A DNA stretch of 64,000 nucleotides from Streptomyces chumphonensis (GTDB lineage: Bacteria > Actinomycetota > Actinomycetes > Streptomycetales > Streptomycetaceae). A program made the translations under genes and the position numbers. Below the pieces are notes generated by a model. The model searched no databases, had not been told where the DNA came from, and saw only the letters and a program-made list of their open reading frames with translations. Where the stretch lies: contig NZ_JACXYU010000021.1 in NCBI RefSeq assembly GCF_014779715.1, positions 1 through 64,000 of the forward strand, written 5' to 3'. Below, piece after piece: positions 1-64,000 of this stretch (position 1 is the first letter of the stretch; each line of letters starts with the position of its first letter).

Positions 1-2084
1 ATCACATCATCCGACCAGCGAGCGGCCAATGCCTCCACAGCGAAGACACGTGGCCGATACATTGGAGCGTGGCTGGCAAGCACTGCGAGGGACTCGCGGG
101 AACGGAACACGGGGGCGATACAGGCTCCCACGTTTCTCGCAGAGTCCAGCCAGTCATAGGTCTGCAGGAACTGACCATGAAGGTGGTACCAGCGCAGCAG
201 GTGGGCCCTTCCGGTCCAGTGATCACTGAAGGTGGCTAGCGCCGGGACTGCCTCGCTCAGTGCAGGTGAAACGTATGGTGACGTGGTCAGTCGGCCGGTC
301 AAGGCGTGGACGATGCTCTCACTCTGATCGGTGAGAGTACCGATCTTGCGAACTTCGGCTAGGGCACGCACAGCGAGCGACAGAAGTCCATCATCGGGGC
401 ATGTGCGGTTCAGCATGAGCAGGTGGTCGATGGCGCGGGCGGCGTCGCCGGGGGACAGCTGTCCGGTGACGAGGAGTAGCACTTCGCGCCAGGCTGGATC
501 GGTTGCGTGTTGCCCGTAGATGTCGTGGACGAGGGTCTGCGGGGTCCACTCCCGGTCCTCTTTGTAGCGGTGGGCGATGTCGGCGGCGGCCAGGTACTCC
601 AGGAAGGTGCGGTGCACGAACCCGTAGATCCCCCCGCCGTAGTGGCTGAGGATGAAGTTGCGTTCGCGCAACTGTTCCACCAGTGCCTGAGTGGCGGCCC
701 GTACTCGTAGTGGTGGCAGCTCGTACTGGCTGAGGAATGTGTGGAGGACCTCTTCCAGTTCACGGGTGTGGATGTGGTTGCCGGCGATGCCGCCGGTGCC
801 GTCTTGCATCCGGCGCGCCAGCAGCCGCAGGAGCTCTAGTAGTTCGCTGGCTTCGAGGACGTCGAGCACTTCACGGACTTCTGAGCTGACGTGGGGGGCG
901 AGGTGCTTGGTTTCCTGGTCCCACCGGGCGACCAGGACCGTGACGGCGTGTTCGTACACACCTTGCCGGTCACGGGGGAGGGTCTGGCGGCGGCCAATGA
1001 TTGCCAGGATGGTCAGGAGCAGCGGGTTGCCGGCGAGTTCTGCGACCGCTCGTGAGTGCGCGACGGCGTCGGTGACTCTCCTTTGTAGGGTCGCTGCTTT
1101 CTGCGGGTCTTGTGGGCAGGAGTTGGCGTACCAGCGGCCAGTGAACTCCTCGATCTGCTCAGTGTCGAGGTCTTGGAGCATGTAGTGCGCAAATCCTGCG
1201 CCGGCCAGGACCGCCCGTCGGTATCCGATCACCCGAGATGTGACCACGACGCGGGTATTCGGGTAGCGGGAGGCGAACGCGGCGATGCGCCTGGCAACTG
1301 ACTCGCGTACGGCGGGATCGAACAGCTCGTCCATGCCGTCGAAGACCACCAGCGCGCGGCCCGATTCTAAGAGCGGCGTGAGGATCTGACGGGGGACGCA
1401 CATCCCTTCGGTGCTGTGAAGGTGCTCGAGGTAGTCCTCGAATGTGGCTTCCCGCCAGCGTTCTTCTGCGTAGCGGCGCAGCTCGACCACTACTGGCAGG
1501 TGTCCTACGAGGCTTTCGGGAGTGTGTCCGCCTCCGCAGGCCAGAGACAGCGCGAGGAACCTGGCCAGTGTTGATTTCCCGGCGCCGGGGTCGCCGAGGA
1601 TAACCACGCGCTGGCGGCGCGCGTCCTGCAGGACGTCCAGGACCGGCTCCACGGGCTGCTGGGCCCCTTGTCGGATCTGCTCTGCGTGCCCGGCCTCTAC
1701 TCCGGGCGGGAGGTCACCTTCCGGTATCTCGCCGTGGTCGGCGAGGCGCTTCATCAGTTCCCGCGGCAGTGACACCGGTGGCGGGTCCGCCCTTGCCCCT
1801 GGGGCGACGAACACTTCCCGGAGCTCGACGGCTGGGTGCTCTCCTGGATCCGACAGCGGGGTGAGGACTTCCAGGTCCAGCCGCGCGTAGGACTCCCGGA
1901 CTCGCTCCGCATATGCCGCGACCGCGGCTTCGGCGTCTTCGGAGGAGACTTCTTCGGATGGCCAAGCTTCCTTGCTGATGACCAGTTGCTCGATGTGCAT
2001 GACGCCACTGTTGGCGACCCCACCTCGATCGGCCGTTGTCGGGCCCGTCCGGGATGCTTTGATGTCCGCGCGCCCTGTCCTCAC
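1..2084 (-). CDS. NACHT-domain STAND NTPase, C-terminus beyond the window
   Basis: The frame is open from a GTG at 2084 (GGGGAG five bases upstream) to the window edge, about 695 residues. Near residue 164 lies a P-loop, GDPGAGKST, and near residue 245 a Walker B of NACHT form, ALVVFDGMDEL, followed by a sensor-like VVVTSR and, further on, the FVHRTFLEYLAAADIAHRYK stretch usual in bacterial NACHT proteins; helical repeats follow. The first 160 residues are acidic and helical and contain GVANSGVMHIEQLV, a linker often seen ahead of such NTPases. Bacterial NACHT proteins of this kind (bNACHT, Avs relatives) sense phage and trigger cell death; that role here is inference. No partner gene is visible downstream because the gene runs out of the window. 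Confidence 0.85.
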   Translation of the reverse strand, partial: MRTGRADIKASRTGPTTADRGGVANSGVMHIEQLVISKEAWPSEEVSSEDAEAAVAAYAERVRESYARLDLEVLTPLSDPGEHPAVELREVFVAPGARADPPPVSLPRELMKRLADHGEIPEGDLPPGVEAGHAEQIRQGAQQPVEPVLDVLQDARRQRVVILGDPGAGKSTLARFLALSLACGGGHTPESLVGHLPVVVELRRYAEERWREATFEDYLEHLHSTEGMCVPRQILTPLLESGRALVVFDGMDELFDPAVRESVARRIAAFASRYPNTRVVVTSRVIGYRRAVLAGAGFAHYMLQDLDTEQIEEFTGRWYANSCPQDPQKAATLQRRVTDAVAHSRAVAELAGNPLLLTILAIIGRRQTLPRDRQGVYEHAVTVLVARWDQETKHLAPHVSSEVREVLDVLEASELLELLRLLARRMQDGTGGIAGNHIHTRELEEVLHTFLSQYELPPLRVRAATQALVEQLRERNFILSHYGGGIYGFVHRTFLEYLAAADIAHRYKEDREWTPQTLVHDIYGQHATDPAWREVLLLVTGQLSPGDAARAIDHLLMLNRTCPDDGLLSLAVRALAEVRKIGTLTDQSESIVHALTGRLTTSPYVSPALSEAVPALATFSDHWTGRAHLLRWYHLHGQFLQTYDWLDSARNVGACIAPVFRSRESLAVLASHAPMYRPRVFAVEALAARWSDDV

Positions 2085-2391
2085 CGCTGCTCCCCACCCT
2101 CTTCGCCTGCCTCGCGCCCCGCATCGCCCGACGGCTGGGGGTTTCATGCGTCTTGTGAACCGCGCGCTTCCTTCGGGTGCCCGCCTTGCCGTGCAGTCCA
2201 TCAACGGTGCCCATTGTTCACGCTTAGGTGTAGGGAGTCCTGCGGAACCGGCATCTCGCTACCTATGTCGCAGCTCGCGCAGGTTGGCAGCGCGTAGCGG
2301 GGCGGGGCCCGTTCTGCCCAGCTGACCTCTAGAGAGTTGATGAACTCGTCGGTCGGTACAAAGCCTCCAGGCCCGAATGCGGTGGAACCAC
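2085..2391. other. Intergenic stretch upstream of the NACHT gene
   Basis: About 300 bases lie between the NACHT start and the hairpin ending the broken NUDIX gene. I see no convincing gene. The promoter of the leftward NACHT gene must be here, but I could not pick a clear -35/-10 pair. The shifted NUDIX frame stays open into this stretch to about 2270, which shows only that its original 3' end is lost. Confidence 0.4.
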
Positions 2392-2433
2392 AGGAGCGTA
2401 GCCCCGTCCGGGAAGGTCGGGGCTACGCCTCCT
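2392..2433. terminator. Stem-loop terminator after the NUDIX remnant
   Basis: CGTAGCCCCG (2397-2406) pairs with CGGGGCTACG (2418-2427) across an 11-base loop, and the flanking AGGAG/CCTCCT extend it with one bulge. It stands directly downstream of the leftward NUDIX gene. There is no T-tract, as usual in Streptomyces. Confidence 0.7.
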
Positions 2434-2449
2434 GTGTCGTGGTGGTGTC

Positions 2450-2872
2450 TCAGGGACGGAGGCTTGGCCGCGTGGAGGATGGCGGCGTGGTCGAACGCCA
2501 GCTCAGGCAGGTTGGCCAGGGGCCACCAGCGGACGGTGCTGGCGTCGTCCCTGGCAATGATGTGGGTTTCGGCGGGGATGACGGCCGTGTACGCAACGGT
2601 GACGGCCCGGCCGCGCGGGCCGCGGTCGGGCCGTCCCAGAAACCGATCGGGCGCAGGCTGTCAGCGGTTGTGACGTGGACGCCGGTTTCCTCCGGGAGTT
2701 CTCGGGCCGCGGCCGCGAGGCTCGTCTCGCCGGGGTCGACGTGCCAGCCGGGAAGGGTCCAGCTTCCCTGGTGCGGCGGCCAACCGCGCTCGACCAGCTG
2801 AACGCTGCCGTCAGGCGTCAGGGCCACCACGTCAGCGGTATAGCGGAACGAATCGGTCTTGGCCTTGGTCAC
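2450..2872 (-). pseudogene. NUDIX hydrolase, frameshifted
   Basis: From the ATG at 2872 the product reads as a NUDIX pyrophosphohydrolase: beta strands, LVERGWPP, then the NUDIX box PGETSLAAAARELPEETGVH (G-x5-E-x7-R-E-x-x-E-E form; the usual A or E before EET is P here). After the words PIGFWDGP at about 2630 the original frame turns into Ser/Pro/Arg noise and stops at 2450, whereas the next frame continues with the expected RGRAVTVAYTAVIPAE and RWWPLANLPELAFDHAAIL. One lost base in a GGCCCGACC context restores the family sequence. The gene is therefore a recent pseudogene, or a single sequencing error. NUDIX enzymes hydrolyse nucleoside diphosphate derivatives; the substrate cannot be told. 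Another broken NUDIX copy lies at 8493-8621. Confidence 0.8.
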
Positions 2873-2917
2873 GTTGGTCTCCCGGTTGGGTGGATCACTG
2901 GGCAGCGGGCCGGGCGG

Positions 2918-3296
2918 TTATGGCCGCCGATTCGGCAGCTGCTGGAGGACCTGGTCGACCAGGTCCTCGGCGGGCCGCCAGGCCCCGAGTTGCCCGCGCG
3001 CCGGGATCGGCAGGGCGATGGTCTGGACGTCGCTGACCTCCAGATGTCACGCCCCGGGCTGTGCCCATTCGGTGCAGGGCGGGGAGCCGTCGGGGTCCTG
3101 GTGGCAGCCGGTCAGCCGGGCGACGCCGATCACAGCGCCGGTCGGCAGCTCGCGGCCGCGGATCGTGCGGGCGATCAGCGGCACGCGCAGGGCGGGCCGG
3201 TCGGTCTGCTGGCTCGCGTGCAGGAGCAGCCTGCCGCGCTTATCTAGAGGTGGGTCACGTATCGGCAGGTCAGGGTCCCTCGGGTATGTGAGTCAT
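2918..3296 (-). pseudogene. ASCH/PUA-like domain protein, interrupted
   Basis: Reading leftward from about 3241 to the TAA at 2918, the frame gives a start of the form KRGRLLLHASQQTDRP, then RELPTGAVIGVARLTGCHQD and, after an in-frame TGA at 3047-3049, HLEVSDVQTIALPIPARGQL and LGAWRP. This is the pattern of ASCH-domain proteins (RNA-binding, PUA-like fold), in which a Trp-His-Leu normally stands where the TGA lies, so TGG has become TGA. The start side is also damaged: the ATG at 3296, which overlaps the stop of the upstream remnant, is in another frame. The assignment rests on the G-x-VIG-x-ARL core and the W-HLE context. Confidence 0.6.
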
Positions 3297-3481
3297 GCTG
3301 GTGACGCCCCTTTGCTGTGGTCGCGGATCATCTGGCGGAGGCTGGCGCGTGCTGCGGTGAGCTGGTCTTCGAGCTCGGTCACGCGGCGGGCGGGGCCATC
3401 GGCCTCGGTGGTCTTGGATCTGATCAAGGCTTCCAACTCAGCTTTGGAACGGCTGAGTTCGTGGACCCGGGCAGCGAGATC
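3293..3481 (-). pseudogene. C-terminal remnant of a coiled-coil (TnpC/DUF6262-like) protein
   Basis: The last 62 codons of a leftward frame, ending in a TGA at 3293, encode a heptad-rich stretch (SRSKAELEALIRSKTTEADG, then RRVTELEDQLTAARASLRQM). Upstream of about 3481 the frame no longer looks coding, and on the other strand a different coding fragment begins, so the gene has been cut at a junction near 3485. The coiled coil resembles the C-terminus of the small proteins that accompany tyrosine recombinases in actinobacterial Tn554-like modules; the better preserved copy is at 6222-6659. The stop overlaps the ATG of the ASCH-like pseudogene, which suggests an old operon. Confidence 0.45.
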
Positions 3482-3487
3482 GGCGGT

Positions 3488-3631
3488 GCCGATCTGGTCG
3501 AGTTGCTGGCCGAGGTGGAGGCGGGCATTGTGCGGACACTGATCGCGCTCGGCTCGCGCCCCCGCATCCTGCTCGGCCACCAGGCCGCCGACGTCGAGGA
3601 GCTCGCCGCATGGTGCGACAAGGTCCGCTGA
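3488..3631 (+). pseudogene. Orphan C-terminal gene fragment
   Basis: About 47 codons read as good protein: DLVELLAEVEAGIVRTLIAL, then a hydrophobic and acidic tail ending CDKVR and a TGA at 3631. No start, and no 5' part, is visible: immediately upstream the coding signal flips to the other strand. It overlaps the 5' end of the dehydrogenase pseudogene by about 20 bases, as the end of an operon partner would. I do not recognise the family. Confidence 0.35.
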
Positions 3632-4515
3632 TCGTCGCGACCGACGAGCGCGGCGCCACCGTCCTTGGTTGCCTGGACAGCGTCGAGACTGTCCCACTGG
3701 GCGCGCAGAACGCGAAGGCGATCTGGCGGCGGCACGGCATGACCGGTTGCGCCATCGCCGAGGCCCTGCCCGGAATGCCGTACCTGCCTTGGCTGCACAC
3801 CGACACGGCTGGGGGCAACGACCTGCCGCTGGCCGAGCTCGCCGCGCGCGGCGTGATGGTGACCCGCACGTCGGCGTACACCGAGGCGGTCGCCGAGTGG
3901 ATCGTCGCCGCCGTGCTCATCGCGGCGAAGGGTGCGCACGCGTACGTCCGCGCGAGCGATCCGCGCGAGTGGGCGCCCGGCGCCGGCAGGCCTCGCCTTG
4001 TGGCCGGGTCGCAGGCCGTCGTCGTCGGCAACGGCGAGATCGGCTCCTACGCGGGGGCGATGCTGCGGGGTATAGGTGTGCGCGTCCACCACGTCTCCCG
4101 CAGCTCGGGGAGCGACTGGCGGACGGTTGCTGCCGTCGACGGACTGGCTGATCCTGGGCTTCCCGCTCACCGACGAAAACGCGTGGCCTTGTCGGCGCCG
4201 CGGAGCTGAACGACCTCAAACCCGGGGCGTGGCTGGTCAACGTGGCCCGCTGCGGGGTCCTCGACGAGGCCGCGCTCGCCAAGGTTCTCCACTCCGGAAA
4301 GTGGCTGGGCGCGGTTCCTCGACACCTTCGAGGCGGAGCCGCTGGCGGGATGGTCGCCGCTGTGGGACCGCGGCAACGTCATCGTGCTGCCGCACGACAC
4401 GTGGCGCGCGCAGGGGGCGGGACAGCGTCAGGCGCAGTGCTTCCTGGAGCAGCTGCTCCCCTATCGCAACGGACAGCCGCTCGGCAGCACGGTCGACACC
4501 GCCGCCGACTACTGA
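3610..4515 (+). pseudogene. D-isomer 2-hydroxyacid dehydrogenase, multiply frameshifted
   Basis: The product would be an NAD(P)-dependent D-2-hydroxyacid dehydrogenase. Frame 1 carries the catalytic-domain lead GGNDLPLAELAARGVMVTRT and a nucleotide-binding loop, VVVGNGEIGSYAGAMLRGIG. Near 4130 the coding frame shifts to give DWLILGFPLTDE, shifts again to ELNDLKPGAWLVNVARCGVL (the family signature around the catalytic Arg/Glu), and again near 4310 to FLDTFEAEPLAGWSPLWDRG and VIVLPHDTW, which holds the catalytic His. It ends at a TGA, 4513-4515. At least three frame changes within about 200 bases make this a clear pseudogene. Total length fits the usual 300 residues. No pathway neighbours survive. 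Confidence 0.85.
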
Positions 4516-4530
4516 CCGAGGCCCAACTGC

Positions 4531-5319
4531 CTACTTCTGCTTGCGGCGCTGCGGGAGGAGTTTCTGCGGTACGCCCAAGTGGGCGCTGACTTCGTCGAGG
4601 ACCTGGGTGAAGGGGTGCCGGGCAAGGATTTCATCCATGACGCGACCGGCCTGGATAAGGCAGACCGAGGCCCACAGCACATCATTGAGGCCGCTGTCTC
4701 TAGGCGTATCGCGCAGGGCCGGTCCACCCTGGCCATCCGCAGCCAGGTACAGCCGAGCAGTTTCGCGGCTGGTGTGCGTGTACGACGACAGGTGCCGGTA
4801 CGGCACGTAGCCCTCGGGCATGCCGTAGGCGGTCAGCAGCGTCTCGGCGTTCTTGATCTCGTTGTACAGCTTGGTGACGGCGAGGTCGGGGTTAGCATCG
4901 CGGGCGGCGATCGCGTCGCGGACCGTCTGCTCGAACGGGCCGTCCGCTCCCTCCCAACCGACGCGCCTGACGTTGTCGATCAGTTTGATCAACTGCTCGT
5001 CGCTGTAAGCGTCCACCGCCTTGAGCGCGGACTCGCCGCCCTCGACGAGCCACTGCAGAGCCGTGGCGTGGTTCATCAGATTCCGCATGACCGGCGCAAC
5101 AACGAAGCCGTATCCCTTCTCAGCCTCGTCGAGCACGATGCGGGCCGAGTCGGTGATGAACATCCACCAGCTCCAGGCGTGCGGCGCGACGGCCTGGTGG
5201 GCTCCCTCGAAGGCGATGCCGCTCTGGCTCGCGGCGATTTCATCGCGCACTGCGATCAGCTTGCGAATAACCTCGCGGGCGCGCTGAGCAGTGGCTTCAT
5301 CGTGGAGAAATTCTGACAT
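4531..5319 (-). CDS. Hypothetical helical protein, DUF5677-like
   Basis: This is a 262-residue cytoplasmic protein if started at the ATG at 5319; the frame is open to a GTG at 5397, but that extra segment lies in the decayed recombinase sequence and neither start has a clear ribosome site. It is mostly helical. The central stretch VVAPVMRNLMNHATALQWLV followed by LIKLIDNVRR resembles DUF5677 proteins, which have a conserved helix with an Arg/His and a Trp-Leu pair; I offer this as a resemblance only. A later YRHLSSYTHTS motif is distinctive. It sits alone between pseudogenes, leftward, with no operon partner. Codon use is normal, so unlike its neighbours it appears intact. Confidence 0.65.
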   Translation of the reverse strand: MSEFLHDEATAQRAREVIRKLIAVRDEIAASQSGIAFEGAHQAVAPHAWSWWMFITDSARIVLDEAEKGYGFVVAPVMRNLMNHATALQWLVEGGESALKAVDAYSDEQLIKLIDNVRRVGWEGADGPFEQTVRDAIAARDANPDLAVTKLYNEIKNAETLLTAYGMPEGYVPYRHLSSYTHTSRETARLYLAADGQGGPALRDTPRDSGLNDVLWASVCLIQAGRVMDEILARHPFTQVLDEVSAHLGVPQKLLPQRRKQK

Positions 5320-5426
5320 AGCGGGAGAGTACCGCCCGAACAGGTCGCCGCACTGAGGGATATCGATCTGCTGCCTGACCGCCTGCTCGACGTCCACGTG
5401 CCCTCACGTTCACGTCCGCCGCCGGC

Positions 5427-6012
5427 TCAACCGACGATCCGGCAGTTGGCCGTGGTGGACCGGGTGAGGAAGTGCATGTCCTCGCGGCGCAGGCCCAGCC
5501 CTTCGCCGATCCGCATGCCGGTGCAGCGCAGCATGGCCACCAGGGACCTGTCCCGGGCCCGCGACAGGAGTTCAAGCAGCTGCTCGATCTGGACATCCTG
5601 CAGCCACTCGATGCCCTCGTCGCCCGCCGTGAAATTGATCGTCCGGGCCTGAAAGGTGCGGAACTCGTCCCGTTCGCCCGCCGCATAGCCGGGCGGGGAG
5701 GAAGGACAGGTACTTCGGCTCGGAGAGCTGGGCGACCACCTCCTGCGGCACCCAGCCGTGCACGGATCCGAATCGCAGGAACTCGAACACCGTGGTCAGC
5801 ACGGCGTTTGCGGTCCTTTTCGACCGGAACCGCACAGCGGTCGACCGGGCGCCCTTCGGCGGCAGCGGCTCGGTGATCAGCCACTGGGCGAACCGCCCCA
5901 GCTCGAAGAAGCCGGGGCGGTTCCAGACCATGCCGCTCTGTACGTAGTACGTCGGGTACAGCGCGACCCGGCCCGCGTACACCCGCTCGGTGTTGGGCGA
6001 CCGATCCGCCAA
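5427..6012 (-). pseudogene. Tyrosine recombinase, frameshifted and truncated
   Basis: From the ATG at 6012 a core-binding (SAM-like) domain is readable: NTERVYAGRVALYPTYYVQS, then FAQWLITEPL, FRSKRTANAVLTTVFEFLRF and GWVPQEVVAQL. Near 5695 the frame shifts and continues with FRTFQARTINFTAGDEGIEW, and then the catalytic domain start, with SLVAMLRCTGMRIGEGLGLR carrying the first catalytic Arg in its usual A-L-R-x-T-G-M-R-I-G-E setting. The gene stops at a TGA (5427) soon after, before the Lys, His-x-x-Arg, His and Tyr residues, so it cannot be active. In actinobacteria such recombinases travel in Tn554-like sets with a second recombinase and a TnpC-like protein, and remnants of both lie just to the right. 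Confidence 0.75.
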
Positions 6013-6014
6013 GC

Positions 6015-6225
6015 CGACTGCCGATCAACGTGCGCGAATCTCGCGTACACCGACCGCGACATCACCGAGCTGCAACAGGAACTCGTCCAGCTGCAAGCAG
6101 ACGCCGCGGACCCATTGGCGCCCCAGCCGCGTCGGGACCGGGCTGCCGCCCAGGCCGCTCAGCACCCGACCATCATCGAGCGCCACCGCGACAGTGCGAC
6201 GGAAGACGGAAGGGGCAGCGCATGA
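6015..6225 (+). pseudogene. C-terminal remnant of a second recombinase
   Basis: About 68 codons of good coding sequence, ending in a TGA at 6223-6225, read LAYTDRDITELQQELVQLQA followed by a basic Ala/Gln tail. A helical C-terminal tail of this sort is seen on TnpB-type tyrosine recombinases of Tn554-like elements. The stop overlaps the ATG of the next gene in an ATGA, the arrangement expected of tnpB-tnpC. Upstream of about 6015 the coding signal is on the other strand (the recombinase above), so the two remnants were joined head to head by a rearrangement. Confidence 0.45.
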
Positions 6226-6659
6226 CGAATCGACGCGTTCGAGACCGGGAAGCCGAGCGGGCAGCGTTGCGGAGTGCCACAAACCGTCTCCTTGCCGGCA
6301 CCCCACTGCGGTCGGAAACCGGGAGGCTCACGGCCACCGAGCTGCTGCGCGAGTCCAACCTGAGACGAGACGTCGCCTACGGCGACCACAGAGACCTCAT
6401 CGAGGAGTTCCAAGCCCGCGTCAAAGCTCAGAACGCCACCCCGGCCGCCATGCAAGAACTCGCCGACCGGTACGGCAAGGTGAAAGAGAAGCTGGCTGCC
6501 GTCACGAAAGAGCTCGCAAACGAGCAAGCCGTCAGCGCCGCGTTGCGCCGGATCGTCGCCGAGCTCGACTTGGAGCTCGCGCACGCCCGGGAGCAACATG
6601 AACAGTCAGGGACCGTCACCCGTCTTCCCGCCGCACGTCGGCGGAACCGGTCCGGATGA
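6222..6659 (+). CDS. Coiled-coil protein, TnpC/DUF6262-like
   Basis: The 145-residue product starts at the ATG overlapping the upstream stop. Its N-terminal half is basic (RDREAERAALRSATNRLLAG, with a following TATELLRESNLRRDVAYG that looks like a helix-turn-helix) and its second half is a coiled coil (LAAVTKELANEQAVSAALRR). This two-part shape is that of the small partner found after tyrosine recombinases in actinobacterial Tn554-like modules (TnpC; DUF6262 in current naming), which helps orientate recombination. The gene looks intact, but its recombinases do not, so it is probably a relic. The family name is by resemblance. Confidence 0.6.
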   Translation: MTNRRVRDREAERAALRSATNRLLAGTPLRSETGRLTATELLRESNLRRDVAYGDHRDLIEEFQARVKAQNATPAAMQELADRYGKVKEKLAAVTKELANEQAVSAALRRIVAELDLELAHAREQHEQSGTVTRLPAARRRNRSG

Positions 6660-6827
6660 GGTCCGCTCCGGGAGGGCTGGCACGTGTTTCGGCCTCGGGG
6701 AACATCGGTACAGCGGGGTCGTCGCAGCCAAGGTGGTATGCCCGGCCAACACCCTCCACCACAAGCCCATGGTGGCTTCGCCGTAGCGGTACGTCGGGTC
6801 CGGAAGGCGGCGCGCGGCGGGGCTGTC

Positions 6828-7997
6828 CTACTCGGTCGGCAGACGGAGCATCGGTTCGAAGGCCGCGTCCTCCTCGCCCTCGACCGAAGGGAGGAAGCCG
6901 TCCGGGACGGTGCGGGCGGCCGTGGTGAGGAGGCGGGCCAGGACCTCGGGCTCGGTGGCCGGGGGGAGGCGGAGGGCGGCGAGGAGGCGGTCGCGGACCT
7001 CGGGGTGGTCCGGGTTGTCCTCAAGGTAGTCGGCGTTGAGTGCGGGGGGACGGAAGCCGGCCAGGGCATCGTGCCAGGAGGGGAGGACGATGGTCAGGGT
7101 CAGGGCCTCGGCGAGGGACTCCGCGATGAGGGAGGCCTGGCCCCCGGAGTCGGTGTAGAGGACGGGGCGGACGCGGTCGGAGCCGGCCGGGCCGCAGAGG
7201 TAGTGGGTGCCTCCCGCGTTGCAGCTGGCCACGGGCTCCACCGGGAGACCGGCTGGAAGGGCGATCGACTCGATGGGGTCGGTCCGCGTGAGGTCGAACT
7301 CGCCGTCGCCAGCGAGGTACGCCTCGACCTCGGGGTGGGCGGCGATCCGGCGGAGCAGGGCCTCGTCGGAGAGGGCGGCCGGGTTGAGGCCGCGAGCGGC
7401 TTCGGGGGTCAGGGGGTGGCCTGCGAGGACGTGGCGGACGGTGTCGAGGGGGACGGGCCGCCCGTAGTCCTCCTCGAAGTGCGCCTGGACGGCCTCGGGG
7501 GAGCGGTCGGTGAGGAGGCGGAAGAGGTGCCCGGAGCCGTCCGGGTCCGGGTTGCCCGAGGGGAACTCGATGCCCGATCCGGTGCGCCAGGCGCTGCCGC
7601 CGGTCTCCCACCACAGGCAGGCGGTGACCCGCGGGGCGCCGAGGCCCTCGTCGACGAAGGCCGGGTCGTCCAGGAGCGGGCGCAGCGCGGCGGGCACCTC
7701 GTCGATGACACCGGGCCAGACCTGTTCGTCATCCGTGCCGTACGGGCTCATCTCCGACTCGTGGTCGAAGCCGCGGACGAGCACACCGGCCGGGGTGAAG
7801 AGGACGGAGAAGTCGTCACCCGAGCCGTTGTCCATCAGGGCCGCCTCCGTCCCAGGCCCCCAGGTGCTGGAGAAGGAGTAGCGGGAGAACCGCGGGTCGC
7901 GGCAGATTGCCTGGTCCAGCACGGCCAGCGCGCGCAGGTGCGCGCGGAGCTCGGCGGGGTTCGGGAGGAGGGCGGCGGTCGTGGGCACGGTGTCCAT
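6828..7997 (-). CDS. Hypothetical protein conserved in Streptomyces
   Basis: A 389-residue cytoplasmic protein, acidic and without membrane segments. It opens with MDTVPTTAALLPNPAELRAH and contains EAALMDNGSGDDFSVLFTPA and GVLVRGFDHESEMSPYG, a pattern I recall only from unannotated Streptomyces proteins. The WETGG/WRTGSGIEFP and LTDRSPEAVQAHFEEDYGRP stretches suggest two globular domains. The start ATG at 7997 is followed at once by good coding; a weak ribosome site is all that precedes it. It stands alone, leftward, with a 60-base gap to the next gene. I cannot assign a function. Confidence 0.75.
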   Translation of the reverse strand: MDTVPTTAALLPNPAELRAHLRALAVLDQAICRDPRFSRYSFSSTWGPGTEAALMDNGSGDDFSVLFTPAGVLVRGFDHESEMSPYGTDDEQVWPGVIDEVPAALRPLLDDPAFVDEGLGAPRVTACLWWETGGSAWRTGSGIEFPSGNPDPDGSGHLFRLLTDRSPEAVQAHFEEDYGRPVPLDTVRHVLAGHPLTPEAARGLNPAALSDEALLRRIAAHPEVEAYLAGDGEFDLTRTDPIESIALPAGLPVEPVASCNAGGTHYLCGPAGSDRVRPVLYTDSGGQASLIAESLAEALTLTIVLPSWHDALAGFRPPALNADYLEDNPDHPEVRDRLLAALRLPPATEPEVLARLLTTAARTVPDGFLPSVEGEEDAAFEPMLRLPTE

Positions 7998-8057
7998 GGG
8001 CTCATGTAAGCAGCCGTCACTTACATCCAGGGCGGCGGTTCGGTCACACCCGCTCTC

Positions 8058-8285
8058 TCACTCAGGGAACGAAAAGCCCAGCTCACGCAGGCGGGGCAAG
8101 CACACTGCGAGGCATTGCTCCACAGACGCGGCATCGGTTCGCACAAGGACGTCCTCGCGCAACGGCCCTCCACTGGCGACGAAGGTCCAAGGGTTGCCCC
8201 TCTCTGCCATCCGCTCAGCGTCGGCCTTGAACAGCACCGTTACGCCCTGTTCAGCCAGTGCTTCCATAATCGCGACGACGTCCAC
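8058..8285 (-). CDS. Small hypothetical protein
   Basis: About 75 residues. The frame is open further upstream, but a strong ribosome site (GGGAGGGGAG) points to the GTG at 8285 (VDVVAIMEALAEQG) or the one two codons earlier. The sequence alternates short helices and strands and carries VLFKADAERMAERGNPWTFV and then LREDVLVRTDAASVEQCLA. Size and acidity are those of small immunity or modulator proteins, but I do not recognise a family. It lies upstream of the 389-residue gene on the same strand and could be cotranscribed with it. Confidence 0.55.
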   Translation of the reverse strand: MDVVAIMEALAEQGVTVLFKADAERMAERGNPWTFVASGGPLREDVLVRTDAASVEQCLAVCLPRLRELGFSFPE

Positions 8286-8492
8286 CGGCACTCTCCCCTC
8301 CCGAGGCGCTTCGAACGCGCCATCAAACGAACGTACCCACTCCGGGCCGGGCCCTGGACACCGCCCGCATGACCCAAAGCGACCGATCGGGGCGCTCTGA
8401 GCTGGAATACACGACACCTCAACATGCGAGCTCACCACTCCCGAGACGTGTTCCAAGCAAGCCGACACCTCGTTGCCCGACAACGCACTTGC

Positions 8493-8621
8493 CTAATGAA
8501 CGCCCGTCAGCGCCCACCGGTTCTTGAACGGGTCCCAGCCCCGCTCAATCAGCAGGACGTGCCGGTCGGCGAGCAGGCCCAGGTCGGCGGTGTAGCGGAT
8601 CGTCTCGTCGGTGGTGCTCAT
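8493..8621 (-). pseudogene. N-terminal 42 codons of a NUDIX hydrolase
   Basis: From an internal ATG at 8621 the frame reads as a NUDIX enzyme start: RYTADLGLLADRHVLLIERG followed by WDPFKNRWALTG, where an intact enzyme has WALPGGHVDPGE. It stops one codon pair later, before the NUDIX box, so no catalytic residue is present. A separate, frameshifted NUDIX gene lies at 2450-2872. Confidence 0.75.
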
Positions 8622-9056
8622 CAGGTGTGTCTCCTGGACTCGGAGCGGGGCCCCGGCCCGGGTGGCCGGGGCGGAACGGAAAGCCTTCAGGCCGGTACGG
8701 GGGCGGGGGGTCTCCAGTCCGGCCCCGAGCAGCAGGCCGCGGGTCGACTGCTCGTACTCGCTGATGCGGATCCGGTCGAACATGAGCTGACCGGCGACCA
8801 GGCAGCGGGCACGCAGCTGGATCAGCGTGACGACGTGCGGGTAGGCGCCAGCGGCGGTAGCGGCCTGCTCGGCGGCGTCGGCGGCGAGCTCGTTGGCCGC
8901 CTGGAGGGCGGAGTTGCGGCGAGAGTACTGCGCCCGGCAGGACGCCCAGCCGGTCAAGGCCCGGGTGTGGTCCACCCGTTTCTCCCACGCCGTGTACGTG
9001 CTGCGCGTGCGCTTGGGGTCGGCGGTCCACGGCCGGTCGAGGTCGGCGGCGCGCAT
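8493..9056 (-). CDS. Transfer-region hypothetical protein running into a broken NUDIX gene
   Basis: The ATG at 9056 overlaps the stop of the upstream gene (TGATG), so this is the last gene of the leftward transfer run. The first 145 residues are helical, Ala-rich and basic at the start (RSTYTAWEKRVDHTRALTGW, then LQAANELAADAAEQAATAAG); I do not recognise the family. Without a stop, the frame then passes into MSTTDETIRYTADL, which is the true N-terminus of a NUDIX enzyme. The gene has evidently lost its own 3' end by a deletion that fused it in frame to a truncated NUDIX gene. Confidence 0.55.
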   Translation of the reverse strand: MRAADLDRPWTADPKRTRSTYTAWEKRVDHTRALTGWASCRAQYSRRNSALQAANELAADAAEQAATAAGAYPHVVTLIQLRARCLVAGQLMFDRIRISEYEQSTRGLLLGAGLETPRPRTGLKAFRSAPATRAGAPLRVQETHLMSTTDETIRYTADLGLLADRHVLLIERGWDPFKNRWALTGVH

Positions 9057-9517
9057 CAGCGGGCCGCGAGGTGGGCGCGAGCGGCGTACACCAGGGCGTC
9101 ACCGGCCGCGCGGGCCGCTTCCCGCCGGGCGGTCAGGGTCTCGGTGTCGGGGGCGTGGCGCAGGGCGTAGGCGGCCTCGGTGGCGTCGTCGGCGGCCTGG
9201 GCCAGCGGGGGTGGGGCGAGCATGACCAGGCGGGTGTGGGGGCCGGTGACGGCGGCGCGGGTGGCGTGGCTCTCCGCACGGGCGGCGGCGAGCTTCTCGG
9301 GGCCGGCGCCGGTGAGGCGGGCGTCCTCGCGCACCCACATGGCGCGGCGGTGCGCGGCCAGTGCGGTCACCAGGGCGGCCACGGCGGTGATGAGCGCCTG
9401 GCGGTGCGCCTCGGCGTCGGCGGCCTGGCGCTCGCGGCGGGCGCCGCGCTGCTGGAGGAGCGTGGACAGGCTGGCGCCCATCAGGGCGGCCAGGGCGGCG
9501 ATGATCGCGGATGCCAT
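9056..9517 (-). CDS. Membrane-anchored helical protein of the transfer region
   Basis: A 153-residue protein starting at the ATG at 9517, with AGAGGA nine bases upstream. Residues 1-20 (MASAIIAALAALMGASLSTL) form a membrane helix, followed by a charged coiled coil (RGARRERQAADAEAHRQALI) and a long helical body with VREDARLTGAGPEKLAAARA. The form, one N-terminal membrane helix plus a cytoplasmic coil, fits a minor component of the plasmid spread apparatus, but this is inference from position at the end of the transfer run. Its stop overlaps the next start. Confidence 0.7.
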   Translation of the reverse strand: MASAIIAALAALMGASLSTLLQQRGARRERQAADAEAHRQALITAVAALVTALAAHRRAMWVREDARLTGAGPEKLAAARAESHATRAAVTGPHTRLVMLAPPPLAQAADDATEAAYALRHAPDTETLTARREAARAAGDALVYAARAHLAAR

Positions 9518-9652
9518 CGGGTCGGGTCCTCTCGTGGGTGGGGTGGTGCGGGCCGGGCGGCCTGTCCGGTCCCCGGGCACGGAATTGCCCCGGCACCCGG
9601 GGTGGGTGACGGGGCGGTGGTTCGGGGGCCGGGCGGGTGGCCCGGAGCGGGG

Positions 9653-10033
9653 TCAGCAGCGGCGGCAGCGGGGGCCGTGCGCGATGCGGCACAGCTCGGC
9701 CGGGGTGAAGCCGCCCAGGGTGCCGGTGTGGGTGGCCTCGGTCTCCGTGACGCGTCCGCGTCCGCTGCCGTCGGGGACGTCGATCTCCCAGCCGGTGGTG
9801 ACGTAGCGTCCACGGCCGACGCGGCGGATCTGGCCGACGGTCTTGATCCGGGAGCGCTTTTCCGCTTGGGCTGCCCGGCGGGCCTGCGCACGCGCCTTGG
9901 CGTCCCGGCTGGCCGCCTCGTACACGGCCTCCTGGCGGGCCTCGCGCGCCTGGGCGGCCGCCGCCTCCTGGGCGGCGCGGTTGCGCTCCTCCTCCGTGCT
10001 GACCTTGTCGATCTCGCGACTGAAAAAGCCCAT
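9653..10033 (-). CDS. Hypothetical basic protein of the transfer region
   Basis: The 126-residue product starts at the ATG at 10033, where AAGGAG stands five bases upstream; the longer open frame is non-coding in character. It begins MGFFSREIDKVSTEEERNRA and continues with a highly charged helix rich in Ala, Arg and Glu (AAQAREARQEAVYEAASRDA), then a compact part with strands (RRVGRGRYVTTGWEIDVPDG) ending in a cysteine pair (GPRCRRC). The helix-plus-small-domain build suggests a DNA- or membrane-associated adaptor. I do not recognise a family. Confidence 0.65.
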   Translation of the reverse strand: MGFFSREIDKVSTEEERNRAAQEAAAAQAREARQEAVYEAASRDAKARAQARRAAQAEKRSRIKTVGQIRRVGRGRYVTTGWEIDVPDGSGRGRVTETEATHTGTLGGFTPAELCRIAHGPRCRRC

Positions 10034-10177
10034 GACTGCTCCTTGTTGGGTGTCTGCTGTGTCTGTGGAAAGGCGGGTGCCCCGAGGGTCAGCGGGTGTC
10101 GTGGTGGACGGTGCCGGTCGCGCGGCCGAACATGCGGTGGCGGAGACGTGCTGGGTGATGTGGGTGGGGCGGAGCGG

Positions 10178-10294
10178 GTGAGGGCGCGCCGGATTCTGGA
10201 GCATCTGGCGGCGCTGGGTCTGCTCTCCGGCATCACGGCCGCATGCCTCCACATCCTCGTCGCAACCGGCCTCATCCCACCGATGGCCCCGTGA
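10178..10294 (+). CDS. Possible 38-residue membrane peptide
   Basis: A GTG at 10178 with GGAG just upstream opens a short frame, RARRILEHLAALGLLSGITA and then ACLHILVATGLIPPMAP. It would be a single membrane helix after a basic start. It runs against the transfer genes in a gap between two of them, and is followed by another small rightward gene. Short GC-rich frames arise by chance, so this is tentative. Confidence 0.3.
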   Translation: MRARRILEHLAALGLLSGITAACLHILVATGLIPPMAP

Positions 10295-10423
10295 TGCGGC
10301 TGTCATGGGGTGGCGGTGTGGTCCCGCTTCGCTGGGCACCGGCTGGGTCCGGGGGTCTGGCTGATGTGGGTGCGTGTCGGAGTGTCGGTGGGAAGAATGG
10401 TCGGTAGAGAGAAGGGGGTGGCG

Positions 10424-10645
10424 ATGGCGTGGTTTCGGCGGCGGCCGGACTTCTACTTCGAGGAAGTGACCGGCGACGGGGTGATCTGGCCGGCGGGTAC
10501 GGATGAGAAGGGGCGGGTGTACATCGACGTCGAGGAGGACGTCGAGGTGCTGATCGACGGCGTGGTCATCGGTGGGGAGATCTGGGACGCCTACGTCGGC
10601 GGGGATGGCCGCTTGCGGTTGACGGAGTACGAAGGCCAGGAGTGA
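10424..10645 (+). CDS. Small acidic hypothetical protein
   Basis: A 73-residue protein from the ATG at 10424, preceded by AAGGGGG. It is strongly acidic with alternating strands: DFYFEEVTGDGVIWPAGTDE, then IDVEEDVEVLIDGVVIGGEI. A compact beta-barrel-like fold is likely. It is the one convincing rightward gene inside the leftward transfer region, and ends four bases from the convergent stop of the next leftward gene. Function unknown. Confidence 0.6.
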   Translation: MAWFRRRPDFYFEEVTGDGVIWPAGTDEKGRVYIDVEEDVEVLIDGVVIGGEIWDAYVGGDGRLRLTEYEGQE

Positions 10646-10648
10646 CCG

Positions 10649-11155
10649 CTACTGGTTGATGCGGGTGCGGGCGATCGCGCCGCGGGTGGTGATGTTCTGG
10701 TGGTGCTGGGTAACGGCGCCCTGGTAGTGGTGGTGGGTGACGGGCGGGGCGGCGGCGCGGACGCACCGGATGGCCGTGCCGATCGCGATGGCGACGGCGC
10801 TGATGCCGACGAAGGGCACGGCGATAGCAGCGACGCCCCAGATCGTGAGCTTGGCGATTCCGGCGGTGGCGGCGTAGATGCCTGCTCCGGTCAGGGCGGC
10901 GAAGCAGCCCAGGCCGACGCCTGCGACGGCGATGCCGGCAGCCCATTCGGGTACGACGCGCCGGTCGGGCTGGTGCACGGGCGGGGTCGGGCCGTAGACG
11001 GGGACCGGGGTGGTGTCCCGGTAGGCCGTGGCGAGTGGGGTGTGGGGGGCGGGGGAGTAGGCGGCGGCGATCAGCTGTGCGGCCTCGGCCGCGGCCTCGA
11101 TCTCGGTGCGGGGCTGGCCGGTGTCGATGCGGGGGTTGTTCGCGGCGGTGTTCAC
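10649..11155 (-). CDS. Two-helix membrane protein of the transfer region
   Basis: A 168-residue protein directly downstream of traB. The N-terminal half is soluble and Pro-rich; residues 85-115 (AAGIAVAGVGLGCFAALTGA and on) and 117-140 (LTIWGVAAIAVPFVGISAVA) are two hydrophobic helices; the tail is rich in His and Gln (PPVTHHHYQGAVTQHHQNI). Streptomyces plasmids often carry such small membrane proteins beside tra genes, and several (Spd proteins) affect pock size. That role here is inferred from position. The start ATG at 11155 follows GGAG. Confidence 0.7.
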   Translation of the reverse strand: MNTAANNPRIDTGQPRTEIEAAAEAAQLIAAAYSPAPHTPLATAYRDTTPVPVYGPTPPVHQPDRRVVPEWAAGIAVAGVGLGCFAALTGAGIYAATAGIAKLTIWGVAAIAVPFVGISAVAIAIGTAIRCVRAAAPPVTHHHYQGAVTQHHQNITTRGAIARTRINQ

Positions 11156-11180
11156 CGTGGTTCTCCTGGCTGCTGAATGA

Positions 11181-11215
11181 GGCGCCCTCCCGGCCGGGTG
11201 GGCTGGGAGGGCGCC
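11181..11215. terminator. Intergenic stem-loop after traB
   Basis: GGCGCCCTCCC (11181-11191) pairs perfectly with GGGAGGGCGCC (11205-11215) around a 13-base loop, between the TraB stop and the next leftward gene. It is one of a series of such stem-loops in this run. Confidence 0.65.
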
Positions 11216-11237
11216 AGGGGCGGGAGGGTGTTGCCGG

Positions 11238-13622
11238 CTACTGGGGGAGGGTGTAGATGCCGCGGCCTGCGCGGTGGAGTTGACCGGTGCGGCAGAGCTG
11301 GCTGGCGGTGTTGCTGACTGTGGCGGGCTGGACGTCGTCCAGGTGCTCTTGGATGTCGCGGAGCTTCATGGAGCCGTGCTCGGTCAGCAGGTTGAGGATG
11401 CGGTTCTGCACGGTGGGCGGTTCGGCCGCCGTGCTGGCGGTGCCGAGGAGTTCGTCCAGGCCGTCGTCGATGTCGCCGGTGTCGTCGTCCTGGTCGTCTC
11501 CGGCGAGGAGCTTCTCGGCGTGGGCGAGGGCGCGGGCGTGCTCAGCGTCGAACACAGCCTGTTCTTCGGGGGTCAGGTAGGGGATGGGTGCGGACTCGTA
11601 GAGGTCGATCAGTCCGGTGTACTGCTTGTTGGCGTCCTTGGCGGCGCGCCAGACCCGCATGCGGGTCAGTCGGCCCTGGCGGATGAGGTTGGCCATGCCG
11701 GCGGTGGTCGGGCCGGGCGGTGTCTCCTCGCCGCGGAAGGCGGCCTCGATGTCGTCGCCGCCGAAGGTCTCCGGGATCGGCACGAGGTCGACGCCCGGCG
11801 GGAGGATGCCTTCGGTGGCCATGTGGGAGGTGGTGCCGCTGGTGGTGCGGCCCAGCCACACGGCTCCGGTCTTGGCGTTGGCGCGGAGCTTGACCTTGTC
11901 TCCGAGGTCGGCGGAGTGGATGCCTTGTGCGGCGAAGCGGATGCCGACGCCCATCTTCCGGCCGGTGATCTGGAACTTGCTGATCAGGCCGAGTACCCAG
12001 GTCTTGAAGGCGGGCGGGATGTCGGCTTCGGCTTCCTCGGCGAGGATGAGGTTGAGCTCGTCCAGGGTGATGACGACCAGGCGCCAGGGGTCGTTGATGG
12101 TGAACGAGCCCCAGCCGTTCGCGCTGGAGATCTTCTGCCGGTACTTCGCGACGGCGTAGGCGGCGGCCAAGGCTGCGGCGACCGCTGGGATGCCGGAACC
12201 GAAGTGCGCGACGCGGCCGTTGGCCTCCGGCAGGCTCATCCCGTCCTGCGCGTCGGCCACGATCGAGACGACGCCGTTGATCCGCTCGGCGATCAGCAGG
12301 GTGTTCAGCGCCACCGACTTGCCCGCGCCGGGGGCGCCGACGAACAGGTCGTTCGTCGCACCCAGACCCGGCTTGTACAGGTTGATGCGGGCGGGCCGGC
12401 CGTCGTGCTGGAGGCCGAAGGCGATTTCACCGCGCTCGTTCATGGTGAGATCGCGGGCCGTGGCTTCGCGGATGGTCAGCAGCGGGTGGGTCTCGTAGAC
12501 GGAGATGATGCCGTCGCCCATCCGGTTGGTCTGGCAGACCACCAGCTCCATGTCGTCGATGTCCAGCGCGCGGGCGATCCCCTGGTGGGGAAGGCGCAGC
12601 ACCTGATCGTCGGCGGCCCTCACGCGGAGCGCGATCCGGTTCGCCTCGATCTTGGTCTCCAGCAGGTGCACGCCGTCCAGCGGGCCGCCGGGCTTGGCCA
12701 GCCGGGAGCGCCACAGCGCGGCCAGGTCCGGGTCGATGCGCCCGCCGCTCGTGCTGTCGCCGGAGATCTGGGAGTCGAGATCGAGGGTGGGGCGGGCGGT
12801 GATGAGCTTGTGGCCGGGGCCGTGGCCGGGCATCGGCTCGATGCTGACGGTGCCCTCGGGCAGGTCCCACACCGCTGCGAGCGCGGCCGGGGTCAGCTGC
12901 GGGACGGCCTTGCCGCGCGGGGCGACCAGCACGGCACGGAAGTCGGGCCGACCGGGTGCGAGCTGCTGGACGTGTCCGAGGTGGCAGCCCTTGGCGGCCT
13001 CGGAGGTCTCCCAGTGCCAGGCCACGAGTTCGGCATAGGTCCGTGGAGCGGGCAGCCGCCGCTCCTGACCCGTGTCCTGCTCCTGGTCCTGGCCGTCGGT
13101 GCTGTGGGGAAGGCCTGCGGCGTGCTCGAGTTCGGCGAGCATCTCGGCGGGGGAGCGGCGCTTGCGGCGCGGCGCGCGGGTTCGGGGGAGCGCGGCGGCC
13201 ATCACCGCGGCCCAGAGGCTGGGGGCGCCGTACTGCACCAGCGGCTCGACGCCGATGCCGGCGGCACCGGCGGCCAGCAGCCCCAGGTAGAGGGCCGATC
13301 CGGTCAGTGCCGGGGTGGCGCGGTAGCAGGCGCGCAGCAGCTCCAGGCGGTGGTCGGTGGCCAGCTCCAGGCGCTCCTTCTCCCGGCGCAGCCGCTGCCG
13401 TTCGGCGGGGCGGGCCTTGTGGTAGAGCCAGGCCAGGGTGAGGGTCCCGGTGGCGGCGGCGGTCAGGTGCGCGGGCCAGGCCGCGTCCAGCTGCGGGCCG
13501 ATGGCCAGGCCCGGAGCCGCGACGATGTAGGCGATCCGCTCGATGCGGGCGCGCCGACGGCGGGACCGGCCGGTCGTGGCGGGCTGCACGGTGGTGGTCG
13601 GGGTGAGGGTGGTCGTGGCCAC
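11238..13622 (-). CDS. TraB-type FtsK/SpoIIIE DNA translocase for conjugation
   Basis: A 794-residue protein, the motor for conjugal DNA transfer in mycelial actinobacteria: a hexameric ATPase that moves double-stranded plasmid DNA through the septum. Residues 30-50 and 120-155 contain membrane helices; the motor carries Walker A GAPGAGKSVALN (about 429) and Walker B LVVITLDELNL (about 515), with sensor-like FQITGRKMGVGIRFAAQGIH after it. The last 75 residues form a winged helix (LRDIQEHLDDVQPATVSNTA), the domain that in TraB and FtsK reads short DNA repeats. It starts at a GTG with AGGAAGGA upstream. Length is typical of plasmid TraB proteins. It lies mid-run among spread genes and is presumably controlled by the GntR regulator at 22680. 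Confidence 0.92.
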   Translation of the reverse strand: MATTTLTPTTTVQPATTGRSRRRRARIERIAYIVAAPGLAIGPQLDAAWPAHLTAAATGTLTLAWLYHKARPAERQRLRREKERLELATDHRLELLRACYRATPALTGSALYLGLLAAGAAGIGVEPLVQYGAPSLWAAVMAAALPRTRAPRRKRRSPAEMLAELEHAAGLPHSTDGQDQEQDTGQERRLPAPRTYAELVAWHWETSEAAKGCHLGHVQQLAPGRPDFRAVLVAPRGKAVPQLTPAALAAVWDLPEGTVSIEPMPGHGPGHKLITARPTLDLDSQISGDSTSGGRIDPDLAALWRSRLAKPGGPLDGVHLLETKIEANRIALRVRAADDQVLRLPHQGIARALDIDDMELVVCQTNRMGDGIISVYETHPLLTIREATARDLTMNERGEIAFGLQHDGRPARINLYKPGLGATNDLFVGAPGAGKSVALNTLLIAERINGVVSIVADAQDGMSLPEANGRVAHFGSGIPAVAAALAAAYAVAKYRQKISSANGWGSFTINDPWRLVVITLDELNLILAEEAEADIPPAFKTWVLGLISKFQITGRKMGVGIRFAAQGIHSADLGDKVKLRANAKTGAVWLGRTTSGTTSHMATEGILPPGVDLVPIPETFGGDDIEAAFRGEETPPGPTTAGMANLIRQGRLTRMRVWRAAKDANKQYTGLIDLYESAPIPYLTPEEQAVFDAEHARALAHAEKLLAGDDQDDDTGDIDDGLDELLGTASTAAEPPTVQNRILNLLTEHGSMKLRDIQEHLDDVQPATVSNTASQLCRTGQLHRAGRGIYTLPQ

Positions 13623-13655
13623 GGTGACCGGTCCTTCCTGTTCACAGGGGTAGGG

Positions 13656-13682
13656 GCCCCGGGTCGGAGACCGGCCCGGGGC
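13656..13682. terminator. Intergenic stem-loop upstream of traB
   Basis: GCCCCGGG (13656-13663) pairs with CCCGGGGC (13675-13682), with TCGGAGACCGG between that can add an inner stem. It lies in the 78-base gap before the TraB start. Confidence 0.5.
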
Positions 13683-13700
13683 GTGGAGGGTGTAGGGGGG

Positions 13701-14141
13701 TTAGGTGGCGAACCAGCCGGGCTTCGGCTGCGTGATGCCCTTGGCCGCCATGGCCTGGCCCTCGTCGTAGAGGTCCTGGTACTCGGCGCGGTGGGCGCTG
13801 TCGGCCGCGTCGGCGTCGCTGGCGAGGTCGGTGGCGGCACCGGCCATGTCGCCGGTCGCCTCGGCGGTGACCTGCTGCTGGCTGGCGATCTCCCGCATCG
13901 CGGCGACGTGCCGGGGATCGACCTCGGCCTGGGCCATCAAGTCCGCCAGCTGGTGGCTGGCCTCGGCGTTGCGGGCGGCCCGGCGCTGGCCGGCGGCTAC
14001 GGCCTCGGACAACCGGAGTGCTCCGGCGGCCAGGCGCGTGAACCGCGCGGCCAGGGTCAGGAAGCTCAGGTCGTCCCGGTCCGCGCTGCGGTCGGCCAGT
14101 TCCAGCTCCGCGCCGGTGCTGTCGTTCTCTGCCTCTGCCAT
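13701..14141 (-). CDS. Helical transfer-associated protein
   Basis: A 146-residue acidic, almost wholly helical protein. It starts at the ATG at 14141 with AAAGGA upstream, 16 bases from the preceding stop, so it is cotranscribed with the gene above. Sequence such as LTLAARFTRLAAGALRLSEA and HVAAMREIASQQQVTAEATG suggests a helical bundle. Its core resembles the C-terminal domain of the upstream 759-residue protein (both are arrays of Ala-rich helices containing MTEALARDMEA or DMAGAATDLA), so the two may pair. No catalytic motif is seen. Confidence 0.7.
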   Translation of the reverse strand: MAEAENDSTGAELELADRSADRDDLSFLTLAARFTRLAAGALRLSEAVAAGQRRAARNAEASHQLADLMAQAEVDPRHVAAMREIASQQQVTAEATGDMAGAATDLASDADAADSAHRAEYQDLYDEGQAMAAKGITQPKPGWFAT

Positions 14142-14157
14142 ACCGGTTGTCCTTTCT

Positions 14158-16437
14158 TCAGGGCTGGTTGTGGGTTCGGGCCGACGGGGTGGCCAGGCCC
14201 TTGTCGGCGGTGATCTGCTGCATCGGCCGGTAGGCGGCCTCCATGTCGCGGGCCAGGGCCTCGGTCATCTCGGCGGAGGCCAGCGTCGCGTCCTTGGCGC
14301 GGGTGGCGGCACGGGCGAGGCGGTCCATCGACTCCGCCAGCCGCGCCAGTGCCGCGCGGGTCCTGCGGCCGATCACGTTGTTCCGCTGCGCCAGGAGCTC
14401 GGCGAGGTCGAGCATCGCCGCCCGCAGCTTCAGCGCCCCGTCCGCGGCCCACTCGAACTGCCGGTAGGCGGCCCAGCTGGCCTTGGTCAGCTTCTTCAGG
14501 TGGCGCAGCGCGTCGCCGAGCTTGACGTCGGTGTCGTGGCCGCTGCTGCCGACAGCGGGCTGGTAGGCGCCCGACGGCGACACGGCGAGCGCGCCTGTCC
14601 TGGTACGCGGGTTGGGCACGTCTGTCTCCTTCGTGCTGGTGTGCGTGGCGTGGGGGGCGGTGGTGACGGGCCGGGGGTGGTGCGGGGTCGGGGCCGGGCC
14701 GAGCATCCGCACGCCGGTGGTGATCTGCTCCTGGGTGTGGCCGGGCGGGGGCGGCTTGTCGGCCCGCCACACCGTGGTGTCGTGATCGTGTGTCGCTTCG
14801 GCGGCCGACTCCCACGGCGTCTGGCGCGGGCCCGACGAACCGGTGCCGGTGCTGGTGCCGGTCCAGAAGTTGCCGCCGTCGTCGTCGAAGGGTTCACCGC
14901 CTGCGGCGGGACGAGCCCGGGAGCGGACCCGTTCCCGGGCCTTCGACCAGCCCCGGGGCCGCCACCAAGAGGAGTTGTTTCCCGTCCTGCCGCGCCGCCC
15001 CTTCCCCTTGCTCCGCCTCTTGCTCTTGCTCTTGCTCTGCGGGTCAGGGGCGCCGGGCTTCGTCTTCGTCCTGCCTGCCCGGGTCTTGTGGCTGGTGCTG
15101 GCCCCCGGGGTCAGCGGCGGCCGCGCACCGGGCCCGGCTGAGGAGGTGCCGCCGGTTCCGGGCGCAGGCGCGGCGCCGCCTGCCGTGGGCTTGCCCCCTT
15201 CCTTCTCCTTCTTCTTGTGGTGGTCCTCGCGCCGCCAGATCGGCGGGCGCATCCCGGCCCGGCGGCGCGTCAGGCGCGGCTCGGTCCTGCGGGTGGCGTC
15301 CTCACCGAGCGCCTGGGCCAGGGTGGTCCGGCCCGAGCGGCCGCGGCTCTTGGTCGGTGCCGTCTTCCGGTCCGTTCCACCGCCGGTACCGCCGGTTCCG
15401 CCGGGGCGCCGGTCGCGGTGAACCAGCGGGGTGACGTCGGAGCGGCGGTGCTCCGGATGCGCCACGGCGCGGCCGGTGCCGTCCCGGCCCAGGGACTTCC
15501 CCGGCCCGGTACGTCCACGGCCGCCGCCGGAGGTTCCACCTCCACGGTGCGGTGCTCCACCACTGCCCCAACCGCCGGTGCCGTAGCCTCCACCGCCGCG
15601 GTTGCCGGTGCGGTTCCCCAGCGTTCCCACGCCGGCCGACTGGTGCGTCGACCGCAGGGGGCCGGGCCGGTCGTCACTACCGCCGCCACGCGTTCCAGGC
15701 CCGCGCCGGTCGCCTCCACGACCGCCGCCGAGCGCTCCGCCCCCGCCCGATCCGGTTCCCTGGCCGGTGCGGGAGGTATCCGTTCGGCGGGCGCTGAGGC
15801 CGCCGGAGCTGCCCGTCCCGCCGCCGGTTCCACCACCGGCGCCGGAGATTCCACCGCTGCGCCGCTGCGCTCCGGGCCCGCCCGCGCCGGGTCCGGCCCG
15901 GCCGCCTCGTTCGTCCTTGCGCTTGCTGTCGCGCTCGCGCTCCAGGCCGCGCAGCGCGGCGACCGAGACCGCCAGTCCGGCAGCCATCGCCAGCGCGCCA
16001 GCTCCGCCGCGCTCGCGCTGCTCACCGTTCTCGGCGGCGGGCGGCAGCAGTTGCTCGCCGCTGCCGTCGCCGCCCAGGTCCTGGTCGCGGCCGTCGTCGT
16101 CAGCGGTGACGGGGGAGTCGGCCAGGGCCGGGTCCGGGAGGGCCGCCAGGGCCTGCATCGGGCTGGCCCAGGGGTGCTCCTCGATCTCGACCGGCTCCGA
16201 ATCCCGTTCGGATTGGGGGCCGGGGACCGCCCGCAGCAGCGGCCGCCCCGCATCCTCCGGCGTCGGCTCCCGCTCCCGCTCCGGCTCCGGCTCCGGCTCC
16301 GGTGATGCCGGGGCCGATTCGGGCGGCGGTGCGGGCGGGGCCGCCGGCGGGCGCGCGGTCGGCCCCGCATTGAGCGGGGCCGTGAAGCTGATCGGGACCG
16401 GGCCATCATCCCGGTCGTTGGGGGGTTCGTCGGCCAT
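14158..16437 (-). CDS. Large low-complexity transfer-region protein with helical C-terminus
   Basis: A 759-residue protein just upstream in the transfer run. Residues 1-130 are Pro/Glu-rich (PEPEPEPEREREPTPE); residues 145-175 hold a short hydrophobic stretch (GALAMAAGLAVSVAALRGLE); residues 180-610 are Gly/Arg/Ser/Lys-rich and disordered; the last 130 residues are a folded helical domain (LRHLKKLTKASWAAYRQFEW, then LDLAELLAQRNNVIGRRTRA). Full-length reading in one frame, codon use and a ribosome site (GGAGG before the ATG) show it is real. Similar proteins sit by tra genes on Streptomyces plasmids with no known function. The build suggests a tether between membrane and DNA or between cell compartments. 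One alternative is that the C-terminal domain is translated separately from an internal start. Confidence 0.7.
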   Translation of the reverse strand: MADEPPNDRDDGPVPISFTAPLNAGPTARPPAAPPAPPPESAPASPEPEPEPEREREPTPEDAGRPLLRAVPGPQSERDSEPVEIEEHPWASPMQALAALPDPALADSPVTADDDGRDQDLGGDGSGEQLLPPAAENGEQRERGGAGALAMAAGLAVSVAALRGLERERDSKRKDERGGRAGPGAGGPGAQRRSGGISGAGGGTGGGTGSSGGLSARRTDTSRTGQGTGSGGGGALGGGRGGDRRGPGTRGGGSDDRPGPLRSTHQSAGVGTLGNRTGNRGGGGYGTGGWGSGGAPHRGGGTSGGGRGRTGPGKSLGRDGTGRAVAHPEHRRSDVTPLVHRDRRPGGTGGTGGGTDRKTAPTKSRGRSGRTTLAQALGEDATRRTEPRLTRRRAGMRPPIWRREDHHKKKEKEGGKPTAGGAAPAPGTGGTSSAGPGARPPLTPGASTSHKTRAGRTKTKPGAPDPQSKSKSKRRSKGKGRRGRTGNNSSWWRPRGWSKARERVRSRARPAAGGEPFDDDGGNFWTGTSTGTGSSGPRQTPWESAAEATHDHDTTVWRADKPPPPGHTQEQITTGVRMLGPAPTPHHPRPVTTAPHATHTSTKETDVPNPRTRTGALAVSPSGAYQPAVGSSGHDTDVKLGDALRHLKKLTKASWAAYRQFEWAADGALKLRAAMLDLAELLAQRNNVIGRRTRAALARLAESMDRLARAATRAKDATLASAEMTEALARDMEAAYRPMQQITADKGLATPSARTHNQP

Positions 16438-16582
16438 CAGACCTCCAGACAGTCCATTTCCAGGAGTTGACAGAGTGTGATCGGATCGGGGATTCTCACG
16501 CGCGCACGCGCGAGCGTGGGCGTGCGCACGTGTTGGCCCCCGCTCCAGGGGCTCTCTCGCGGGTGGTGATGATGAAGAAGAG

Positions 16583-16795
16583 TCACTGCGAGTAACGCTG
16601 GTAGAAGTCCCTCAGGGCCTTCGCCAGCTCCTCCCAGACCTCCATCTCGCCGCCCAAGGCCCGCTGCTTGGCGACCATCCGCGCGGCGTCGAACCACACG
16701 CTCGCGACCGCCTGCGGGCCGTCTTCCCTCGCCAGCACCTGCCGCTGCTCCCAGTGCTGAGCCTGGTTCTGCGCCCGCGTCCGCTTCCGCGCCAT
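16583..16795 (-). CDS. Small hypothetical protein
   Basis: A 70-residue charged helical protein (ARKRTRAQNQAQHWEQRQVL, then WFDAARMVAKQRALGGEMEV). Its ATG overlaps the stop of the upstream gene in TGATG, so it is translationally coupled. It is followed by a 145-base gap before the large low-complexity gene. No family is recognised; a helical adaptor is the most that can be said. Confidence 0.65.
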   Translation of the reverse strand: MARKRTRAQNQAQHWEQRQVLAREDGPQAVASVWFDAARMVAKQRALGGEMEVWEELAKALRDFYQRYSQ

Positions 16796-17280
16796 CAACC
16801 CTCCTTGCGCTGCTTGGCGAAGATGTCGGTCACGTGCGGCATCTGCTCGCCCCCACCGGCGAGCCGGAAGCTGTAGCCGCGGTTGGTCGGCTGGGGCTGC
16901 TCCAGCCCGGCGGCGACCTTCGACCGCCGCAGCGCCCGGCGCCGCGCCCGGCTGTCCTTGGCCTTCGCCCGCTTCAGAGCCGCCCGCTCGCGACGGGCGG
17001 GCAGCTCCAGCACCTGGTGCGTGTAGGCGGCGTGCAGGGCCTCCGCGTCGGACGCGGCGTGCCTCGAGTCCTTCTCCAGCTTCCGCAGGTGGCGCACCAC
17101 CCGGTAGGCCCGCAGCCGGGCCTCCATCGGCCAGTCGCCCTCGATGGGGCTCTGCCGCAGCCGGGCCGCGAACAGTCCGGCAAGCTGCCCGTACTGCTGC
17201 GCGTCGGCCAGGTGCTGGTCACGCCGTTTGTCGACGAAGGACCGCAGACCGGCCTCCGTGAACAGCTTGTTGGCATCCAT
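16795..17280 (-). CDS. Basic helical protein of the transfer region
   Basis: A 161-residue, strongly basic protein beginning DANKLFTEAGLRSFVDKRRD at an ATG (17280) with GGAGGA five bases upstream. It contains LRAYRVVRHLRKLEKDSRHA and AALKRAKAKDSRARRRALRR, then a short tail with PHVTDIF. High Arg/Lys content and amphipathic helices suggest nucleic acid or membrane surface binding. It is coupled to the 70-residue gene below. It is not homologous to anything I can name. Confidence 0.65.
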   Translation of the reverse strand: MDANKLFTEAGLRSFVDKRRDQHLADAQQYGQLAGLFAARLRQSPIEGDWPMEARLRAYRVVRHLRKLEKDSRHAASDAEALHAAYTHQVLELPARRERAALKRAKAKDSRARRRALRRSKVAAGLEQPQPTNRGYSFRLAGGGEQMPHVTDIFAKQRKEG

Positions 17281-17327
17281 GGAATTCCTCCAAGGGGGTG
17301 GGGTGGGGGAGTAGCCGGGCGGCCGTG

Positions 17328-17368
17328 GCCGCACCCGACCCCGGCACGACGACGGGTTCGGGTGCGGC
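17328..17368. terminator. Intergenic stem-loop downstream of the SpdB-like gene
   Basis: GCCGCACCCGA (17328-17338) pairs perfectly with TCGGGTGCGGC (17358-17368), extended by partly complementary bases inside the loop. It lies in the 130-base gap between two leftward genes. Confidence 0.6.
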
Positions 17369-17411
17369 AGTGGGAGCCCGGACAAGCCGCCCTGCGGCGG
17401 CACGGGAGGTC

Positions 17412-18974
17412 TCAGGCAACGGGGTGCAGCTCGGGGCGGCCGTAGCCGTCCTGACCGGCGCGGAGCCGGCCCGCGGCCTCGGACCGGTAGTTCCCGGCGG
17501 TGCTGACCGAGACATTGAACTCCTGCGCGATCCGCGACAGCGGCAGCCGCTCCGGCTCACCACCCGCCTCGCTGGCGACCATGCGCATAACCCGCCTCAC
17601 CGCACGCTCAGCCGGGGTGAGCTTGGCCCAGTCCTCCAGCTCGACCGCACGCTGCTCAGCGGCGACGGCCGCCTCCCGCAACTGCGCAGCCCGCGACCGG
17701 TTCTCCTCCGCCTCCACGGCAGCCCGGGCGGCGGCCGCCGCGTCCTCGGCCTTCTGCCGCTCGGCCGCCTCGGCGCGGGCCTCGCTCACCAGGCGCTGCT
17801 CCCTCAACCGCGCGGCTTCGGCCTGGTGGCGCTCGGATTCGGCCTCCGACTCCAGCCGCTCGGCCTCGGCGCGGGCGGCCCGACCCTGCGCTTCGCGCAT
17901 CTCCGCGGTTTCCTCCAGGTCAGCCAGGTGCGCGGCGGCTCGCTCAGCGGCCGTCCGCTGGTCCTCAGCCGCACGCTCGGCCTCCTCGACCTCCGCCTGC
18001 GCCTGGATGTTGGCGATCCGGATGCGCTTCTGCGCCTCGGCCTCGCGGACCTTCGCGGCCGCTTCCTCCTCGCACCGGGCGACCTTCGCCTCCCGCTCCC
18101 GCGCGGCCAGCTCAGCCGCGCGCGCATCGGCCTCCCGGGCCTGCTTGACGGGCAACTCCAGGGCCTGAGCCACGGTGTAGCCGTGCGGGGCGAGCGTCTG
18201 GGGCAGCAGCTCGTCCGCCGTGGGCTCCCGGTCCTCCGCCTCACAGATCCGAGTGAGCCACAGCATGTATCCGCGCAGGTCAGCCTCACGCTGAACCATC
18301 TCGTCGTAGCTCAGGCTCCGCAGCCGCATCTGCCGGTAGATCTTCGCGGTCGGCCACGGGGCGAGCAGCCAGCGCACCAGCGGGATCGAGGTGCGCACCT
18401 GATCGGGCCGCACCACCTGGTCGATGACGTAGCGGCCGATCTCGACCACCACGATGAACAGCACCGGGACAACGCCGTGCGCACCGACAGCGACGTAGTC
18501 CAGCAGCTGCCACTTCCCCTCCGGGGCGGCGGAAGCGCTGTTCAGGGCCATGGTGGCCCCGGTGAGGAGCCACACCGGGTACCTGATCCACATCACCGGG
18601 CGGCGCAGCCACGCCAGCAGCAGATCGACCGCGATCAGCGTGAGAATGCCCAGGTCAACCCCGCCGATGAACATACGGCCGTCGTCCACGCTGTGAAACC
18701 GAAGCCGTTCGTGAGCGAACGTCGCGACGTTGTTGAACGACAAGTACAGGCCGGTGAGCGCGAGCGTGAGCGCGGCGAGCGCGACACCGGCCGCGGCGAT
18801 CCGCTGCGCCGTCGTCAACGGGGCGCGTCGCGGGCGCGATCCGGAGCCCGGGGACCGCGGCGGAACGGTCGGCGGCGGTGATGGAGCCGACGGACCCGGA
18901 ACCGGAACCGTCTCCGGCGGGCTTGGAACGGAGTCCGGCCGAAGAGCCGTGGAAGGGGGTTCGGTGGTCGTCAC
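17412..18974 (-). CDS. DUF2637 (SpdB-type) spread protein with coiled coil and HTH
   Basis: A 520-residue membrane protein of the DUF2637 family, the plasmid spread (Spd/SpdB) proteins that help move plasmid DNA along the mycelium with TraB. The GTG at 18974 has GGAGG six bases upstream; the open frame extends 33 codons further but without such a site. After a Pro/Ser-rich start come four membrane segments between residues 60 and 185, including VALAALTLALTGLYLSFNNV and VDLGILTLIAVDLLLAWLRR. A long coiled coil (about 270-460) follows, then a C-terminal helix-turn-helix (LPLSRIAQEFNVSVSTAGNY). The HTH after a membrane part suggests it tethers DNA, consistent with reported DNA binding by Spd proteins. 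It is larger than most because of the coiled coil. Confidence 0.85.
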   Translation of the reverse strand: MTTTEPPSTALRPDSVPSPPETVPVPGPSAPSPPPTVPPRSPGSGSRPRRAPLTTAQRIAAAGVALAALTLALTGLYLSFNNVATFAHERLRFHSVDDGRMFIGGVDLGILTLIAVDLLLAWLRRPVMWIRYPVWLLTGATMALNSASAAPEGKWQLLDYVAVGAHGVVPVLFIVVVEIGRYVIDQVVRPDQVRTSIPLVRWLLAPWPTAKIYRQMRLRSLSYDEMVQREADLRGYMLWLTRICEAEDREPTADELLPQTLAPHGYTVAQALELPVKQAREADARAAELAAREREAKVARCEEEAAAKVREAEAQKRIRIANIQAQAEVEEAERAAEDQRTAAERAAAHLADLEETAEMREAQGRAARAEAERLESEAESERHQAEAARLREQRLVSEARAEAAERQKAEDAAAAARAAVEAEENRSRAAQLREAAVAAEQRAVELEDWAKLTPAERAVRRVMRMVASEAGGEPERLPLSRIAQEFNVSVSTAGNYRSEAAGRLRAGQDGYGRPELHPVA

Positions 18975-19128
18975 GGGGGCCTCCAAAAGGCCATGAGGAG
19001 CGGGGTTTGTAGCAGGCTTGGAACGGATCGCCGCGCCGCTGGAAAGAGCGGGCGCGGCGGTGGAACGCGGCATACGGCCACTGGAAGAGCGCCACTGCGG
19101 AGGAAGAGAAGAAGCCGGCAGCGGACGG

Positions 19129-19842
19129 TCAGAACGAAACCGTCGAGGGGGCCGCAGCCCCTACCTCCATCTCCCGGACCTCCGGGGCCACCCGGGAGGC
19201 CGTGCAGGTGGCGCAGAGCGCTGCGCGGGCAGCGGGCTCGGTGCCGAACGCGGCCAGGGGCCGGCCGTCCAGCAGATGCAGGAACACCCGGCTGCGGTCG
19301 GGCCACGCAGCGCCCTCCAGCGGCAGGCTGCCGAGGCTGAAGATCGGCGGCGCGGCCTCCCGGGCCTCGGTGTCGTCGGCCGCGTTGAACCAGCCGTCGG
19401 GGTGCGCGCCCTCGGCCTCGGCGGCCAACCGCGCGGCCTCGGCGGTGGGGTGAGCGGAGCGGACGACGCCCCGGTGCAGGTAGAGGTGCACCTGCGGCTC
19501 CTGCGCGAGGAGCACCAGGTCGGCGGACTCGCTGTAGCGCATCAGGAGCCGGGCGGCCCGCCGCCGCGCGGCCTCGGCGTCCTCGGCCGCCAGCAGAACA
19601 GCGGTGACGTCGGCCAGCGCGCGGCGCAGCGTGCCCCGCTCCTGCCGGGCCTCGGCCAGCGCGGCCTCGGTCTCCTCATGCGCGGCCTGGAGGTCGAACA
19701 GGTCCTCGCGGATGAGCGCGACGTCGACCTCGGCCTCCGATGCCTCCTGTCGCGCCTGCGCCAGCTCAGCGGTGCTCTGGGCGATCTCGGCTTCACGGAT
19801 CTGGTAGCGGCGCCAGGTGGCGCCAGTGATGCAGCGGATCAT
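19129..19842 (-). CDS. Coiled-coil transfer-region protein
   Basis: A 237-residue protein from the ATG at 19842 (GGGAGGGA upstream). The first 110 residues form a coiled coil (REAEIAQSTAELAQARQEAS, then LFDLQAAHEETEAALAEARQ); the remainder is globular with PQVHLYLHRGVVRSAHPTAE and a CATC pair near the C-terminus. It sits between the SpdB-like and WhiB-like genes. The coil could pair with that of the SpdB-like protein. No family is recognised. Confidence 0.65.
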   Translation of the reverse strand: MIRCITGATWRRYQIREAEIAQSTAELAQARQEASEAEVDVALIREDLFDLQAAHEETEAALAEARQERGTLRRALADVTAVLLAAEDAEAARRRAARLLMRYSESADLVLLAQEPQVHLYLHRGVVRSAHPTAEAARLAAEAEGAHPDGWFNAADDTEAREAAPPIFSLGSLPLEGAAWPDRSRVFLHLLDGRPLAAFGTEPAARAALCATCTASRVAPEVREMEVGAAAPSTVSF

Positions 19843-19872
19843 GTGGTCCCTCCCTCGATGCGGCGGCCGGCC

Positions 19873-19958
19873 GATCCGGCCCCCTGTCCCCGTCCGCACC
19901 CGGCACACCCCCACGGGAAGGGGGTGGCTGAGTGCGGACGGAGGCAGAGGGCCGGATC
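19873..19958. promoter_or_regulatory. Three-tier intergenic stem-loop overlapping the WhiB-like stop codon
   Basis: GATCCGGCCC (19873-19882) pairs with GGGCCGGATC (19949-19958); inside it CCGTCCGCAC (19890-19899) pairs with GTGCGGACGG (19932-19941); inside that CCCCC pairs with GGGGG. All arms are perfect. The outer arm includes the WhiB-like stop, so translation to the end would melt the structure. It may be an attenuator, a processing site or a stabilising 3' end. Confidence 0.6.
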
Positions 19959-20283
19959 AAGCCGTCCGGGTGGTGGCCTTGCGAACGCGCTGCCGGGCGG
20001 CACGGCGCTTCATCGCGCGACGCTCGTCCTCACTGGCACCGCCCCAGACGCCGTAGTCCTGACGGGTCTCCAGGGCGCACAGCAGGCACTGCTCCTGAAC
20101 GGGGCAGCTGCGGCAGACCCTCTTGGCCTCCTCGATCTGCAGCAGCGCGGGGCCGGTGTTGCCGACGGGGAAGAACAGCTCGGGGTCCTCCTCGCGGCAC
20201 GCGGCGCGGTGACGCCAGTCCTGGGCGGCCGCGGACGTGGTGGTGGGGGAGTGAGGCGTGGGGATGAGGTGTGAACTGGGCAT
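19957..20283 (-). CDS. WhiB-family iron-sulfur regulator
   Basis: A 108-residue WhiB-like (Wbl) protein. GGAG stands six bases before the ATG at 20283; an in-frame ATG lies four codons earlier. Cysteines 29, 57, 60 and 66 (trimmed numbering; RAAC ... VCRSCPVQEQC) are the four ligands of the [4Fe-4S] cluster, and YGVWGGASEDERRA is the family's G-V-W-G-G turn that contacts sigma factor. The tail is basic (KRRAARQRVRKATTRTA), for DNA contact. Plasmid-borne Wbl proteins are common in actinobacteria and may modulate host transcription during transfer; the target is unknown. It is within the transfer run. Confidence 0.92.
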   Translation of the reverse strand: MPSSHLIPTPHSPTTTSAAAQDWRHRAACREEDPELFFPVGNTGPALLQIEEAKRVCRSCPVQEQCLLCALETRQDYGVWGGASEDERRAMKRRAARQRVRKATTRTA

Positions 20284-20307
20284 CAGGTTCTCCATGGAGT
20301 GGTCGAG

Positions 20308-20496
20308 TCAGCGGTTCCGCTGGGCCTGGCGGGTCCGGTAGGCGTCCTGCAGCCGGGCGAAGCGCTCGTGCAGAGGCGCCCCGGCCGCACAGAGCTCGTC
20401 GGTCTGGCAGGCCGTGCAGTCGGCGGTGTGGCGAGCGGAGGCCTGGTAGGCCCGCATATAGCGGACGTACAGGTCGTCGGAGGGGCGCCGGGGCAT
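20308..20496 (-). CDS. Small Cys-containing protein
   Basis: A 62-residue protein whose ATG overlaps the stop of the upstream gene (TGATG). It reads MPRRPSDDLYVRYMRAYQAS and then TADCTACQTDELCAAGAPLH: a C-x-x-C followed by another Cys at eight residues and a His, so it may bind a metal. It is cotranscribed with the WhiB-like gene just downstream. Family unknown. Confidence 0.6.
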   Translation of the reverse strand: MPRRPSDDLYVRYMRAYQASARHTADCTACQTDELCAAGAPLHERFARLQDAYRTRQAQRNR

Positions 20497-20951
20497 CAGG
20501 CGGCGGTGCGAAGTGCCACGGGCAGGGGGCCAGGGGCCGGTTCGCCGTCGGTGGCGGCGAGGTCGTCGGCGGCCTGGGCGAGGAGCGCGGCCTGCCCGGC
20601 GGTCGCCAGCAGGTGGTGCCAGTGGGCGGGCCAGGTGTCGGGGCGGCCCAGCATCTGCTCCAGCGCCGACCACGCGATCGTCGCGGGCGGTTCGGCGCCG
20701 ATCGCGGTGTGGCGGCGGATGACGGTGCGGGCGGCCGCCGTGAGCCACACCGGCAGCCCGGCCGTCTCGTCCCAGGCCGGGGTGGACATGTCGGCGTGGG
20801 CCAGGGCGTGCTCCCACACCTGCCGGGCCAGCTGGTCGGCGCGGCGCCACTCGGTGGCCGGGAGGCGGTCGTTGATGTAGGCGAGCAGCGCTGCCTCGTG
20901 CGGGCTGTGGACGGCGGACAGGACGGCGAGCGGCGTCACGGTCGCGGACAC
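20496..20951 (-). CDS. Hypothetical protein of the transfer run
   Basis: A 151-residue protein. The start is the GTG at 20951 (AAAGGGA upstream); the long open frame above it is not coding-like and runs against two other small genes. It is helical with many Trp and Ala residues (VWEHALAHADMSTPAWDETA, then ARTVIRRHTAIGAEPPATIA). Its stop overlaps the next ATG. I do not recognise a family. Confidence 0.6.
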   Translation of the reverse strand: MSATVTPLAVLSAVHSPHEAALLAYINDRLPATEWRRADQLARQVWEHALAHADMSTPAWDETAGLPVWLTAAARTVIRRHTAIGAEPPATIAWSALEQMLGRPDTWPAHWHHLLATAGQAALLAQAADDLAATDGEPAPGPLPVALRTAA

Positions 20952-21006
20952 GGGCGTTCCCTTTCGACGGGGTGGGCGTGGTGAGGGTGGTGCCGGGCGA
21001 AGAGGG

Positions 21007-21062
21007 GCGGGCCCCGGTGATCCCGTCCCGCCCGGTGGGGCGGCGGGGTGACCGGGGCCCGC
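21007..21062. terminator. Long intergenic stem-loop in the transfer run
   Basis: GCGGGCCCCGGT (21007-21018) pairs perfectly with ACCGGGGCCCGC (21051-21062), and the loop holds a second GC-rich stem (CCCGTCCCGCCC with GGGGCGGCGGG). It lies between two leftward genes. Confidence 0.65.
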
Positions 21063-21076
21063 GAAGTGGTGCTGGG

Positions 21077-21199
21077 TCAGTGCTGGATGGGGCAAGCCGT
21101 GGTCGAGTCGTCGACGTGTGCGCCGCAGATCCAGCACTGCCAGCCCAGACGTCCCAGCGCCCGGGCCAGACGGCGGCGGCTCACCGCGCGGCGCCTCAC
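21077..21199 (-). CDS. 40-residue zinc-knuckle-like microprotein
   Basis: The GTG at 21199 overlaps the stop of the upstream gene (GTGA). The peptide begins with a basic run of Arg residues and then reads RALGRLGWQCWICGAHVDDS and TTACPIQH. The C-x-x-C, together with a following His and Cys-x4-His, would suit one zinc ion. Tight coupling and the conserved-looking metal pattern argue that it is translated. Small proteins of this build occur among Streptomyces plasmid genes, usually unannotated. Confidence 0.5.
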   Translation of the reverse strand: MRRRAVSRRRLARALGRLGWQCWICGAHVDDSTTACPIQH

Positions 21200-21528
21200 C
21201 GCGCACCGCCGACGGCCGCCAGACGCTCACGCTTCTGCGCGACCGTGCGGGGGGCGGTGCGGCCGGCGGCCGCGGCGATGCGGTCACCCGCGCGGACCCG
21301 GCGCAGCAACTCCTGGCCGAGGGCGCGGTGGCGGGCGTCGGGCTCGGGCTCGTAGCCGCGCTGGTCGTCCTCGTGCTCCAGGTCCTCCACCAGGCTGCCG
21401 GTGGCGTGCAGGGTGCGGCCGGGCTCGCGCTGCGGCAGCGGCGGCAGCGCGGGCGGGACATCGGCGGGGCGGTCGTGCTGGGGCTCGGGCTCCTCACCGA
21501 GCGCCGGCCGTGAGATCGTGGTGATCAC
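21196..21528 (-). CDS. Hypothetical acidic protein, first gene of the transfer run after the double terminator
   Basis: A 110-residue protein starting at a GTG (21528) preceded by GGAGGA. It is rich in Pro, Glu and Arg at the start and helical at the end (ALGQELLRRVRAGDRIAAAA, then TVAQKRERLAAVGGAR). The end resembles a short helix-turn-helix-like tail. It is coupled to the microprotein gene below. Only about 30 bases separate it from the hairpins upstream, so it must be read by partial readthrough or from a promoter overlapping them. Confidence 0.6.
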   Translation of the reverse strand: MITTISRPALGEEPEPQHDRPADVPPALPPLPQREPGRTLHATGSLVEDLEHEDDQRGYEPEPDARHRALGQELLRRVRAGDRIAAAAGRTAPRTVAQKRERLAAVGGAR

Positions 21529-21555
21529 AGGTTCCTCCAGTTCAGGGCCTGTAAA

Positions 21556-21590
21556 GCGAGGCTCCAGGGGCGCAATCCCTGGGGCCTCGC
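21556..21590. terminator. Second hairpin of a tandem terminator
   Basis: GCGAGGCTCCAGGG (21556-21569) pairs with CCCTGGGGCCTCGC (21577-21590), one G-T pair, seven-base loop. For leftward transcripts it follows the hairpin at 21620-21667. Confidence 0.75.
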
Positions 21591-21619
21591 GTCTTGTTGG
21601 GTTGGCTGCCTACGAGCAG

Positions 21620-21667
21620 CCACGGCCCCGGCCGCCCCTCTCTGATGCGGGGCGGCCGGGGCCGTGG
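21620..21667. terminator. Strong terminator after the first leftward gene
   Basis: CCACGGCCCCGGCCGCCCC (21620-21638) pairs perfectly with the 19 bases at 21649-21667 around a ten-base loop. It stands 19 bases past the stop of the gene at 21686-22294. Confidence 0.85.
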
Positions 21668-21685
21668 TCGATCGTCTGAAGCGGG

Positions 21686-22294
21686 TCAGCTCGCGCGACG
21701 CTCGGGGTGCAGCGTGGTGAGCGGCACCGACGGCGCACCCAACGGAGTAGCCCCAGCGGGTAGCTTCGCGCGGCGGGTGTCAGCGTCACGGACCGCGGAC
21801 TCGGTCGCCGCCCACTGCGCCTTGCGCGGCTGCCACTCGCGCCGGCCGTTGCCAGGCTGGTCGACCGTGGGGGTCTGCTTCCGCGCGGCGATCTGGCTGA
21901 CAGCCGGGGCGACCGCGACCTTGGGCTTGCGCCGCACGGTGGTGCGGCGGCGGTGGACGGTCTCCGCGTGACCGCCCTCCAGGCGCTCCTGCCACGCCCG
22001 GACCGTGACGTCGACCGTGATGAGGCGGTTGCTGCCCAGTCGGCAGCGGACGGCTGCCGACTCGAACGCGCGGCTGGTGTCGTGCGGAACGAGCTTGGGC
22101 TTCTTCGTCCCGAGGCCGGTGATCGGCACCCACGTCTCGCAGTCGGGGCAGACCAGCGATGCGCAGACGGGGCGCATGTCGTACTGCTGGGGCTTGAGGG
22201 TGGAGAGGGCCAGCGCCGGACGGGCGTTGACGGTGCGAGAGCGCGTCCGGCTCTGGCGGGGACGGGCGGTGCGCTCAAGGGTCGAAGCAGACAT
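21686..22294 (-). CDS. Plasmid-conserved protein with a Cys pair, first gene under the operator array
   Basis: A 202-residue basic protein beginning SASTLERTARPRQSRTRSRT, with AGGAG before the ATG at 22294. Midway it has LVCPDCETWVPITGLGTKKP, a C-x-x-C that with an upstream Cys may bind zinc, then a strand-rich part (FESAAVRCRLGSNRLITVDV) and a basic tail (HRRRTTVRRKPKVAVAP). Such genes are found next to korSA-like regulators on Streptomyces plasmids. It is followed by a tandem terminator, so it may be made in excess of the transfer proteins. Possibly a nucleic-acid-binding accessory factor; I cannot name the family. Confidence 0.7.
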   Translation of the reverse strand: MSASTLERTARPRQSRTRSRTVNARPALALSTLKPQQYDMRPVCASLVCPDCETWVPITGLGTKKPKLVPHDTSRAFESAAVRCRLGSNRLITVDVTVRAWQERLEGGHAETVHRRRTTVRRKPKVAVAPAVSQIAARKQTPTVDQPGNGRREWQPRKAQWAATESAVRDADTRRAKLPAGATPLGAPSVPLTTLHPERRAS

Positions 22295-22528
22295 TTGAAC
22301 TCCTCAAGGACTGGAGCGGCGGGGACACGGGGTCGCGATGCTTTCTCCGCCCTCCGGGCCGCACGGCACAAGGCCGGCGTCCCGCAGGACAGACAGCGCA
22401 CAGCGCTGCGACGTGCACACAGTCGTCGCGGCCGTCAGGCTCCGGAGGAGTTCGATGGTGCTCTCACGTCCTGCGGTGACCCGAGGACTACCCCGGCCGC
22501 CCCGAGAGGCGGACGACTACCTGAGCAA

Positions 22529-22542
22529 CTTCGATATCGAAG
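22529..22542. promoter_or_regulatory. Palindromic operator CTTCGATATCGAAG
   Basis: A perfect 14-bp palindrome made of the half-site CTTCGAT and its complement. It lies downstream of the candidate leftward promoter and is the likely site at which the adjacent GntR protein represses the leftward genes. Confidence 0.65.
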
Positions 22543-22552
22543 CTGCAATGCG

Positions 22553-22581
22553 ATGGTGCGCGATCTCTCTATCGATGTCAA
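22553..22581 (-). promoter_or_regulatory. Candidate leftward promoter
   Basis: On the minus strand TTGACA (22581-22576) is followed after 17 bases by CACCAT. The -35 is perfect, the -10 weak. The -35 lies in the loop of the second operator and the transcript would pass through the first, the layout expected of a repressed transfer promoter. Confidence 0.4.
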
Positions 22582-22594
22582 GCACTTCGATAGA
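22568..22594. promoter_or_regulatory. Inverted-repeat operator TCTATCGA-N11-TCGATAGA
   Basis: TCTATCGA (22568-22575) and TCGATAGA (22587-22594) are exact complements around 11 bases, and TCTC/GAGA continue the symmetry with one inserted base. The right arm contains CTTCGAT (22585-22591), the half-site of the palindrome at 22529 and of ATCGAAG at 22641. Confidence 0.65.
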
Positions 22595-22628
22595 GATGTC
22601 TCCTCGCTGTGTAAGCCACGAGTCGTAG

Positions 22629-22657
22629 CTGACGCTGAGCATCGAAGCCCTTAGGAT
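22629..22657 (+). promoter_or_regulatory. Promoter of the GntR/KorSA-like gene
   Basis: CTGACG (22629-22634), 17 bases, TAGGAT (22652-22657). A half-site ATCGAAG (22641-22647) lies in the spacer, so autorepression is likely. AGGAG stands just before the ATG. Confidence 0.6.
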
Positions 22658-22679
22658 CGCTAGCGAAGTTAGGAGACAC

Positions 22680-23435
22680 ATGGCAGGCGGAAAGGGCTCT
22701 GCGCAGCCCAGATACCTCCAGATCGCTGACGAGCTGAAGGCTGCGATCGAGCGTGGGGACTACCGGCCCGGTGATCGACTGCCGGGGGAGAACGCTCTTG
22801 CGCCGCAGTATGGCGTCGCCGTGATGACGGCTCGGCGGGCGCTGCGCGCGCTCACCAACGAAGGGCTCGCGGAGTCCCGGAAGGGCGCGGGGGTGTTCGT
22901 TCAGGCTTTCCGTCCCATCCGGCGACGCGGTATTCAGCGTCTGGCACAGGACCAGTGGGGCGCCGGGAAGTCGATCTGGTCGGCTGACGAAGACCGCCCC
23001 CTGACGGTCGACCAGGTCTCTGTGCAAGAGGTCGTTCCGCCGGCGCACATTGCCGAGATACTTGCCCTGGACGCTGGTGAGACCGCCTGCGCCAGGTCCC
23101 GGCGCTTCGTCCTGGATGGCCGGCCAGTCATGCTCGCCACCTCGTACCTGCCCTACGCCTTGGTGGAAGGGTCGGCGATCACCCAGGCCGACACCGGACC
23201 GGGGGGAACCTACGCTCGCCTCGCTGACTTGGGACATGGCCCGGTTCGCTTCCGGGAGGAGATCCGCGGGCGGCTGCCCACTGCTGAGGAAGCGGCCACG
23301 TTGGGCATGTCCCCTGAACGCCCTGTCCTGAAGATGTGCCGGACGGCTTACAACGCCCACCAGCGAGTTGTTGAGGTCAACGAGATGACCCTCGACTCCG
23401 CCTCGTACGTCCTGGACTACGAGTTCGATGCCTGA
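22680..23435 (+). CDS. GntR/UTRA transcriptional regulator, KorSA-like
   Basis: A 251-residue repressor. Residues 10-75 are a GntR winged helix (LQIADELKAAIERGDYRPGD, then LAPQYGVAVMTARRALRALT and KGAGVFV), and residues 90-248 a UTRA ligand-binding fold with the late strands VVEVNEMTLDSASYVLDYEF. On pSAM2 and related elements KorSA is a GntR-type protein that represses transfer and pra genes and itself, and the divergent arrangement with the transfer run here is the same. The operator array upstream carries the repeated CTTCGAT half-site. The UTRA ligand is unknown; a signal would lift repression and allow transfer. AGGAGA precedes the ATG. Confidence 0.85.
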   Translation: MAGGKGSAQPRYLQIADELKAAIERGDYRPGDRLPGENALAPQYGVAVMTARRALRALTNEGLAESRKGAGVFVQAFRPIRRRGIQRLAQDQWGAGKSIWSADEDRPLTVDQVSVQEVVPPAHIAEILALDAGETACARSRRFVLDGRPVMLATSYLPYALVEGSAITQADTGPGGTYARLADLGHGPVRFREEIRGRLPTAEEAATLGMSPERPVLKMCRTAYNAHQRVVEVNEMTLDSASYVLDYEFDA

Positions 23436-23642
23436 CCGCACGCAGAACTGGGTGCGAGCACGGCACTGGGGTGTGCCCGGGATCGCCATGGTTCCTCCGG
23501 CCGGGATTGCGGGTGCGGATCAACAAGAACCAGCATCCGCACCAGAGACCTTGAGCGAGATGTCCGACCGTGGAAGTGGTGTAGCAACAGCGTGGCAATT
23601 GGGCCGTTGATGCCTGGAAGGTGACCGCCAAAGGGGTGTGTA

Positions 23643-24812
23643 GTGATCGCTGTGGACAGGTGGACAGGTGAGGAGGCGCTGCTTTTGCGGTCGGTGATGC
23701 GAGCGTCTGTGCGCGAGTTCGCCGGTCGCCTCGGCATCAGCCCCCGGACCGTCTCGAACTGGCAGCGGAACAAGACGAGCATCTGTCGTCCCCAGATGGC
23801 GCAGATCCTGGACACGGCGCTCCACCAGTGCACCCCCGCTGAGCAGGAGGCTTTCAGTCTCCGTCTGGCCGCACTGCGTGGAGCATCAGCTCCCGTCAAC
23901 GCGGAGTCGGCAGCGCGGCCGGCACCGTGCACAGTCGTCTCCCACAAGTTCTTGCCGGTGTACCTCGGTGAGTGCAGTGCGCCCCTCTACTCTTCGGGTT
24001 CGCCAAGCGAGCCAGGGCCAGGCGGCTTGGAACAGCGAATCCTGCCTGCTGACCACCACTCCGCGCAGTCGTCGACGGTGCACATATACGCCTGCGGCGT
24101 CGCGGTGGTGCATCTAGAAGAGCACCACCGCCTCGAGTCGCTGACCGAGTTGGCGTTGTGGCGTTACCGCACATACCTAAAGGAACCGGACTGGGTAGGA
24201 GAGAGGATGGCCCACCTGCTGGCCCGCCACAGCGGCGACAAGGACCAGTCTGCCCAGTCGCTCATTCCTCAGTACGTGCTGTCGGCCTACGAGCTCCGCA
24301 CACATTCCTGGTCCAGCGCCGGCCTGGACACGGCTCTCCAGCTACTCGCTACGCCCTCAGTGCTGGTCAACCGGCAGAACCCAGCAAATGTGGTGCCGCT
24401 CGGGCCAAGGGTCGAGGAAGCCAAGTTTCGTGACGGCTGGGCGCACCCCGAGGCCGTGACATTCGACGGTGGAGTCTCCCGCGGCGTCGTCGGCTGGTCT
24501 GGTGTCGCCTATCACCCGCAGTCGGACGAGCGGGCTCTGACCACGAGCCAGATTGTGGCCCTTGAGCTCGACGTACAGGCCCTCTGGGCCCTCTCGTCGC
24601 ACATCCTGCACATGATCGAAGACGGCCAGGACCCGGTGATGCCGACGGCCTACGGCTGGCGCTTTCTGCGCAGCGCATACTTCCGGCTCACTACCGCACG
24701 CCCCACTGAGACCGCCCAACACCGGGTGATGCGCGAGGCCATCCTGGCCACCAGCGAACTTCCTGATCGGCTGCGCGCCGCCCAGGACGCTCTCCGAGAC
24801 AACAATCCGTGA
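23643..24812 (+). CDS. HTH protein with a large uncharacterised C-terminal domain
   Basis: A 389-residue protein. The N-terminus is an XRE-type helix-turn-helix (VREFAGRLGISPRTVSNWQR), and residues 140-389 form an unfamiliar domain, with VHIYACGVAVVHLEEHHRLE, WRYRTYLKEPDWVGERMAHL and VNRQNPANVVPLGPRVEEAK. AAAGGGG stands six bases before the GTG at 23643. Its stop overlaps the GTG of an isochorismatase-type hydrolase and that gene in turn overlaps an FAD oxidoreductase, so three proteins are made together. The C-terminal domain may sense a small molecule handled by the two enzymes. Alternatively it is an effector; no catalytic signature is visible to me. Confidence 0.7.
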   Translation: MIAVDRWTGEEALLLRSVMRASVREFAGRLGISPRTVSNWQRNKTSICRPQMAQILDTALHQCTPAEQEAFSLRLAALRGASAPVNAESAARPAPCTVVSHKFLPVYLGECSAPLYSSGSPSEPGPGGLEQRILPADHHSAQSSTVHIYACGVAVVHLEEHHRLESLTELALWRYRTYLKEPDWVGERMAHLLARHSGDKDQSAQSLIPQYVLSAYELRTHSWSSAGLDTALQLLATPSVLVNRQNPANVVPLGPRVEEAKFRDGWAHPEAVTFDGGVSRGVVGWSGVAYHPQSDERALTTSQIVALELDVQALWALSSHILHMIEDGQDPVMPTAYGWRFLRSAYFRLTTARPTETAQHRVMREAILATSELPDRLRAAQDALRDNNP

Positions 24813-25399
24813 CGGCCATGTGGAAGGCGGAGTGGGTGGACCCTCGAACGACATCGCTGCTGGTCATTGATGTGCAGCAGGGCTTTGTCAACCAGCACAG
24901 CCGCGGAATCATCCCTGCGGTTGTTCGGCTGGTGCAGGGCTGGCAAGCAGCCGGTGCTCCCGTGGTGCTGTCACGGTTCCACAACGAGCCGGGATCGCCG
25001 TACGAGACGATCACGGGGTGGACGCGATTGCGTACTCCTGAGGAACAAGCCCTCGTTGCTGACCTGGCTCCCTTCGCTGCCACCGCTGCCGCGATCATCG
25101 ACAAGCCCCAGGCATCCGTGTTCACCCCCGAGGGCGCCCGGACCATCCACGAGGCGGGCTGGACCGATCTGGTGCTGTGCGGCATCGACACGGATGCGTG
25201 CGTATACGACTCTGCTGTCGCCGCCTATCAGGCCGGATACCGGCCCTGGATCGTCACCGACGCTTGTGCCTCCACCGGCGGCGCCCGCTACCACGACGCC
25301 GCGCTCCTGCTCGCCGCCCGGAACATCGGCGCTGAGCAACTGGTCACGAGCGAGGTTGTCTTGTCCCGGATCAGCGGAACGCAGGGAGGCCACGCATGA
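24809..25399 (+). CDS. Isochorismatase-family cysteine hydrolase
   Basis: A 196-residue enzyme from the GTG at 24809, which overlaps the upstream stop (an ATG follows at 24818). The isochorismatase-like fold is clear: SLLVIDVQQGFVNQ carries the catalytic Asp, IIDKPQASVF the Lys, and LVLCGIDTDACVYDSAVAAY the nucleophile Cys in its G-x-x-T-x-x-C-V setting. Family members hydrolyse amides such as nicotinamide, ureidoacrylate or N-carbamoyl compounds, or isochorismate. The substrate is not predictable. Coupling to an HTH protein and an FAD oxidoreductase suggests a small redox or cofactor-related pathway. Confidence 0.85.
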   Translation: MTAMWKAEWVDPRTTSLLVIDVQQGFVNQHSRGIIPAVVRLVQGWQAAGAPVVLSRFHNEPGSPYETITGWTRLRTPEEQALVADLAPFAATAAAIIDKPQASVFTPEGARTIHEAGWTDLVLCGIDTDACVYDSAVAAYQAGYRPWIVTDACASTGGARYHDAALLLAARNIGAEQLVTSEVVLSRISGTQGGHA

Positions 25400-26304
25400 A
25401 CACACCGCACGAGACAGATGTGCTGGTAGTCGGCGCTGGCCCGACAGGCGTGGCGGCCGCGGTGATGGCGGCCAGCCTGAACCTTCGAACGGTCATCGTG
25501 GAGGCTGACTCAGTAGGCGGCAAGCTGCATGTCATCGGGGCGCTGGAGAATGTTCCTGGCAACTGGTCGACCGGCCCTCAACTTGCTGAAGCCCTTGCCG
25601 CCGACTTGGACCGCCTACAGCAGGTTGGCCGATGCTCCGTCATGCAGGGCCGTGCGGCCAGCGTCACCGGCTACGACGACCGGGCGGAGCTCACACTCGA
25701 GGACGGACGCGCACTGAGTGCACAGCTGATCGTGGTCGCCACCGGCGTGGCTGCCCTGGCTCCGCCCGATACTGACTGGATCAGCGCTCCTCCACGTTCG
25801 TCCATGCCTCCGCTGTGGCGCACCAAGCCTGCAGACCTAGCAGGCCGGACCTATGTTCTCGGAGGGGACCGCCCCCTCGGAACATGGCTACGCACCCACC
25901 CTCACTCCTCAACGACGCTTCATGTCCTTTGTCCCCCGGCGGATGACTACAAGATCGCCGAGGTCGCGAGGGACGAGCGCGTGCGGATCGTGCCCGTCTC
26001 TCACATCGTCCTGTCGCCGATGGTCTACGGAGACGAGTGGAGCTTGCAGGTCACGGACCGGCAGGGTGAGCGCAAGTCCTACGTCGCCAAGACAGTGTTG
26101 AACAATCTCGGCAACACGCCAGCGGGTTTGGACGGCCTCGCCTCGAGCGAGGACGGCTACTGCCCTCCCGGCAAACAGCACCCTCGGGTCCGGGTCGCCG
26201 GCGACTTGAGGTCGGCTCAGTTCCAACGCGTCACGACGGCGCAGGGCTCTGGGGCGGAAGCTGTGCTCGCGTCCTACTACGCCTCAGTCCTGAAGCCATG
26301 CTGA
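25396..26304 (+). CDS. FAD-dependent oxidoreductase, thioredoxin-reductase-like without CxxC
   Basis: A 302-residue flavoprotein whose ATG overlaps the previous stop (ATGA). The N-terminal dinucleotide fold VLVVGAGPTGVAAAVMAASL is followed by VEADSVGGKLHVIGALENVP, the layout of thioredoxin-reductase-like pyridine nucleotide oxidoreductases; a second strand VVATGVAAL and the late VRVAGDL stretch complete the FAD domain. The NAD(P) domain (RTYVLGGDRPLGTWLRTHP) lacks a normal G-x-G-x-x-G, and no CxxC redox pair exists, so it does not reduce thioredoxin. It is probably a specialised monooxygenase-like or sensor flavoprotein. Last of the three-gene run. Confidence 0.8.
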   Translation: MNTPHETDVLVVGAGPTGVAAAVMAASLNLRTVIVEADSVGGKLHVIGALENVPGNWSTGPQLAEALAADLDRLQQVGRCSVMQGRAASVTGYDDRAELTLEDGRALSAQLIVVATGVAALAPPDTDWISAPPRSSMPPLWRTKPADLAGRTYVLGGDRPLGTWLRTHPHSSTTLHVLCPPADDYKIAEVARDERVRIVPVSHIVLSPMVYGDEWSLQVTDRQGERKSYVAKTVLNNLGNTPAGLDGLASSEDGYCPPGKQHPRVRVAGDLRSAQFQRVTTAQGSGAEAVLASYYASVLKPC

Positions 26305-26405
26305 GGCTTGACACCCACCGCCCTCTCGGCGTAGCGGTGCGCGCTAGCCAAGAGCTATCCCGTGGTGTATCTTTCGGGAATTCAGTGATCATGAGAGGTT
26401 GGGGC

Positions 26406-26705
26406 ATGTCCGACGCGGATCCCATGCAGCGGGTCAACGCTCTCCTCGATGACGTCCTGCCAGCGCCGCACGTGCGCCAGCAGCTGCGCCTCGCTGCGGG
26501 GCTTACCCAGAAGGAAGTCGCGGACGCCGTGGGCGTGAAACGCCTGGCTGTAGCCCGCTGGGAGCTGGGTCAGACCCACCCCCGGCGGCCCCATCGCGTG
26601 ATCTACATGCACTTGCTCAAGCGGCTCGCGGAGCGCTTCCCCCAAGCCGCCGAGCTGGATGAGGACACGCCGACGCCAGCCTCGGATTCAAGGGGGTCGG
26701 GGTGA
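26406..26705 (+). CDS. Small XRE-family DNA-binding protein
   Basis: A 99-residue protein, ATG at 26406 with AGAGG eight bases before. Residues 20-75 form an XRE helix-turn-helix: RQQLRLAAGLTQKEVADAVG followed by VKRLAVARWELGQTHPRRPH, then YMHLLKRLAERFP. The same HTH style (R-x-x-G-L-T-Q-x-x-V-A ... R-x-A-V ... W-E) begins Tap-like proteins of Streptomyces linear replicons, and a partial gene of that sort starts at the right edge of this window. It may regulate the genes beside it or bind the repeats to its right. Confidence 0.75.
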   Translation: MSDADPMQRVNALLDDVLPAPHVRQQLRLAAGLTQKEVADAVGVKRLAVARWELGQTHPRRPHRVIYMHLLKRLAERFPQAAELDEDTPTPASDSRGSG

Positions 26706-27335
26706 CGTAACGCCACCGGCCGCGCGCACCATTCGGCGAACTGACGATCCGCCTCGGCCTCGCGCGGCCCTTCGCGCCGACCGGGTTGACACCCAGGTCG
26801 GCTGCTCAGTTCCGGTTGACGGCCGGTTCTGAGCGTCGGCTCATCGAGCCACTTCTTCACCTAGCAATACCCCGCCTGACAAGCGGGCCGGCCCCTGACA
26901 AGGGCCATCAGCAACACCCCGGCCGCTGTCAGCGGCCGACGCAACACCCCGGCCGCTGACAACGGCCGACGTATTGCCCACCGGCAATCCCGGGGCCCTG
27001 GTAGGGGCTCCTTGATCGCCAACCGAAAGGAAGGAGAGATCTCCCTGGCCATCGGCTTGCTGCCTGCTCCTCACGGAGGGGCGTGGTGGCTTCCAGTCCG
27101 TTCGTCGGCTGCCCCACGTTGCTGGGCGGTCCGGCTCACATATGGAAGTTGGTATCCCCATAGTGCACGACCTGGTGTTCCCTCGCCAGCCTGGACATGT
27201 CCGTTTCACCCGTGTTCGCCCCGTAGCGGCGTCCCGTGTGACGGGAAGCGCACACGTCATTTGCGCAATTGGCGAAGTATGCATCGATAACGTTTTGGTA
27301 ACGAGCGCCACCCCGTCTAAGGGGTCCTCAGCCCC
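26706..27335. other. Candidate replication origin region
   Basis: This 630-base gap has no convincing gene. It holds repeated stem-loop units (26863-27009), then, at 27245-27310, a relatively AT-rich stretch around GTATGCATCGATAACGTTTTGG, and then the putative initiator gene. Repeats plus an AT-rich segment beside a large plasmid DNA-binding protein gene are what an origin looks like; that reading is inference. Confidence 0.45.
26863..27009. repeat. Iteron-like tandem repeats with internal stem-loops
   Basis: Two consecutive 30-bp units at 26911-26940 and 26941-26970 match at 28 of 30 positions; each starts GCAACACCCCGGCCGCTG and folds on itself (CGGCCGCTG with CAGCGGCCG in the first). A diverged unit (GCAATACCCCGCCTGACAAG, from 26863) and a shorter one with CCCTGACAAGGG precede them, and GTATTGCCCACCGGCAAT follows. 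The shared core is GCAAyACCCCG plus CTGACA. Confidence 0.7.
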
Positions 27336-27371
27336 CACCGCCTTCACCGGGGATGTCCGGTGAAGGCGGTG
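27336..27371. promoter_or_regulatory. 15-bp perfect hairpin over the initiator start codon
   Basis: CACCGCCTTCACCGG (27336-27350) is exactly complementary to CCGGTGAAGGCGGTG (27357-27371), six-base loop GGATGT. The GTG start (27360-27362) and its upstream bases are inside the right arm, so the start would be occluded in RNA; as DNA it is a near-ideal dimer-binding site. Autoregulation is likely. Confidence 0.7.
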
Positions 27372-29852
27372 ACGAAGACGCGGCGGCGGTCGGTCCCGCT
27401 GGTGGAAGGCGTGCCGGTGTGGGCGGCGTCTGATCCGCTGCTGCTGTCGGACCGGATGCGGCTGCGGCTGCGGACGGCGGTGGAGCTGCTGCTGGCGGAC
27501 CCGGCGCTGTACGGCGCGCCGGATTCGGTGCTGCTGGCGGTGGTGGTCGCGGCGGCGAAGACGAACCGGTCGACGATGACCGCGTCGCTGTCCGCTACGG
27601 AGTTCGGCCGGTGGCTGGGGCTGCAGGCGACGACGATCCGCCACGAGGTGCGTCCGCGGCTGCAGCAGGGCGTGGTGTTGAGCGAGGACGTGGAGGCGGA
27701 GCCGGCGCCGGGGGCGGAGCGTGGCCGGACGGCAGGGATCTGCTGGACGGTTGAGGCGTTGCGCCGGGCTCGGTTCGAGGGTGGCCAGGATGATCCGCTG
27801 CGGTTGGAGCGGTCGGAGCTGGCGACGCTGCTGCGTCTGTGCGAAGCGCTGTTCGGGCCGGGGTGGCGGCACCGGGACGGATCGGAGACCCCGGCCGGGC
27901 TGCTGGCGTGGCGGACCGGGCATGGTGCGGCGACGGACCGGCTGGCGCTGCTGCTGGCGGTACTGCATGGTCGTACGGACGGCTCGGTGCGGCTGTGCGG
28001 CGGCGCGGTCGACGAACGGGGTCGTCCGGCGGCGACGTTGGGGCGGCTGCTGGGCCGCGGCAGCGCGGCGGGGGAGCAGGCCCTGAACCGGCTGCGGTCG
28101 TGCGAGGTGATGGCGGTGGTGCCCGGCGTGCGGGAGCGACTGGTGGTGCCGGCCGTGGCGGAGGCACGGCATCGGATGCGGAAGGCGGCGCGGGCGGCCG
28201 GGCGAGCTCCAGCACAGCCTGGTGGCGGTGCTCGGGAGGCTCCTGTGATGGGGGGAGGGTCTGCATGGGGGGACCAGATCTGTCTCCCCGGTGCCTCTTC
28301 GCTGGTCAGCCCCTACAAGTCGGCGGATCCGAGGGCCGGTGCTTTTGCATCCCTTCACGCTGACCACACACCTGTGGCCAAGGCTGTAGAAGAGAGTGCG
28401 GGTGATCTGTGCTGTTCCGGCGTAGCCGAGGGGGTGGCCGGGGAGCGTTGCCGGGAGGACGCGTGCGCACGCGAGGACCGGGTTCCGGCAGATGACGCTG
28501 ACGATCGGCCGACGGCCGTGGGGGGCAAGGCGGGCCCGCTTCGCGGGGAACAGCCGATTCATCCCCTCCCCCAACAGCGCAAGCAGTCCGGCGTGGCCGC
28601 GTGGCGGAAGGCCCGCGCCCGCCAGATCCCGCCCGATGCCGTCGCAGTGCTGGGTGGGCTCGCCTGGCCGTTGTGGGATCGACTCAAGCGCGGCGGCGCC
28701 CAGGCCCGTGTGCTCCGGGGCGTGCGGCAGGAACTGACCGCGATCGCCGGCGTCGTCGGTCAGGAGCTGGCGCAGACCGTGCTGACCCAGCGCCTGGAAG
28801 GCCGCCTCGTAGCTGCTGGAGGAGCCGACGAGGTCACCGACCCGGTGGGCTGGCTGCTCGCCCGCGGCCTGCCCCGGCGAGGTGAGTGCCCCGACGTGCG
28901 GTGCGATGAGGGACTGCTGATGGACACCGGCACCCCCTGCGCGGCCTGCGAGGTACGGATCGGAGACCGGCGCGCGGTTCGCCAGCAGCTCGCCGCACAG
29001 GTCACGGCCGAACAGCCCGCCACTGGCCCCGAGGACCGTCGCGTGATCCTCGAGCAGCGGCTGCGTGCGCACACCGCCCTCCAAGCCGAAACAGCAGCCC
29101 GGCACCACGAACAAGCCCGCGCCCAGGTCGCCGCGCGGCAGGCCGCCGTCGCAAAGCGGCGCGAGCAGGCCCTGGCCGACGCGGCCACCGCCGAGCAGCA
29201 GCGGCAAGCGCAGCCGTGCGCGGACTGCCGGGCCCCGCAGTCCGCCGGGCTGTGCGACGACTGCGGCGAGCAGCGCCGCACCGAGCAGCTGATCGCCGAG
29301 ACCACCGCGGTCGCGGTGGCGGTCTGGGCGGACCTGGACGACCCGGCCGACCGGGCGGCCGTCGCCTCACATGCCGAGACCCAGCTCCGCGACAGAGTCT
29401 CCCGCGCCGTCAACGAGGCGCGCACCGACGGCGTCACCCTGATGCTGCCGCAGGCCGCCCGGTGGGAGGCCGAACGGGCAGCAGCCGAGTACCGGCGCGA
29501 CGCGCTGGCGAAGCTGGCCCGCAGCAGCGCCGCGGACGCAGAGGCCCGGATGGCCGCCGGCGCCTGTCTGCGCGGCCGGCATCCGTCCCTGGCCGCCGCC
29601 CGGGCGGCGGCCGACCAAGCTGGCGCCGAAGCCCGCGACCGCGCAGCCCAGACCCTGCTCCGCGACCGCCTCGCCAAGCTCCGCGCGCTCCAGTCCGACG
29701 CTCGCGCTGGTGTCCACGAGCCCTGCGAGGAGGACCTGTGCGCGGACGGCTGTGGGCGCATCGCACTGCTCAGCGTCCCACGCTGCCGCCGCTGCCATAT
29801 CGCCGCAGTCACCGCCGCCGACCGAGCCGCGGCCCGCAGCAGGGCGGTGTAG
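27360..29852 (+). CDS. Large plasmid protein, candidate replication initiator
   Basis: An 830-residue protein. Residues 20-130 look like a winged helix (LLAVVVAAAKTNRSTMTASL, then SATEFGRWLGLQATTIRHEV); residues 140-290 form a second helical DNA-binding-like region; 290-420 is a disordered linker; the remainder is Ala/Arg-rich helix with Cys clusters (CPDVRCDEG ... CAACE; CADCRAPQSAGLCDDCGEQ; and CEEDLCADGCGR ... CRRC). The build, with a hairpin over its start and repeats upstream, suggests a replication initiator or origin-binding protein of a Streptomyces plasmid; I cannot match it to a named Rep. Its last 150 residues recur, truncated, at 43147-43791. The start could be the GTG at 27360 or 27369; neither has a good ribosome site. 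Confidence 0.65.
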   Translation: MKAVTKTRRRSVPLVEGVPVWAASDPLLLSDRMRLRLRTAVELLLADPALYGAPDSVLLAVVVAAAKTNRSTMTASLSATEFGRWLGLQATTIRHEVRPRLQQGVVLSEDVEAEPAPGAERGRTAGICWTVEALRRARFEGGQDDPLRLERSELATLLRLCEALFGPGWRHRDGSETPAGLLAWRTGHGAATDRLALLLAVLHGRTDGSVRLCGGAVDERGRPAATLGRLLGRGSAAGEQALNRLRSCEVMAVVPGVRERLVVPAVAEARHRMRKAARAAGRAPAQPGGGAREAPVMGGGSAWGDQICLPGASSLVSPYKSADPRAGAFASLHADHTPVAKAVEESAGDLCCSGVAEGVAGERCREDACAREDRVPADDADDRPTAVGGKAGPLRGEQPIHPLPQQRKQSGVAAWRKARARQIPPDAVAVLGGLAWPLWDRLKRGGAQARVLRGVRQELTAIAGVVGQELAQTVLTQRLEGRLVAAGGADEVTDPVGWLLARGLPRRGECPDVRCDEGLLMDTGTPCAACEVRIGDRRAVRQQLAAQVTAEQPATGPEDRRVILEQRLRAHTALQAETAARHHEQARAQVAARQAAVAKRREQALADAATAEQQRQAQPCADCRAPQSAGLCDDCGEQRRTEQLIAETTAVAVAVWADLDDPADRAAVASHAETQLRDRVSRAVNEARTDGVTLMLPQAARWEAERAAAEYRRDALAKLARSSAADAEARMAAGACLRGRHPSLAAARAAADQAGAEARDRAAQTLLRDRLAKLRALQSDARAGVHEPCEEDLCADGCGRIALLSVPRCRRCHIAAVTAADRAAARSRAV

Positions 29853-29942
29853 CCGGTGAGCGGCCCGCCCTTCGGCCGCCTCCAGACCGGCTTCGCTCGC
29901 CAGGCGCACGCCGATTCTCCCGAGCGCCGAACTCGCTCGCCG

Positions 29943-29968
29943 GTCACCTCGGGCTTCGACGAGGTGAC
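29943..29968. terminator. Stem-loop between convergent genes
   Basis: GTCACCTCG (29943-29951) pairs with CGAGGTGAC (29960-29968), eight-base loop, in the gap between the putative initiator gene and the convergent gene ending at 30045. Confidence 0.6.
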
Positions 29969-30044
29969 GTCGGCTGCCCTGTCCTTGGCCGTGGTGTGGA
30001 CGGTGGAAGTCTCGGGCGGGAGCCAGAAGCCTGAACCAGCTCGC

Positions 30045-31835
30045 TCAGGACGTGCGTGCCCGGGCGGGTGTGCTCTCCAGGGAGTTGAGGAGCTGGCCGA
30101 AGGTGATCTCCGTGTCGTCGTAGTCGAAGTTCACGGCGGCAGCGAGTGCCTCCCACCGAACGGTGCTGCGGCCGCAGTGTTCCAGCAAGGTCTGCAGGGC
30201 GATTTCGGGTTCGTGGTGGGCGAGGATCTCTTCGGCGGGGATCTGGCGCAGGTGCTCCAACGTTCGGTAGCGGGACTTCACGATGGCGCGGTAGACCTCG
30301 GAGCGGGAGAGGACGTCACCGGTGGCGGGGGAGTCGAGCCAGGACTGCAGAACGGCCGCCGGGTCGGGGTGCTTGCCTAGTTCGTCGTCGTCCACCAGCC
30401 GCACCACACCGTCATCCTCGTCTTCGGGGACCGGGACGGCGGCCGCCGCGGCCAGGAACCAGTCGGGCCCCTCGGCCTTCTCCGCGATCCAGGCGAGCTC
30501 GGCGGGGTGCAGCCCCTTCAGCACGTCCGAGACGGCGGTGCGAGGGGTGTGGGGGTTGGCCGCGAGGGTGGACAGGGCCTGGACCCGGCGGTGCTCGTAG
30601 TGGCGTTCCAGGAGCCGGGCCGGGCGGTCGTGGTCCGGATCGACGTTGTCGAGGACGCGGACCAGGGCCCGGCTCGGCGTGGGGGAAACGACGGCCGGCT
30701 GATCCAGCCGGGCGAGCTGGGCACATGCCCCGGCGAGGTGGTCGGGGTTGGCGCTCAGGAGCGCCAAGTCCTCGGCGAGGCGCAGGACGGGGCCGTCGAA
30801 CTCGTGGTCGCTCCCCGGCTCGTCGGAACAGGTGAGCAGCTGGCCGCGGGTGACGAGAGCGTCGGCGGCCGTGTGCAGTTGGTCGGCGGCGAGGGCGGCC
30901 AGTCGCGGGTTGCTGCGGACGCGGCTGGCGAGGTGGTGCAGGGTCCGGCGGGCGGTCACCTGCGGGTTGGGCAGGTCGGCCAGCTCGGACAGGCACAAGG
31001 CCGGAAGGCAGGCGAGCAGCACCTCCTCACTGAGCGCGGGTGCCGGGGCGGCGGGCACGTCCGCGCCGTCGGGGTCGGCGGCGCGGAGGCGGGCGTCCTG
31101 GAGGGCCTGCCTCTCGGCCTGGTCCAGCAGCAGGTGCTGGACAGCCGCCCCGAAGACGGGGTGAGCGGTGAGCTGCGGCCACCGCTCAGGGCAGCGGGCC
31201 AGCATCGCCCAGCCGGCGCGGCCGCCCAGCTCCAGCGACCAGTCCTTCGAGAACGCGGACCCCGGGCCTTCCCAGCCCTCTTTGGGCTCGGGGTGAAGCA
31301 GGTACGCGGCGAGCGGGGTGAGGCAGGCTTCCAGGACGGCGTCGAACAGTTCCGGCGGCACGGGCGGGGCCGGTGCGGCGCCCGTGCCGCGGGTGTAGCG
31401 GTCCAGATCCCAGTCCCGGACGACCTGCTCGACCTCGTGGCCGGGGAGGCGGGGCAGGAGCGCGATGGCCGCCTCGACCTGGCCGGGGTGCCGTGCCAGC
31501 GCGGCGATCAGCCCGGCCCAGACCCGGCGGTGCCGCAGGATGGCGGGTACGTCGGCTGCAGTCACGGCGCCGTCGGCCGCCAGGGTAGCCAGCGTCTTCT
31601 CGTCGACGTGCACCAGGAGCTGTCCGCGCAGCCGCTTCCCAGAGGTCCTGGTCAGCAGCGCAGGCAGCGCGGCCTTGAGCGCTTCCTCCCGCCATCGGTC
31701 GGCCTGATCGTCGAAGCCACCCTGTCTCGTCGCCGGGGCGCACAGGGCGTCGATCACCGTCTTGAGTGCTTCCTTCGGGAGGTCTTCGCTCATCGCGAGA
31801 TCTCGCCACAGCGGGTACGTACGGGCGTTGACCAT
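30045..31835 (-). CDS. Large helical-repeat protein of unknown function
   Basis: A 596-residue protein starting at the ATG at 31835 (GGGAGGGG upstream). It is helical throughout, with repeated short helices containing Leu, Ala, Arg and Pro (LLVHVDEKTLATLAADGAVT, LRHRRVWAGLIAALARHPGQ, VQALSTLAANPHTPRTAVSD), giving the look of a HEAT- or leucine-rich-repeat-variant solenoid: units such as LAANPHTPRTAVSDVLKGLH are typical of such repeats. Acidic turns (PVPEDEDDGVVRLVDDDE) separate parts. It would be a scaffold for protein binding. No catalytic domain is apparent. It stands alone, convergent with the putative initiator. Confidence 0.65.
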   Translation of the reverse strand: MVNARTYPLWRDLAMSEDLPKEALKTVIDALCAPATRQGGFDDQADRWREEALKAALPALLTRTSGKRLRGQLLVHVDEKTLATLAADGAVTAADVPAILRHRRVWAGLIAALARHPGQVEAAIALLPRLPGHEVEQVVRDWDLDRYTRGTGAAPAPPVPPELFDAVLEACLTPLAAYLLHPEPKEGWEGPGSAFSKDWSLELGGRAGWAMLARCPERWPQLTAHPVFGAAVQHLLLDQAERQALQDARLRAADPDGADVPAAPAPALSEEVLLACLPALCLSELADLPNPQVTARRTLHHLASRVRSNPRLAALAADQLHTAADALVTRGQLLTCSDEPGSDHEFDGPVLRLAEDLALLSANPDHLAGACAQLARLDQPAVVSPTPSRALVRVLDNVDPDHDRPARLLERHYEHRRVQALSTLAANPHTPRTAVSDVLKGLHPAELAWIAEKAEGPDWFLAAAAAVPVPEDEDDGVVRLVDDDELGKHPDPAAVLQSWLDSPATGDVLSRSEVYRAIVKSRYRTLEHLRQIPAEEILAHHEPEIALQTLLEHCGRSTVRWEALAAAVNFDYDDTEITFGQLLNSLESTPARARTS

Positions 31836-32557
31836 CCTTGTGTCCCCTCCCTGTCTGACCGGGCGTGACTGCCGGGTCGCCATCCGTAGAAGCGACCGTA
31901 CGGCGCAGCAGGGGCGCAGTGGGAGGCGATCCATGAAGTTGTCCCGCTGTGCGCCCGGGACCGCACCGCCGCACCGTGTCGCCCGCCGGGGCAACGCTGC
32001 GTCCTTCGGTACAGCGACGGGTCAAGCGCGGAGGCGAACATCCCCCCCATCGCGAGCGGACGCTGGCGGCGAAGAAGGCAGCGGCGCCGAGGTGAGGTGA
32101 GTCCGGGGACCGTCACGCTCCCGCTCTCATGCCCATAGTGCCGTCCCTACGTGGTTTCGGATCCAGCGTCTCGCGCTGCACTGTCCCACGCCGCCCGCGC
32201 CGGACTGACCGCACGTCAGCCGAACCACCGAGCAGCGGGGGGCGAACGCCCCCGCCGTGGAACTGCTGGCGAACCTCGTCGGCACGCGCGGCGAACGCCA
32301 ATCAACTTTCCGCAGTCGGTCCCACTGCACCGGGCCCCGCTCGACAACGGCCGCCCACGCGAGGCGCTCGACTGGGATACCCCAGCCGAGCGCCTCGCGT
32401 GATCTACTCACCACCTCAAACCAGGTGGTGTTGCGATGCCCCCTTGAACCCGAGGGCGCCGCCATGGCTGCCGGGGCCTCGGTTACCTGCGCTGGGCCAT
32501 GAATCGCAGGTTGAGGAAGCTGGCGCAGCTCACCTCGACGGTGTTTCCCGCGGTCAG
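31836..32557. other. Non-coding stretch with a 21-bp hairpin
   Basis: No frame here has coding character. The main structure is at 32356-32401: CACGCGAGGCGCTCGACTGGG and its near-perfect complement (one mismatch) flank a four-base loop, ATAC. A smaller repeat, CCACCTC-N6-AGGTGG, follows at about 32411. The promoter of the 596-residue gene should lie near 31850-31950 but is not evident. Confidence 0.5.
32356..32401. repeat. Long tight hairpin, 21-bp stem and 4-base loop
   Basis: The arms 32356-32376 and 32381-32401 pair at 20 of 21 positions. No gene ends within 150 bases on either side except the small leftward gene starting at 32764 and ending at 32558, for which it would be a distant terminator. 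It may instead be a cruciform or protein-binding site. Confidence 0.65.
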
Positions 32558-32764
32558 CTAGACATCCGACTCGAAAGAGTTGAGAAATTCCCTGACGGAG
32601 TCTTCCAGCGCTTTGTGGTCCATGACTGAACAGTCGGAAGTTGCACTGCTGAATCCGTAAGGCCCATTTACCCACTCAAAATCGTAGACGCCAGGCTCGT
32701 CCGGGCGCGCTCTTGCCACGAATTCTTGTCCGTTCACATTGAGATGAGTTGATCCCGTCTCCAT
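32558..32764 (-). CDS. Small hypothetical protein in a lower-GC island
   Basis: A 68-residue acidic protein (THLNVNGQEFVARARPDEPG, then YDFEWVNGPYGFSSATSDCS and DHKALEDSVREFLNSFESDV). Its codon use is less GC-biased than that of its neighbours, as is the DNA from about 32500 to 33640. Strand-strand-helix order suggests a small mixed fold, perhaps an immunity protein. It is divergent from the secreted-protein gene to the right. I do not recognise a family. Confidence 0.65.
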   Translation of the reverse strand: METGSTHLNVNGQEFVARARPDEPGVYDFEWVNGPYGFSSATSDCSVMDHKALEDSVREFLNSFESDV

Positions 32765-33152
32765 AGGGCTGTCACCTTCTTCTTACGGCATGCCGAATCG
32801 AGTCTCCATCATCGTAGTGCCCGTGAGCGAGGCGGATGACGGTTGCTGCAGCGAAGGAAACCAGTCACGTTGCGATAGCGTGGCGGTGTTATTCAGACAC
32901 CCGATTGTGACTGATTTGTGCAGGTTTAACGTTACTGCTGTGGGCCATGTGAGACATTTTCTCGCTGTCTTGATTCAGATCCGGTAGCGCAAATCGTGTG
33001 ACAGCGAACGCAGATGCATGCCAGTGTGCGGAATCGGCGCCTGGAGATAGATGAACTCTTCGGTCGCCTTGCAGTGCGCCGGGCCCCAAGGAGTAGAGGC
33101 CCGGCCTGCTGACTTGACCAGAGCTAGATTGCTCTCAAGGAGGGGGTACTCC

Positions 33153-33632
33153 ATGCATATACGTAATGGAGCCGTAGTGACTGGGTTAGCCATTCTGCTG
33201 GCTGCCGCGTCGGCGATACCGGCTCACGCAGATAAGCCTATCGGCCCCACAGAGACCTACCAGACGGAGTCGGACGCCAGCGCCGTCAACGTGTTCGTTA
33301 CCCGGGGGGATAACGTTCATTGGTCGAAGCACGCCCCCGGCGACATCAACGCACACGGCTGGTGGACGAAGACCAGCGGCCCGGCGACCTTGGCCAAGGT
33401 GACTGTCTGGCTGCAGGTCAAAGAGGGTTCTAGCTGGAGGACTTTGAACGTGAAGCCCAAAGATATCCGGCCGGGCGGAGGAAAGGGCCGCAGGACAGCC
33501 GCTCCGTATACGTGTAAGAACATGATCGAGAAGAACTACTTCCGGTCAGTCGTCGACGTGGACATCATCGGCTACGCCGACGGGGCCTCTAAGCTCACCA
33601 CTCCGACCCAGACGTGGTACTGCGGCGTCTAG
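33153..33632 (+). CDS. Secreted protein of unknown function
   Basis: A 159-residue protein with a Sec signal peptide: MHIRNGAVVTGLAILLAAAS and a likely cut after AHA (about residue 28). AAGGAGG stands eight bases before the ATG at 33153. The mature part is Trp-rich and strand-rich (VFVTRGDNVHWSKHAPGDIN, VTVWLQVKEGSSWRTLNVKP) with two cysteines (YTCKNM and WYCGV at the very end), which probably form a disulphide. It may be a small exported toxin, inhibitor or adhesive factor. GC content is lower than around it, a sign of separate acquisition. A perfect terminator follows. Confidence 0.75.
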   Translation: MHIRNGAVVTGLAILLAAASAIPAHADKPIGPTETYQTESDASAVNVFVTRGDNVHWSKHAPGDINAHGWWTKTSGPATLAKVTVWLQVKEGSSWRTLNVKPKDIRPGGGKGRRTAAPYTCKNMIEKNYFRSVVDVDIIGYADGASKLTTPTQTWYCGV

Positions 33633-33644
33633 CCTCAACCTTGC

Positions 33645-33678
33645 ACGGGGGTCCGTCAGCTTGCTGGCGGACCCCCGT
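33645..33678. terminator. Terminator of the secreted-protein gene
   Basis: ACGGGGGTCCG (33645-33655) pairs perfectly with CGGACCCCCGT (33668-33678), 12-base loop, 13 bases after the stop codon. Confidence 0.85.
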
Positions 33679-33979
33679 CGGGTCGTTCCGGGTGGTTGTT
33701 CTCTGCACGTGGGCAGGCAGCACCCCGCCCGCCGACGTCGCGATGGGCCCCAGAGCGTGGGATCGCCGAACCCGGTCGTCATCGCCAGCGCATGCCACCG
33801 GCATCCAGCGGCCACCCCCGCGTATCAGCGCCCGGTAGGGCGATCAGGTCGAAGGCCGCGTAGGGGACCGGGCACGTGATCGCGCGCGGGTGAGAGCGGG
33901 ACGCTATGCCTCTGTTGGGCGCCGCTCCCCGCAAGCCTCGGTGAAGGTCTCCATACCCATGACCGGTAGCCGCCTTCCG
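33679..33979. other. Gap without a visible gene
   Basis: About 300 bases between the terminator and the end of the leftward DUF4231-like gene. GC content returns to the high level of the backbone. Long open frames on the plus strand here are the antisense of the DUF4231-like gene. I see no feature. Confidence 0.4.
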
Positions 33980-34882
33980 TCAGGCCGCTGGCGGTTGGCC
34001 AGTGGGCGCGGCATGGTCGGCGGGCTGGTCCAGTTGCTGCTGGCGGCGGCGCTGTTCGTTGCGGTGCTCTTCGACCCGCTGGGTGAACAGCTTCAGTGCC
34101 TGTTGCTCCTGATCGGCGTCGAAGTCGCTGTAAGGGCCGACGCCAAGGGTGAAGGCGTTGGTCTCCTCCTCGATGGCGTCGGCGGTCTGGAGCAGGAAGT
34201 AGCTGCGCTCGCGGTACTTGTAGTAGCCGGTGAAGGCTGCTGCCAGCGTGACGGTGAAGCCGATGGCGACGATCGTGATGTTTTGCCAGGTGAACTGGTT
34301 GCGGGTGTCCAGGGCGGCGACGGTGGTGGTGGAGGCAGCCCCGGTCATGATGAGGTTCTGCAGCGTGTTGTGGATGAACCGGTACTTGCGGCTGTCCGTC
34401 CGGTGCTGCTCGATCACCCCGGCCACGTCCTCGCGGTAGAGGCTGCGCCGTTCTTTCAGCGTCGGGTGGGTGAGCGCGCTGAGGAACCGGAGGGCCTCGC
34501 GGTTGGTCGCGAGCTTGTCCTCCAGCTGGGCCAGGCTCAGCTGTCCTCGGGCAGGCGCGGCGATCCAGGCGGCCGCGCCGAAGACCAGCGCCAGCATTCC
34601 GCAGGTGATGTCCACCCGGAGGAACTGGGAGGGAGAGCTCCAGGTCAGCGCTGTCCAGATCAGGCCCGTCAGGATCGCACCGCCGGCCACGGCCAGGGCG
34701 ACGCCTACCGTGCGGATTCTCCTCCTTCGCCGCGCCAGGTACCGCTCCGTCTGCCTCACGTCGTGCCGAAGTTCGCGCAGCGAGGCGTGTTCGTCGGCTT
34801 CGGCCTGCCGTTGTTCGGCACTCAGATGGTCGTCCGCGTCGCTGATGCGGTGGGGCGCATCGTCGTCAAGGCTGCGGGCCAC
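33980..34882 (-). CDS. DUF4231 membrane protein (SLATT-like)
   Basis: A 300-residue membrane protein. Hydrophobic segments lie at about 58-80 (VGVALAVAGGAILTGLIWTA), 88-107 (ITCGMLALVFGAAAWIAAP), 165-180 and 198-217 (ITIVAIGFTVTLAAAFTGYY), followed by KYRERSYFLLQTADAIEEET and ALKLFTQRVEEHRNEQ. That last stretch is the signature I associate with DUF4231, one of the SLATT (SMODS/SLOG-associating two-TM effector) families, whose members are predicted pore-forming effectors of nucleotide-signalling defence systems. No CD-NTase or SLOG partner is next to it, so if defensive it acts with the small protein upstream or alone. Confidence 0.7.
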   Translation of the reverse strand: MARSLDDDAPHRISDADDHLSAEQRQAEADEHASLRELRHDVRQTERYLARRRRRIRTVGVALAVAGGAILTGLIWTALTWSSPSQFLRVDITCGMLALVFGAAAWIAAPARGQLSLAQLEDKLATNREALRFLSALTHPTLKERRSLYREDVAGVIEQHRTDSRKYRFIHNTLQNLIMTGAASTTTVAALDTRNQFTWQNITIVAIGFTVTLAAAFTGYYKYRERSYFLLQTADAIEEETNAFTLGVGPYSDFDADQEQQALKLFTQRVEEHRNEQRRRQQQLDQPADHAAPTGQPPAA

Positions 34883-34909
34883 GGCTTGGTTCCTCTCGTC
34901 TGCTCAGGC

Positions 34910-35251
34910 TCAGTGGGCGAACGCTTCGGTCAAACTGATGCGGTAGCCGTCCTCTTCCATCAGCACGACGGTGACGCCGAACGGGTCGGGGCGATCCAGC
35001 TCGATGGGGGTGAAGGAGAAGTTCACCGCAGCCTGGAACGGCGGCACCAGTTCGCCGCCGGGCTGCGGCGCGGGGGCCGGCTTCCAGCCGGGGGCGACCG
35101 AACCCCAGCCTTCGTCCGCGCCGGCCACCGCGGCGATGTTCGCGGGTTCGGCGATTCCGGCGAGCGCGTCCTCGCCGACCTTGAGTGGGCGGACCCAGAC
35201 CAGCCCGACCAGCTCGCTGCGCGCCAGCGGCATCATCAACGGGCGCGGCAC
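34910..35251 (-). CDS. Hypothetical protein upstream of the DUF4231-like gene
   Basis: About 113 residues (or 108 from the ATG pair at 35236). It ends 27 bases before the DUF4231-like start, so the two are probably one transcript. It carries SELVGLVWVRPLKVGEDALA and, near the end, PDPFGVTVVLMEEDGYRISL, a mixed strand/helix fold without membrane segments. It might be a regulator or sensor for the membrane protein. Family unknown. Confidence 0.5.
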   Translation of the reverse strand: MPRPLMMPLARSELVGLVWVRPLKVGEDALAGIAEPANIAAVAGADEGWGSVAPGWKPAPAPQPGGELVPPFQAAVNFSFTPIELDRPDPFGVTVVLMEEDGYRISLTEAFAH

Positions 35252-35570
35252 GCCCCCTCACCCAGCGAGGCGGTGCACGTCTCCTGCGCGACGCCAACCA
35301 GACCGTTCCACATCCGCTTGTCCACGGAAGCCCCCACATCTCGACTGTTCGTGATCACAGGCGACCCTGCCACGTGGAGTGATGCGGCGTCAGGCCGATG
35401 ATCGGACAGCCCCTTCAAGCGGCGAATGCTGGGCTGACGGAAGGGGGCGCCGCCAGACAGCGCCATGTGGCGTGAATCACAACACATGTCGGGAGAATGA
35501 GTGCCGGATCAGCTCTCTCCCGCCGCAGGTAGGTGAACAGACTTAACCCAAGCAACAAAGGAGGCCCGAG

Positions 35571-37103
35571 ATGCCTGCGGCTTCAACGCCGGACTCGGCA
35601 CCCGAGGATGCCGCTCAGCGGATCGCTGCAGCACCGTCCGAGGCACCAGGAGCGCCGCTCGTTCCCTCAGCGGAAGGATGCGGCTCGCCCGAGAACTCCG
35701 ACGCGCGACAAACTGGGCGACGCCGGACCCGCAGCGCCGATGGACCGGGCCGGGCCAGCCTGGCCATGGATGGGTCCAATCTGGAACATGGCGCCGTCTC
35801 ACTGCTTGACGACGCCGACCTGCACGCGGGCGGCCTGGCTGACGTCGTGGACACGGCGGCCTTCTGGTCTGGCGTCAGCGACTCCTTCCAACCGCTGGTC
35901 GGTCTCAGCACGATGCTCAGCGAGTTCACCGCGCAGGCGAACTTCGGCCTCGCCCCAGCTCTCGCCGGCATCGGGCTGGCAGCTCCTCGGCTACCCAACA
36001 TCGAAGAGATCGTCGGCCAGTCGCTGCCGGACGGGCTGGGGGCGCGCAATGCCGCACTGTCGGCGCTGGCCGACGTACAGCCCCAGATGCTCTCGCTGTC
36101 AGAGACCGTGAACTCCGTACTGCCCTCCGTCACGAACACGCTGGGACGGCTGGACGGACTCCACTCGGCCAGGTCGGTTCTTTCCGTATACGAGCCGCAG
36201 GTCAGTCGCCTGGCGAGCGTGGTGGGAGCAGCCGGTCAGACATCACTGGCCGACGCCTTCCAGCCGCTGATCGGTCTCGGTGAATACGTTCGTCAGTCCC
36301 ACTTCGGCCTGGCGCCGCTACTCGAAGGCATCCCGGCTCTGCTTGACCCGCTGCCCAGTCTGGCGAAGATGACAGAGACGCTTCCACCATGCTTCGCCAT
36401 TGGGGCGGAAGTGCCGCGGATGATGCAGGAGATTCTGCGCACCCTGCCGTCGATGGCGGACTTCATCGGTGGCCATATGGCCGATCTCTTCACCGGAGTC
36501 CAGACTGTCGCCGACTGGGCGACGCGGCTGAGGCCGTCCGTTCTTGCCGAGGCTCGCTACGCCTTCGCCGCGTATAGCAAGGGCGACACGGAGCCGATGA
36601 AGGACTTCCTGCGCCGCTGTCTGCGTCTGTGGCCGGTGCTTGAGGACCACTGTCAGGCCCTGGCTGTGGCGATGTTCGAGGGCACGTGGGAGCAGGAGGC
36701 CGATCTCACCGATGATCAGTCGGTGCGCAAGGTCCTGGTCCGGTACGCCCGCCAGGGCTGCGACTTCGAACGCGATCACCAGATCCGCGGTGCCTCGATC
36801 GGTTACATCCCGGAGGGCTGGGAGCAGCCGGACACCAGGCCCGGGCCGGAGGATCTGGTGATCCCCCGCCTCGTTCCCTGGGCCCAGCGGTTCGAGACGG
36901 CTCCGGTGCGCTACGTGGCAGGCCGGCTCAACGAGCAGGAACAGGCCTTGGCCCGTGTCTGGTCGGAGAACCCTCCCATGACGTGGCTCAAAGCATCGAA
37001 TCTGGTTGAGCAGGATGAGGCGCAACGAGAGCGGGCCCGACGCAAACTGCGCCGGCTCGGCAAGGAGTGGCGCAGGCGCGAGAACCTCCAGGAGCTGTCG
37101 TGA
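35571..37103 (+). CDS. 510-residue protein with duplicated segment
   Basis: Starts at the ATG at 35571 with AAAGGAGG ideally placed. The first 75 residues are disordered. Two related segments follow: one with SDSFQPLVGLSTMLSEFTAQ and ANFGLAPALAGI (about 100-140), the other with ADAFQPLIGLGEYVRQSHFG and LAPLLEGIPALL (about 225-260), so an internal duplication of about 125 residues. The C-terminal 200 residues are soluble, with WPVLEDHCQALAVAMFEGTW and a basic helical end (QRERARRKLRRLGKEWRRRE) that looks like a winged helix. Its stop overlaps the start of a small membrane protein. A membrane-active or phage-related role is possible but nothing proves it. Confidence 0.7.
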   Translation: MPAASTPDSAPEDAAQRIAAAPSEAPGAPLVPSAEGCGSPENSDARQTGRRRTRSADGPGRASLAMDGSNLEHGAVSLLDDADLHAGGLADVVDTAAFWSGVSDSFQPLVGLSTMLSEFTAQANFGLAPALAGIGLAAPRLPNIEEIVGQSLPDGLGARNAALSALADVQPQMLSLSETVNSVLPSVTNTLGRLDGLHSARSVLSVYEPQVSRLASVVGAAGQTSLADAFQPLIGLGEYVRQSHFGLAPLLEGIPALLDPLPSLAKMTETLPPCFAIGAEVPRMMQEILRTLPSMADFIGGHMADLFTGVQTVADWATRLRPSVLAEARYAFAAYSKGDTEPMKDFLRRCLRLWPVLEDHCQALAVAMFEGTWEQEADLTDDQSVRKVLVRYARQGCDFERDHQIRGASIGYIPEGWEQPDTRPGPEDLVIPRLVPWAQRFETAPVRYVAGRLNEQEQALARVWSENPPMTWLKASNLVEQDEAQRERARRKLRRLGKEWRRRENLQELS

Positions 37104-37297
37104 GTGCGCCGTCCGACCGATCGCAGGAGCCGCTGATGACGGTGCGGGCCGCGGTCATCCTGATGCTGGGCACGCAGGTCGCCGTGGCCGCTGGTGTGCT
37201 GACCGTGCTGGCAGGGAACGCTTGGGCTGTCGGGGTACTGGCTGCCGGGGGCGCCTTCGCGAGCGCTGTCGCCTTCGCACGGTCCGTGATCGGCTGA
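37100..37297 (+). CDS. Small two-helix membrane protein
   Basis: A 65-residue protein from the GTG that overlaps the upstream stop (GTGA). After a short polar start it has two hydrophobic helices, TVRAAVILMLGTQVAVAAGV and GVLAAGGAFASAVAFA. It is clearly related to the protein at 57234-57437 (TLRTAVILALGCTIAASTAV): same length, same P-L-M-T-x-R-x-A-V-I-L start. Both are coupled to a soluble partner, upstream here and downstream there. Confidence 0.65.
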   Translation: MSAPSDRSQEPLMTVRAAVILMLGTQVAVAAGVLTVLAGNAWAVGVLAAGGAFASAVAFARSVIG

Positions 37298-37600
37298 ACC
37301 GGCCCTGGTCGAACAGGACGCACCGGGCCAGCGGCCTCGGGTTCGCCTACTGCCGCGACCGCGGATGGCGCGCGGACGGCCTGGAGGTGGAGCTGCCCGA
37401 CGTCGGCTACTGCGAACTGGACCTCCTGTGACCCGTTCCTGCGGGTTCCGGACGCGAAATACCTTGACAGGAACCGGAGTTGGCCTGGGGCAATCTACGG
37501 TGGCGTGAAGCGTTCTTCCGCCCCGGGCCGCAGGTGCAGCACCCGGCCGGGGCGGGGAGAGAAGACACGTCACCTTCTGATCGCGACCGGGGCGGGGCTT
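37298..37600. other. Gap with a truncated gene tail and a weak terminator
   Basis: A frame ending at the TGA at 37431 reads GLGFAYCRDRGWRADGLEVE and then LPDVGYCELDLL, which looks like the C-terminus of a lost gene (two Cys, well-formed strands). ACCCG/CGGGT just after it (37432-37447) forms a short hairpin. A TTGACA lies near 37474 but no -10 is well spaced; the 37601 gene must be started from here. Confidence 0.4.
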
Positions 37601-38140
37601 ATGGGCAGCGTGGAGCAGATCCGCAGCGAGTACGGCGAGCTGCAACAGCAGATCGCCGGCTACTGCGAGGAGATCGAGGATCTGGAGCAAGGAGAGCTGG
37701 AGTTCAACCGCGTGTACGACCAGCTGGTGCGCTCCACCCGGCAGCTGGTCGCCGCACACAGCGGGCTGCCGGCCAAGCTCGCCGAGCCCGGCCGGCACCT
37801 CAGCGAGCGGATCGTGCGCTGGTCCTGGCGCAGCCAGGCCGCCCTCGGCGCCGCCCTGGCCGTGGTGACCGCCGTCCCGGCCGCCTGGTCGCCGTCGGCG
37901 TGGTGGCTACTGCTGATCATCCCGCACACTGCGGCCGCGCTGGCCGGCAGCCGGATACGCGTACCGGCCGACGGCCACAGGGAGCTGCGCGCGGCGGCGA
38001 TCGCCCTGCACCCGGTGTGCGCGCTGGTCGTCGCGATCGTCACCGGCCTAGTCTCCGCGTGGTGGATCCTCGCGGCCGCCGTCGGCTGGCTGGTCGTCGG
38101 CGGGCTCACGATGGACGACAAGGCAGGCAACAAGCGATGA
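37601..38140 (+). CDS. Coiled-coil membrane protein
   Basis: A 179-residue protein, best started at the ATG at 37601. The first 75 residues are a coiled coil (VEQIRSEYGELQQQIAGYCE, then LEQGELEFNRVYDQLVRST). Three or four hydrophobic helices follow (AALGAALAVVTAVPAAWSPS, WWLLLIIPHTAAALAG, VCALVVAIVTGLVSAWWILA). Its stop overlaps the ATG of the next gene, itself a coiled-coil protein, suggesting a membrane-anchored complex. Such pairs recur on Streptomyces plasmids without known role. Confidence 0.65.
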   Translation: MGSVEQIRSEYGELQQQIAGYCEEIEDLEQGELEFNRVYDQLVRSTRQLVAAHSGLPAKLAEPGRHLSERIVRWSWRSQAALGAALAVVTAVPAAWSPSAWWLLLIIPHTAAALAGSRIRVPADGHRELRAAAIALHPVCALVVAIVTGLVSAWWILAAAVGWLVVGGLTMDDKAGNKR

Positions 38141-39117
38141 CCTACCCGGCCGCCGACCCGAACGCCCTGCGGGGCCTGGAGAGCCGCGTGAACGCCGCGG
38201 TGTCCAGCGTGCGCTCCCAGCTCGAGGACCTCGCCCGCGACGTCGAGGACCTGCAAACGAAGGTCGGCGACACCGACGACCTCGACTACACCCTGCGGAG
38301 CCTGAAGGACAGCATCGAGGACCTGGAGGCCACGGCCGAACGCCTCGAGAGCGAACTCGACGACCACACCAGCGACACCGAGCGCGCTCTGAAGAAGCTG
38401 ACCGCCCGCGTCCGGCTGCTGGAGAACCTCGCCCAGCCCGCCGAGGGCGCGCCCACCGCCGACCTGGACACCATCGACGCGGCCTGGAAGGAGCTGGCCG
38501 CCGCCGCCCAGCGCGGCGCCGAAGCCGCCGCCGGCCTTCTCACCGACGCCGCCCGCCAGGTCCACCAGGGCGCCATCAACCGCCACCGCGAGACCGAGCA
38601 GCGGCGCCGCGACGCCCAGCAGCGCGCCATCGCCGCCGCCAAGACCCTGGCCACCGCCACCCACACGGAGCGGGCACACAAGAAGGCCGCCAGCGACTTC
38701 ACCACCGCGCTCACTGCCGAGGACAGTGCCCGTGCCAACCTCGGCGCCTTGGCGGCCGAGGCGAACACCGCCCGCCTCGCCCTGCAGGCCGACGACCGCC
38801 GACGCCGCGAGGCCGCGCCGGCCATCGCCGACGGCAAGAAAGCCAGCCGCAAGCTCGCCCTGACCCTGCGCACCCGCCTGGCCCGCGTACTGGCCGACCG
38901 CGCGGTGCTGCCCGTCTGGTTCGTGACCGTGCTCGGCCCGGCCCCGCCCGCCGACGCCACCCAGGAGTGGCTCGACCTCGCCGTCGACGTCCTCGTCTAC
39001 CGGATCACCCACCAGATCACCGACCCCGTCGTCGCCCTGGGTAGAGCGCACCACGACGCCGCCGGCGCCGCGCAGCACCGCGACCTCACCCAAGCCCTCA
39101 GGGCCTGGAACAGCTGA
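38137..39117 (+). CDS. Coiled-coil protein partner
   Basis: A 326-residue protein translated by ATGA overlap with the membrane protein upstream. Residues 10-115 are a regular coiled coil (LEDLARDVEDLQTKVGDTDD, LKDSIEDLEATAERLESELD); a second Ala-rich coil runs from about 140 to 255 (RRRDAQQRAIAAAKTLATAT); the C-terminal 60 residues are globular (LPVWFVTVLGPAPPADATQE, VDVLVYRITHQITDPVVALG). Sequence and place suggest a structural role in plasmid partition or spread. No ATPase motif is present. Confidence 0.7.
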   Translation: MTYPAADPNALRGLESRVNAAVSSVRSQLEDLARDVEDLQTKVGDTDDLDYTLRSLKDSIEDLEATAERLESELDDHTSDTERALKKLTARVRLLENLAQPAEGAPTADLDTIDAAWKELAAAAQRGAEAAAGLLTDAARQVHQGAINRHRETEQRRRDAQQRAIAAAKTLATATHTERAHKKAASDFTTALTAEDSARANLGALAAEANTARLALQADDRRRREAAPAIADGKKASRKLALTLRTRLARVLADRAVLPVWFVTVLGPAPPADATQEWLDLAVDVLVYRITHQITDPVVALGRAHHDAAGAAQHRDLTQALRAWNS

Positions 39118-39131
39118 CGGCGCGACGGCGG

Positions 39132-39554
39132 TCAGGCGAACGGCACGCTCTGGTTCCCAAGCAGTTCCGTGCCGTCAGCGAGGGTGATGTAGGGGCACAA
39201 CTCCTGGTACGGGATGCCGGCGGTGCGGTGCAGACGCCGCAGCTCGTCTGCCGGGACGACGAAGCGAGCGGGCGGGCCGCCAGGAGCGAGCTGATGGAGG
39301 AGAGACGTGGACCAGTTCACCGGCCTGGTCAGGACCATCCGCCGGTCACCGGGAAGCCTCACTCCCCATCCGGTGATCGTGGCGGGCCGTCCCCCGGTGT
39401 TCGCGGCCTCCACCTCGACGAAGTGGTCCCCCAGCGTCCGGCTTCCGTCCGGCAGATCGTAAGCGGGGACCATGTTAGTCACCTTGACCGTGACCTTGGG
39501 GCCCTGATCCGCGGCCTTCGTGCTGCGGCGCCCGTAGTGGATGCCTACCCACAC
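39132..39554 (-). CDS. Hypothetical protein with N-terminal membrane helix, start unclear
   Basis: About 140 residues from the GTG at 39554. The frame stays open upstream and reads LGLVGTFAGVWVGIHYGRRS, a membrane helix, so the native start probably lay further right and has been lost or overlaps the divergent gene. The soluble part is strand-rich (VTVKVTNMVPAYDLPDGSRT, VEVEAANTGGRPATITGWGV), an immunoglobulin-like or beta-sandwich look. Similar extracytoplasmic or membrane-tethered proteins are common but unnamed in Streptomyces. Confidence 0.55.
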   Translation of the reverse strand: MWVGIHYGRRSTKAADQGPKVTVKVTNMVPAYDLPDGSRTLGDHFVEVEAANTGGRPATITGWGVRLPGDRRMVLTRPVNWSTSLLHQLAPGGPPARFVVPADELRRLHRTAGIPYQELCPYITLADGTELLGNQSVPFA

Positions 39555-39580
39555 GCCCGCGAACGTCCCGACCAGGCCAA

Positions 39581-39889
39581 GTGCTCCACGCCTTCTCCGC
39601 GCTGGTTGCCGCCGTCGCCCGGCACCGCGTGCCCCGCCCCCCCCGCATCGGCACCCTCACCGGCGCGGCCTGGCGGGCGGCGGCCCTGATGGTCACCCTG
39701 GTCCGGCTGCGCCCGCTGCCGGCCCGCAACGCCCTGTTCGGCGCGGCCGTCGCGGTGGCCTACATGGATGCCTCCGGCCAGGGCATCGACCCTCCCTACG
39801 GTGCGCTCATCGACCTCGCCCGCGACATCGATGCCGCACGGGCCGACGTCTACGACACCGGCGACCGCCTGCGATCCTGGCGGATCTGA
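39581..39889 (+). CDS. Hypothetical protein, possibly a truncated gene end
   Basis: About 102 residues from the GTG at 39581: HAFSALVAAVARHRVPRPPR, then NALFGAAVAVAYMDASGQGI and LIDLARDIDAARADVYDTGD. There is no ribosome site before it, and its 5' end overlaps the expected membrane segment of the divergent gene at 39132. It may be the 3' part of a gene cut at this point. A 23-bp perfect hairpin follows its stop. Confidence 0.45.
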   Translation: MLHAFSALVAAVARHRVPRPPRIGTLTGAAWRAAALMVTLVRLRPLPARNALFGAAVAVAYMDASGQGIDPPYGALIDLARDIDAARADVYDTGDRLRSWRI

Positions 39890-39890
39890 C

Positions 39891-39946
39891 CCCGCTGCTC
39901 ATCGCGGGGAGGGTGCAGATGCCCCCTCCCCGCGATGAGCAGCGGG
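39891..39946. terminator. Bidirectional terminator, 23-bp perfect stem
   Basis: The arms 39891-39913 (beginning CCCGCTGCTCATCGCGG) and 39924-39946 are exactly complementary around a ten-base loop. It lies between two convergent genes and starts two bases after one stop and ends one base before the other. Confidence 0.9.
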
Positions 39947-41284
39947 CTATGTCTGCGGGCCGGGGTCTCCGCCTTCTGCCGCTTCCTCCTCTTGGGGCTG
40001 CTCGCCTGCGTTCGGGTTCCCGCTGGTGCCGTCCGGCTCGCCGGCCGGGATGGAGGCCGGGGTGGCCTCCTGTTCCTGGGCGGGGGCGCCGGTGGTGGGG
40101 GTGCGGTCGTCCAGGGTGATGGTGACAGGTCCGCCCTCGGTGGTGAGGTCGGCGAGCTCGGTGGCGATGCGGTCGTAGGTGGTGGCGGCCAGCGCCCAGT
40201 CGCCGTCACCTTCCCCGGCAGTGTGGCGGGCGTTGAACAGGCTGATCAGTACGGCGATCAGGGATCGCCCCGACACTGCGGCGGCGATGCGGTCCTGGCC
40301 GTGGTCGCTGATCTGGGCGGGCATCCGGAAGTGGTCGTGACGCGCCGCCCGGCCGGTGAGAAACTCCCAGGTGTCCCGGTGGCATACCAGCACCGCGTGG
40401 GAGACCTGGGCGGCCCGGCGCAGCAGTTCCCGGTGCGCGCCCAGGTCCCGCTGCTCCTCCCGTGCCGCGGCCTGGTCGTGCTGCGTTCCGGTCTCCTCCT
40501 GGTCGTGGTCCACTTCGGCTGGCTGACGCAGGGCGGCGATCTCCTCCCGCAGTCCGGCCAGGCCTTCCCGCGTCTCCTGCCGGCAGGCCTCGGCCTGCGC
40601 GGCGGCATCCTCGCTCCAGGCCGCGATCTGCTCCCGGGCCCCGGCAATGACCCTCTCCTGCTGCGCGGCCTGCTGCTTCGTCTGTTCGGCCAGCCCGGCG
40701 TGAAGTGGCTGGAGTTCTTCGCGCAGTGCGGCCACCACGGTCTCGGTCACCTTCTCCATGAGGAGTTCGGCGATCTGGCTTGCGAGCGGGAGACTGGCCT
40801 GCGGCATCACCTCACCCGCCGGACCGGCCTCGGCTGGGCTCTCCTGACCCTCCGAGGGGCCGGAAGCCGCTTCGCTGACCAGAGCGGTCACCTGTGGCGG
40901 CCAGGGCTCGGAGGCCGCCTCTGTGGGCTCACCGGCAGCCGGCCTCGGCTCGGGTGCCTCCGGCTCCTCGGTGCGCGACTGGCCGATGGCCTGGTGAAGC
41001 CGCTGCACGTCATCGCGCAGCAGATCCAGCGTGCGCTGTACGTCAGCGAGGTCTTCCCTGGTCAGTGCTGCCTTCTGGGTGTTGCGCACGTCGGTACGCA
41101 TCCGCCCCAGTTCCGCCGTGACGTCCTCGCCGGCCTTCCGCACGGCCCGCTCGCCGGCGCTGCGTGTGCCCTCGAACTCCTCCCTGAGCGAGGTTCGCAG
41201 CTCACCGCGCATGTCCGTCAGCGTGTTATGCAGCATGCCCAGAGAGTGGGCGAAGTCGTCACCGTTGCTGTTCTTCCGCGCCAA
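39947..41284 (-). CDS. Coiled-coil protein of the plasmid backbone
   Basis: A 445-residue soluble protein. Residues 1-105 (LHNTLTDMRGELRTSLREEF, TREDLADVQRTLDLLRDDVQ) and 165-265 (LEEKVTET-like VTETVVAALREELQPLHAGL, EACRQETREGLAGLREEIAA) are coiled coils separated by a Pro/Glu linker. A compact segment (LLRRAAQVSHAVLVCHRDTW, HDHFRMPAQISDHGQDRIAA) follows, and the tail is acidic and disordered. Coiled-coil proteins of this sort are conserved on large actinobacterial plasmids; a partition or anchoring role is a guess. The ATG at 41284 is well placed. Confidence 0.7.
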   Translation of the reverse strand: MARKNSNGDDFAHSLGMLHNTLTDMRGELRTSLREEFEGTRSAGERAVRKAGEDVTAELGRMRTDVRNTQKAALTREDLADVQRTLDLLRDDVQRLHQAIGQSRTEEPEAPEPRPAAGEPTEAASEPWPPQVTALVSEAASGPSEGQESPAEAGPAGEVMPQASLPLASQIAELLMEKVTETVVAALREELQPLHAGLAEQTKQQAAQQERVIAGAREQIAAWSEDAAAQAEACRQETREGLAGLREEIAALRQPAEVDHDQEETGTQHDQAAAREEQRDLGAHRELLRRAAQVSHAVLVCHRDTWEFLTGRAARHDHFRMPAQISDHGQDRIAAAVSGRSLIAVLISLFNARHTAGEGDGDWALAATTYDRIATELADLTTEGGPVTITLDDRTPTTGAPAQEQEATPASIPAGEPDGTSGNPNAGEQPQEEEAAEGGDPGPQT

Positions 41285-41425
41285 GACCGATCCTCATCTC
41301 TACGGAATGTAGTTACGGGATGTCTGGCTGTACTACGAGTGGGTGAAACTCGAACGGGACAGCACGAACCGGCCAACCCTGGACCGGCCCGGCCGGGATC
41401 GACGCCGCAGCGGTGCCCCGCCGGG

Positions 41426-43066
41426 TTACAGCAGCCCTCCCAGCGGTAGGACGCGCTCGGTGAGCTGTCCGCGCAGCCTGTTTCCGGCGATGTCGGCCTC
41501 GGTGAGCCAGTCGGCGGCGATGAGGATTTCGGCGTGCTCGGCGACCTCGTCGGCAGGCAGGGTGCAGAACGCGGTGGCCTGGTCGAGGGGGAGTCCGCCG
41601 TCCTCGGCGAGTCCGAGGCGTCCGTCGGGGCGGGTGTGGGCGGCGGTGTACAGGGCCAGGAGCCGGGTGTGGGCGTCGGCCTTCTTCTTGCGGAGCTTGC
41701 GGTCGCCGACGACTTTCTGGGCCCAGCCGGAGATCCTGGAGCGGTTGTTCTTGCCGAACGCGAACGGCCGGGGCCGCTCGGGCAGCAGCGTGGGGACGGT
41801 GAAGCCGGTGGGGTCCTCGGACCGGGAGGCCATCACCTCGGCCACGGTGCCGGGCACACGCAGCCAGCCCGCCGTGATCAGCCGCTCGAGCACCGGTTCG
41901 GCTTCGGCTGCGAGCCAGCCGGTGAGGTCCTGCCCGGTGATGTTCCCGGTTCCGGCGCGCGCGGCCCTCAGGGTGAGCATGAGGACGGCCAGGCGTACCT
42001 CGGCTTCCGGGTGCGGGGCGTGGGTGGTGACGTAGTCCAGTACGGAGCGGGCGTGCAGGGCCTGCTGGCGGGTCAGTAGCCGCTCCACCGCGGGACCGTC
42101 CGCGTCCTGAAGGTCATCGGCGGCAGCGCGGCCGCGGTGCTCGTGCTGGGCCCGGGCGGCGTGCGCGGCCTTGTGGGCGCGGTCGGCTTCGTGGCGCAGG
42201 GCGCCGGTGCCGGTGACGTCGGCCCACAGGCGGAAGGCGCGGGCCTTGCGCTCGTGGAGGTCTGCGAGGCGGAGGAGGTCGGGTTCGGTGCGCTGCTGGT
42301 AGGCGCGGAACGCGTCACCGAGCTCGATGAGCTCCCTGCGCAGGGCGTCGGGTTCGAGATCGTGGGGGACGATCCGCTGCGCGATCTTCCCCCACCGCTT
42401 CGTCCGCCGGGGCGCCCCTGGCGGTGAGGCGGCGCGGGAACGGGGCACCGGCGCCGGCCCGGTCGCCGGGGACAGCGAAGCGCCGGCACCGGGGGTGGGG
42501 TCGGAGAACACCGCCGCCACACCGCCTCCCGCCATGCAGCCTGCGGGTTCTTGCGGTTCGGTCGGCTTTCCCTGCACGGCGGGGGTGGCGCGGGCTGGGG
42601 GCAAGGCGGTGTCCAGGACCCGGCAGTCCGGAGTGGCGGCCGCGCAGCGCGCGCACATCTCCGCGATCCGCCACAGCCTGCCCGCGCGGTCCGCGTACAC
42701 CGCCAGAACGACCTGGCCGCCGCACCGCATGCCCGTGCCCGTCGGCGGCCGCGCCCCGCCGGGGCGCTTGGTGAACGTGTCTGGGTCTCGGGTGTGCCAC
42801 GCGCAGTCGGCGGCGCGGCAGGCGCACCACGCCGTCCCGCGCGGCCCGCCGCTGGCGCGGATGTGGGCCAAGTGCTGGTTGACATGGGCGACCGCGGCCT
42901 TGCGGCCTGCGGCGGCGCCGGCGGGAATGCGCTGATCAGGGCAGGCCGGGCGGGAGCAGGAGAGTTTCACCGCGCCAGCCGACGGCCGGCCGTCAGGGTC
43001 CAGGCGCACCGTCCACACCCGCCCCGCGACGCGCTCCTCCTGCTGCGTTCCGGTCTGCACCGCCAT
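41426..43066 (-). CDS. Cys-rich plasmid protein with winged-helix-like C-terminus
   Basis: A 546-residue protein from the ATG at 43066 (GGAGAGG upstream). The first 180 residues carry zinc-finger-like clusters: CSRPACPD, WCACRAADCAWHTRD, MRCGG and MCARCAAATPDCR. After a disordered Pro linker comes a helical part (LRRELIELGDAFRAYQQRTE), then a C-terminal half with short helix-turn-helix-like stretches (LAVLMLTLRAARAGTGNITG, LPADEVAEHAEILIAADWLT). The layout suggests a DNA-binding protein for replication or copy control. It diverges from the truncated initiator-like gene at 43147, and the two may once have formed one module. Confidence 0.65.
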   Translation of the reverse strand: MAVQTGTQQEERVAGRVWTVRLDPDGRPSAGAVKLSCSRPACPDQRIPAGAAAGRKAAVAHVNQHLAHIRASGGPRGTAWCACRAADCAWHTRDPDTFTKRPGGARPPTGTGMRCGGQVVLAVYADRAGRLWRIAEMCARCAAATPDCRVLDTALPPARATPAVQGKPTEPQEPAGCMAGGGVAAVFSDPTPGAGASLSPATGPAPVPRSRAASPPGAPRRTKRWGKIAQRIVPHDLEPDALRRELIELGDAFRAYQQRTEPDLLRLADLHERKARAFRLWADVTGTGALRHEADRAHKAAHAARAQHEHRGRAAADDLQDADGPAVERLLTRQQALHARSVLDYVTTHAPHPEAEVRLAVLMLTLRAARAGTGNITGQDLTGWLAAEAEPVLERLITAGWLRVPGTVAEVMASRSEDPTGFTVPTLLPERPRPFAFGKNNRSRISGWAQKVVGDRKLRKKKADAHTRLLALYTAAHTRPDGRLGLAEDGGLPLDQATAFCTLPADEVAEHAEILIAADWLTEADIAGNRLRGQLTERVLPLGGLL

Positions 43067-43146
43067 GTGCGCACCTCTCCGCCTCGCTTGATCCGTCGCC
43101 CCGCGGGGCGGTCCCATCATCGGGGATACCGGCCGGCCGGCTCCGG

Positions 43147-43791
43147 GTGGAAGCGGCGTTCGTGCCCGGCGTGCCGTGGCCCGCAGCGCGGTTTAGCGCC
43201 GTCGGCCGAACGGCCACCACCGCCGACGCGTGCGGCGGCGAGGCGGCTCCGTGGGCTGTGGCGGTGCCAATGGCAGAGGCGGGCGCGGGCGGGGGCGTCG
43301 GCGGGCCGGGGGAGGTCGCGGTCGCCGCCCACGCCGACATCCGCGACGCCCACCAGCCCGCCCAGGTGGACAAGCAGGCCGAGGCGCAGGTCCGGGCCAC
43401 CATCGCCGAATGCGTAGCCCTGGCCCGCCCCGATAGGGCCACCCTCATGCTGCCCACCACCGCCCATGTGACGGCCGAGTCCGCCGCCTGCCGCGAGGCG
43501 GTGCGTACGTTGATGAACAGCACTGCTCCCGAAGCTGAGGCTCGCAGGGCCGCCGACACCTGCCTCAACGGCCGCCACCCGTCCCTGGCCGTCGCCCAGG
43601 CCGAGGCCGACCAGGCAGCTGCCTACGCCCGGGACCGAGCCGCACACGAGCTGCTCAGCACGCGCCTTGCCGAGCTGCGTTCCCTGACCACACGCCCGTC
43701 CAAGGCCCCGGTCACTGCCCTTGAGGATCGGTGCCCCGGACTGGACGGCACTCCGTGTGGGGGCGGTCGCTCGCTGGCGGTCTGTGTCTGA
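43147..43791 (+). pseudogene. Truncated copy of the C-terminal domain of the putative initiator
   Basis: The segment from about 43340 to 43690 aligns by eye with the C-terminus of the protein at 27360-29852: here RATLMLPTTAHVTAESAACR, there GVTLMLPQAARWEAERAAAE; here ADTCLNGRHPSLAVAQAEAD, there AGACLRGRHPSLAAARAAAD; then YARDRAAHELLSTRLAELRS against EARDRAAQTLLRDRLAKLRA. The N-terminal three quarters of the long protein are missing and the last Cys-rich tail is replaced by unrelated residues. It is therefore a fragment, not an independent gene, though it could still be translated. Confidence 0.7.
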
Positions 43792-43945
43792 GCTGCCGAA
43801 CGGTGAAGGAGAACGCCTCCGTGCAGCCCGCCCAGTGAACCCTTGTCACCCGTTCGAGGGTCGAAAAGGAGAAACTCTCCCAAGCTGCATAAATCCTCCC
43901 TAGCTTGATTCTCCTGCTCCGCTTCCGGCTCACGTGAGAGGCGCG

Positions 43946-44953
43946 ATGTCTATGCGGATCAGTCCGGGCAATGCCTCCCGGACCCTCGTACGCGACACCC
44001 GTGACCGGTGCCGCTGGTGCGGGAACCCAGTCGAGTGGCGCGACGCTTTCGACGGAGGACGCGTTCCCCTCGTGCCTCAGTGGTTCCCCGCCCGACGGGT
44101 CCCCGCCCGCTACCAGTGGCATGTTGACGGCGGTGTCGCCTACCTGGGAGCCCACACCCACGACCTGGGCCGCTGCCGGATCAAGCACTCCGCGGTGTGC
44201 CCCGCTGTCGAGCACGAGAACCTCGACGACTCCATCATGCTGGAGATCCACGCCGCGCTCGGCGTAGCACAGCAGAGGCTGATCAGGGCTGGCTTCGTTC
44301 CGGCCCCTGCTCCACGCCACGAATCCGAGGTTCAGTCCCCCGACCCTCCCAACGCTGCCCGTCCCGGAGGCATCCGGCACATCCTCGCCTACTGCGGCAC
44401 CCTGTGGATCACCCCCGGTCTCATCGAGGACCTGCAGTGCATCGCCCTCGCCTCCAGCACCGGCGAGCGCTGCCTCAACAGCGTCTTCGAGATCGACGAG
44501 GGCCACTGGGCCCAGGTGGAGATTCCCGAGCACGGGAGCCGGACCGTTCAGATCGTCCTCAACAACACTGGCGGCCTGATGTGGGTGTGGTCGCTGGACG
44601 AGGTCGGCTACACCGACAGCGCCCGCTGGTCCCGCCAGCGCTGCACCCACCACACCACCTACGACGCCACCCCCGACGCAGGCCCCAACGAGCTCGTCCG
44701 CTTCCACACGGTGTGCCACGCCGACCTCATCCTCGCCCACCGCCCCACCGGCTACGACCACCCGGCCCCGCAACCCGCCGAGCGCCCCGGTGGCCCCGCA
44801 CGACAGGAGTGCGCCACCGACGGCTGCCGGAACGGCACCGTGATCAAGGATGTCGCCCCCGACTGGCGGTGCTACCAGTGCGAAGCGCGGGCGAAGCGAC
44901 GACAGAACGCGCAGCGGAAGTGGCAGACAGCCCACCCAGCCGAAGACCACTGA
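43946..44953 (+). CDS. DUF6083-like protein
   Basis: A 335-residue cytoplasmic protein, ATG at 43946 (GAGAGG upstream). It opens with a zinc-binding C-R-W-C pair in RDRCRWCGNPVEWRDAFDGG, then PARRVPARYQWHVDGGVAYL and a Cys-containing RCRIKHSAVCP, the order I recall for DUF6083 proteins of Streptomyces. A second half (GIRHILAYCGTLWITPGLIE, GHWAQVEIPEHGSRTVQIVL) and a C-terminal CATDGC ... CYQC finger follow. The Cys motifs suggest nucleic acid or protein binding. It lies upstream of the DnaB-like gene on the same strand and may be cotranscribed. Confidence 0.65.
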   Translation: MSMRISPGNASRTLVRDTRDRCRWCGNPVEWRDAFDGGRVPLVPQWFPARRVPARYQWHVDGGVAYLGAHTHDLGRCRIKHSAVCPAVEHENLDDSIMLEIHAALGVAQQRLIRAGFVPAPAPRHESEVQSPDPPNAARPGGIRHILAYCGTLWITPGLIEDLQCIALASSTGERCLNSVFEIDEGHWAQVEIPEHGSRTVQIVLNNTGGLMWVWSLDEVGYTDSARWSRQRCTHHTTYDATPDAGPNELVRFHTVCHADLILAHRPTGYDHPAPQPAERPGGPARQECATDGCRNGTVIKDVAPDWRCYQCEARAKRRQNAQRKWQTAHPAEDH

Positions 44954-45141
44954 CGACCTCCCCTGCGGCACAGGGCACACATGCACTCCCTGTGACTGCC
45001 GCAACCGGTAAGCTCAGCCTCGATGGCCGCGGACGTGCGGCCCGGTGAGCTCCCGAACGGTCCGTGGCCCCACAGGAGCGATGAGCCCCAGGTGCCCGCG
45101 CATCACACGCCCCATCCCCCCGACATGCTCCTGAGCAAGAA

Positions 45142-46167
45142 GTGGTGCGGCGGGCCACGGAACCGACGCACCGGAACAGGACCCTCGTGGTGGCCAACCA
45201 CGCCCGCAAAGCCGACGCCCGCCGCCTCGCCCGGAACGGCAGGACCTACCGCTCCGCTCTCCACCTGACCCGCTCGAAGCCACGAGTGCCCACCGGGCTC
45301 AGCACCCTGGACGACCTGCTGCAAGGCGGCCTGAAGCCTGGCCGACTGACCGTGCTCGCCTCCCGCACCGGCATGGGCAAGTCCATGCTCGCCCTCCACA
45401 TCGCCCGGCACTGCTCCTTTCGAGAGCGACGGCCGGCCTTGATCGCCTCACTGGAGATGTCTCGACACGAACACATGATGCGGATCGCGGCCGCCGAGAC
45501 CGGCATCCTGAGCGAACACCTGCGACGACGGAACCTGACCCCCGACCAGAGAGCCCGAATTCGGACCCTCGCCGACGAACTCAACGGCGCGCCCCTGCTC
45601 TTCGGCGGGGACCGCTCCGCTCCTACGGTCGCCGAAATCCAGGAGACCTGCGCACAGGCGACCTCCCAGGCTGGAAGTCTCGACCTCCTCATCGTGGACA
45701 ACCTGGGACTCATGCGAGGCGCGCGCAGCGTCTCCCGCACCCGAGAGTGCACCCTCATCGTGGAGGAACTCACCGGCCTCGCCCGGTCGCTCAACGCCGC
45801 CGTGATCATCGTTGAGCAGCTCACACGCGCCCCGGAACTGCGAACCGACCACCGGCCCCGACTTCGCGACATGCAGCACCTCGAGGCGCTCGCCCCTCAC
45901 GCGGAGACCGTTGTGCTCTTGCACCGCGACGCCTACTACATCCACCCCAAAGGCAGGGAGCCCTACTTCACACACTCACCCGACCCCCGGGTCTACCCGG
46001 AGGTGTACTTCCCCCGCTGGGGCCTGCCCGCCCCGGTCCGCCAGCACGCTGAACTGCACGTCCCCCTCCATCGCCAAGGCCGCACCGGTACCCTCCACGT
46101 CGAGGTCGACCTCAGCACAGCCTCCTTCTACGACCTGCCGCCCACCAGCCGCTCCCAGCACCGCTGA
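45142..46167 (+). CDS. DnaB-type helicase C-terminal (RecA-fold) ATPase
   Basis: A 341-residue ATPase with the DnaB C-terminal fold: the lead VPTGLSTLDDLLQGGLKPGR, Walker A LASRTGMGKSMLALHIARHC (residues about 72-90), LIASLEMSRHEHMMRIAAAE with the catalytic Glu, and Walker B DLLIVDNLGLMRG (about 182). RLRDMQHLEALAPHAETVVL corresponds to the DnaB motif where a Ser/Gly-x-I/L-E-Q precedes Asp. The N-terminal primase-binding domain of true DnaB is absent and the DnaB arginine finger is not obvious. Plasmid replication helicase or loader is the likely role. The start is uncertain; the GTG at 45142 is used. Confidence 0.8.
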   Translation: MVRRATEPTHRNRTLVVANHARKADARRLARNGRTYRSALHLTRSKPRVPTGLSTLDDLLQGGLKPGRLTVLASRTGMGKSMLALHIARHCSFRERRPALIASLEMSRHEHMMRIAAAETGILSEHLRRRNLTPDQRARIRTLADELNGAPLLFGGDRSAPTVAEIQETCAQATSQAGSLDLLIVDNLGLMRGARSVSRTRECTLIVEELTGLARSLNAAVIIVEQLTRAPELRTDHRPRLRDMQHLEALAPHAETVVLLHRDAYYIHPKGREPYFTHSPDPRVYPEVYFPRWGLPAPVRQHAELHVPLHRQGRTGTLHVEVDLSTASFYDLPPTSRSQHR

Positions 46168-46173
46168 ACGAGC

Positions 46174-46201
46174 GATCCACCTCCGCTCGCGCGGGGAACA
46201 C
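46174..46201. repeat. Single CRISPR-repeat-like 28-mer
   Basis: GATCCACCTCCGCTCGCGCGGGGAACAC resembles the type I-E CRISPR repeats of Streptomyces (GGATCACC-x-CCGC ... GCGGGGAGCAC), with the typical CCGC/GCGG inner palindrome and the CGGGGAACAC end. No second copy stands 60-61 bases away on either side, and no cas gene is in the window. It starts seven bases after the stop of the DnaB-like gene. Confidence 0.35.
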
Positions 46202-46403
46202 GTAGTTCCGGTGCACCTGATGGGCGATCTGCCGACTGACCTCGTTACGAAACTCGGCTAGATGGTCGGCGTAGCGTTCGCTCAGCCGCACTGAGGCACT
46301 GCCTCCTCGGCGCCCTCCGCGCGGGCGGCGAGGCAGCCATTGTCGTTGAGGTAGTCCAGATGGAGGATGTCAGCGGCCCCGCAACCTCCCCGCCCGCCGG
46401 GCA

Positions 46404-46438
46404 GGTAGCGGGGCGTCCTCGTGGCACGCCCCGCTACC
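46404..46438. terminator. Terminator of the HNH nuclease gene
   Basis: GGTAGCGGGGCG (46404-46415) pairs perfectly with CGCCCCGCTACC (46427-46438), 11-base loop, five bases beyond the leftward stop. Confidence 0.85.
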
Positions 46439-46442
46439 GGTG

Positions 46443-47111
46443 TCAGTTGGCGATCGGTACGGTCAGGACCACGTCGGGGCAGGTCGCGGCTCGTTCGTTG
46501 AGCGCGGCCAGCTCGGCCTGGTCGACAGAGAGCCTCCAGCGGGTCTTGGTGGCGACCCAGTCGGCCAGGTAGGTGCATGACGCCTGCGGGGAGGGCACCC
46601 ACCACTGGGCGGGGTCACGATCGGCTTTGGAGCGGTTGGACCTCGCGGTCACGGCGACGAGCGAGCGCTCGAAGTCGAGGTCGTTGGCGTACTGCTCGCG
46701 GCGTTCGGCCGTCCACTGTGAGGCGCCGGAGTCCCATGCCTCGGCCAACGGGACCATGTGGTCGACGTCGAGCTTGCGGGCGCTGTCGACGTGGACATCG
46801 TCGTAGTAGGAGAGCCAGCGCCCTCCGGTCAGAGCGCAGCCGGGCCCGACCTGCGGGGCGTGGACGGCTTCGGCGATGAGGACCTCGGCGCGGGTGGAGC
46901 AGGAGTCGCCGTCTTCGTCGGTCCAGTGGCGGAATCTGCTGCGCTGGTAGCCGGTCCGGTCCTCCGGGGCGACGGGCAGTTCGTCGATGGCCTGCCGCAG
47001 CGGCACCGACTGAAGCGGGTCGGGGGTGGGGTCGGCGGTGGCCGGCGGCGCAGTGGCGGCGAGGGCGCCGGTGAGGGATGCGGCGATCAGGCCGCGAGCA
47101 AAGTTGATCAC
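46443..47111 (-). CDS. Secreted HNH endonuclease (DUF1524/GmrSD C-terminal type)
   Basis: A 222-residue nuclease with a signal peptide (FARGLIAASLTGALAATAPP ... TADP). The domain carries the HNH pattern KLDVDHMVPLAEAWDSGASQ (the D-x-D-H motif, residues about 119-124), then TAERREQYANDLDFERSLVA and the distal N/K region ARSNRSKADRDPAQWWVPS. This is the HNH family best known as the C-terminal domain of the GmrSD restriction enzyme, but as a stand-alone secreted enzyme it is a common extracellular nuclease in Streptomyces. Four Cys probably pair outside the cell. It may feed on or defend against external DNA; its carriage on a plasmid is worth noting. Confidence 0.85.
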   Translation of the reverse strand: MINFARGLIAASLTGALAATAPPATADPTPDPLQSVPLRQAIDELPVAPEDRTGYQRSRFRHWTDEDGDSCSTRAEVLIAEAVHAPQVGPGCALTGGRWLSYYDDVHVDSARKLDVDHMVPLAEAWDSGASQWTAERREQYANDLDFERSLVAVTARSNRSKADRDPAQWWVPSPQASCTYLADWVATKTRWRLSVDQAELAALNERAATCPDVVLTVPIAN

Positions 47112-47259
47112 CAGAGCTTCGTAGCGAACCAGCAGCCCGCCGGGGACGAGATCGGCGAAGGTTCACTCGGGCGGCACACCGGCAGAGACACAACGGCAAG
47201 GCCCCGAGCCCGTGGCGCGTGTCTTCAGCACCGAGCCTTGTAGGGGGAGGGGGTTGAGA

Positions 47260-47288
47260 TGAGCCCACGGAGCGTTCCCGTGGGCTCA
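47260..47288. terminator. Terminator of the HTH gene at 47293
   Basis: TGAGCCCACGG (47260-47270) pairs perfectly with CCGTGGGCTCA (47278-47288), seven-base loop, four bases past the leftward stop. Confidence 0.85.
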
Positions 47289-47292
47289 CCGA

Positions 47293-48546
47293 TCACTGGA
47301 GCCCCCAGCCGCTGGCCGCGGATGGTGGGGATTTTCTCCTTCCTTGAACGGAGGTGGCGCTGAAGCTGTGGGCGAAAGCCGTCAGGAGATCATCGAGCCT
47401 TCCTCCTGTCCCCGGGGCGGCGGGGCGGCGTGGGGGCGGGGACGGGTCGGTCTCGCTGGTGTGGGTGTGTTCCTCCCATCGGGGGCGGAAGTAGCTGTCC
47501 TCGCCGTCCAGGAGCTGGATCAGGCGTTGGACTTCTTCCCAGCGGCCGGGGGTGGTGCCGGCGAGGAGTTCTTCGATGGTGTTCTGGCAGATCCGCATGC
47601 TGCCTTCGCCGCTCTTGAGGGCGAGGACGGCTGGTGGGGGGCTGCCGGCGCGTTGGTGGAGGTAGCGCAGCGCGCTGGCCAGTGACGAGGCGTTGTCGGT
47701 GCTCTGCTGTTCGGTGTCGGTGCGGTGGGTGCGGGCTTGGCGCCAGACGAGTTCGAGGATGGCGGGGTCGGCGCCGCAGGCGCGGGCGATGGCGGCGGCG
47801 TTGTGCCAGGTGGGGAAGCGTTCGCCGTTCATCAGGCGGGAGAGGTAGCTGGGGGAGAGGCCGGTGCGCAGGCTGAGCGCGCGCAGGCTGTGCCCGGAGG
47901 CGCGCTGGAGGCTGCTGAGGACGCTCGCGAGGTCGCGCTGGTGCAGCGATGGGGTCTCAGAGGTCACCGGTCTGGGGGCGGCGGCCGCTGGGGGATCACC
48001 GGTGTCCTCGGTGAGGGGCTGCTGCTGGGGCGTGGGAGGTGCCGGGGCGCGGCGGGCGCGGGCAGAGGCAGCTCGCACGCTGTGGGAGCCGGGTTGCTGC
48101 TTGCCCAGGGGGCGGTTGAGGGCGCGGTCTACGGCGTCGGAGGAGTACTTCCTGCGGGCGGTGTCCTTGCTCATGCCCAGCAGGGGGGCGATGGTCTCCC
48201 ATGAGGCCCTGGCCGTGCGGGTGCGGCCGACCATGGCGGGGGTGAGCTGCTCGAGGGTCCTGACGATCTCGGTGAACTGGCGCAGCGGTTCCTCGGCCGC
48301 GGCGGTGGGGTCGTTGAGGGTGCGGCCGAGGTTCTCGGAGGCTTTGGTGAGGTGCGCGAGTCCTTCACGCAGCTGGGTGTCGTAGCGCTGGGTGTCGGGG
48401 TGGGAGCCCTTGATGCGTTCGCGGTGGGCGGCTTGCCGGCACTTGGTGCTGCAGTACTCGCCCGGGCGGCCGGTGTCGCTGGGTGTCAGCTTCTTCCCGC
48501 AGGGGGAGTACAGGCAGCGCCGTGGCGAAATGGTGTTCCTCATCAT
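47293..48546 (-). CDS. Zinc-finger and XRE-HTH regulator
   Basis: A 417-residue regulator. Residues 11-36 hold a treble-clef-like zinc site (RCLYSPCGKKLTP ... YCSTKCRQAAHRER). Residues 85-150 are helical with a probable HTH (WETIAPLLGMSKDTARRKYS). Residues 205-275 are an XRE domain, SLQRASGHSLRALSLRTGLS and PSYLSRLMNGERFPTWHNAA. The end is disordered. The ATG is at 48546 or 48543. Just upstream lie two inverted repeats (48569-48608 and 48632-48653) that look like operators, so it probably controls itself. Several of its features recall actinobacterial plasmid copy or transfer regulators, but no name can be given. Confidence 0.7.
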   Translation of the reverse strand: MMRNTISPRRCLYSPCGKKLTPSDTGRPGEYCSTKCRQAAHRERIKGSHPDTQRYDTQLREGLAHLTKASENLGRTLNDPTAAAEEPLRQFTEIVRTLEQLTPAMVGRTRTARASWETIAPLLGMSKDTARRKYSSDAVDRALNRPLGKQQPGSHSVRAASARARRAPAPPTPQQQPLTEDTGDPPAAAAPRPVTSETPSLHQRDLASVLSSLQRASGHSLRALSLRTGLSPSYLSRLMNGERFPTWHNAAAIARACGADPAILELVWRQARTHRTDTEQQSTDNASSLASALRYLHQRAGSPPPAVLALKSGEGSMRICQNTIEELLAGTTPGRWEEVQRLIQLLDGEDSYFRPRWEEHTHTSETDPSPPPRRPAAPGTGGRLDDLLTAFAHSFSATSVQGRRKSPPSAASGWGLQ

Positions 48547-48568
48547 GAGTCTTCCTCATGTTGGGAGG

Positions 48569-48608
48569 GATTCCCGGGCGACGAAACGGGTTTCGTGGCC
48601 CGGGAATC
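48569..48608. promoter_or_regulatory. Large inverted repeat upstream of the HTH regulator gene
   Basis: GATTCCCGGGC (48569-48579) pairs with GCCCGGGAATC (48598-48608), and ACGAAA pairs with TTTCGT within, separated by a G/G mismatch. It starts 23 bases upstream of the start codon, in the untranslated leader or promoter. Confidence 0.6.
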
Positions 48609-48631
48609 GTGACGAAAGGTGTGCTGGATTA

Positions 48632-48653
48632 GTCCGTTCCGTAGGGAACGGAC
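48632..48653. promoter_or_regulatory. Second inverted repeat upstream of the HTH regulator gene
   Basis: GTCCGTTCC pairs with GGAACGGAC around four bases (GTAG). Together with the repeat at 48569 it frames the probable promoter, so repression by the encoded protein is plausible. Confidence 0.55.
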
Positions 48654-48706
48654 CGTGATGGATCAGCGTCCGGGGGAAGGCACCGAAGGGCCGGTGCCTG
48701 ACCGGT

Positions 48707-48853
48707 TCAGGCCTTACGGCGGCGCCTTCGGCGGGTGGTCCAGACGGTAAAGACCCAGACGGCGGCGGGTGCGAGGACCGCGGCGAGTTCGGCGAGGCCG
48801 TCGGTGCCGGTGATGACGACGACGGGCGGAAACGTCATCGCGGGGGCAGGCAT
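48707..48853 (-). CDS. Possible 48-residue membrane protein
   Basis: From an internal ATG (48853) the frame reads PAPAMTFPPVVVITGTDGLA, then AELAAVLAPAAVWVFTVWTT and a run of six Arg. One membrane helix with a positive C-terminal stop. There is no strong ribosome site and the upstream part of the open frame is not coding-like. Small Arg-tailed membrane proteins of this form are annotated on Streptomyces plasmids. Confidence 0.4.
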   Translation of the reverse strand: MPAPAMTFPPVVVITGTDGLAELAAVLAPAAVWVFTVWTTRRRRRRKA

Positions 48854-49917
48854 GGCAACATCGCCACTGTTGCCCACTGTTGCCCGCTCGCAGTTGGGCA
48901 TGTTCGGCGACGAGACCGTCTTGTTACTGTCTCGGCCAAGGGCTCGACGCAAGAGATGTTTGAGCCGTGAACGGCTGGGGGATGCAGACAAAGCGACCTC
49001 CAGGTCGTATCTCGAAAACGGAGCGCGAACCCGCAACCTGCCAGGGACGAGGGTTCGCGCTCCGTGAGCTTATTGATACACATTGCCGAACACGAGCCGG
49101 ACAAATGCGTTCCTATATGGGACATCCAGGGTCGAACGGACAGTTTCGTAGGCCCTTCGTGGGCAATCCGGCTGCATTTCACCAAAACCGCCCACACGCA
49201 CCACATGATCTTGGTATGCGCAATCAGCACACTTCCCCCACACCCAGACCCCCGGCGCACCAGCTGGCCTGAAGCGCTCGAACAAGCCCCGGCGCAGGTC
49301 ACCAGCCCAGCACCTCACGAACGAGCAGGGCGACCGCCTCGCGCCGAACCCGCCGCGCCCGGAGCGGACTCAGGGCAGAGGCTGAGGGAGTAGCGCAACC
49401 CCGGCCGCCGGGCAGCACCGCTGCAGTCCTCAGCCCGGCGACCGATCTCGACATGACCCAGTCGGCTACCACCGTCGGCGCGCACCGCATCAGTGAAACG
49501 TTGCCCGAACACGACGCTCGCGGACCGGCTGGCGGCGAACCAGGCGTCACCGCACGGCCGGCTCAGCCTCCTCAGCGCACTCACCTCCGCGACATCGGCG
49601 CTCAGGCCCCAACCAGGTCGAGGACGACTTCGTCCCCCATGGGACGCACACGCTCTCTCCGGCCCAAACGCCCGACTTCCGGCGGGGCCGATGGGCCTCT
49701 CGGCCGCCGGGTCGGACGAGTCCCTCATCGCACGCGCGGAGCCGGACGCGGTCACTTCTGCTGCCAGCGGCACAGTCCCCTCCGTCCTGGATCGGGAGCC
49801 CGGCACCCACCCGGCCCCGCCGGGTTTGGGTCGGCGATATCCGCACCGTCTGCCATGAAACGTCAACACCGGCGGCCTGGGACGGCGTACGGTTCGGGGA
49901 GGAAGGGAGACCTCAAC
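48854..49917. other. One kilobase with no convincing gene
   Basis: All frames here are broken or have the wrong codon bias. The stretch holds a strong stem-loop at 49019-49064. A locally less GC-rich part (49060-49230, around TGAGCTTATTGATACACATTG) may contain a promoter or the remnant of a foreign insert. No tRNA fold was found. Confidence 0.45.
49019..49064. repeat. 14-bp perfect stem-loop
   Basis: CGGAGCGCGAACCC (49019-49032) pairs exactly with GGGTTCGCGCTCCG (49051-49064) around 18 bases. No gene end is adjacent, so it may be a terminator for an unseen transcript or a protein-binding site. Confidence 0.6.
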
Positions 49918-50217
49918 ATGGGAGAGATCACGCAGGCGACGTGGAGGACCTACGTCCACGGCCAGGAGGTGGAGCTACCGGCCACCATCGACGGCATCCG
50001 CGCCAGCCTGCCCCAAGAGTCGCGGGCCGAGTTCGACGCCGAAATCGGCCAGGTCCCCGCCGCGCAACTGCAGCAGGTCCTCGGCCGCTGGGCGCTGCGC
50101 ACCCACCCCGGCGCCGCGGCCGCCACCGAGGACGCCTTCCGCCAGCTGGAGACGGGGACCTTCACCGACGGTGTGCCCCTGGACGACGACGGCAGCGACC
50201 AGGCCGGGGCGGCCTGA
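49918..50217 (+). CDS. Putative antitoxin of a RelE/ParE-like pair
   Basis: A 99-residue acidic helical protein from the ATG at 49918, with GGAGGAAGGGAGA not far upstream. It begins MGEITQATWRTYVHGQEVEL and contains IDGIRASLPQESRAEFDAEI and TEDAFRQLETGTFTDGVPLD. It is followed four bases later by a small RelE-like protein. Acidic helical partner upstream of a basic toxin-like protein is the classical type II order, and pairs of this form recur in Streptomyces. A DNA-binding N-terminus is not obvious. The role is inferred from the partner. Confidence 0.55.
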   Translation: MGEITQATWRTYVHGQEVELPATIDGIRASLPQESRAEFDAEIGQVPAAQLQQVLGRWALRTHPGAAAATEDAFRQLETGTFTDGVPLDDDGSDQAGAA

Positions 50218-50221
50218 CGCC

Positions 50222-50464
50222 GTGGCCTACCGCATCCAGTTCGCCCCCGACGCCGACGCCGCCCGCCGAGCGATGCCCGCGGCCCGCCGCACCACGTTCG
50301 ACCGCGAGATCCGCTCGACCCTGGGCACCGACCCCTACGGCCACGGCTCGACCGCCCGCGGTGAGAAGGACCGCCGCGAGATCGTCATCGCCGGAGCCAT
50401 CGTCATCTACTACGTCTCCCAGGCCGTCGCGATGGTCACAGCAGTGACCATCATCAGCGTCTGA
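50222..50464 (+). CDS. RelE/ParE-superfamily toxin-like protein
   Basis: An 80-residue protein from the GTG at 50222. The pattern AYRIQFAPDADAARRAMPAA, then helix RRTTFDREI, a DPYGHGSTAR turn, and strands REIVIAGAIVIYYVSQAVAM and VTAVTII fit the RelE/ParE toxin fold: beta-alpha-alpha-beta-beta-beta with Arg residues at the ends. RelE-type members cut mRNA on the ribosome; ParE-type poison gyrase; the sequence alone does not decide. Its catalytic set would be the Lys/Arg of GEKDRREI. The pair stands 320 bases ahead of the Gabija-like genes. Confidence 0.6.
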   Translation: MAYRIQFAPDADAARRAMPAARRTTFDREIRSTLGTDPYGHGSTARGEKDRREIVIAGAIVIYYVSQAVAMVTAVTIISV

Positions 50465-50668
50465 CCACACCCGGTGGAATCGGACGTCGCGGGAGTGCCG
50501 GAAGGGCAGCCCGCCGCGCTGCGTGAGCTCAGCCGCTGACGCCCTCGACCGCCCTGGTCAGCCGGATCCGTCAAGAGCACTACACCGGTCTGCGGGACCA
50601 CGGGCGTACGGGCCGGCGAGGAGCCCAGAGCCTTGTTCCTCGCAACCTGCCCAATCTGCCGGATCTCC

Positions 50669-50697
50669 CTGAACAGCGCCCGCAGAGAGCATAGGAT
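50669..50697 (+). promoter_or_regulatory. Candidate promoter of the Gabija-like operon
   Basis: CTGAAC (50669-50674), 17 bases, TAGGAT (50692-50697), about 85 bases before the GTG. The -10 and spacing are the same as in the candidate promoter at 22629. Confidence 0.45.
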
Positions 50698-50782
50698 TCC
50701 GGAAATATCGATCATGGGCCGCGCAGCCCGGGGACTCCTTCTCAAAGGAGAGGGCGCCGCAGCTCCGTCGGCGGGGGAATCT

Positions 50783-52669
50783 GTGTACTTGGCGCATCTT
50801 CGGGTCGAGAACTTCCGGGTCTTCGGAGCCGCGGCCCAGAGCGAAGACGAGGTGGACGAGTCGCTGGATCTGGCGTTCACGGCCGGGACGAACGTGCTCG
50901 TCGGCGAGAACGACAGCGGCAAGACGGCGATCATCGACGCGATCCGGCTCTGCCTGCAGACCGCGGCGACGGACTACTACCGGGTCTCCCGGGACGACTT
51001 TCACCTGGCGAAGGACGGGCGGGCGGAGACCTTCACCATTGTGTGCGGGTTCACCGGGCTGTCGACCGAGGAGCAGGCGGTCTTCCTGGAACTCCTCACC
51101 CACGACCGTGACGGCGCCGCCTGGCTCTGCGTGACGTTCAAGGCCCAGCGGATGGACCCGGTGCGAAACCGGGTCTCGGTCACCACCCGGACCGGTCCGG
51201 ACGGCAACGGCCCCGCCCTGGACGGCGCCGCACGCGAACTCCTGCGCGCCACCTATCTGCGCCCCCTGCGCGATGCGGAGGCGGAACTACGCTCGGGCCG
51301 CGGATCACGGCTGTCGCAGATCCTCGCGAGTTATCCGGCGATGAAGGACCAGGACGTCGATGACTATGACCCCGAGGGCGGCGACCCTCCGTCCACTCTG
51401 AAGGGGATCCTGCGCCGCGCCGAGCACGACATCCGATGCAACAGTGCCGTCTCCGCCGTGAGCCAGGACATCAACTCGGCCTACCTGCAGCAGTTCGCCA
51501 TCGGCGACGACGTCCTGCGCGCCGAGATCGGCGTCGCCACCGACGCGACGCTGGCCCGCGCGCTCGAACGGCTTGAGCTGAATCTCTTCTCTGAGTCCGA
51601 CGAGTGGACCCGGCGCGGGCTCGGCTACAACAACGCCTTGTTCATGGCCGCGGAGCTCCTCCTGCTGGGCAAGAGCGAACTGGCGCCCCTACTGCTGATC
51701 GAAGAGCCCGAGGCGCACCTCCATCCCCAGCTCCAGACCCGGATCATGGAGCTGCTCCGCGACAAGGCCCAAGGGCCGCAGGAGCGCGGCACGGCCCCGG
51801 TCCAGGTCATCCTCACCACCCACAGTCCCAACCTCGCCTCGTCGACGCCCGTTGAATGCCTGACCCTCGTCGCCCGGGGCCGCACCTTCCCGCTACGGCG
51901 CAATATGACGCGCCTGACCGGCGAGGACTACGCGTTCCTGACCCGGTTCCTGGACGTCACCAAGGCCAACATGTTCTTCGCCCGCGGCCTGGCTATGGTC
52001 GAGGGCGACGCCGAAGCGATCTTCCTGCCCGCTCTCGCCGCCGCCCTGGGCATACCCTTCAACGAGCACGGCGTCAGCGTGGTCAACGTCGGCCACGTCG
52101 GCCTGTTCCGGTACAGCCGCGTCTTCCAGCGCTCCGGCGAGCAGATACCCGTTCCCGTCGCCTGCATCCGCGACCGCGACCTCGTCCCCGCCGGCACCCC
52201 CGAGAAGATGAGCGGCAAATTGAAGTGCTGGGACGAGATGACGGAGCAGCAGATCGCCGCGCACGTCGCGGACCTTGCCAGCGACGACGACGGGCCGGTG
52301 AAGACCTTCGTGTCGAACTGGTGGACGCTGGAGTACGACCTCGCCGTCACCTCCTGGACCATGGCCAGGCTGATGCACCGCGCGGTCAAGCTCGCATCCG
52401 TCGCCGAACAGTCCTGGCCGGACCCCGCCAAGACCGTGCAGGTCATCGCCCGCGCTGACAAGGACATCGACGAGTGGGAACGCCAGAACCTCACTCTGGA
52501 ACAGGCTGCCCTGAAGATCTACGAACCACTCAAGCTCAACAGGGCCAGCAAGTCGATCACCGCTCAGTTCGCCGCGCAACTCCTCGCCTCCACCTCGCTG
52601 ACGAACCATGACGTCCCGCCCTACCTGATCGACGCCTTCACGTACCTGTGCGGCGAGGTGACCCGGTGA
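50783..52669 (+). CDS. gajA: GajA-like OLD-family ATPase/TOPRIM nuclease (Gabija)
   Basis: A 628-residue protein from the GTG at 50783 (GGGGGA five bases upstream). The ABC-type ATPase half opens AHLRVENFRVFG and has Walker A VLVGENDSGKTAIIDAIRLC (about 39-58) and signature/Walker B LLLIEEPEAHLHPQLQTRIM (about 303-322) with a switch His in ILTTHSPNL. The C-terminal half is a TOPRIM nuclease, with MVEGDAEAIFLPALAAALG (about 405) giving the conserved Glu and ACIRDRDL (about 461) the D-x-D. GajA nicks DNA at specific sites and is held off by nucleotides; phage replication that depletes them frees it. All expected motifs are intact. The stop overlaps the start of the helicase gene, as in Gabija operons. 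Confidence 0.88.
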   Translation: MYLAHLRVENFRVFGAAAQSEDEVDESLDLAFTAGTNVLVGENDSGKTAIIDAIRLCLQTAATDYYRVSRDDFHLAKDGRAETFTIVCGFTGLSTEEQAVFLELLTHDRDGAAWLCVTFKAQRMDPVRNRVSVTTRTGPDGNGPALDGAARELLRATYLRPLRDAEAELRSGRGSRLSQILASYPAMKDQDVDDYDPEGGDPPSTLKGILRRAEHDIRCNSAVSAVSQDINSAYLQQFAIGDDVLRAEIGVATDATLARALERLELNLFSESDEWTRRGLGYNNALFMAAELLLLGKSELAPLLLIEEPEAHLHPQLQTRIMELLRDKAQGPQERGTAPVQVILTTHSPNLASSTPVECLTLVARGRTFPLRRNMTRLTGEDYAFLTRFLDVTKANMFFARGLAMVEGDAEAIFLPALAAALGIPFNEHGVSVVNVGHVGLFRYSRVFQRSGEQIPVPVACIRDRDLVPAGTPEKMSGKLKCWDEMTEQQIAAHVADLASDDDGPVKTFVSNWWTLEYDLAVTSWTMARLMHRAVKLASVAEQSWPDPAKTVQVIARADKDIDEWERQNLTLEQAALKIYEPLKLNRASKSITAQFAAQLLASTSLTNHDVPPYLIDAFTYLCGEVTR

Positions 52670-54570
52670 CCAGCGCCTACCGGGACGATGCCTTCGCCAC
52701 ACACAAGGTGGAGGCGATGGTGAAGCTCCTCGGACTCGACCCGCTCGATGCCGAACAGTGGGACTTCCTGCAGAGCCAGACCACACAGGACCTCCAGGCT
52801 GCCCCGGGGTCGGGCAAGACCACCTTGATCGGGCTCAAGCTCGCGCTGATGGCCGACGCATGGACCTCTGCGACCTGCGGAGTGTGCGTGCTGTCCCACA
52901 CCAACACGGCCAAGAACGAGATCGCCGACCGGGTCGCCTCCCTCACCGCCGGGCGGAGCCTGCTGCGCTACCCGCACTTCATCGGCACCATCCAGTCCTT
53001 CGTGCATACCTTCCTCGCGCTGCCGGCCGTGCGAGCCAGAGGTGTCGACGTCCGGTCCGTCGACGACGCGGCCTTCGAAACCGCAGCACTCCGGCTCCTG
53101 CGGCACCCCCGCTACTCCACCCTGCGCAGCCGCGTAGAACACCAGCGCGCCGGCACCGGCATCGTCACCCAGGCGACGTTCAGCCACAAGAACGGCGAAC
53201 TCCTGGTCACGGGCCCGACCCGGGAACTCCCCTTTCGAGCCGATACGACCAGCGGCAAGCAACTGTCCAACCTCAAAAGGACGCTGGCCCGCCGCGGCAT
53301 CTTCCGATACCAGGACATGTACGCCATAGCCCAGCAGTACCTCGCCAAGCACCCCGGCATCGTCCCGGCCGTCTCCGCGCGCTTCCCATTCGTCCTCCTC
53401 GACGAGACGCAGGACACCAGCATCACCCAGCACGAACTGCTGGACCTCGTCTTCGCCTTCTCACCCACCGTCGTGCAACGGGTAGGCGACACCAACCAGG
53501 ACATCTACAGTGACGTCAGCGTTGTGAGCCGGACCGCCTCGGCGTTCCCGCTGGCCAGCGCCGCAGAGCTGCCGGTCAGTCGCCGCTTCGGACCGCAGAT
53601 CGCGGCAGTGGCCAGCCGTCTGGCTGTCCGTCGCCCCCAGCAGGTCCAGGGAAGGGGCCCCGACGGGCAGGTGGCGGTACTGCTGTTCGACGAGACCACA
53701 GTGACCGACGTCGTGCCGACCTTCGAGCGCATGGCCGCCGCGACCGTCCCAGAGGACATCCTCCTCACGCGCCCGCCGCGCGTGCTGGGCGCGCGGCAAG
53801 ACCGGGGAAGCTCTGCGGCCTACCCGCAGTCGATCTCCTGCTACGTGCCCGGCTACACCCCGGCCGGCCGCCCGACGGCCCGGCGGGCCCTGATCGACGC
53901 GGCCCGCGCGGCAGGGACTCAATGGAGATCCGGTGCGGACAGCCACCAAGCGACCACCGAGTTGTGGAACGCCATCCGCTCGTCCTTCATACCCCTGACC
54001 GGCGAGGGACTGCCCGCGCTCGGGCGCCTGGAACGGTCTGCGGCAAGCCCAGGCGGCAGGGTACGCATCCTGCTGCGCGAACTCCTCGTCCATGGGGACG
54101 CCCTCGACGAGGCGGGCTGGGGCATGCTCACCGAGCAGTTGACCATCGAGATGAAGCTGCTCGCCGACGGGCCGCTGGAGGTCGTCGGCCTGGAGTTCAC
54201 TCCCGTGGTTGAGGCGGTCACGGCAGCGGGCGGCGCCCCCACGCGCCCCGCCGCAGTGCCAGCGGTGCGAGCCGTACCCGGGACCATTCAGAGCGCCAAG
54301 GGCGAGACCCATGCGGCGACACTGATTCTGGAATGCCTTGAGAAGAACGGTAGAAAGTTCGACGTGACCGAGGCGCTTCGCATGGTCGCCGAGGGCGGCG
54401 ACCCCCAGCGGGAGCTGAAGAGTGTACAGGCCGCTGTGCAGATCATCTTCGTCGGAGCGTCGCGCCCCACCCACCTGCTGGTGCTCGCCGCCCATCGCGA
54501 CCGTGGCAAGCCGTACGCAGAGGCGATGATCGACGCGGGCTGGGACCTCCGAGACCTCACCAAGCGCTGA
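52666..54570 (+). CDS. gajB: GajB-like UvrD/Rep superfamily 1 helicase (Gabija)
   Basis: A 634-residue SF1A helicase from the GTG overlapping the GajA stop (GTGA). Motifs in order: Ia-type lead TQDLQAAPGSGKTTLIGLKL (Walker A, about 46), SHTNTAKNEI, FIGTIQSFVHTFL, FVLLDETQDTSITQHELLDL (Walker B DETQD, about 245), QRVGDTNQDIYSDVS (III, about 274), PVSRRFGPQI (IV), GTIQSAKGETHAATLILECL (V, about 541) and VGASRPTHLLVLAA (VI, about 596). In Gabija the GajB helicase senses DNA termini and depletes ATP/dNTPs to release GajA. It is about 130 residues longer than the Bacillus protein, mostly between motifs IV and V. Alternative: an OLD/UvrD pair of another named system with similar architecture. Confidence 0.85.
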   Translation: MTSAYRDDAFATHKVEAMVKLLGLDPLDAEQWDFLQSQTTQDLQAAPGSGKTTLIGLKLALMADAWTSATCGVCVLSHTNTAKNEIADRVASLTAGRSLLRYPHFIGTIQSFVHTFLALPAVRARGVDVRSVDDAAFETAALRLLRHPRYSTLRSRVEHQRAGTGIVTQATFSHKNGELLVTGPTRELPFRADTTSGKQLSNLKRTLARRGIFRYQDMYAIAQQYLAKHPGIVPAVSARFPFVLLDETQDTSITQHELLDLVFAFSPTVVQRVGDTNQDIYSDVSVVSRTASAFPLASAAELPVSRRFGPQIAAVASRLAVRRPQQVQGRGPDGQVAVLLFDETTVTDVVPTFERMAAATVPEDILLTRPPRVLGARQDRGSSAAYPQSISCYVPGYTPAGRPTARRALIDAARAAGTQWRSGADSHQATTELWNAIRSSFIPLTGEGLPALGRLERSAASPGGRVRILLRELLVHGDALDEAGWGMLTEQLTIEMKLLADGPLEVVGLEFTPVVEAVTAAGGAPTRPAAVPAVRAVPGTIQSAKGETHAATLILECLEKNGRKFDVTEALRMVAEGGDPQRELKSVQAAVQIIFVGASRPTHLLVLAAHRDRGKPYAEAMIDAGWDLRDLTKR

Positions 54571-55085
54571 CCCTACGACCGTCCCGGCGGAACCGTCCCG
54601 GCCGGGGACCGCTCCTTCACCTTAGGGTTCGAGCCCACTGGTTGGTGGGTTCGAACTGTTCGTCCCCGACAGCGTTGCCCTGACAGGTCATCATCCTCAT
54701 CGCGGCGGCGGTAGTTATCTGGGCGTGCCGGAAGGCGTCTGGCACGTTCTGGCAAGTAGCCCGTAACGCCCGTGCCTTGCAGATATCTGCGGGTTGTGCA
54801 GGCACGTACGGCACGTTTGGAAAGTGGGCACTGACCTTTGGCTTCGGTTCAACCGGGACGAGGTCACGCAGCAGACGCCATAGCCCATCGGGAGCAGGAG
54901 CGCGGCGGCACCGCTTTCCAGGGGCCTCCTGTTGCTGTCTGCCCCGCGGCCGAGCTGCCGCACCCGGCAGTGGCAGAGGCTTCGGCGGACAGAGTCTCCG
55001 CCACGGTCCTTGTCTGAACCGGCACCGGCCGACAGCACGTCCTTGTTCGTATCTGCTCGACACTCTCCCGCGGAGCCGCTGCACT
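54571..55085. other. Intergenic gap after the Gabija-like operon
   Basis: About 515 bases without a clear gene. GTTCGAGCCCAC (54627-54638) and GTGGGTTCGAAC (54645-54656) form a stem with one mismatch, 57 bases after the GajB stop, and may be its terminator. CCTTGCAGATATCTGCGGG near 54776 is a short palindrome (GCAGATATCTGC), possibly an operator. The rightward pentapeptide-repeat gene must be started from here. Confidence 0.45.
54627..54656. terminator. Candidate terminator of the Gabija-like operon
   Basis: GTTCGAGCCCAC pairs with GTGGGTTCGAAC with one mismatch and a six-base loop. The GGTTCGA parts look like tRNA T-arms, but no tRNA can be folded around them. Confidence 0.5.
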
Positions 55086-56837
55086 ATGAGCACGCCCTTT
55101 CCGCCCTCCTGGCCGTGCTGCGGACACGGTGCGGACCCGTCCACCGACCCGGACGGCTGCACCGGTATCCGCGTCCCCGGCCACACCACATGCCTGGCCC
55201 ACCTCACCGACACCGACCGCACCACCTACCTGACCAGCCTGACCCCCGGCATCGACATCGACCACCGCGGCACCCCCTTCACCGACGATCTACTGCAAGC
55301 CCTCCTCAACGCCCTCCGCGACCCCACCACCAACACCCCCCACATCGGCGCCGCCGAGTTCGGCGGGGCGCAGTTCTCCGGCCCAGCCCTGTTCGGCGGG
55401 GCGAAGTTCTCCGGCCCCGCCCGGTTCGTCGGTGCTCATTTCTCCAGCCGTGCCCGGTTCGACGGGGCGCAGTTCTCCAGCGAAGTCGCGTTCGCCGGTG
55501 CTCATTTCTCCAGCTTCACCAGGTTCGACGAGGCGCGGTTCTACGACCGCGTCGGGTTTAGCGGGGCGCAGTTCTCTGGTACGGCCTGGTTTGTCGGGGC
55601 GCAGTTCTCTAGTACCGCCTGGTTTGGCGGTGCTCGGTTCTCCGACAGCGTCGATTTCGGCGGGGCGCGCTTCTCCGGCTGTGCCGGGTATACCGGAGCG
55701 CGGTTTGAGGGTGTGTCGGCGTTGGGGCCGTTGGTGGCGGGAACGGTGGAGTTGTCGGGGGCGGTGTTTGTGCTGCCGGTGACGTTGGAGTTGGCCGCAG
55801 CGGAGGTGGTGTGTGAGCGAACGAGGTGGGAGTCGACGGCGACCGTGCGAGTGCGGTACGCGGCCGTGGACCTCAGCCACGCGGTCCTGACCGCCCCCGT
55901 CGCGGTCACCACCCACCGCACCCCCTTCACCTACGGCAACAGCGCGGTGCGTGAGGACCTACTGGTGTGCTCTGGCCAGACGCCGAGTGTCTCGGGCCGG
56001 GTGCAGGTCGTCTCAGTGCAGGGCGTGGACGCCGCGCACCTGGTCCTGACCGACACCGACCTGACCGACTGCCGGTTCTCCGGGGCCTTCCACCTCGACC
56101 AGATCCGCCTGGAAGGCCGCACCACCTTCGCCAACACCCCCACCGGGTGGCACCGCCGCGGCGTGCGGCCCATCCGCTTCACCCGTCGGCGTGTCCTCGC
56201 CGAGGAACACCACTGGCGCGCCCACACCACTGGCCCCAGTCCGCATGGATGGCATGGTGGACCGCACCCCACCGACCCCGCCCGTACCCCCGATCCGGAA
56301 GACGTCGCCGCCCTGTACCGGCAGCTGCGCAAAGCGTTCGAAGACGGCAAGAACGAACCCGGCGCCGCCGACTTCTACTACGGCGAATGCGAGATGCGCC
56401 GTCACGACACAACCGGCACCACGAAGGGCGAACGCCTCCTGCTGCGGGGGTACTGGTTGCTGTCCGGCTACGGCGTACGCGCCTCCCGCGCCTTCACCTG
56501 GCTCCTCGCCGCCATGAGCGTAACCGTGCTGCTCCTGATGGGGGTCGGCGTGCCCACCGACGACCCCGACCCCGCCACCACCGGCACCCTCCACGGCGGC
56601 AAGATCAGCCTGACGACCAAGGCCCCCGCCCCAGTCCTGAGCGGCGGCTGGTCGCAGCGGCTGTCCTGGAAACGCGCGGAGAAGGCCACCCGCATCGCCG
56701 TCAACTCGGTCATCTTCCGCTCCAGCGGCCAGAACCTCACCACCACCGGCACCTACATCGAGATGACCTCCCGCCTCCTCGAACCCACCCTCCTCGCCCT
56801 CGGTGTCCTTGCCATCCGCGGACGCATCAAACGCTGA
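55086..56837 (+). CDS. Pentapeptide-repeat membrane protein
   Basis: A 583-residue protein; the ATG at 55086 starts a Cys-containing lead (PPSWPCCGHGADPSTDPDGC). Residues about 90-210 hold some 22 pentapeptide repeats of the A-x-F-x-x/x-x-x-F-x-G type, written in ten-residue doublets (AQFSGTAWFVG, AQFSSTAWFGG, ARFSDSVDFGG), which wind into a four-sided beta helix. More diverged repeats follow. Residues 440-480 (VAALYRQLRKAFEDGKNEPG and FYYGECEMRRHD) are the linker usual in this architecture, and two membrane helices end it (WLLAAMSVTVLLLMGVG; LLEPTLLALGVLAIRGR). Such proteins are thought to be membrane channels or signal platforms. Whether it belongs to the neighbouring defence genes is open. 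Confidence 0.8.
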   Translation: MSTPFPPSWPCCGHGADPSTDPDGCTGIRVPGHTTCLAHLTDTDRTTYLTSLTPGIDIDHRGTPFTDDLLQALLNALRDPTTNTPHIGAAEFGGAQFSGPALFGGAKFSGPARFVGAHFSSRARFDGAQFSSEVAFAGAHFSSFTRFDEARFYDRVGFSGAQFSGTAWFVGAQFSSTAWFGGARFSDSVDFGGARFSGCAGYTGARFEGVSALGPLVAGTVELSGAVFVLPVTLELAAAEVVCERTRWESTATVRVRYAAVDLSHAVLTAPVAVTTHRTPFTYGNSAVREDLLVCSGQTPSVSGRVQVVSVQGVDAAHLVLTDTDLTDCRFSGAFHLDQIRLEGRTTFANTPTGWHRRGVRPIRFTRRRVLAEEHHWRAHTTGPSPHGWHGGPHPTDPARTPDPEDVAALYRQLRKAFEDGKNEPGAADFYYGECEMRRHDTTGTTKGERLLLRGYWLLSGYGVRASRAFTWLLAAMSVTVLLLMGVGVPTDDPDPATTGTLHGGKISLTTKAPAPVLSGGWSQRLSWKRAEKATRIAVNSVIFRSSGQNLTTTGTYIEMTSRLLEPTLLALGVLAIRGRIKR

Positions 56838-57233
56838 CCCGGCCCCGGCGGCACGAATACGACCCGATTGCAGCGAAACGGTATTTCTGGAAACGGTTCG
56901 GTCGAACCGTTCCCGGCTATGTGCCTTACTTGCCTGCACCACTGATAGTGCTCCTGAGCTGCACAGAACCCCTCGTCCCCTAGATATCCAGAGCGGCGCG
57001 CGGCGGTGTCTCGCATGCCCCTCGTTCCTCGGAGGGCTTCTTGAGAGGTGCAGCGTTGCCATCCCGCACGGCAACACCGCATGCCGTAGTGCTTCGGCCT
57101 GCGGATCGCCTGCCGGCCCAGGCGGGCAACGGCACGCAACTGTGGCAACCCTTCTCGCAACACCTTGCGGTGGCTCCATGCTGAGCGGGTGGCCGGCGCC
57201 GTGTCGGCTCAATGTTCTTGGAGGCAACCCGCC
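56838..57233. other. Intergenic gap with a palindrome
   Basis: About 395 bases without a credible gene. AACGGTTCG (56892-56900) and CGAACCGTT (56903-56911) form a near-continuous palindrome within TGGAAACGGTTCGG, and a degenerate AAACGGTA lies just before it, so an operator for a regulator is likely. The AT-rich part around CTATGTGCCTTACTTG could be a promoter. Confidence 0.45.
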
Positions 57234-57437
57234 GTGAACGGCCCGCTGATGACGCTGCGCACCGCCGTCATCCTTGCCCTCGGCTGCACCATCGCCGCAA
57301 GCACCGCCGTGCTCACCATCCTCACCGGCAGCAGCACCGTCCAAGCTCTGCTGGCCGCCGGTGCCGTGTTCGGCACCGCGGTGCCTGCTTTGCACTGCCT
57401 GATCGCCACCGACCGGTCGGAGGCCGACCGTGGCTGA
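57234..57437 (+). CDS. Small two-helix membrane protein coupled to a regulator
   Basis: A 67-residue protein from the GTG at 57234, with GGAGG nine bases before. Two hydrophobic helices: TLRTAVILALGCTIAASTAV and VQALLAAGAVFGTAVPALHC. It is a paralogue of the protein at 37100-37297. It overlaps the next gene by eight bases, so the two are made together; the regulator downstream could be tethered to or sense the membrane through it. Confidence 0.65.
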   Translation: MNGPLMTLRTAVILALGCTIAASTAVLTILTGSSTVQALLAAGAVFGTAVPALHCLIATDRSEADRG

Positions 57438-58569
57438 CCTTCGTCCGCTGGCCGCCGATCTGCCGCCCCAGTGCCACGCTCTGGCCCACGAACTCCGGAT
57501 GCTCTTCACTGACCTGGGCATCTCGGTGCGCCGCTACGCCGCACGTCGGCGCCGCGACCCCGGAGCGCTCTCCCGCTACCTCAACGGCACCCGTGTCCCA
57601 CCGTGGGAAGTCGTCATGGACCTGTTCACCGATCTCGCCGAACACCGCGGCCGCCCGGTTACCCCCGAGACCATCGAGCATCTACGCCTCCTACACCGCA
57701 CCGCCGTGGAAGCCGGCAGCTCACCACGGCACGCCACCGAACTGCTCGCCCAGCAACTTGCCGACGCCGACCGAACCTCCCGCCGCTCCACTGCCCACGG
57801 TGACGTCCTGGAAGAGGCCCTCCTGGACCGCAGCCACCGCATCGCCGACCTGGAGGTACGGCTGAACCAGCTCGAGGCGGACTGGGCCACTGAACGAACC
57901 CGCGCCGACCGGCTCGAAGCCGAGTGGGGCGACGCAGCGGCCCTGCGCCAAGAACGCGACCGCCTCCGCACAGAAGTCACCCAGCTCACCACCGACCTCG
58001 CTGACGCACAGCGCCGCCGCGACGAAGCCGAGGCCCGCTGCGCCCTGTTGGAGAGGCAGATGGAACTGGTGGAGCAACACAACGCGGCCGACCTCGAGCA
58101 CCCACTGCCGCTCTCTCCCACGAGCGGACCGAGGGAAGCACTTCCCAAGATCCTCATCGTGGACGATCAGCAGCAGAACATCCTGGCCCTCACCGCCGTC
58201 CTGGACAACCTCGACCAGGAACTCGTGGTCGCTTCCTCCGGGCGGGCAGCGCTCAAGGCGCTGCTGGACCACGACGACTTCGCCGTGATCATCCTGGACG
58301 TTCAGATGCCGGAGATGGACGGCTACGAGACCGCCGCCCACATCAAGCGACGGACCCGCACCCGCGACATACCCATCATCTTCCTCACCGCGATGGGCAT
58401 CGACGCAGAACACAGCGCCCGCGGATACGCTGCTGGCGCCGTGGACTACATCAGCAAGCCCTTCGACCCCTGGGCCCTACGCGCCAAGGTCGCCGTCTTC
58501 ACCGACCTCTTCCTCGAACGCAGAGGCAACCGCCAACCCAACGCCGACCGCTCCCACGCCGCCCAGTGA
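57430..58569 (+). CDS. HTH, coiled-coil and receiver-domain regulator
   Basis: A 379-residue cytoplasmic protein with an unusual order. Residues 10-75 are an HTH related to XRE (FTDLGISVRRYAARRRRDPG and LSRYLNGTRVPPWEVVMDLF). Residues 125-220 are a coiled coil (LEVRLNQLEADWATERTRAD). Residues 238-365 are a response-regulator receiver: KILIVDDQQQNILALTAVLD with the acidic pair, the phospho-acceptor Asp in VIILDVQMPEMDGYETAAHI, the Thr in IIFLTAMG and the Lys in YISKPFDPWALRAK. All catalytic residues are present. No histidine kinase gene is in the window. Receivers are normally N-terminal, so this C-terminal placement is notable. The start GTG overlaps the small membrane protein gene. Confidence 0.85.
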   Translation: MADLRPLAADLPPQCHALAHELRMLFTDLGISVRRYAARRRRDPGALSRYLNGTRVPPWEVVMDLFTDLAEHRGRPVTPETIEHLRLLHRTAVEAGSSPRHATELLAQQLADADRTSRRSTAHGDVLEEALLDRSHRIADLEVRLNQLEADWATERTRADRLEAEWGDAAALRQERDRLRTEVTQLTTDLADAQRRRDEAEARCALLERQMELVEQHNAADLEHPLPLSPTSGPREALPKILIVDDQQQNILALTAVLDNLDQELVVASSGRAALKALLDHDDFAVIILDVQMPEMDGYETAAHIKRRTRTRDIPIIFLTAMGIDAEHSARGYAAGAVDYISKPFDPWALRAKVAVFTDLFLERRGNRQPNADRSHAAQ

Positions 58570-58630
58570 GACCGATGGCGTGGCGAGGAGCGCAGCCCTC
58601 TGACGGACGGAAGCCAGAGCATGCGGCACC

Positions 58631-58681
58631 TGTGCTTCGGGTGTGCTTCGGGTCTGCCGAACCGAGCACACCCGAAGCACA
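58631..58681. terminator. Terminator, 17-bp perfect stem
   Basis: TGTGCTTCGGGTGTGCT (58631-58647) pairs exactly with AGCACACCCGAAGCACA (58665-58681), 17-base loop. It lies between the regulator gene and the convergent DUF6233-like gene. Confidence 0.85.
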
Positions 58682-58817
58682 CACAGGGCCGTAAAGGGCC
58701 TGCTGGAGGGGGAGCGAGCAACACCATCGCACACTGCCTACCCGTGACCACGCCGTCGTGCTGCTCGTTGTCCGGGTGCACACAATCCCCGTGAGCACCC
58801 GGAGCCCCAGCTGGCCT

Positions 58818-59327
58818 TCATGGCTGCCGGGGCTTCGGCGTGCCCGGGCCAGGAGGAGCGGGGTTGCGGCAGCCGGGGCAGGGGCCGACGTCGGCCCGGG
58901 CGAGCAGCGCGCGGGCCTGGTCGGGGGTGAGCCGCTCGGTCTTGCCCGCGGGTTTCACGAAGCAGGTGTCGGTGTGGACGGTGGTCGGGCGCCAGCCGGT
59001 GGGGCTGCGCCGGTACTCCAGCCACCACCCGCACGAGTCAGCCAGGACCTTGTCACCGACGGGTTGCGGCGCCGGTGGCCGTCCTCGGTACAACCGTGCC
59101 CGGACTGCCATCAGCTGTTCCTGCAGGTAGGTCTCCAGGACCCGCAGCCGCTCCTCCTCCGAACCTTCCACATATTCGATTATCCGTTCGATTGCCGGTG
59201 GGTCTCTACCCCGGGTGAGGAGCCGGACGGCGGTGCGGCTTCTGGTAGGCAGGCGGTACGGCGCCGGGACCGTCGCGCACCTTGAGGCGTAGGGGGCCTC
59301 CCGAAACCGAAGCAGCTCCACGGACAC
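58818..59327 (-). CDS. DUF6233-like protein
   Basis: About 169 residues if started at the GTG at 59327; the frame stays open to 59483 but the extra part is poor. The characteristic part is LRVLETYLQEQLMAVRARLY, then WWLEYRRSPTGWRPTTVHTD and LTPDQARALLARADVGPCPG C, the order of DUF6233 proteins of Streptomyces: a helical start, a small strand domain and a C-x-x-C near the end. These short proteins are present in many copies on Streptomyces chromosomes and plasmids, and their function is unknown. It is leftward, convergent on the 17-bp terminator. Confidence 0.6.
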   Translation of the reverse strand: MSVELLRFREAPYASRCATVPAPYRLPTRSRTAVRLLTRGRDPPAIERIIEYVEGSEEERLRVLETYLQEQLMAVRARLYRGRPPAPQPVGDKVLADSCGWWLEYRRSPTGWRPTTVHTDTCFVKPAGKTERLTPDQARALLARADVGPCPGCRNPAPPGPGTPKPRQP

Positions 59328-59409
59328 GGGGCGATCTGTCCGGAGCGCTGCTCCCGTCTGCGGCACGGTCCGGGCCAAGCCTTCCGCCGTTCCGGCCTGG
59401 GGCTGGCTG

Positions 59410-59616
59410 CTACTGGTCGCGCTGGGCGCTGTCCTGCTTGGCAGCTGCGGACTGGGCGCGGGAGGCGAAGCCGGTCTGGGCACTGCGGCTGTCGGGGTTC
59501 CTCGCCGCAGCGGACTGCACCCGTGCCGCGGCTTCGGCGTTCATCGGGCCGCCCTTGCCACCGCTCTTCCCGCCGCCCGAGGAGCCCTTGCTACCGCGGC
59601 CCTTACCCATGGCCAT
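59410..59616 (-). CDS. Small Gly/Ser/Ala-rich protein
   Basis: A 68-residue low-complexity protein (KGRGSKGSSGGGKSGGKGGP, then AEAAARVQSAAARNPDSRSA and QTGFASRAQSAAAKQDS). GGAGG stands about nine bases before the ATG at 59616. The second half, with N-A-E-A-A-A-R-V-Q-S-A-A and a near-repeat F-A-S-R-A-Q-S-A-A, resembles the SMP (seed-maturation-protein-like) small proteins seen in Streptomyces. Probably a stress-related disordered protein. Start could also be the GTG one codon earlier. Confidence 0.6.
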   Translation of the reverse strand: MAMGKGRGSKGSSGGGKSGGKGGPMNAEAAARVQSAAARNPDSRSAQTGFASRAQSAAAKQDSAQRDQ

Positions 59617-59963
59617 CACCCTCTCCCTCCAGCATCCACCTACCCGGCGGCCCGTGCCTGCCGGACAGAAGGCACCGGACCGCGAGGAGGACGCTTCGGC
59701 GCGGTGCCCAAGGCGCGAACCGACCTCACGTCAGCCCGGGCCCCGGGAGTGGCCGCCGCAACGGCAGCCTCGGACGCACAGGAGATCACCATCACGCCGG
59801 GCGCCCACCAGCCGAATGTCTGGTCAGCGTGCCCTGTGTATCGGACACCTCGCCGGACCTGCAGCGATGCCGCATCGGAAGTACGCGAGGTGTGCTCTGT
59901 GCAGTACACCCTCAAGCACACCTCGCGCACACCCGCGGGACACCGTCGGCGGCGAGTGCGTCC
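59617..59963. other. Gap without a visible gene
   Basis: About 345 bases between two leftward genes. Frames on both strands are open but lack coding bias. The promoter of the small Gly-rich gene should be here; no clear hexamers were found. Confidence 0.35.
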
Positions 59964-60428
59964 TCAGGAGGGGTCGGCCGACGCCTTCGGGCGGCGCAGG
60001 GTGTCGAGCAGCGGTGACGAGAGGGTCGGCGGCAGGAGCCACAGGCCGGCGATGCCGATGGTCGTGACCATCGTGGTCAGCAGCACGGCGACGACGTCGC
60101 GGTGCGGGGAGCCGAAGAAGCCGGCCATCAGGGACATGGCGACGACGAAGACCATCACGAACCGCCAGCCCTTGCGGCCCAGCAGGAACGGACGGTCCTC
60201 GGTGCTCCACCACCAGGACGTGCTGGAGAGCGTAGTGAAGCTGAACGCCGTGAGCGGGACGACGATCGGCAGCCAGAAGCCCGTGTCGTCGTCGGCGGGC
60301 AGATGCTGGCCCCAGCGGTCGCCCATGTGGTGCAGGAACCACAGGTACAGCGGGATGCTCACGAGCGCGTAGAGCCACAGCACCACCCGCATCGCCCAGT
60401 CGGCCGGGCCCTTCTTCTCCTTGGCCAT
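59964..60428 (-). CDS. Four-helix membrane protein
   Basis: A 154-residue integral membrane protein from the ATG at 60428. It opens AKEKKGPADWAMRVVLWLYA and has four hydrophobic segments: VLWLYALVSIPLYLWFLHHM, FWLPIVVPLTAFSFTTLS, FVMVFVVAMSLMAGFFG and LLTTMVTTIGIAGLWLLPP. Its C-terminus is basic and cytoplasmic. I recognise no family. It lies just outside the left end of the Tn7-like element, whose insertion begins about 45 bases upstream of its start. Confidence 0.65.
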   Translation of the reverse strand: MAKEKKGPADWAMRVVLWLYALVSIPLYLWFLHHMGDRWGQHLPADDDTGFWLPIVVPLTAFSFTTLSSTSWWWSTEDRPFLLGRKGWRFVMVFVVAMSLMAGFFGSPHRDVVAVLLTTMVTTIGIAGLWLLPPTLSSPLLDTLRRPKASADPS

Positions 60429-60474
60429 GGTCACGACGGTAGCGACCAGCGTCTCGGGCCGGTGCACGTTGACC

Positions 60475-60519
60475 CGTCGCAGTGAAGGTTGAGTGATTCT
60501 CATCGAAGGTTGAGCGATG
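60475..60519. repeat. Tn7-like element end (left copy 1)
   Basis: CGTCGCAGTGAAGGTTGAG followed by TGATT, and a second unit TCGAAGGTTGAGCGATG at 60503-60519. The unit GAAGGTTGAG recurs at 62436 in the same orientation and three times inverted at 63716-63789. Direct-repeat arrays inside inverted ends are the transposase-binding sites of Tn7-like elements. Confidence 0.65.
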
Positions 60520-60539
60520 TTGCGCTGGACCTTGGCGTC

Positions 60540-61136
60540 CTATTTGGCTTCGTTTGGCTGCTCGGCGGAGCGGGAGCGTCGGTGGGCTGCGACTCGTTCG
60601 CGGGTCGCGCATCGGCGGGAGCAGTAGCGACGCTCCGGACCGCTGCCCTGGTTGATGAAGACGTTTTGGCAGGTGGGGGATGTGCAGATCCTGCCGGGTG
60701 GTCGTTGGCGGTCCCAGACGAGAACGGTCAGGGCCATGCAGGACGAGGCGAGGAGCCACTCGTTCCAGGGGGCGTTGTCCTCGCGGTCGAGGTGGGGGTG
60801 CCAGGGGGTGCTGCCGCTGTGTGAGGTCAGGCGGAGCGGTCCGGTGTGGTCCGTCAAGAGCTGGTTGAGGGTGGCCGCGGCGTCATCGACATGCTCGGCA
60901 GCGAAGACTGGCCGCAGCAGGGAGGCAGCCGCCTGCATCTCTGCGATATCGAGGGTGGTGAGGTCAACGGGGTCGGTCTCGCCGTATGCGCGGAGCACGT
61001 CGGCGACGTCAGCCGGGTCGGGGCAGCCGTCAGAGAGAGCGTTGATCAGGGCGGCGGTGCGCCGGGCTGTGGTCAGCACGGAGTGCCGGGTGGACCAATC
61101 GTCGCTGTGGAATGACACCTGTGGAATGTAACGCAT
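60540..61136 (-). CDS. CGNR zinc-finger (ABATE-like) transcriptional regulator
   Basis: A 198-residue regulator. The C-terminal CGNR finger reads RICTSPTCQNVFINQ ... RRYCSRRCATRERVAAHRR, four Cys for zinc then an R-x-R-x-x-x-H/R DNA-contacting helix. The N-terminal part (TARRTAALINALSDGCPDPA, then LRPVFAAEHVDDAAATLNQL) is the ABATE-type ligand-binding region. It is divergent from an MFS exporter gene with 38 bases between, which holds a GTTAC-N4-GTAAC inverted repeat, so it most likely regulates the exporter in response to its substrate. Confidence 0.85.
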   Translation of the reverse strand: MRYIPQVSFHSDDWSTRHSVLTTARRTAALINALSDGCPDPADVADVLRAYGETDPVDLTTLDIAEMQAAASLLRPVFAAEHVDDAAATLNQLLTDHTGPLRLTSHSGSTPWHPHLDREDNAPWNEWLLASSCMALTVLVWDRQRPPGRICTSPTCQNVFINQGSGPERRYCSRRCATRERVAAHRRSRSAEQPNEAK

Positions 61137-61151
61137 CTTGCGAAGCTTTGA

Positions 61152-61165
61152 GTTACCTCCGTAAC
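61152..61165. promoter_or_regulatory. Inverted repeat in the CGNR/MFS promoter region
   Basis: GTTAC-CTCC-GTAAC, nine bases before the exporter ATG; TGTAACGC lies 20 bases to the left as a possible second half. Probable operator of the CGNR regulator. Confidence 0.5.
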
Positions 61166-61174
61166 GTCCTGCTG

Positions 61175-62380
61175 ATGGGAAAGCGTTACTCACTCCGCTT
61201 CTATCTCGTCGGTGCGGTGGCAGCCCGTGCCGGGGACGAGATGTCGGGACCGGCACTGATGCTGACAGCATTTGCTGTGACCGGATCGACCATCGCCGCG
61301 TCATCGCTGCTCGCGGCTATCACGATCTCTGCTGCGGTAGGGGGGCCGGTGCTCGGGGCGCTCCTCGACAGAAGGGATCGGCCGGGACGCCTGCTGGCTG
61401 GGGCCCTCGTCCTGTATGCGGTGGGGCTGGGGATGATCCTTGGGGGACTCGACCGGTGGCCGTTCGCTGTCACGATCTTGATCGCAGCGGTGACAGGGCT
61501 GCTTGGGCCGGCGCTGTCGGGGGGATGGACGGCCCAACTTCCGCGTGTGGTGGAGGGTGACCACCTGCCCCGAGCGAATGCCCTGGATGCCATGACGTTC
61601 AACATGGCAGGTCTGGCCGGTCCGGCTCTCGCTGGCGGTGTGGCAGAGGCGCTAGGCGCTCCGACGGCCGTGGTGGTCTCTGCGGTGCTCATCGCCTTGG
61701 CGCTGCCCGCCGCATGGATGCTGCCCGCCCGTCCAGGCCGAGTGCTCGCAGTGCAAGCAACTTCGCTGACCAGAGACCTTGTTGCCGGAGTGCGGGTCAT
61801 ACTCGGAAGACCGTCCTTGGCCCGAGCCACTCTCACCTCGACCGTCTCCTGCATCGCGCAGGGAATGCTGATGGCGTGCATCCCGCTCCTCGGCGAACGT
61901 GTTCTGGGCGGGGCCAGCCGCGGTGCGATGCTGCTCTCCTGCGTGGCGATCGCAGCTTTGGTGGCCAACGCCGTACTCGCCGGGTTCCCGCGTTCAATCA
62001 CCCCCGACACGATCATCTGGGCCAGTTCCCTTGTCCAGGCTGCCGCGCTGGCGTTGGCCGCGTGGGCTCAACCAGTCGTACTCATTGTGGCCGTACTCAT
62101 CGTGGGGATAGGGGAAGGACCTCAACTGGCCGCCTTGTTCACTGTCCGCCACCGGGAAGCCCCAGACCACCTACGAGGCCAGATCTTCACCACCGGCGCC
62201 AGCCTGAAGATCACCGGATTTGCCCTGGGTGCAGCGGTTGCCGGACCAGCCGCAGTTTGGTCTCTTCCAGGCACGCTGGCACTCGCAGCGAGCGTGGCGG
62301 CCGTCGCAGCACTGATCTTCTTCGTGATCCCGTCGGGCGCCAACCGCCAACTCGTCCGGGGTCAGCACATGTCGACTTGA
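61175..62380 (+). CDS. MFS transporter
   Basis: A 401-residue inner-membrane transporter from the ATG at 61175. Twelve hydrophobic segments can be counted, from YLVGAVAARAGDEMSGPALM to ALAASVAAVAALIFFVIP. The cytoplasmic loop between segments 2 and 3, GPVLGALLDRRDRPGRLLAG, is MFS motif A (G-x-x-x-D-R-x-x-R-R). The family exports drugs or metabolites; the nearest functional class is the enterobactin/macrolide-exporter-like group with a short central loop. It is cargo between two copies of the element's left end and is presumably controlled by the divergent CGNR regulator. Confidence 0.85.
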   Translation: MGKRYSLRFYLVGAVAARAGDEMSGPALMLTAFAVTGSTIAASSLLAAITISAAVGGPVLGALLDRRDRPGRLLAGALVLYAVGLGMILGGLDRWPFAVTILIAAVTGLLGPALSGGWTAQLPRVVEGDHLPRANALDAMTFNMAGLAGPALAGGVAEALGAPTAVVVSAVLIALALPAAWMLPARPGRVLAVQATSLTRDLVAGVRVILGRPSLARATLTSTVSCIAQGMLMACIPLLGERVLGGASRGAMLLSCVAIAALVANAVLAGFPRSITPDTIIWASSLVQAAALALAAWAQPVVLIVAVLIVGIGEGPQLAALFTVRHREAPDHLRGQIFTTGASLKITGFALGAAVAGPAAVWSLPGTLALAASVAAVAALIFFVIPSGANRQLVRGQHMST

Positions 62381-62407
62381 GCGGTCTCCACGAGGAAACT
62401 GATGACC

Positions 62408-62452
62408 TGTCGCAGTGAAAGGAGGGCAGTTCTCGGCGAAGGTTGAGTGATT
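62408..62452. repeat. Tn7-like element end (left copy 2)
   Basis: TGTCGCAGTGAAAGG (62408-62422) and, 13 bases on, GCGAAGGTTGAGTGATT (62436-62452). Same orientation and nearly the same sequence as the copy at 60475, except that the first unit is partly lost (GAAAGGAGG for GAAGGTTGAG). The tnsA stop codon lies in the second unit. Confidence 0.65.
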
Positions 62453-63689
62453 ACTCCCGGCTGCGTCGCTCCTTCTTGAGCCGGTTGGACCGCCTGCTGT
62501 GGCAGAGGGTTGAGCAGGTTAGGCGTATTTGCTTGTTGCGTCCTGGTTCCAGCGGCCCGGAGCATTCGGTGCAGGCTGTCGGCTGGTGCCGGAGAGGGAT
62601 GTCCCCGGCTGCTCGGCGGCGCATGTAGGCGATGTGGCAGCAGCGGTCGGAGCACCATCGTCGCCGGCCGGCTTCGAGCGGAGCGTCGAGTACCTCGAAG
62701 TCCTCATCACCCAGCAGCACTGCCAGCGGGACGTCCCGCAGCGAGTCGTCTTCATTGGTCAGCGTCACCGCACGAGCGGACACCGCGAGCACCGCCCGGA
62801 CCTGGCCGGCGAACCGCACCCGATCGCCCACACCGACCGTTGCCGGCCTCGACAGCTTGCGCATCTGGCTCCCATCACCGTGCATGCCCGACCTCGGCCG
62901 AAGCAGGCCGTGCCCCCCGGCTCGCCGCTGCAGCCCGACGACATGACCTTCCGACGTGTGGACCACCGTGCCACTGCTCAGCAGAGCACCACCAAGGTCA
63001 GCGCGAAGTGCCCCCTTCCAGAGCAGGTGGAGCAGGACAGGCATGACGCGCAGAACGTTCCCCGCCGCTTCGGCTCCTGCCCGCAGTTCCTGAGGCTGCC
63101 GGAAGACCTCCACCAGGCGCTCGGCGATGTCGCTCTCACGGCCGCACCGGCCGTGCCGGTAGCGGGCCAGCCACCGCACGTTCGCCATGAACACCGGATC
63201 CGGAACACCGACGTGCGCGTACTCCCAGCCCACCGCCGAACAGGCCCGCTGGGTAGCGGCGAACGCTTCCGCGGTCCGCTCGTCGACATCGTCCTCGGCG
63301 CGGACATCGACCACCCGGACACGTCCGTCGGCCAGCCGTACGAAGTAGTCGGGCGCATGCCGCCGCTTCACTTTCGCGTCGCGCCAGTGAAGCCAGAACG
63401 GCTGTGAGGCGATCCCCACCAAATCTGGGACGAAGTCCAGCAGGATCAGCCGGTCCCGCTCCAGCCACGACTCGTAGCCCACATGACTGCCCGTGGTCGC
63501 CGTGTAATACCAGCCCGCGAAGCCGCGGCCACCCTTGTTCCACCGGAACCCGCGTACAGGGGCTACGTCCTCGAACCGGACATCCCACCCGGATCCCAGT
63601 GCAATGCGTCGACGCCGACCGCTGTCGAAGAAGTCCAGTTCAAAGGCGCTCAGCGCAGGATCGCCGTACGCGCCTACCGGTTCCCCCAC
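62451..63689 (-). CDS. tnsA: TnsA-like endonuclease fused to a TnsB N-terminus and zinc finger
   Basis: A 412-residue chimera. Residues 1-280 are TnsA-like: FRWNKGGRGFAGWYYTATTG, then GYESWLERDRLILLDFVPDL with the catalytic Glu (about 73), RRHAPDYFVRLADG with the Asp (about 111) and VRVVDVRAED where TnsA has its Lys motif. Residues 287-335, VGVGDRVRFAGQVRAVLAVS and then DVPLAVLLGDEDFEVLDAP, match the start of the TnsB/Mu-type transposase that normally follows as a separate gene. Residues 340-412 hold unrelated Cys clusters (RWCSDRCCHIAYMRRRAAGD, CTECSGPL, CSTLCHSRRS). TnsA cleaves the 5' ends in cut-and-paste Tn7-type transposition with TnsB and TnsC, which are absent, so the element is not autonomous. 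Confidence 0.75.
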   Translation of the reverse strand: MGEPVGAYGDPALSAFELDFFDSGRRRRIALGSGWDVRFEDVAPVRGFRWNKGGRGFAGWYYTATTGSHVGYESWLERDRLILLDFVPDLVGIASQPFWLHWRDAKVKRRHAPDYFVRLADGRVRVVDVRAEDDVDERTAEAFAATQRACSAVGWEYAHVGVPDPVFMANVRWLARYRHGRCGRESDIAERLVEVFRQPQELRAGAEAAGNVLRVMPVLLHLLWKGALRADLGGALLSSGTVVHTSEGHVVGLQRRAGGHGLLRPRSGMHGDGSQMRKLSRPATVGVGDRVRFAGQVRAVLAVSARAVTLTNEDDSLRDVPLAVLLGDEDFEVLDAPLEAGRRRWCSDRCCHIAYMRRRAAGDIPLRHQPTACTECSGPLEPGRNKQIRLTCSTLCHSRRSNRLKKERRSRE

Positions 63690-63715
63690 CGTCTCCCCAG
63701 ACAGTCAGCCTCAAA

Positions 63716-63789
63716 CGATCACTCAACCTTCGGTGAGAAACCTAGCGGTCACCAACCTTCGATGACAACGCTCAACCTTCGCTGCGAGA
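63716..63789. repeat. Tn7-like element end (right, three units)
   Basis: CGATCACTCAACCTTCGGTG (63716-63735), GGTCACCAACCTTCGATG (63747-63764) and AACGCTCAACCTTCGCTG (63767-63784) are inverted copies of the left-end units, and the outer CTGCGAGA is the complement of TCTCGCAG, like CGTCGCAG and TGTCGCAG on the left. The outer boundary is near 63789. Confidence 0.65.
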
Positions 63790-63865
63790 GGTCAGGGGTG
63801 TTTGCGATGGTCGGATCGCAATCCCGTCCCGTGCCCACGCATCCCTACCCGGCTCTATGCGTGGG

Positions 63866-63894
63866 TTAAATCCAGGGATAAAATATGGTAGTGT
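63866..63894 (+). promoter_or_regulatory. Candidate promoter of the right-edge gene
   Basis: TTAAAT (63866-63871), 17 bases, TAGTGT (63889-63894), in a locally AT-rich stretch (GGGATAAAATATGG), 22 bases before the ATG. GGAGGTGAG follows as ribosome site. Confidence 0.4.
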
Positions 63895-63916
63895 CTGGGA
63901 TGGAGGTGAGGCTGGG

Positions 63917-64000
63917 ATGGCCACCGAGGAAGAGCTGTTCGCGTCTGTCGACGCGCTGCTGGAGGAAGAGCCGCAGCTGCCGCCACCGGCGGAGCGGGCC
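63917..64000 (+). CDS. N-terminus of an HTH (Tap-like) protein, continues beyond the window
   Basis: The first 28 codons read ATEEELFASVDALLEEEPQL and then PPPAERA. GGAGGTGAG precedes the ATG. Telomere-associated proteins (Tap) of Streptomyces linear replicons, and other plasmid HTH proteins, begin in this way: an F/V-D-A-L-L-E-E helix, a P-P-x-E/AER turn and then an XRE HTH. The small protein at 26406 has the same lead (VNALLDDVLPAPHVRQQLR). If it is Tap, a telomere and tpg should be close to the right. Only the N-terminus is seen, so the family is provisional. Confidence 0.5.
   Translation, partial: MATEEELFASVDALLEEEPQLPPPAERA

Follow-up and report, generated by a model that had tools for sequence, protein, structure and literature searches.

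A probable internally deleted Tn7-like transposon with exporter cargo and a second left end upstream of tap in Streptomyces chumphonensis

The sequence analyzed here (the window) is a stretch of 64,000 nucleotides from Streptomyces chumphonensis; the host replicon is a Streptomyces linear plasmid. Towards its right-hand end, the window contains a divergent pair of regulator and exporter genes, an open reading frame (ORF) related to transposition genes and the start of the telomere-associated protein gene tap, interspersed with arrays of short repeats. The features of this region are as follows:

60470..63794, no strand: whole element, 3325 bp with ends TGACC...GGTCA, delimited by inverted-repeat arms, the limits of homology to the L010 element and an uninterrupted left-flank homologue
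60470..60518, + strand: outer left end, with terminal TGACC and two TnsB-type repeats; the equivalent end in L010, G291 and NBC_01450 is accompanied by 5-bp duplications
60540..61136, - strand: CGNR zinc-finger regulator (ABATE/zf-CGNR), cargo; Pfam PF11706 (1.3e-10) and PF07336, start taken from the annotated orthologue (597 nt)
61175..62380, + strand: cargo MFS exporter, oriented divergently to the CGNR gene; Pfam MFS_1 (5.3e-24), TIGR00900 antiporter-like
62403..62451, + strand: inner, fossil left end, with a degenerate outermost and an intact second repeat; assigned by repeat family and alignment
62451..63689, - strand: fusion ORF of 412 aa, TnsA (1-338) plus TniQ2 zinc-finger tail (about 74 aa); assigned by NF033179 match and tail homology
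62685..62688, no strand: deletion junction, 4-bp microhomology, with 3.9 kb missing relative to L010
63722..63794, - strand: right end, with three TnsB-type repeats and terminal GGTCA
63795..63916, + strand: tap upstream region, presumably the attachment side; the right end and the tap ATG are 122 bp apart
63917..64000, + strand: start of tap, continuing past the window with tpg next; 83-85% identity to L010 Tap, 78% for Tpg

The repeat GAAGGTTGAG occurs in exactly five copies in the 64-kb window (60484+, 60505+, 62438+, 63722- and 63771-), all of them inside 3.3 kb, and tolerating up to one mismatch yields 11 matches in the window against an expected 2.5 +/- 1.7; a sixth copy, CGAAGGTTGGT, is located around 63751-. 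These arrays are inverted with respect to each other at the two ends of the element, which terminate in TG...CA as in Tn7-like transposons. The terminal arms (60470-60493 and 63771-63794) are 24 nt long and 88% identical, and since the inverted repeat reaches TGACC/GGTCA the ends are placed at 60470 and 63794, precisely where the 98% identity to the L010 element stops. The original prediction had recognized genuine repeats, with coordinates 2 bp too low, and had set the outermost ends about 5 bp too far in. On alignment, the right end is almost identical in the window, L010, NBC_01136, L011 and G291, and the right ends of relatives start with TG[A/T]YC. Across the left boundary, the homologue of the left flank runs uninterrupted over position 60470 in S. 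albidoflavus plasmids. The element is present as a single copy in its own genome; a second copy, sought near a synteny break at 31942, was not found there, and a short resemblance to GCGACGGGTCA near 32020 was judged to be due to chance. The proximity of the repeats to the tap-tpg locus might instead suggest iterons of a plasmid replication or operator array, but their inverted arrangement, the sharp identity limits at TGACC/GGTCA and the 5-bp duplications and empty sites of relatives all argue against such an array, and the empty sites already refute it, leaving its probability practically negligible.

The nature of the element is best understood by comparison with L010, the near-identical, undeleted parent-type element of Streptomyces sp. 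WAC 04229, which spans 7228 bp as against 3325 bp and is 97.9-98.6% identical to the window copy outside the deletion. L010 carries TnsAB-TnsC-TniQ1-TniQ2 (Pfam: TnsA, HTH, Mu-transpos_C, rve, TniB and TniQ), the CGNR/MFS cargo and both left ends. In the window, the ORF adjoining the right end matches NF033179 (TnsA_like_Actin) over residues 35-243 with 285.8 bits (E 1.7e-85), above the curated cut-off of 110 bits, and its TnsA part derives from the TnsAB fusion gene. Its C-terminal tail is 91% identical to L010 TniQ2 and also matches the L011 TniQ2 tail, so that the ORF, which had been described as tnsA and the sole transposition gene left, does contain TnsA in residues 1-338 but runs on in frame into a TniQ-derived zinc-finger tail. 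Judged from this alignment, the defect is one 3.9-kb internal deletion with 4-bp microhomology, leaving a predicted TnsA::TniQ2-tail fusion; the rest of tnsAB, tnsC, tniQ1 and most of tniQ2 were lost, and the seemingly lone tnsA gene is explained as a deletion scar. Taken jointly, these data indicate that 60470-63794 is very probably a non-autonomous, internally deleted actinobacterial Tn7-like transposon of a family defined by a TnsAB fusion, TnsC and two TniQ proteins; the defective Tn7-like element with exporter cargo put forward by the original prediction is thus borne out by the NF033179 match, the ends and the L010 parent.

The fusion ORF could also be read as a functional protein, domesticated or regulatory, that interferes with incoming relatives. 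It is open across 412 codons, and the TniQ2 tail is joined in its authentic frame even though L010 carries a 4-nt frameshift at this place. Chance, however, gives an in-frame join one third of the time, the only known partners, TnsB and TnsC, are absent, and G291 and G116 show other deletions and decay unlike those of the window copy; we therefore regard a working fusion protein as very unlikely, and favor a deletion remnant.

The second left end lies inside the element, between the MFS gene and the fusion ORF, and is 78% identical to the outer one over 49 nt, in agreement with the proposal that the left end is duplicated. Its equivalent in L010 (13133-13189) corresponds in position to the only left end of the cargo-less L012 element. 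Since the undeleted parent has both left ends and a duplication at the outer ones, the extra end is older than the deletion and was inherited by the window copy, not formed in it. L010 is flanked by a perfect 5-bp duplication, CCTGA, around its outer ends, and a relative in NBC_01450 with the same layout and a different MFS gene has its own duplication, TCTGG, again around the outer ends; 5-bp duplications also flank L012 (CCGAG), L017 (GACCG) and G291 (CCTCT). The duplication around the outer ends of the undeleted parent implies that the outer end is the one by which the cargo-bearing unit moves, and the duplications of both L010 and the NBC_01450 relative support the idea that flanking DNA was captured through an alternative end. 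The inner left end, with its degenerate terminal repeat, is a decayed fossil. An ancestral element would have acquired the exporter module together with a new outer left end beyond the old one; the simplest route would be the insertion of two elements in tandem and a deletion between them, and TnsAB would have used the outer end thereafter. Two left ends could also belong to nested elements, with a separate element (outer left end and CGNR/MFS) moving independently beside or in a complete older one. Tandem neighbors do occur at the sites of this family, the end of another element immediately adjoining G291 and the right flanks of L036 and L030, and NBC_01643 has a left-end plus CGNR/MFS module without tnsA. 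Yet the interval from the MFS gene to the inner left end contains no second right end, and in both L010 and NBC_01450 the duplications enclose the whole composite unit; the structure may have originated by nesting, but nesting does not fit its present unit of movement, and as an account of the latter we consider it quite unlikely. A composite unit with a fossil inner end and duplications around the outer one illustrates how Tn7-like elements can pick up neighboring genes. The CGNR/MFS pair itself was rejected as proof of an element: CGNR is found in 46 of 296 genomes, and in many the divergent pair has no recognizable end beside it, so this common arrangement is not diagnostic.

The right end lies 122 bp from the tap ATG in the window, 127 bp in L010 and 119 bp in NBC_01136, a fixed position that was absent from the original prediction. 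Independent insertions of the family keep a fixed distance to a conserved gene, be it tap (three diverged loci) or acnA, and the tap site is found uninterrupted in NBC_01562 and S. longwoodensis plasmids. Documentation of the tap target consists of three right ends, with the complete element and target duplication in L010 only; tap-like matches as such occur in at least 393 plasmid records. A shared ancestral insertion upstream of tap, with the element kept similar by selection or gene exchange and no tap targeting, might also account for the identical orientation and nearly equal distance in the window and L010, whose replicons are partly collinear. Against this, the element is 98% identical, non-coding and decayed parts included, in contrast to 85% for tap and 51% for the spacer that separates it from the right end; NBC_01136 has its right end at the same spot although its tap is 65% identical to that of L010; and the left flanks of the window and L010 are unrelated. 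We deem a shared insertion unlikely and prefer targeting of tap.

The closest other relatives are acnA-type elements, which end 30-37 nt beyond a CTAGTAC motif upstream of acnA; an acnA flank is common to 19 of 79 loci. Between the two types TniQ1 is 38% identical, as against 89-90% for TnsB and 83-85% for TnsC (both about 82-90%), so the change of target accompanies a diverged TniQ1 but little change in TnsB and TnsC. The TniQ1 of tap-type elements may guide insertion on linear replicons to a set position about 120 bp upstream of tap, and its acnA-type counterpart would likewise place close relatives at a position upstream of acnA. Tap-type TniQ1 is known from L010 only, and its homologues at about 45-54% identity (G273, G204, NBC_01201 and NBC_01455) had no adjacent tap in the regions fetched.

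The window copy itself lacks a 5-bp target duplication (flanks CACGT and GGGGT), and its two flanks stem from different loci, which together indicate that its left junction has been rearranged. Recombination between two copies, or an adjacent deletion made by the transposase, may later have changed this junction, taking away one half of each original site along with the target duplication. The tap-side left half of the original site was not found in the own genome in a search without positive control, and the sequence beyond the A locus was not recovered as such either, since apart from 31 bp of the window itself the same genome gave just two weak matches. A Pfam PF09299 search gave no match in this genome or in the control genomes; protein searches with positive controls were used instead. 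In these, TnsB and TnsC, for which a genome search had been proposed, were found neither in the element nor in the genome (controls G278, G204 and G291 positive), and TniQ1, present in control G278, was not found in the genome. The window element thus has neither the TnsB and TnsC of an autonomous Tn7-like transposon nor a TniQ/TnsD selector, of which only the TniQ2 zinc-finger tail is left. Without TnsB or TnsC in the genome the copy cannot move by itself, and the mobilization in trans originally envisaged would need the machinery of another strain; given ends that look intact, TnsAB/TnsC/TniQ from such a strain could move it. Of the remaining predictions, empty sites and 5-bp duplications both exist in relatives, and uninterrupted homologues, named beforehand as refuting evidence, instead favor an element, providing empty sites for both the left flank and the tap target.

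The family is likely at home in the Actinobacteria-dominated clade 2 of Benler et al. 2021 (PMC8649781), a clade with no experimentally characterized member in that survey, which also reported plasmid insertions that TnsE does not account for and suggested that unknown selectors of plasmid targets exist. It shares with actinobacterial NF033179 Tn7-like transposons the TnsA family, the TnsB/TnsC/TniQ set, repeat arrays at both ends, 5-bp duplications and site-specific insertion, but differs in its single TnsA+TnsB ORF, its two TniQ genes and its site upstream of tap, and the window copy further differs in lacking TnsB, TnsC and TniQ1. As in MITE-like non-autonomous derivatives, both ends are kept, the transposase is gone by internal deletion and mobilization in trans is possible in principle; unlike them, the window element has intact cargo genes, a remnant transposition ORF and a single genome copy. 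E. coli Tn7 (TnsABCD) likewise has TG...CA ends, TnsB-site arrays, a 5-bp target duplication and a TniQ-family target selector, and it too keeps a constant distance from a conserved gene. Its insertions fall downstream of the glmS 3' end, whereas the window family inserts upstream of promoters (tap or acnA), with its tnsA end facing the gene. Tandem tniQ genes recall the dual TniQ-TnsD elements, whose selector is proposed to recognize the site through its C-terminal part (Faure et al. 2023, PMC10293859); here, in contrast, TniQ1 varies between the tap and acnA types while TnsB and TnsC are close.

No report of a Tn7-like element at aconitase or tap was found in the literature searched. The broader proposal, on which we are evenly divided, has two parts. 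An actinobacterial Tn7-like branch would have switched its selector so as to home to the promoter region of tap, a telomere-maintenance gene of linear plasmids and chromosomes, and so travel with linear replicons independently of TnsE; it would also time and again extend its unit with an exporter gene and a new outer left end, the old end becoming a fossil. The tap locus offers an attachment site on plasmids that is concrete and can be tested, and the association of tap-type and acnA-type TniQ1 with nearly one TnsAB-TnsC core constitutes a natural experiment on the exchange of target selectors.

The GAAGGTTGAG repeats and inverted repeat of the original prediction are present in the window, and the Tn7-like element they outline is real, extending about 5 bp further on each side than was proposed. 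All five exact copies of GAAGGTTGAG in the window lie inside 60484-63780, and a variant at ~63751 brings the set to two repeats in the outer left end, one in the inner left end and three in the right end. The right ends of related elements begin TG[A/T]YC, fitting TG...CA transposon termini.

60470 and 63794: inverted-repeat termini of the window element, TGACC and GGTCA respectively
62451-63689, minus strand: 412-aa ORF called tnsA, matching NF033179 (TnsA_like_Actin) with 285.8 bits
L010, element locus of Streptomyces sp. WAC 04229, 7228 bp: right end, tnsAB, tnsC, tniQ1, tniQ2, inner left end, MFS exporter gene, CGNR regulator gene, outer left end

The window copy belongs to a known kind of transposon but is defective, and its parent is clear. 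L010 is this undeleted parent, though it may be inactive, its TniQ2 being frameshifted (4 nt relative to the window, in the zinc-finger tail). TnsA and TnsB form a single 959-aa ORF in L010, with Pfam matches to TnsA-like_N, HTH, Mu-transpos_C and, weakly, rve, and PDB searches retrieve TnsB and TnsC from other Tn7-like systems. The window is 97.9% and 98.6% identical to L010 over two shared parts, the intervening 3.9 kb being missing from the window with a junction overlap of 4 bp. Accordingly, the predicted tnsA is TnsA only over residues 1-338 of the 412-aa ORF; the last 74 aa are the zinc-finger tail of the parent's final TniQ-family protein. Mobilization by TnsB and TnsC encoded elsewhere, as had been envisaged, finds no counterpart in the S. 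chumphonensis genome: searches with positive controls returned neither protein, and no further copy of the element ends is present.

The 5-bp target duplications and empty sites that had been anticipated were found in relatives. CCTGA borders L010 on both sides at its outer ends, and NBC_01562 and S. longwoodensis have uninterrupted homologues of the insertion site on their linear plasmids. The window copy shows no duplication (flanks CACGT and GGGGT). Its left flank (59958-60470) belongs to a different plasmid locus, uninterrupted in S. albidoflavus plasmids, where 1.6 kb separates its homologue from a block equivalent to window 34907-37332. In the window, the element is 28.5 kb away from 30076-31942, whereas the counterpart of this block in the collinear WAC 04229 replicon is 235 bp away. 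Together, these observations indicate that the left junction was rearranged, through either recombination between two copies or an adjacent deletion. The 28.5 kb (window 31942-60470) separate blocks that neighbor the tap (telomere-associated protein gene) locus in the WAC 04229 replicon, and window 34907-37332 and 59958-60470 adjoin in reverse order in the S. albidoflavus plasmids.

Between the right end and the tap ATG lie 122 bp (window), 127 bp (L010) or 119 bp (NBC_01136), with constant orientation. Identity of tap to that of L010 (85% for the window, 65% for NBC_01136) is far below that of the elements, and the spacer between right end and tap is 51% identical between window and L010. Because tap and spacer have diverged far more than the elements, separate insertions at a single tap site best explain the pattern.

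Relatives occupy other sites. The acnA-side flank is common to 19 of the 79 loci of the genome collection, with acnA (the aconitase gene) present in 21; acnA-type ends, where recognized or readable, lie 30-37 nt beyond CTAGTAC. The shared site upstream of acnA comprises L011-L013, L050, L051, L053, L054, L057, L058, L062, L065, L071, L074, L076, L081, L082, L084, L086, L088, L111 and L112; in several, the palindrome TATCTCGATGTCGAGATA immediately precedes the attachment site, and the elements are diverged TnsAB-type. Two more groups among the 79 loci share a right-end flank, one of eight (L052, L055, L059, L060, L063, L066, L068, L080) and one of seven (L018, L021, L025, L031, L067, L070, L073), and thus point to at least two additional fixed sites. 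A repeated ATCGTTGA/TCAACGAT motif is found in the flank of several members of the group of seven.

Between L010, at tap, and the acnA-type L011, L012 and G291, identity is 89-90% for TnsB and 82-85% for TnsC, but only 38% for TniQ1, with likeness mainly within the N-terminal TniQ domain. The acnA-type TniQ1 proteins, whose C-terminal part is longer, share 71-92% identity among themselves. Since TniQ2 is unlike between L011 and L012, both at acnA, TniQ1 is the better candidate for target selector, a correlation drawn from one tap-type protein (L010). The C-terminal region of TnsD has been proposed to recognize the attachment site (Faure et al., PMC10293859).

The duplicated left end had been attributed to nested elements or to use of an alternative end. 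L012, bounded by its own 5-bp duplication (CCGAG), lacks cargo, and its sole left end directly follows tniQ2; in L010 and the window this position is taken by the inner left end, with its outermost repeat decayed, and the cargo and a fresh left end sit past it. NBC_01450 (TnsB 88%, TnsC 87% identity) repeats this layout (decayed repeat after TniQ, MFS gene, outer left end) with an MFS gene distinct from that of the window (27% identity), and a TCTGG duplication surrounds its outer ends. These layouts and outer-end duplications show that the left-end duplication is old and that the larger, outer-ended unit is the one that moves, in keeping with an alternative end. The outer end may have been gained by tandem insertion followed by deletion, the simplest route given the tandem neighbors at the same sites in G291, L030 and L036. 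Ends of other diverged elements abut end to end at L036 (~7890), L030 (~6690) and L111 (8900-8965), so tandem arrays form at those sites. The NBC_01450 tnsA (L147 5995-12661, NZ_CP109481.1) is interrupted past codon 78 by ~5.6 kb of other DNA.

The genes for the CGNR regulator and the MFS exporter are divergently arranged, from which we infer that the former regulates the latter; such pairs are common in Streptomyces, 46 of 296 genomes having a CGNR match. Most loci inspected show no recognizable transposon end beside the pair; pair and left end occur together in G291 (an element with a deletion in TnsAB and the duplication CCTCT), G116 (where TnsA and TniQ survive as decayed remnants), NBC_01643 and NBC_01136. 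Transposition genes have thus been lost more than once with ends and cargo retained. Internal loss seems a frequent form of decay in the family; tnsAB is also internally deleted or truncated in L056, L025, L072 and L079. The NBC_01136 megaplasmid (NZ_CP108633.1) carries, at 238 kb, a right end with a remnant of TniQ ahead of tap (L124 11829-12106) and, at 742 kb, a left end, CGNR/MFS, two TniQ, TnsC and a TnsB fragment (L120 8986-14337).

As far as the literature was searched, three points are new: the fixed site at tap on linear replicons, the different TniQ1 associated with it, and the capture of exporter cargo via an outer end. Elsewhere in the window, 57430-58569 (+) encodes a 379-aa protein whose domain order is unusual for a regulator: an HTH_31 match at the N-terminus, a coiled-coil-like middle and a response-regulator receiver domain at the C-terminus; an ORF at 54777-56837 (+) has pentapeptide-like repeats (GA.F/RF.GA.FS) and hydrophobic segments near its C-terminus; and the plasmid-like contig carries a tRNA-Leu (gag) gene at 15757-15849 (+).
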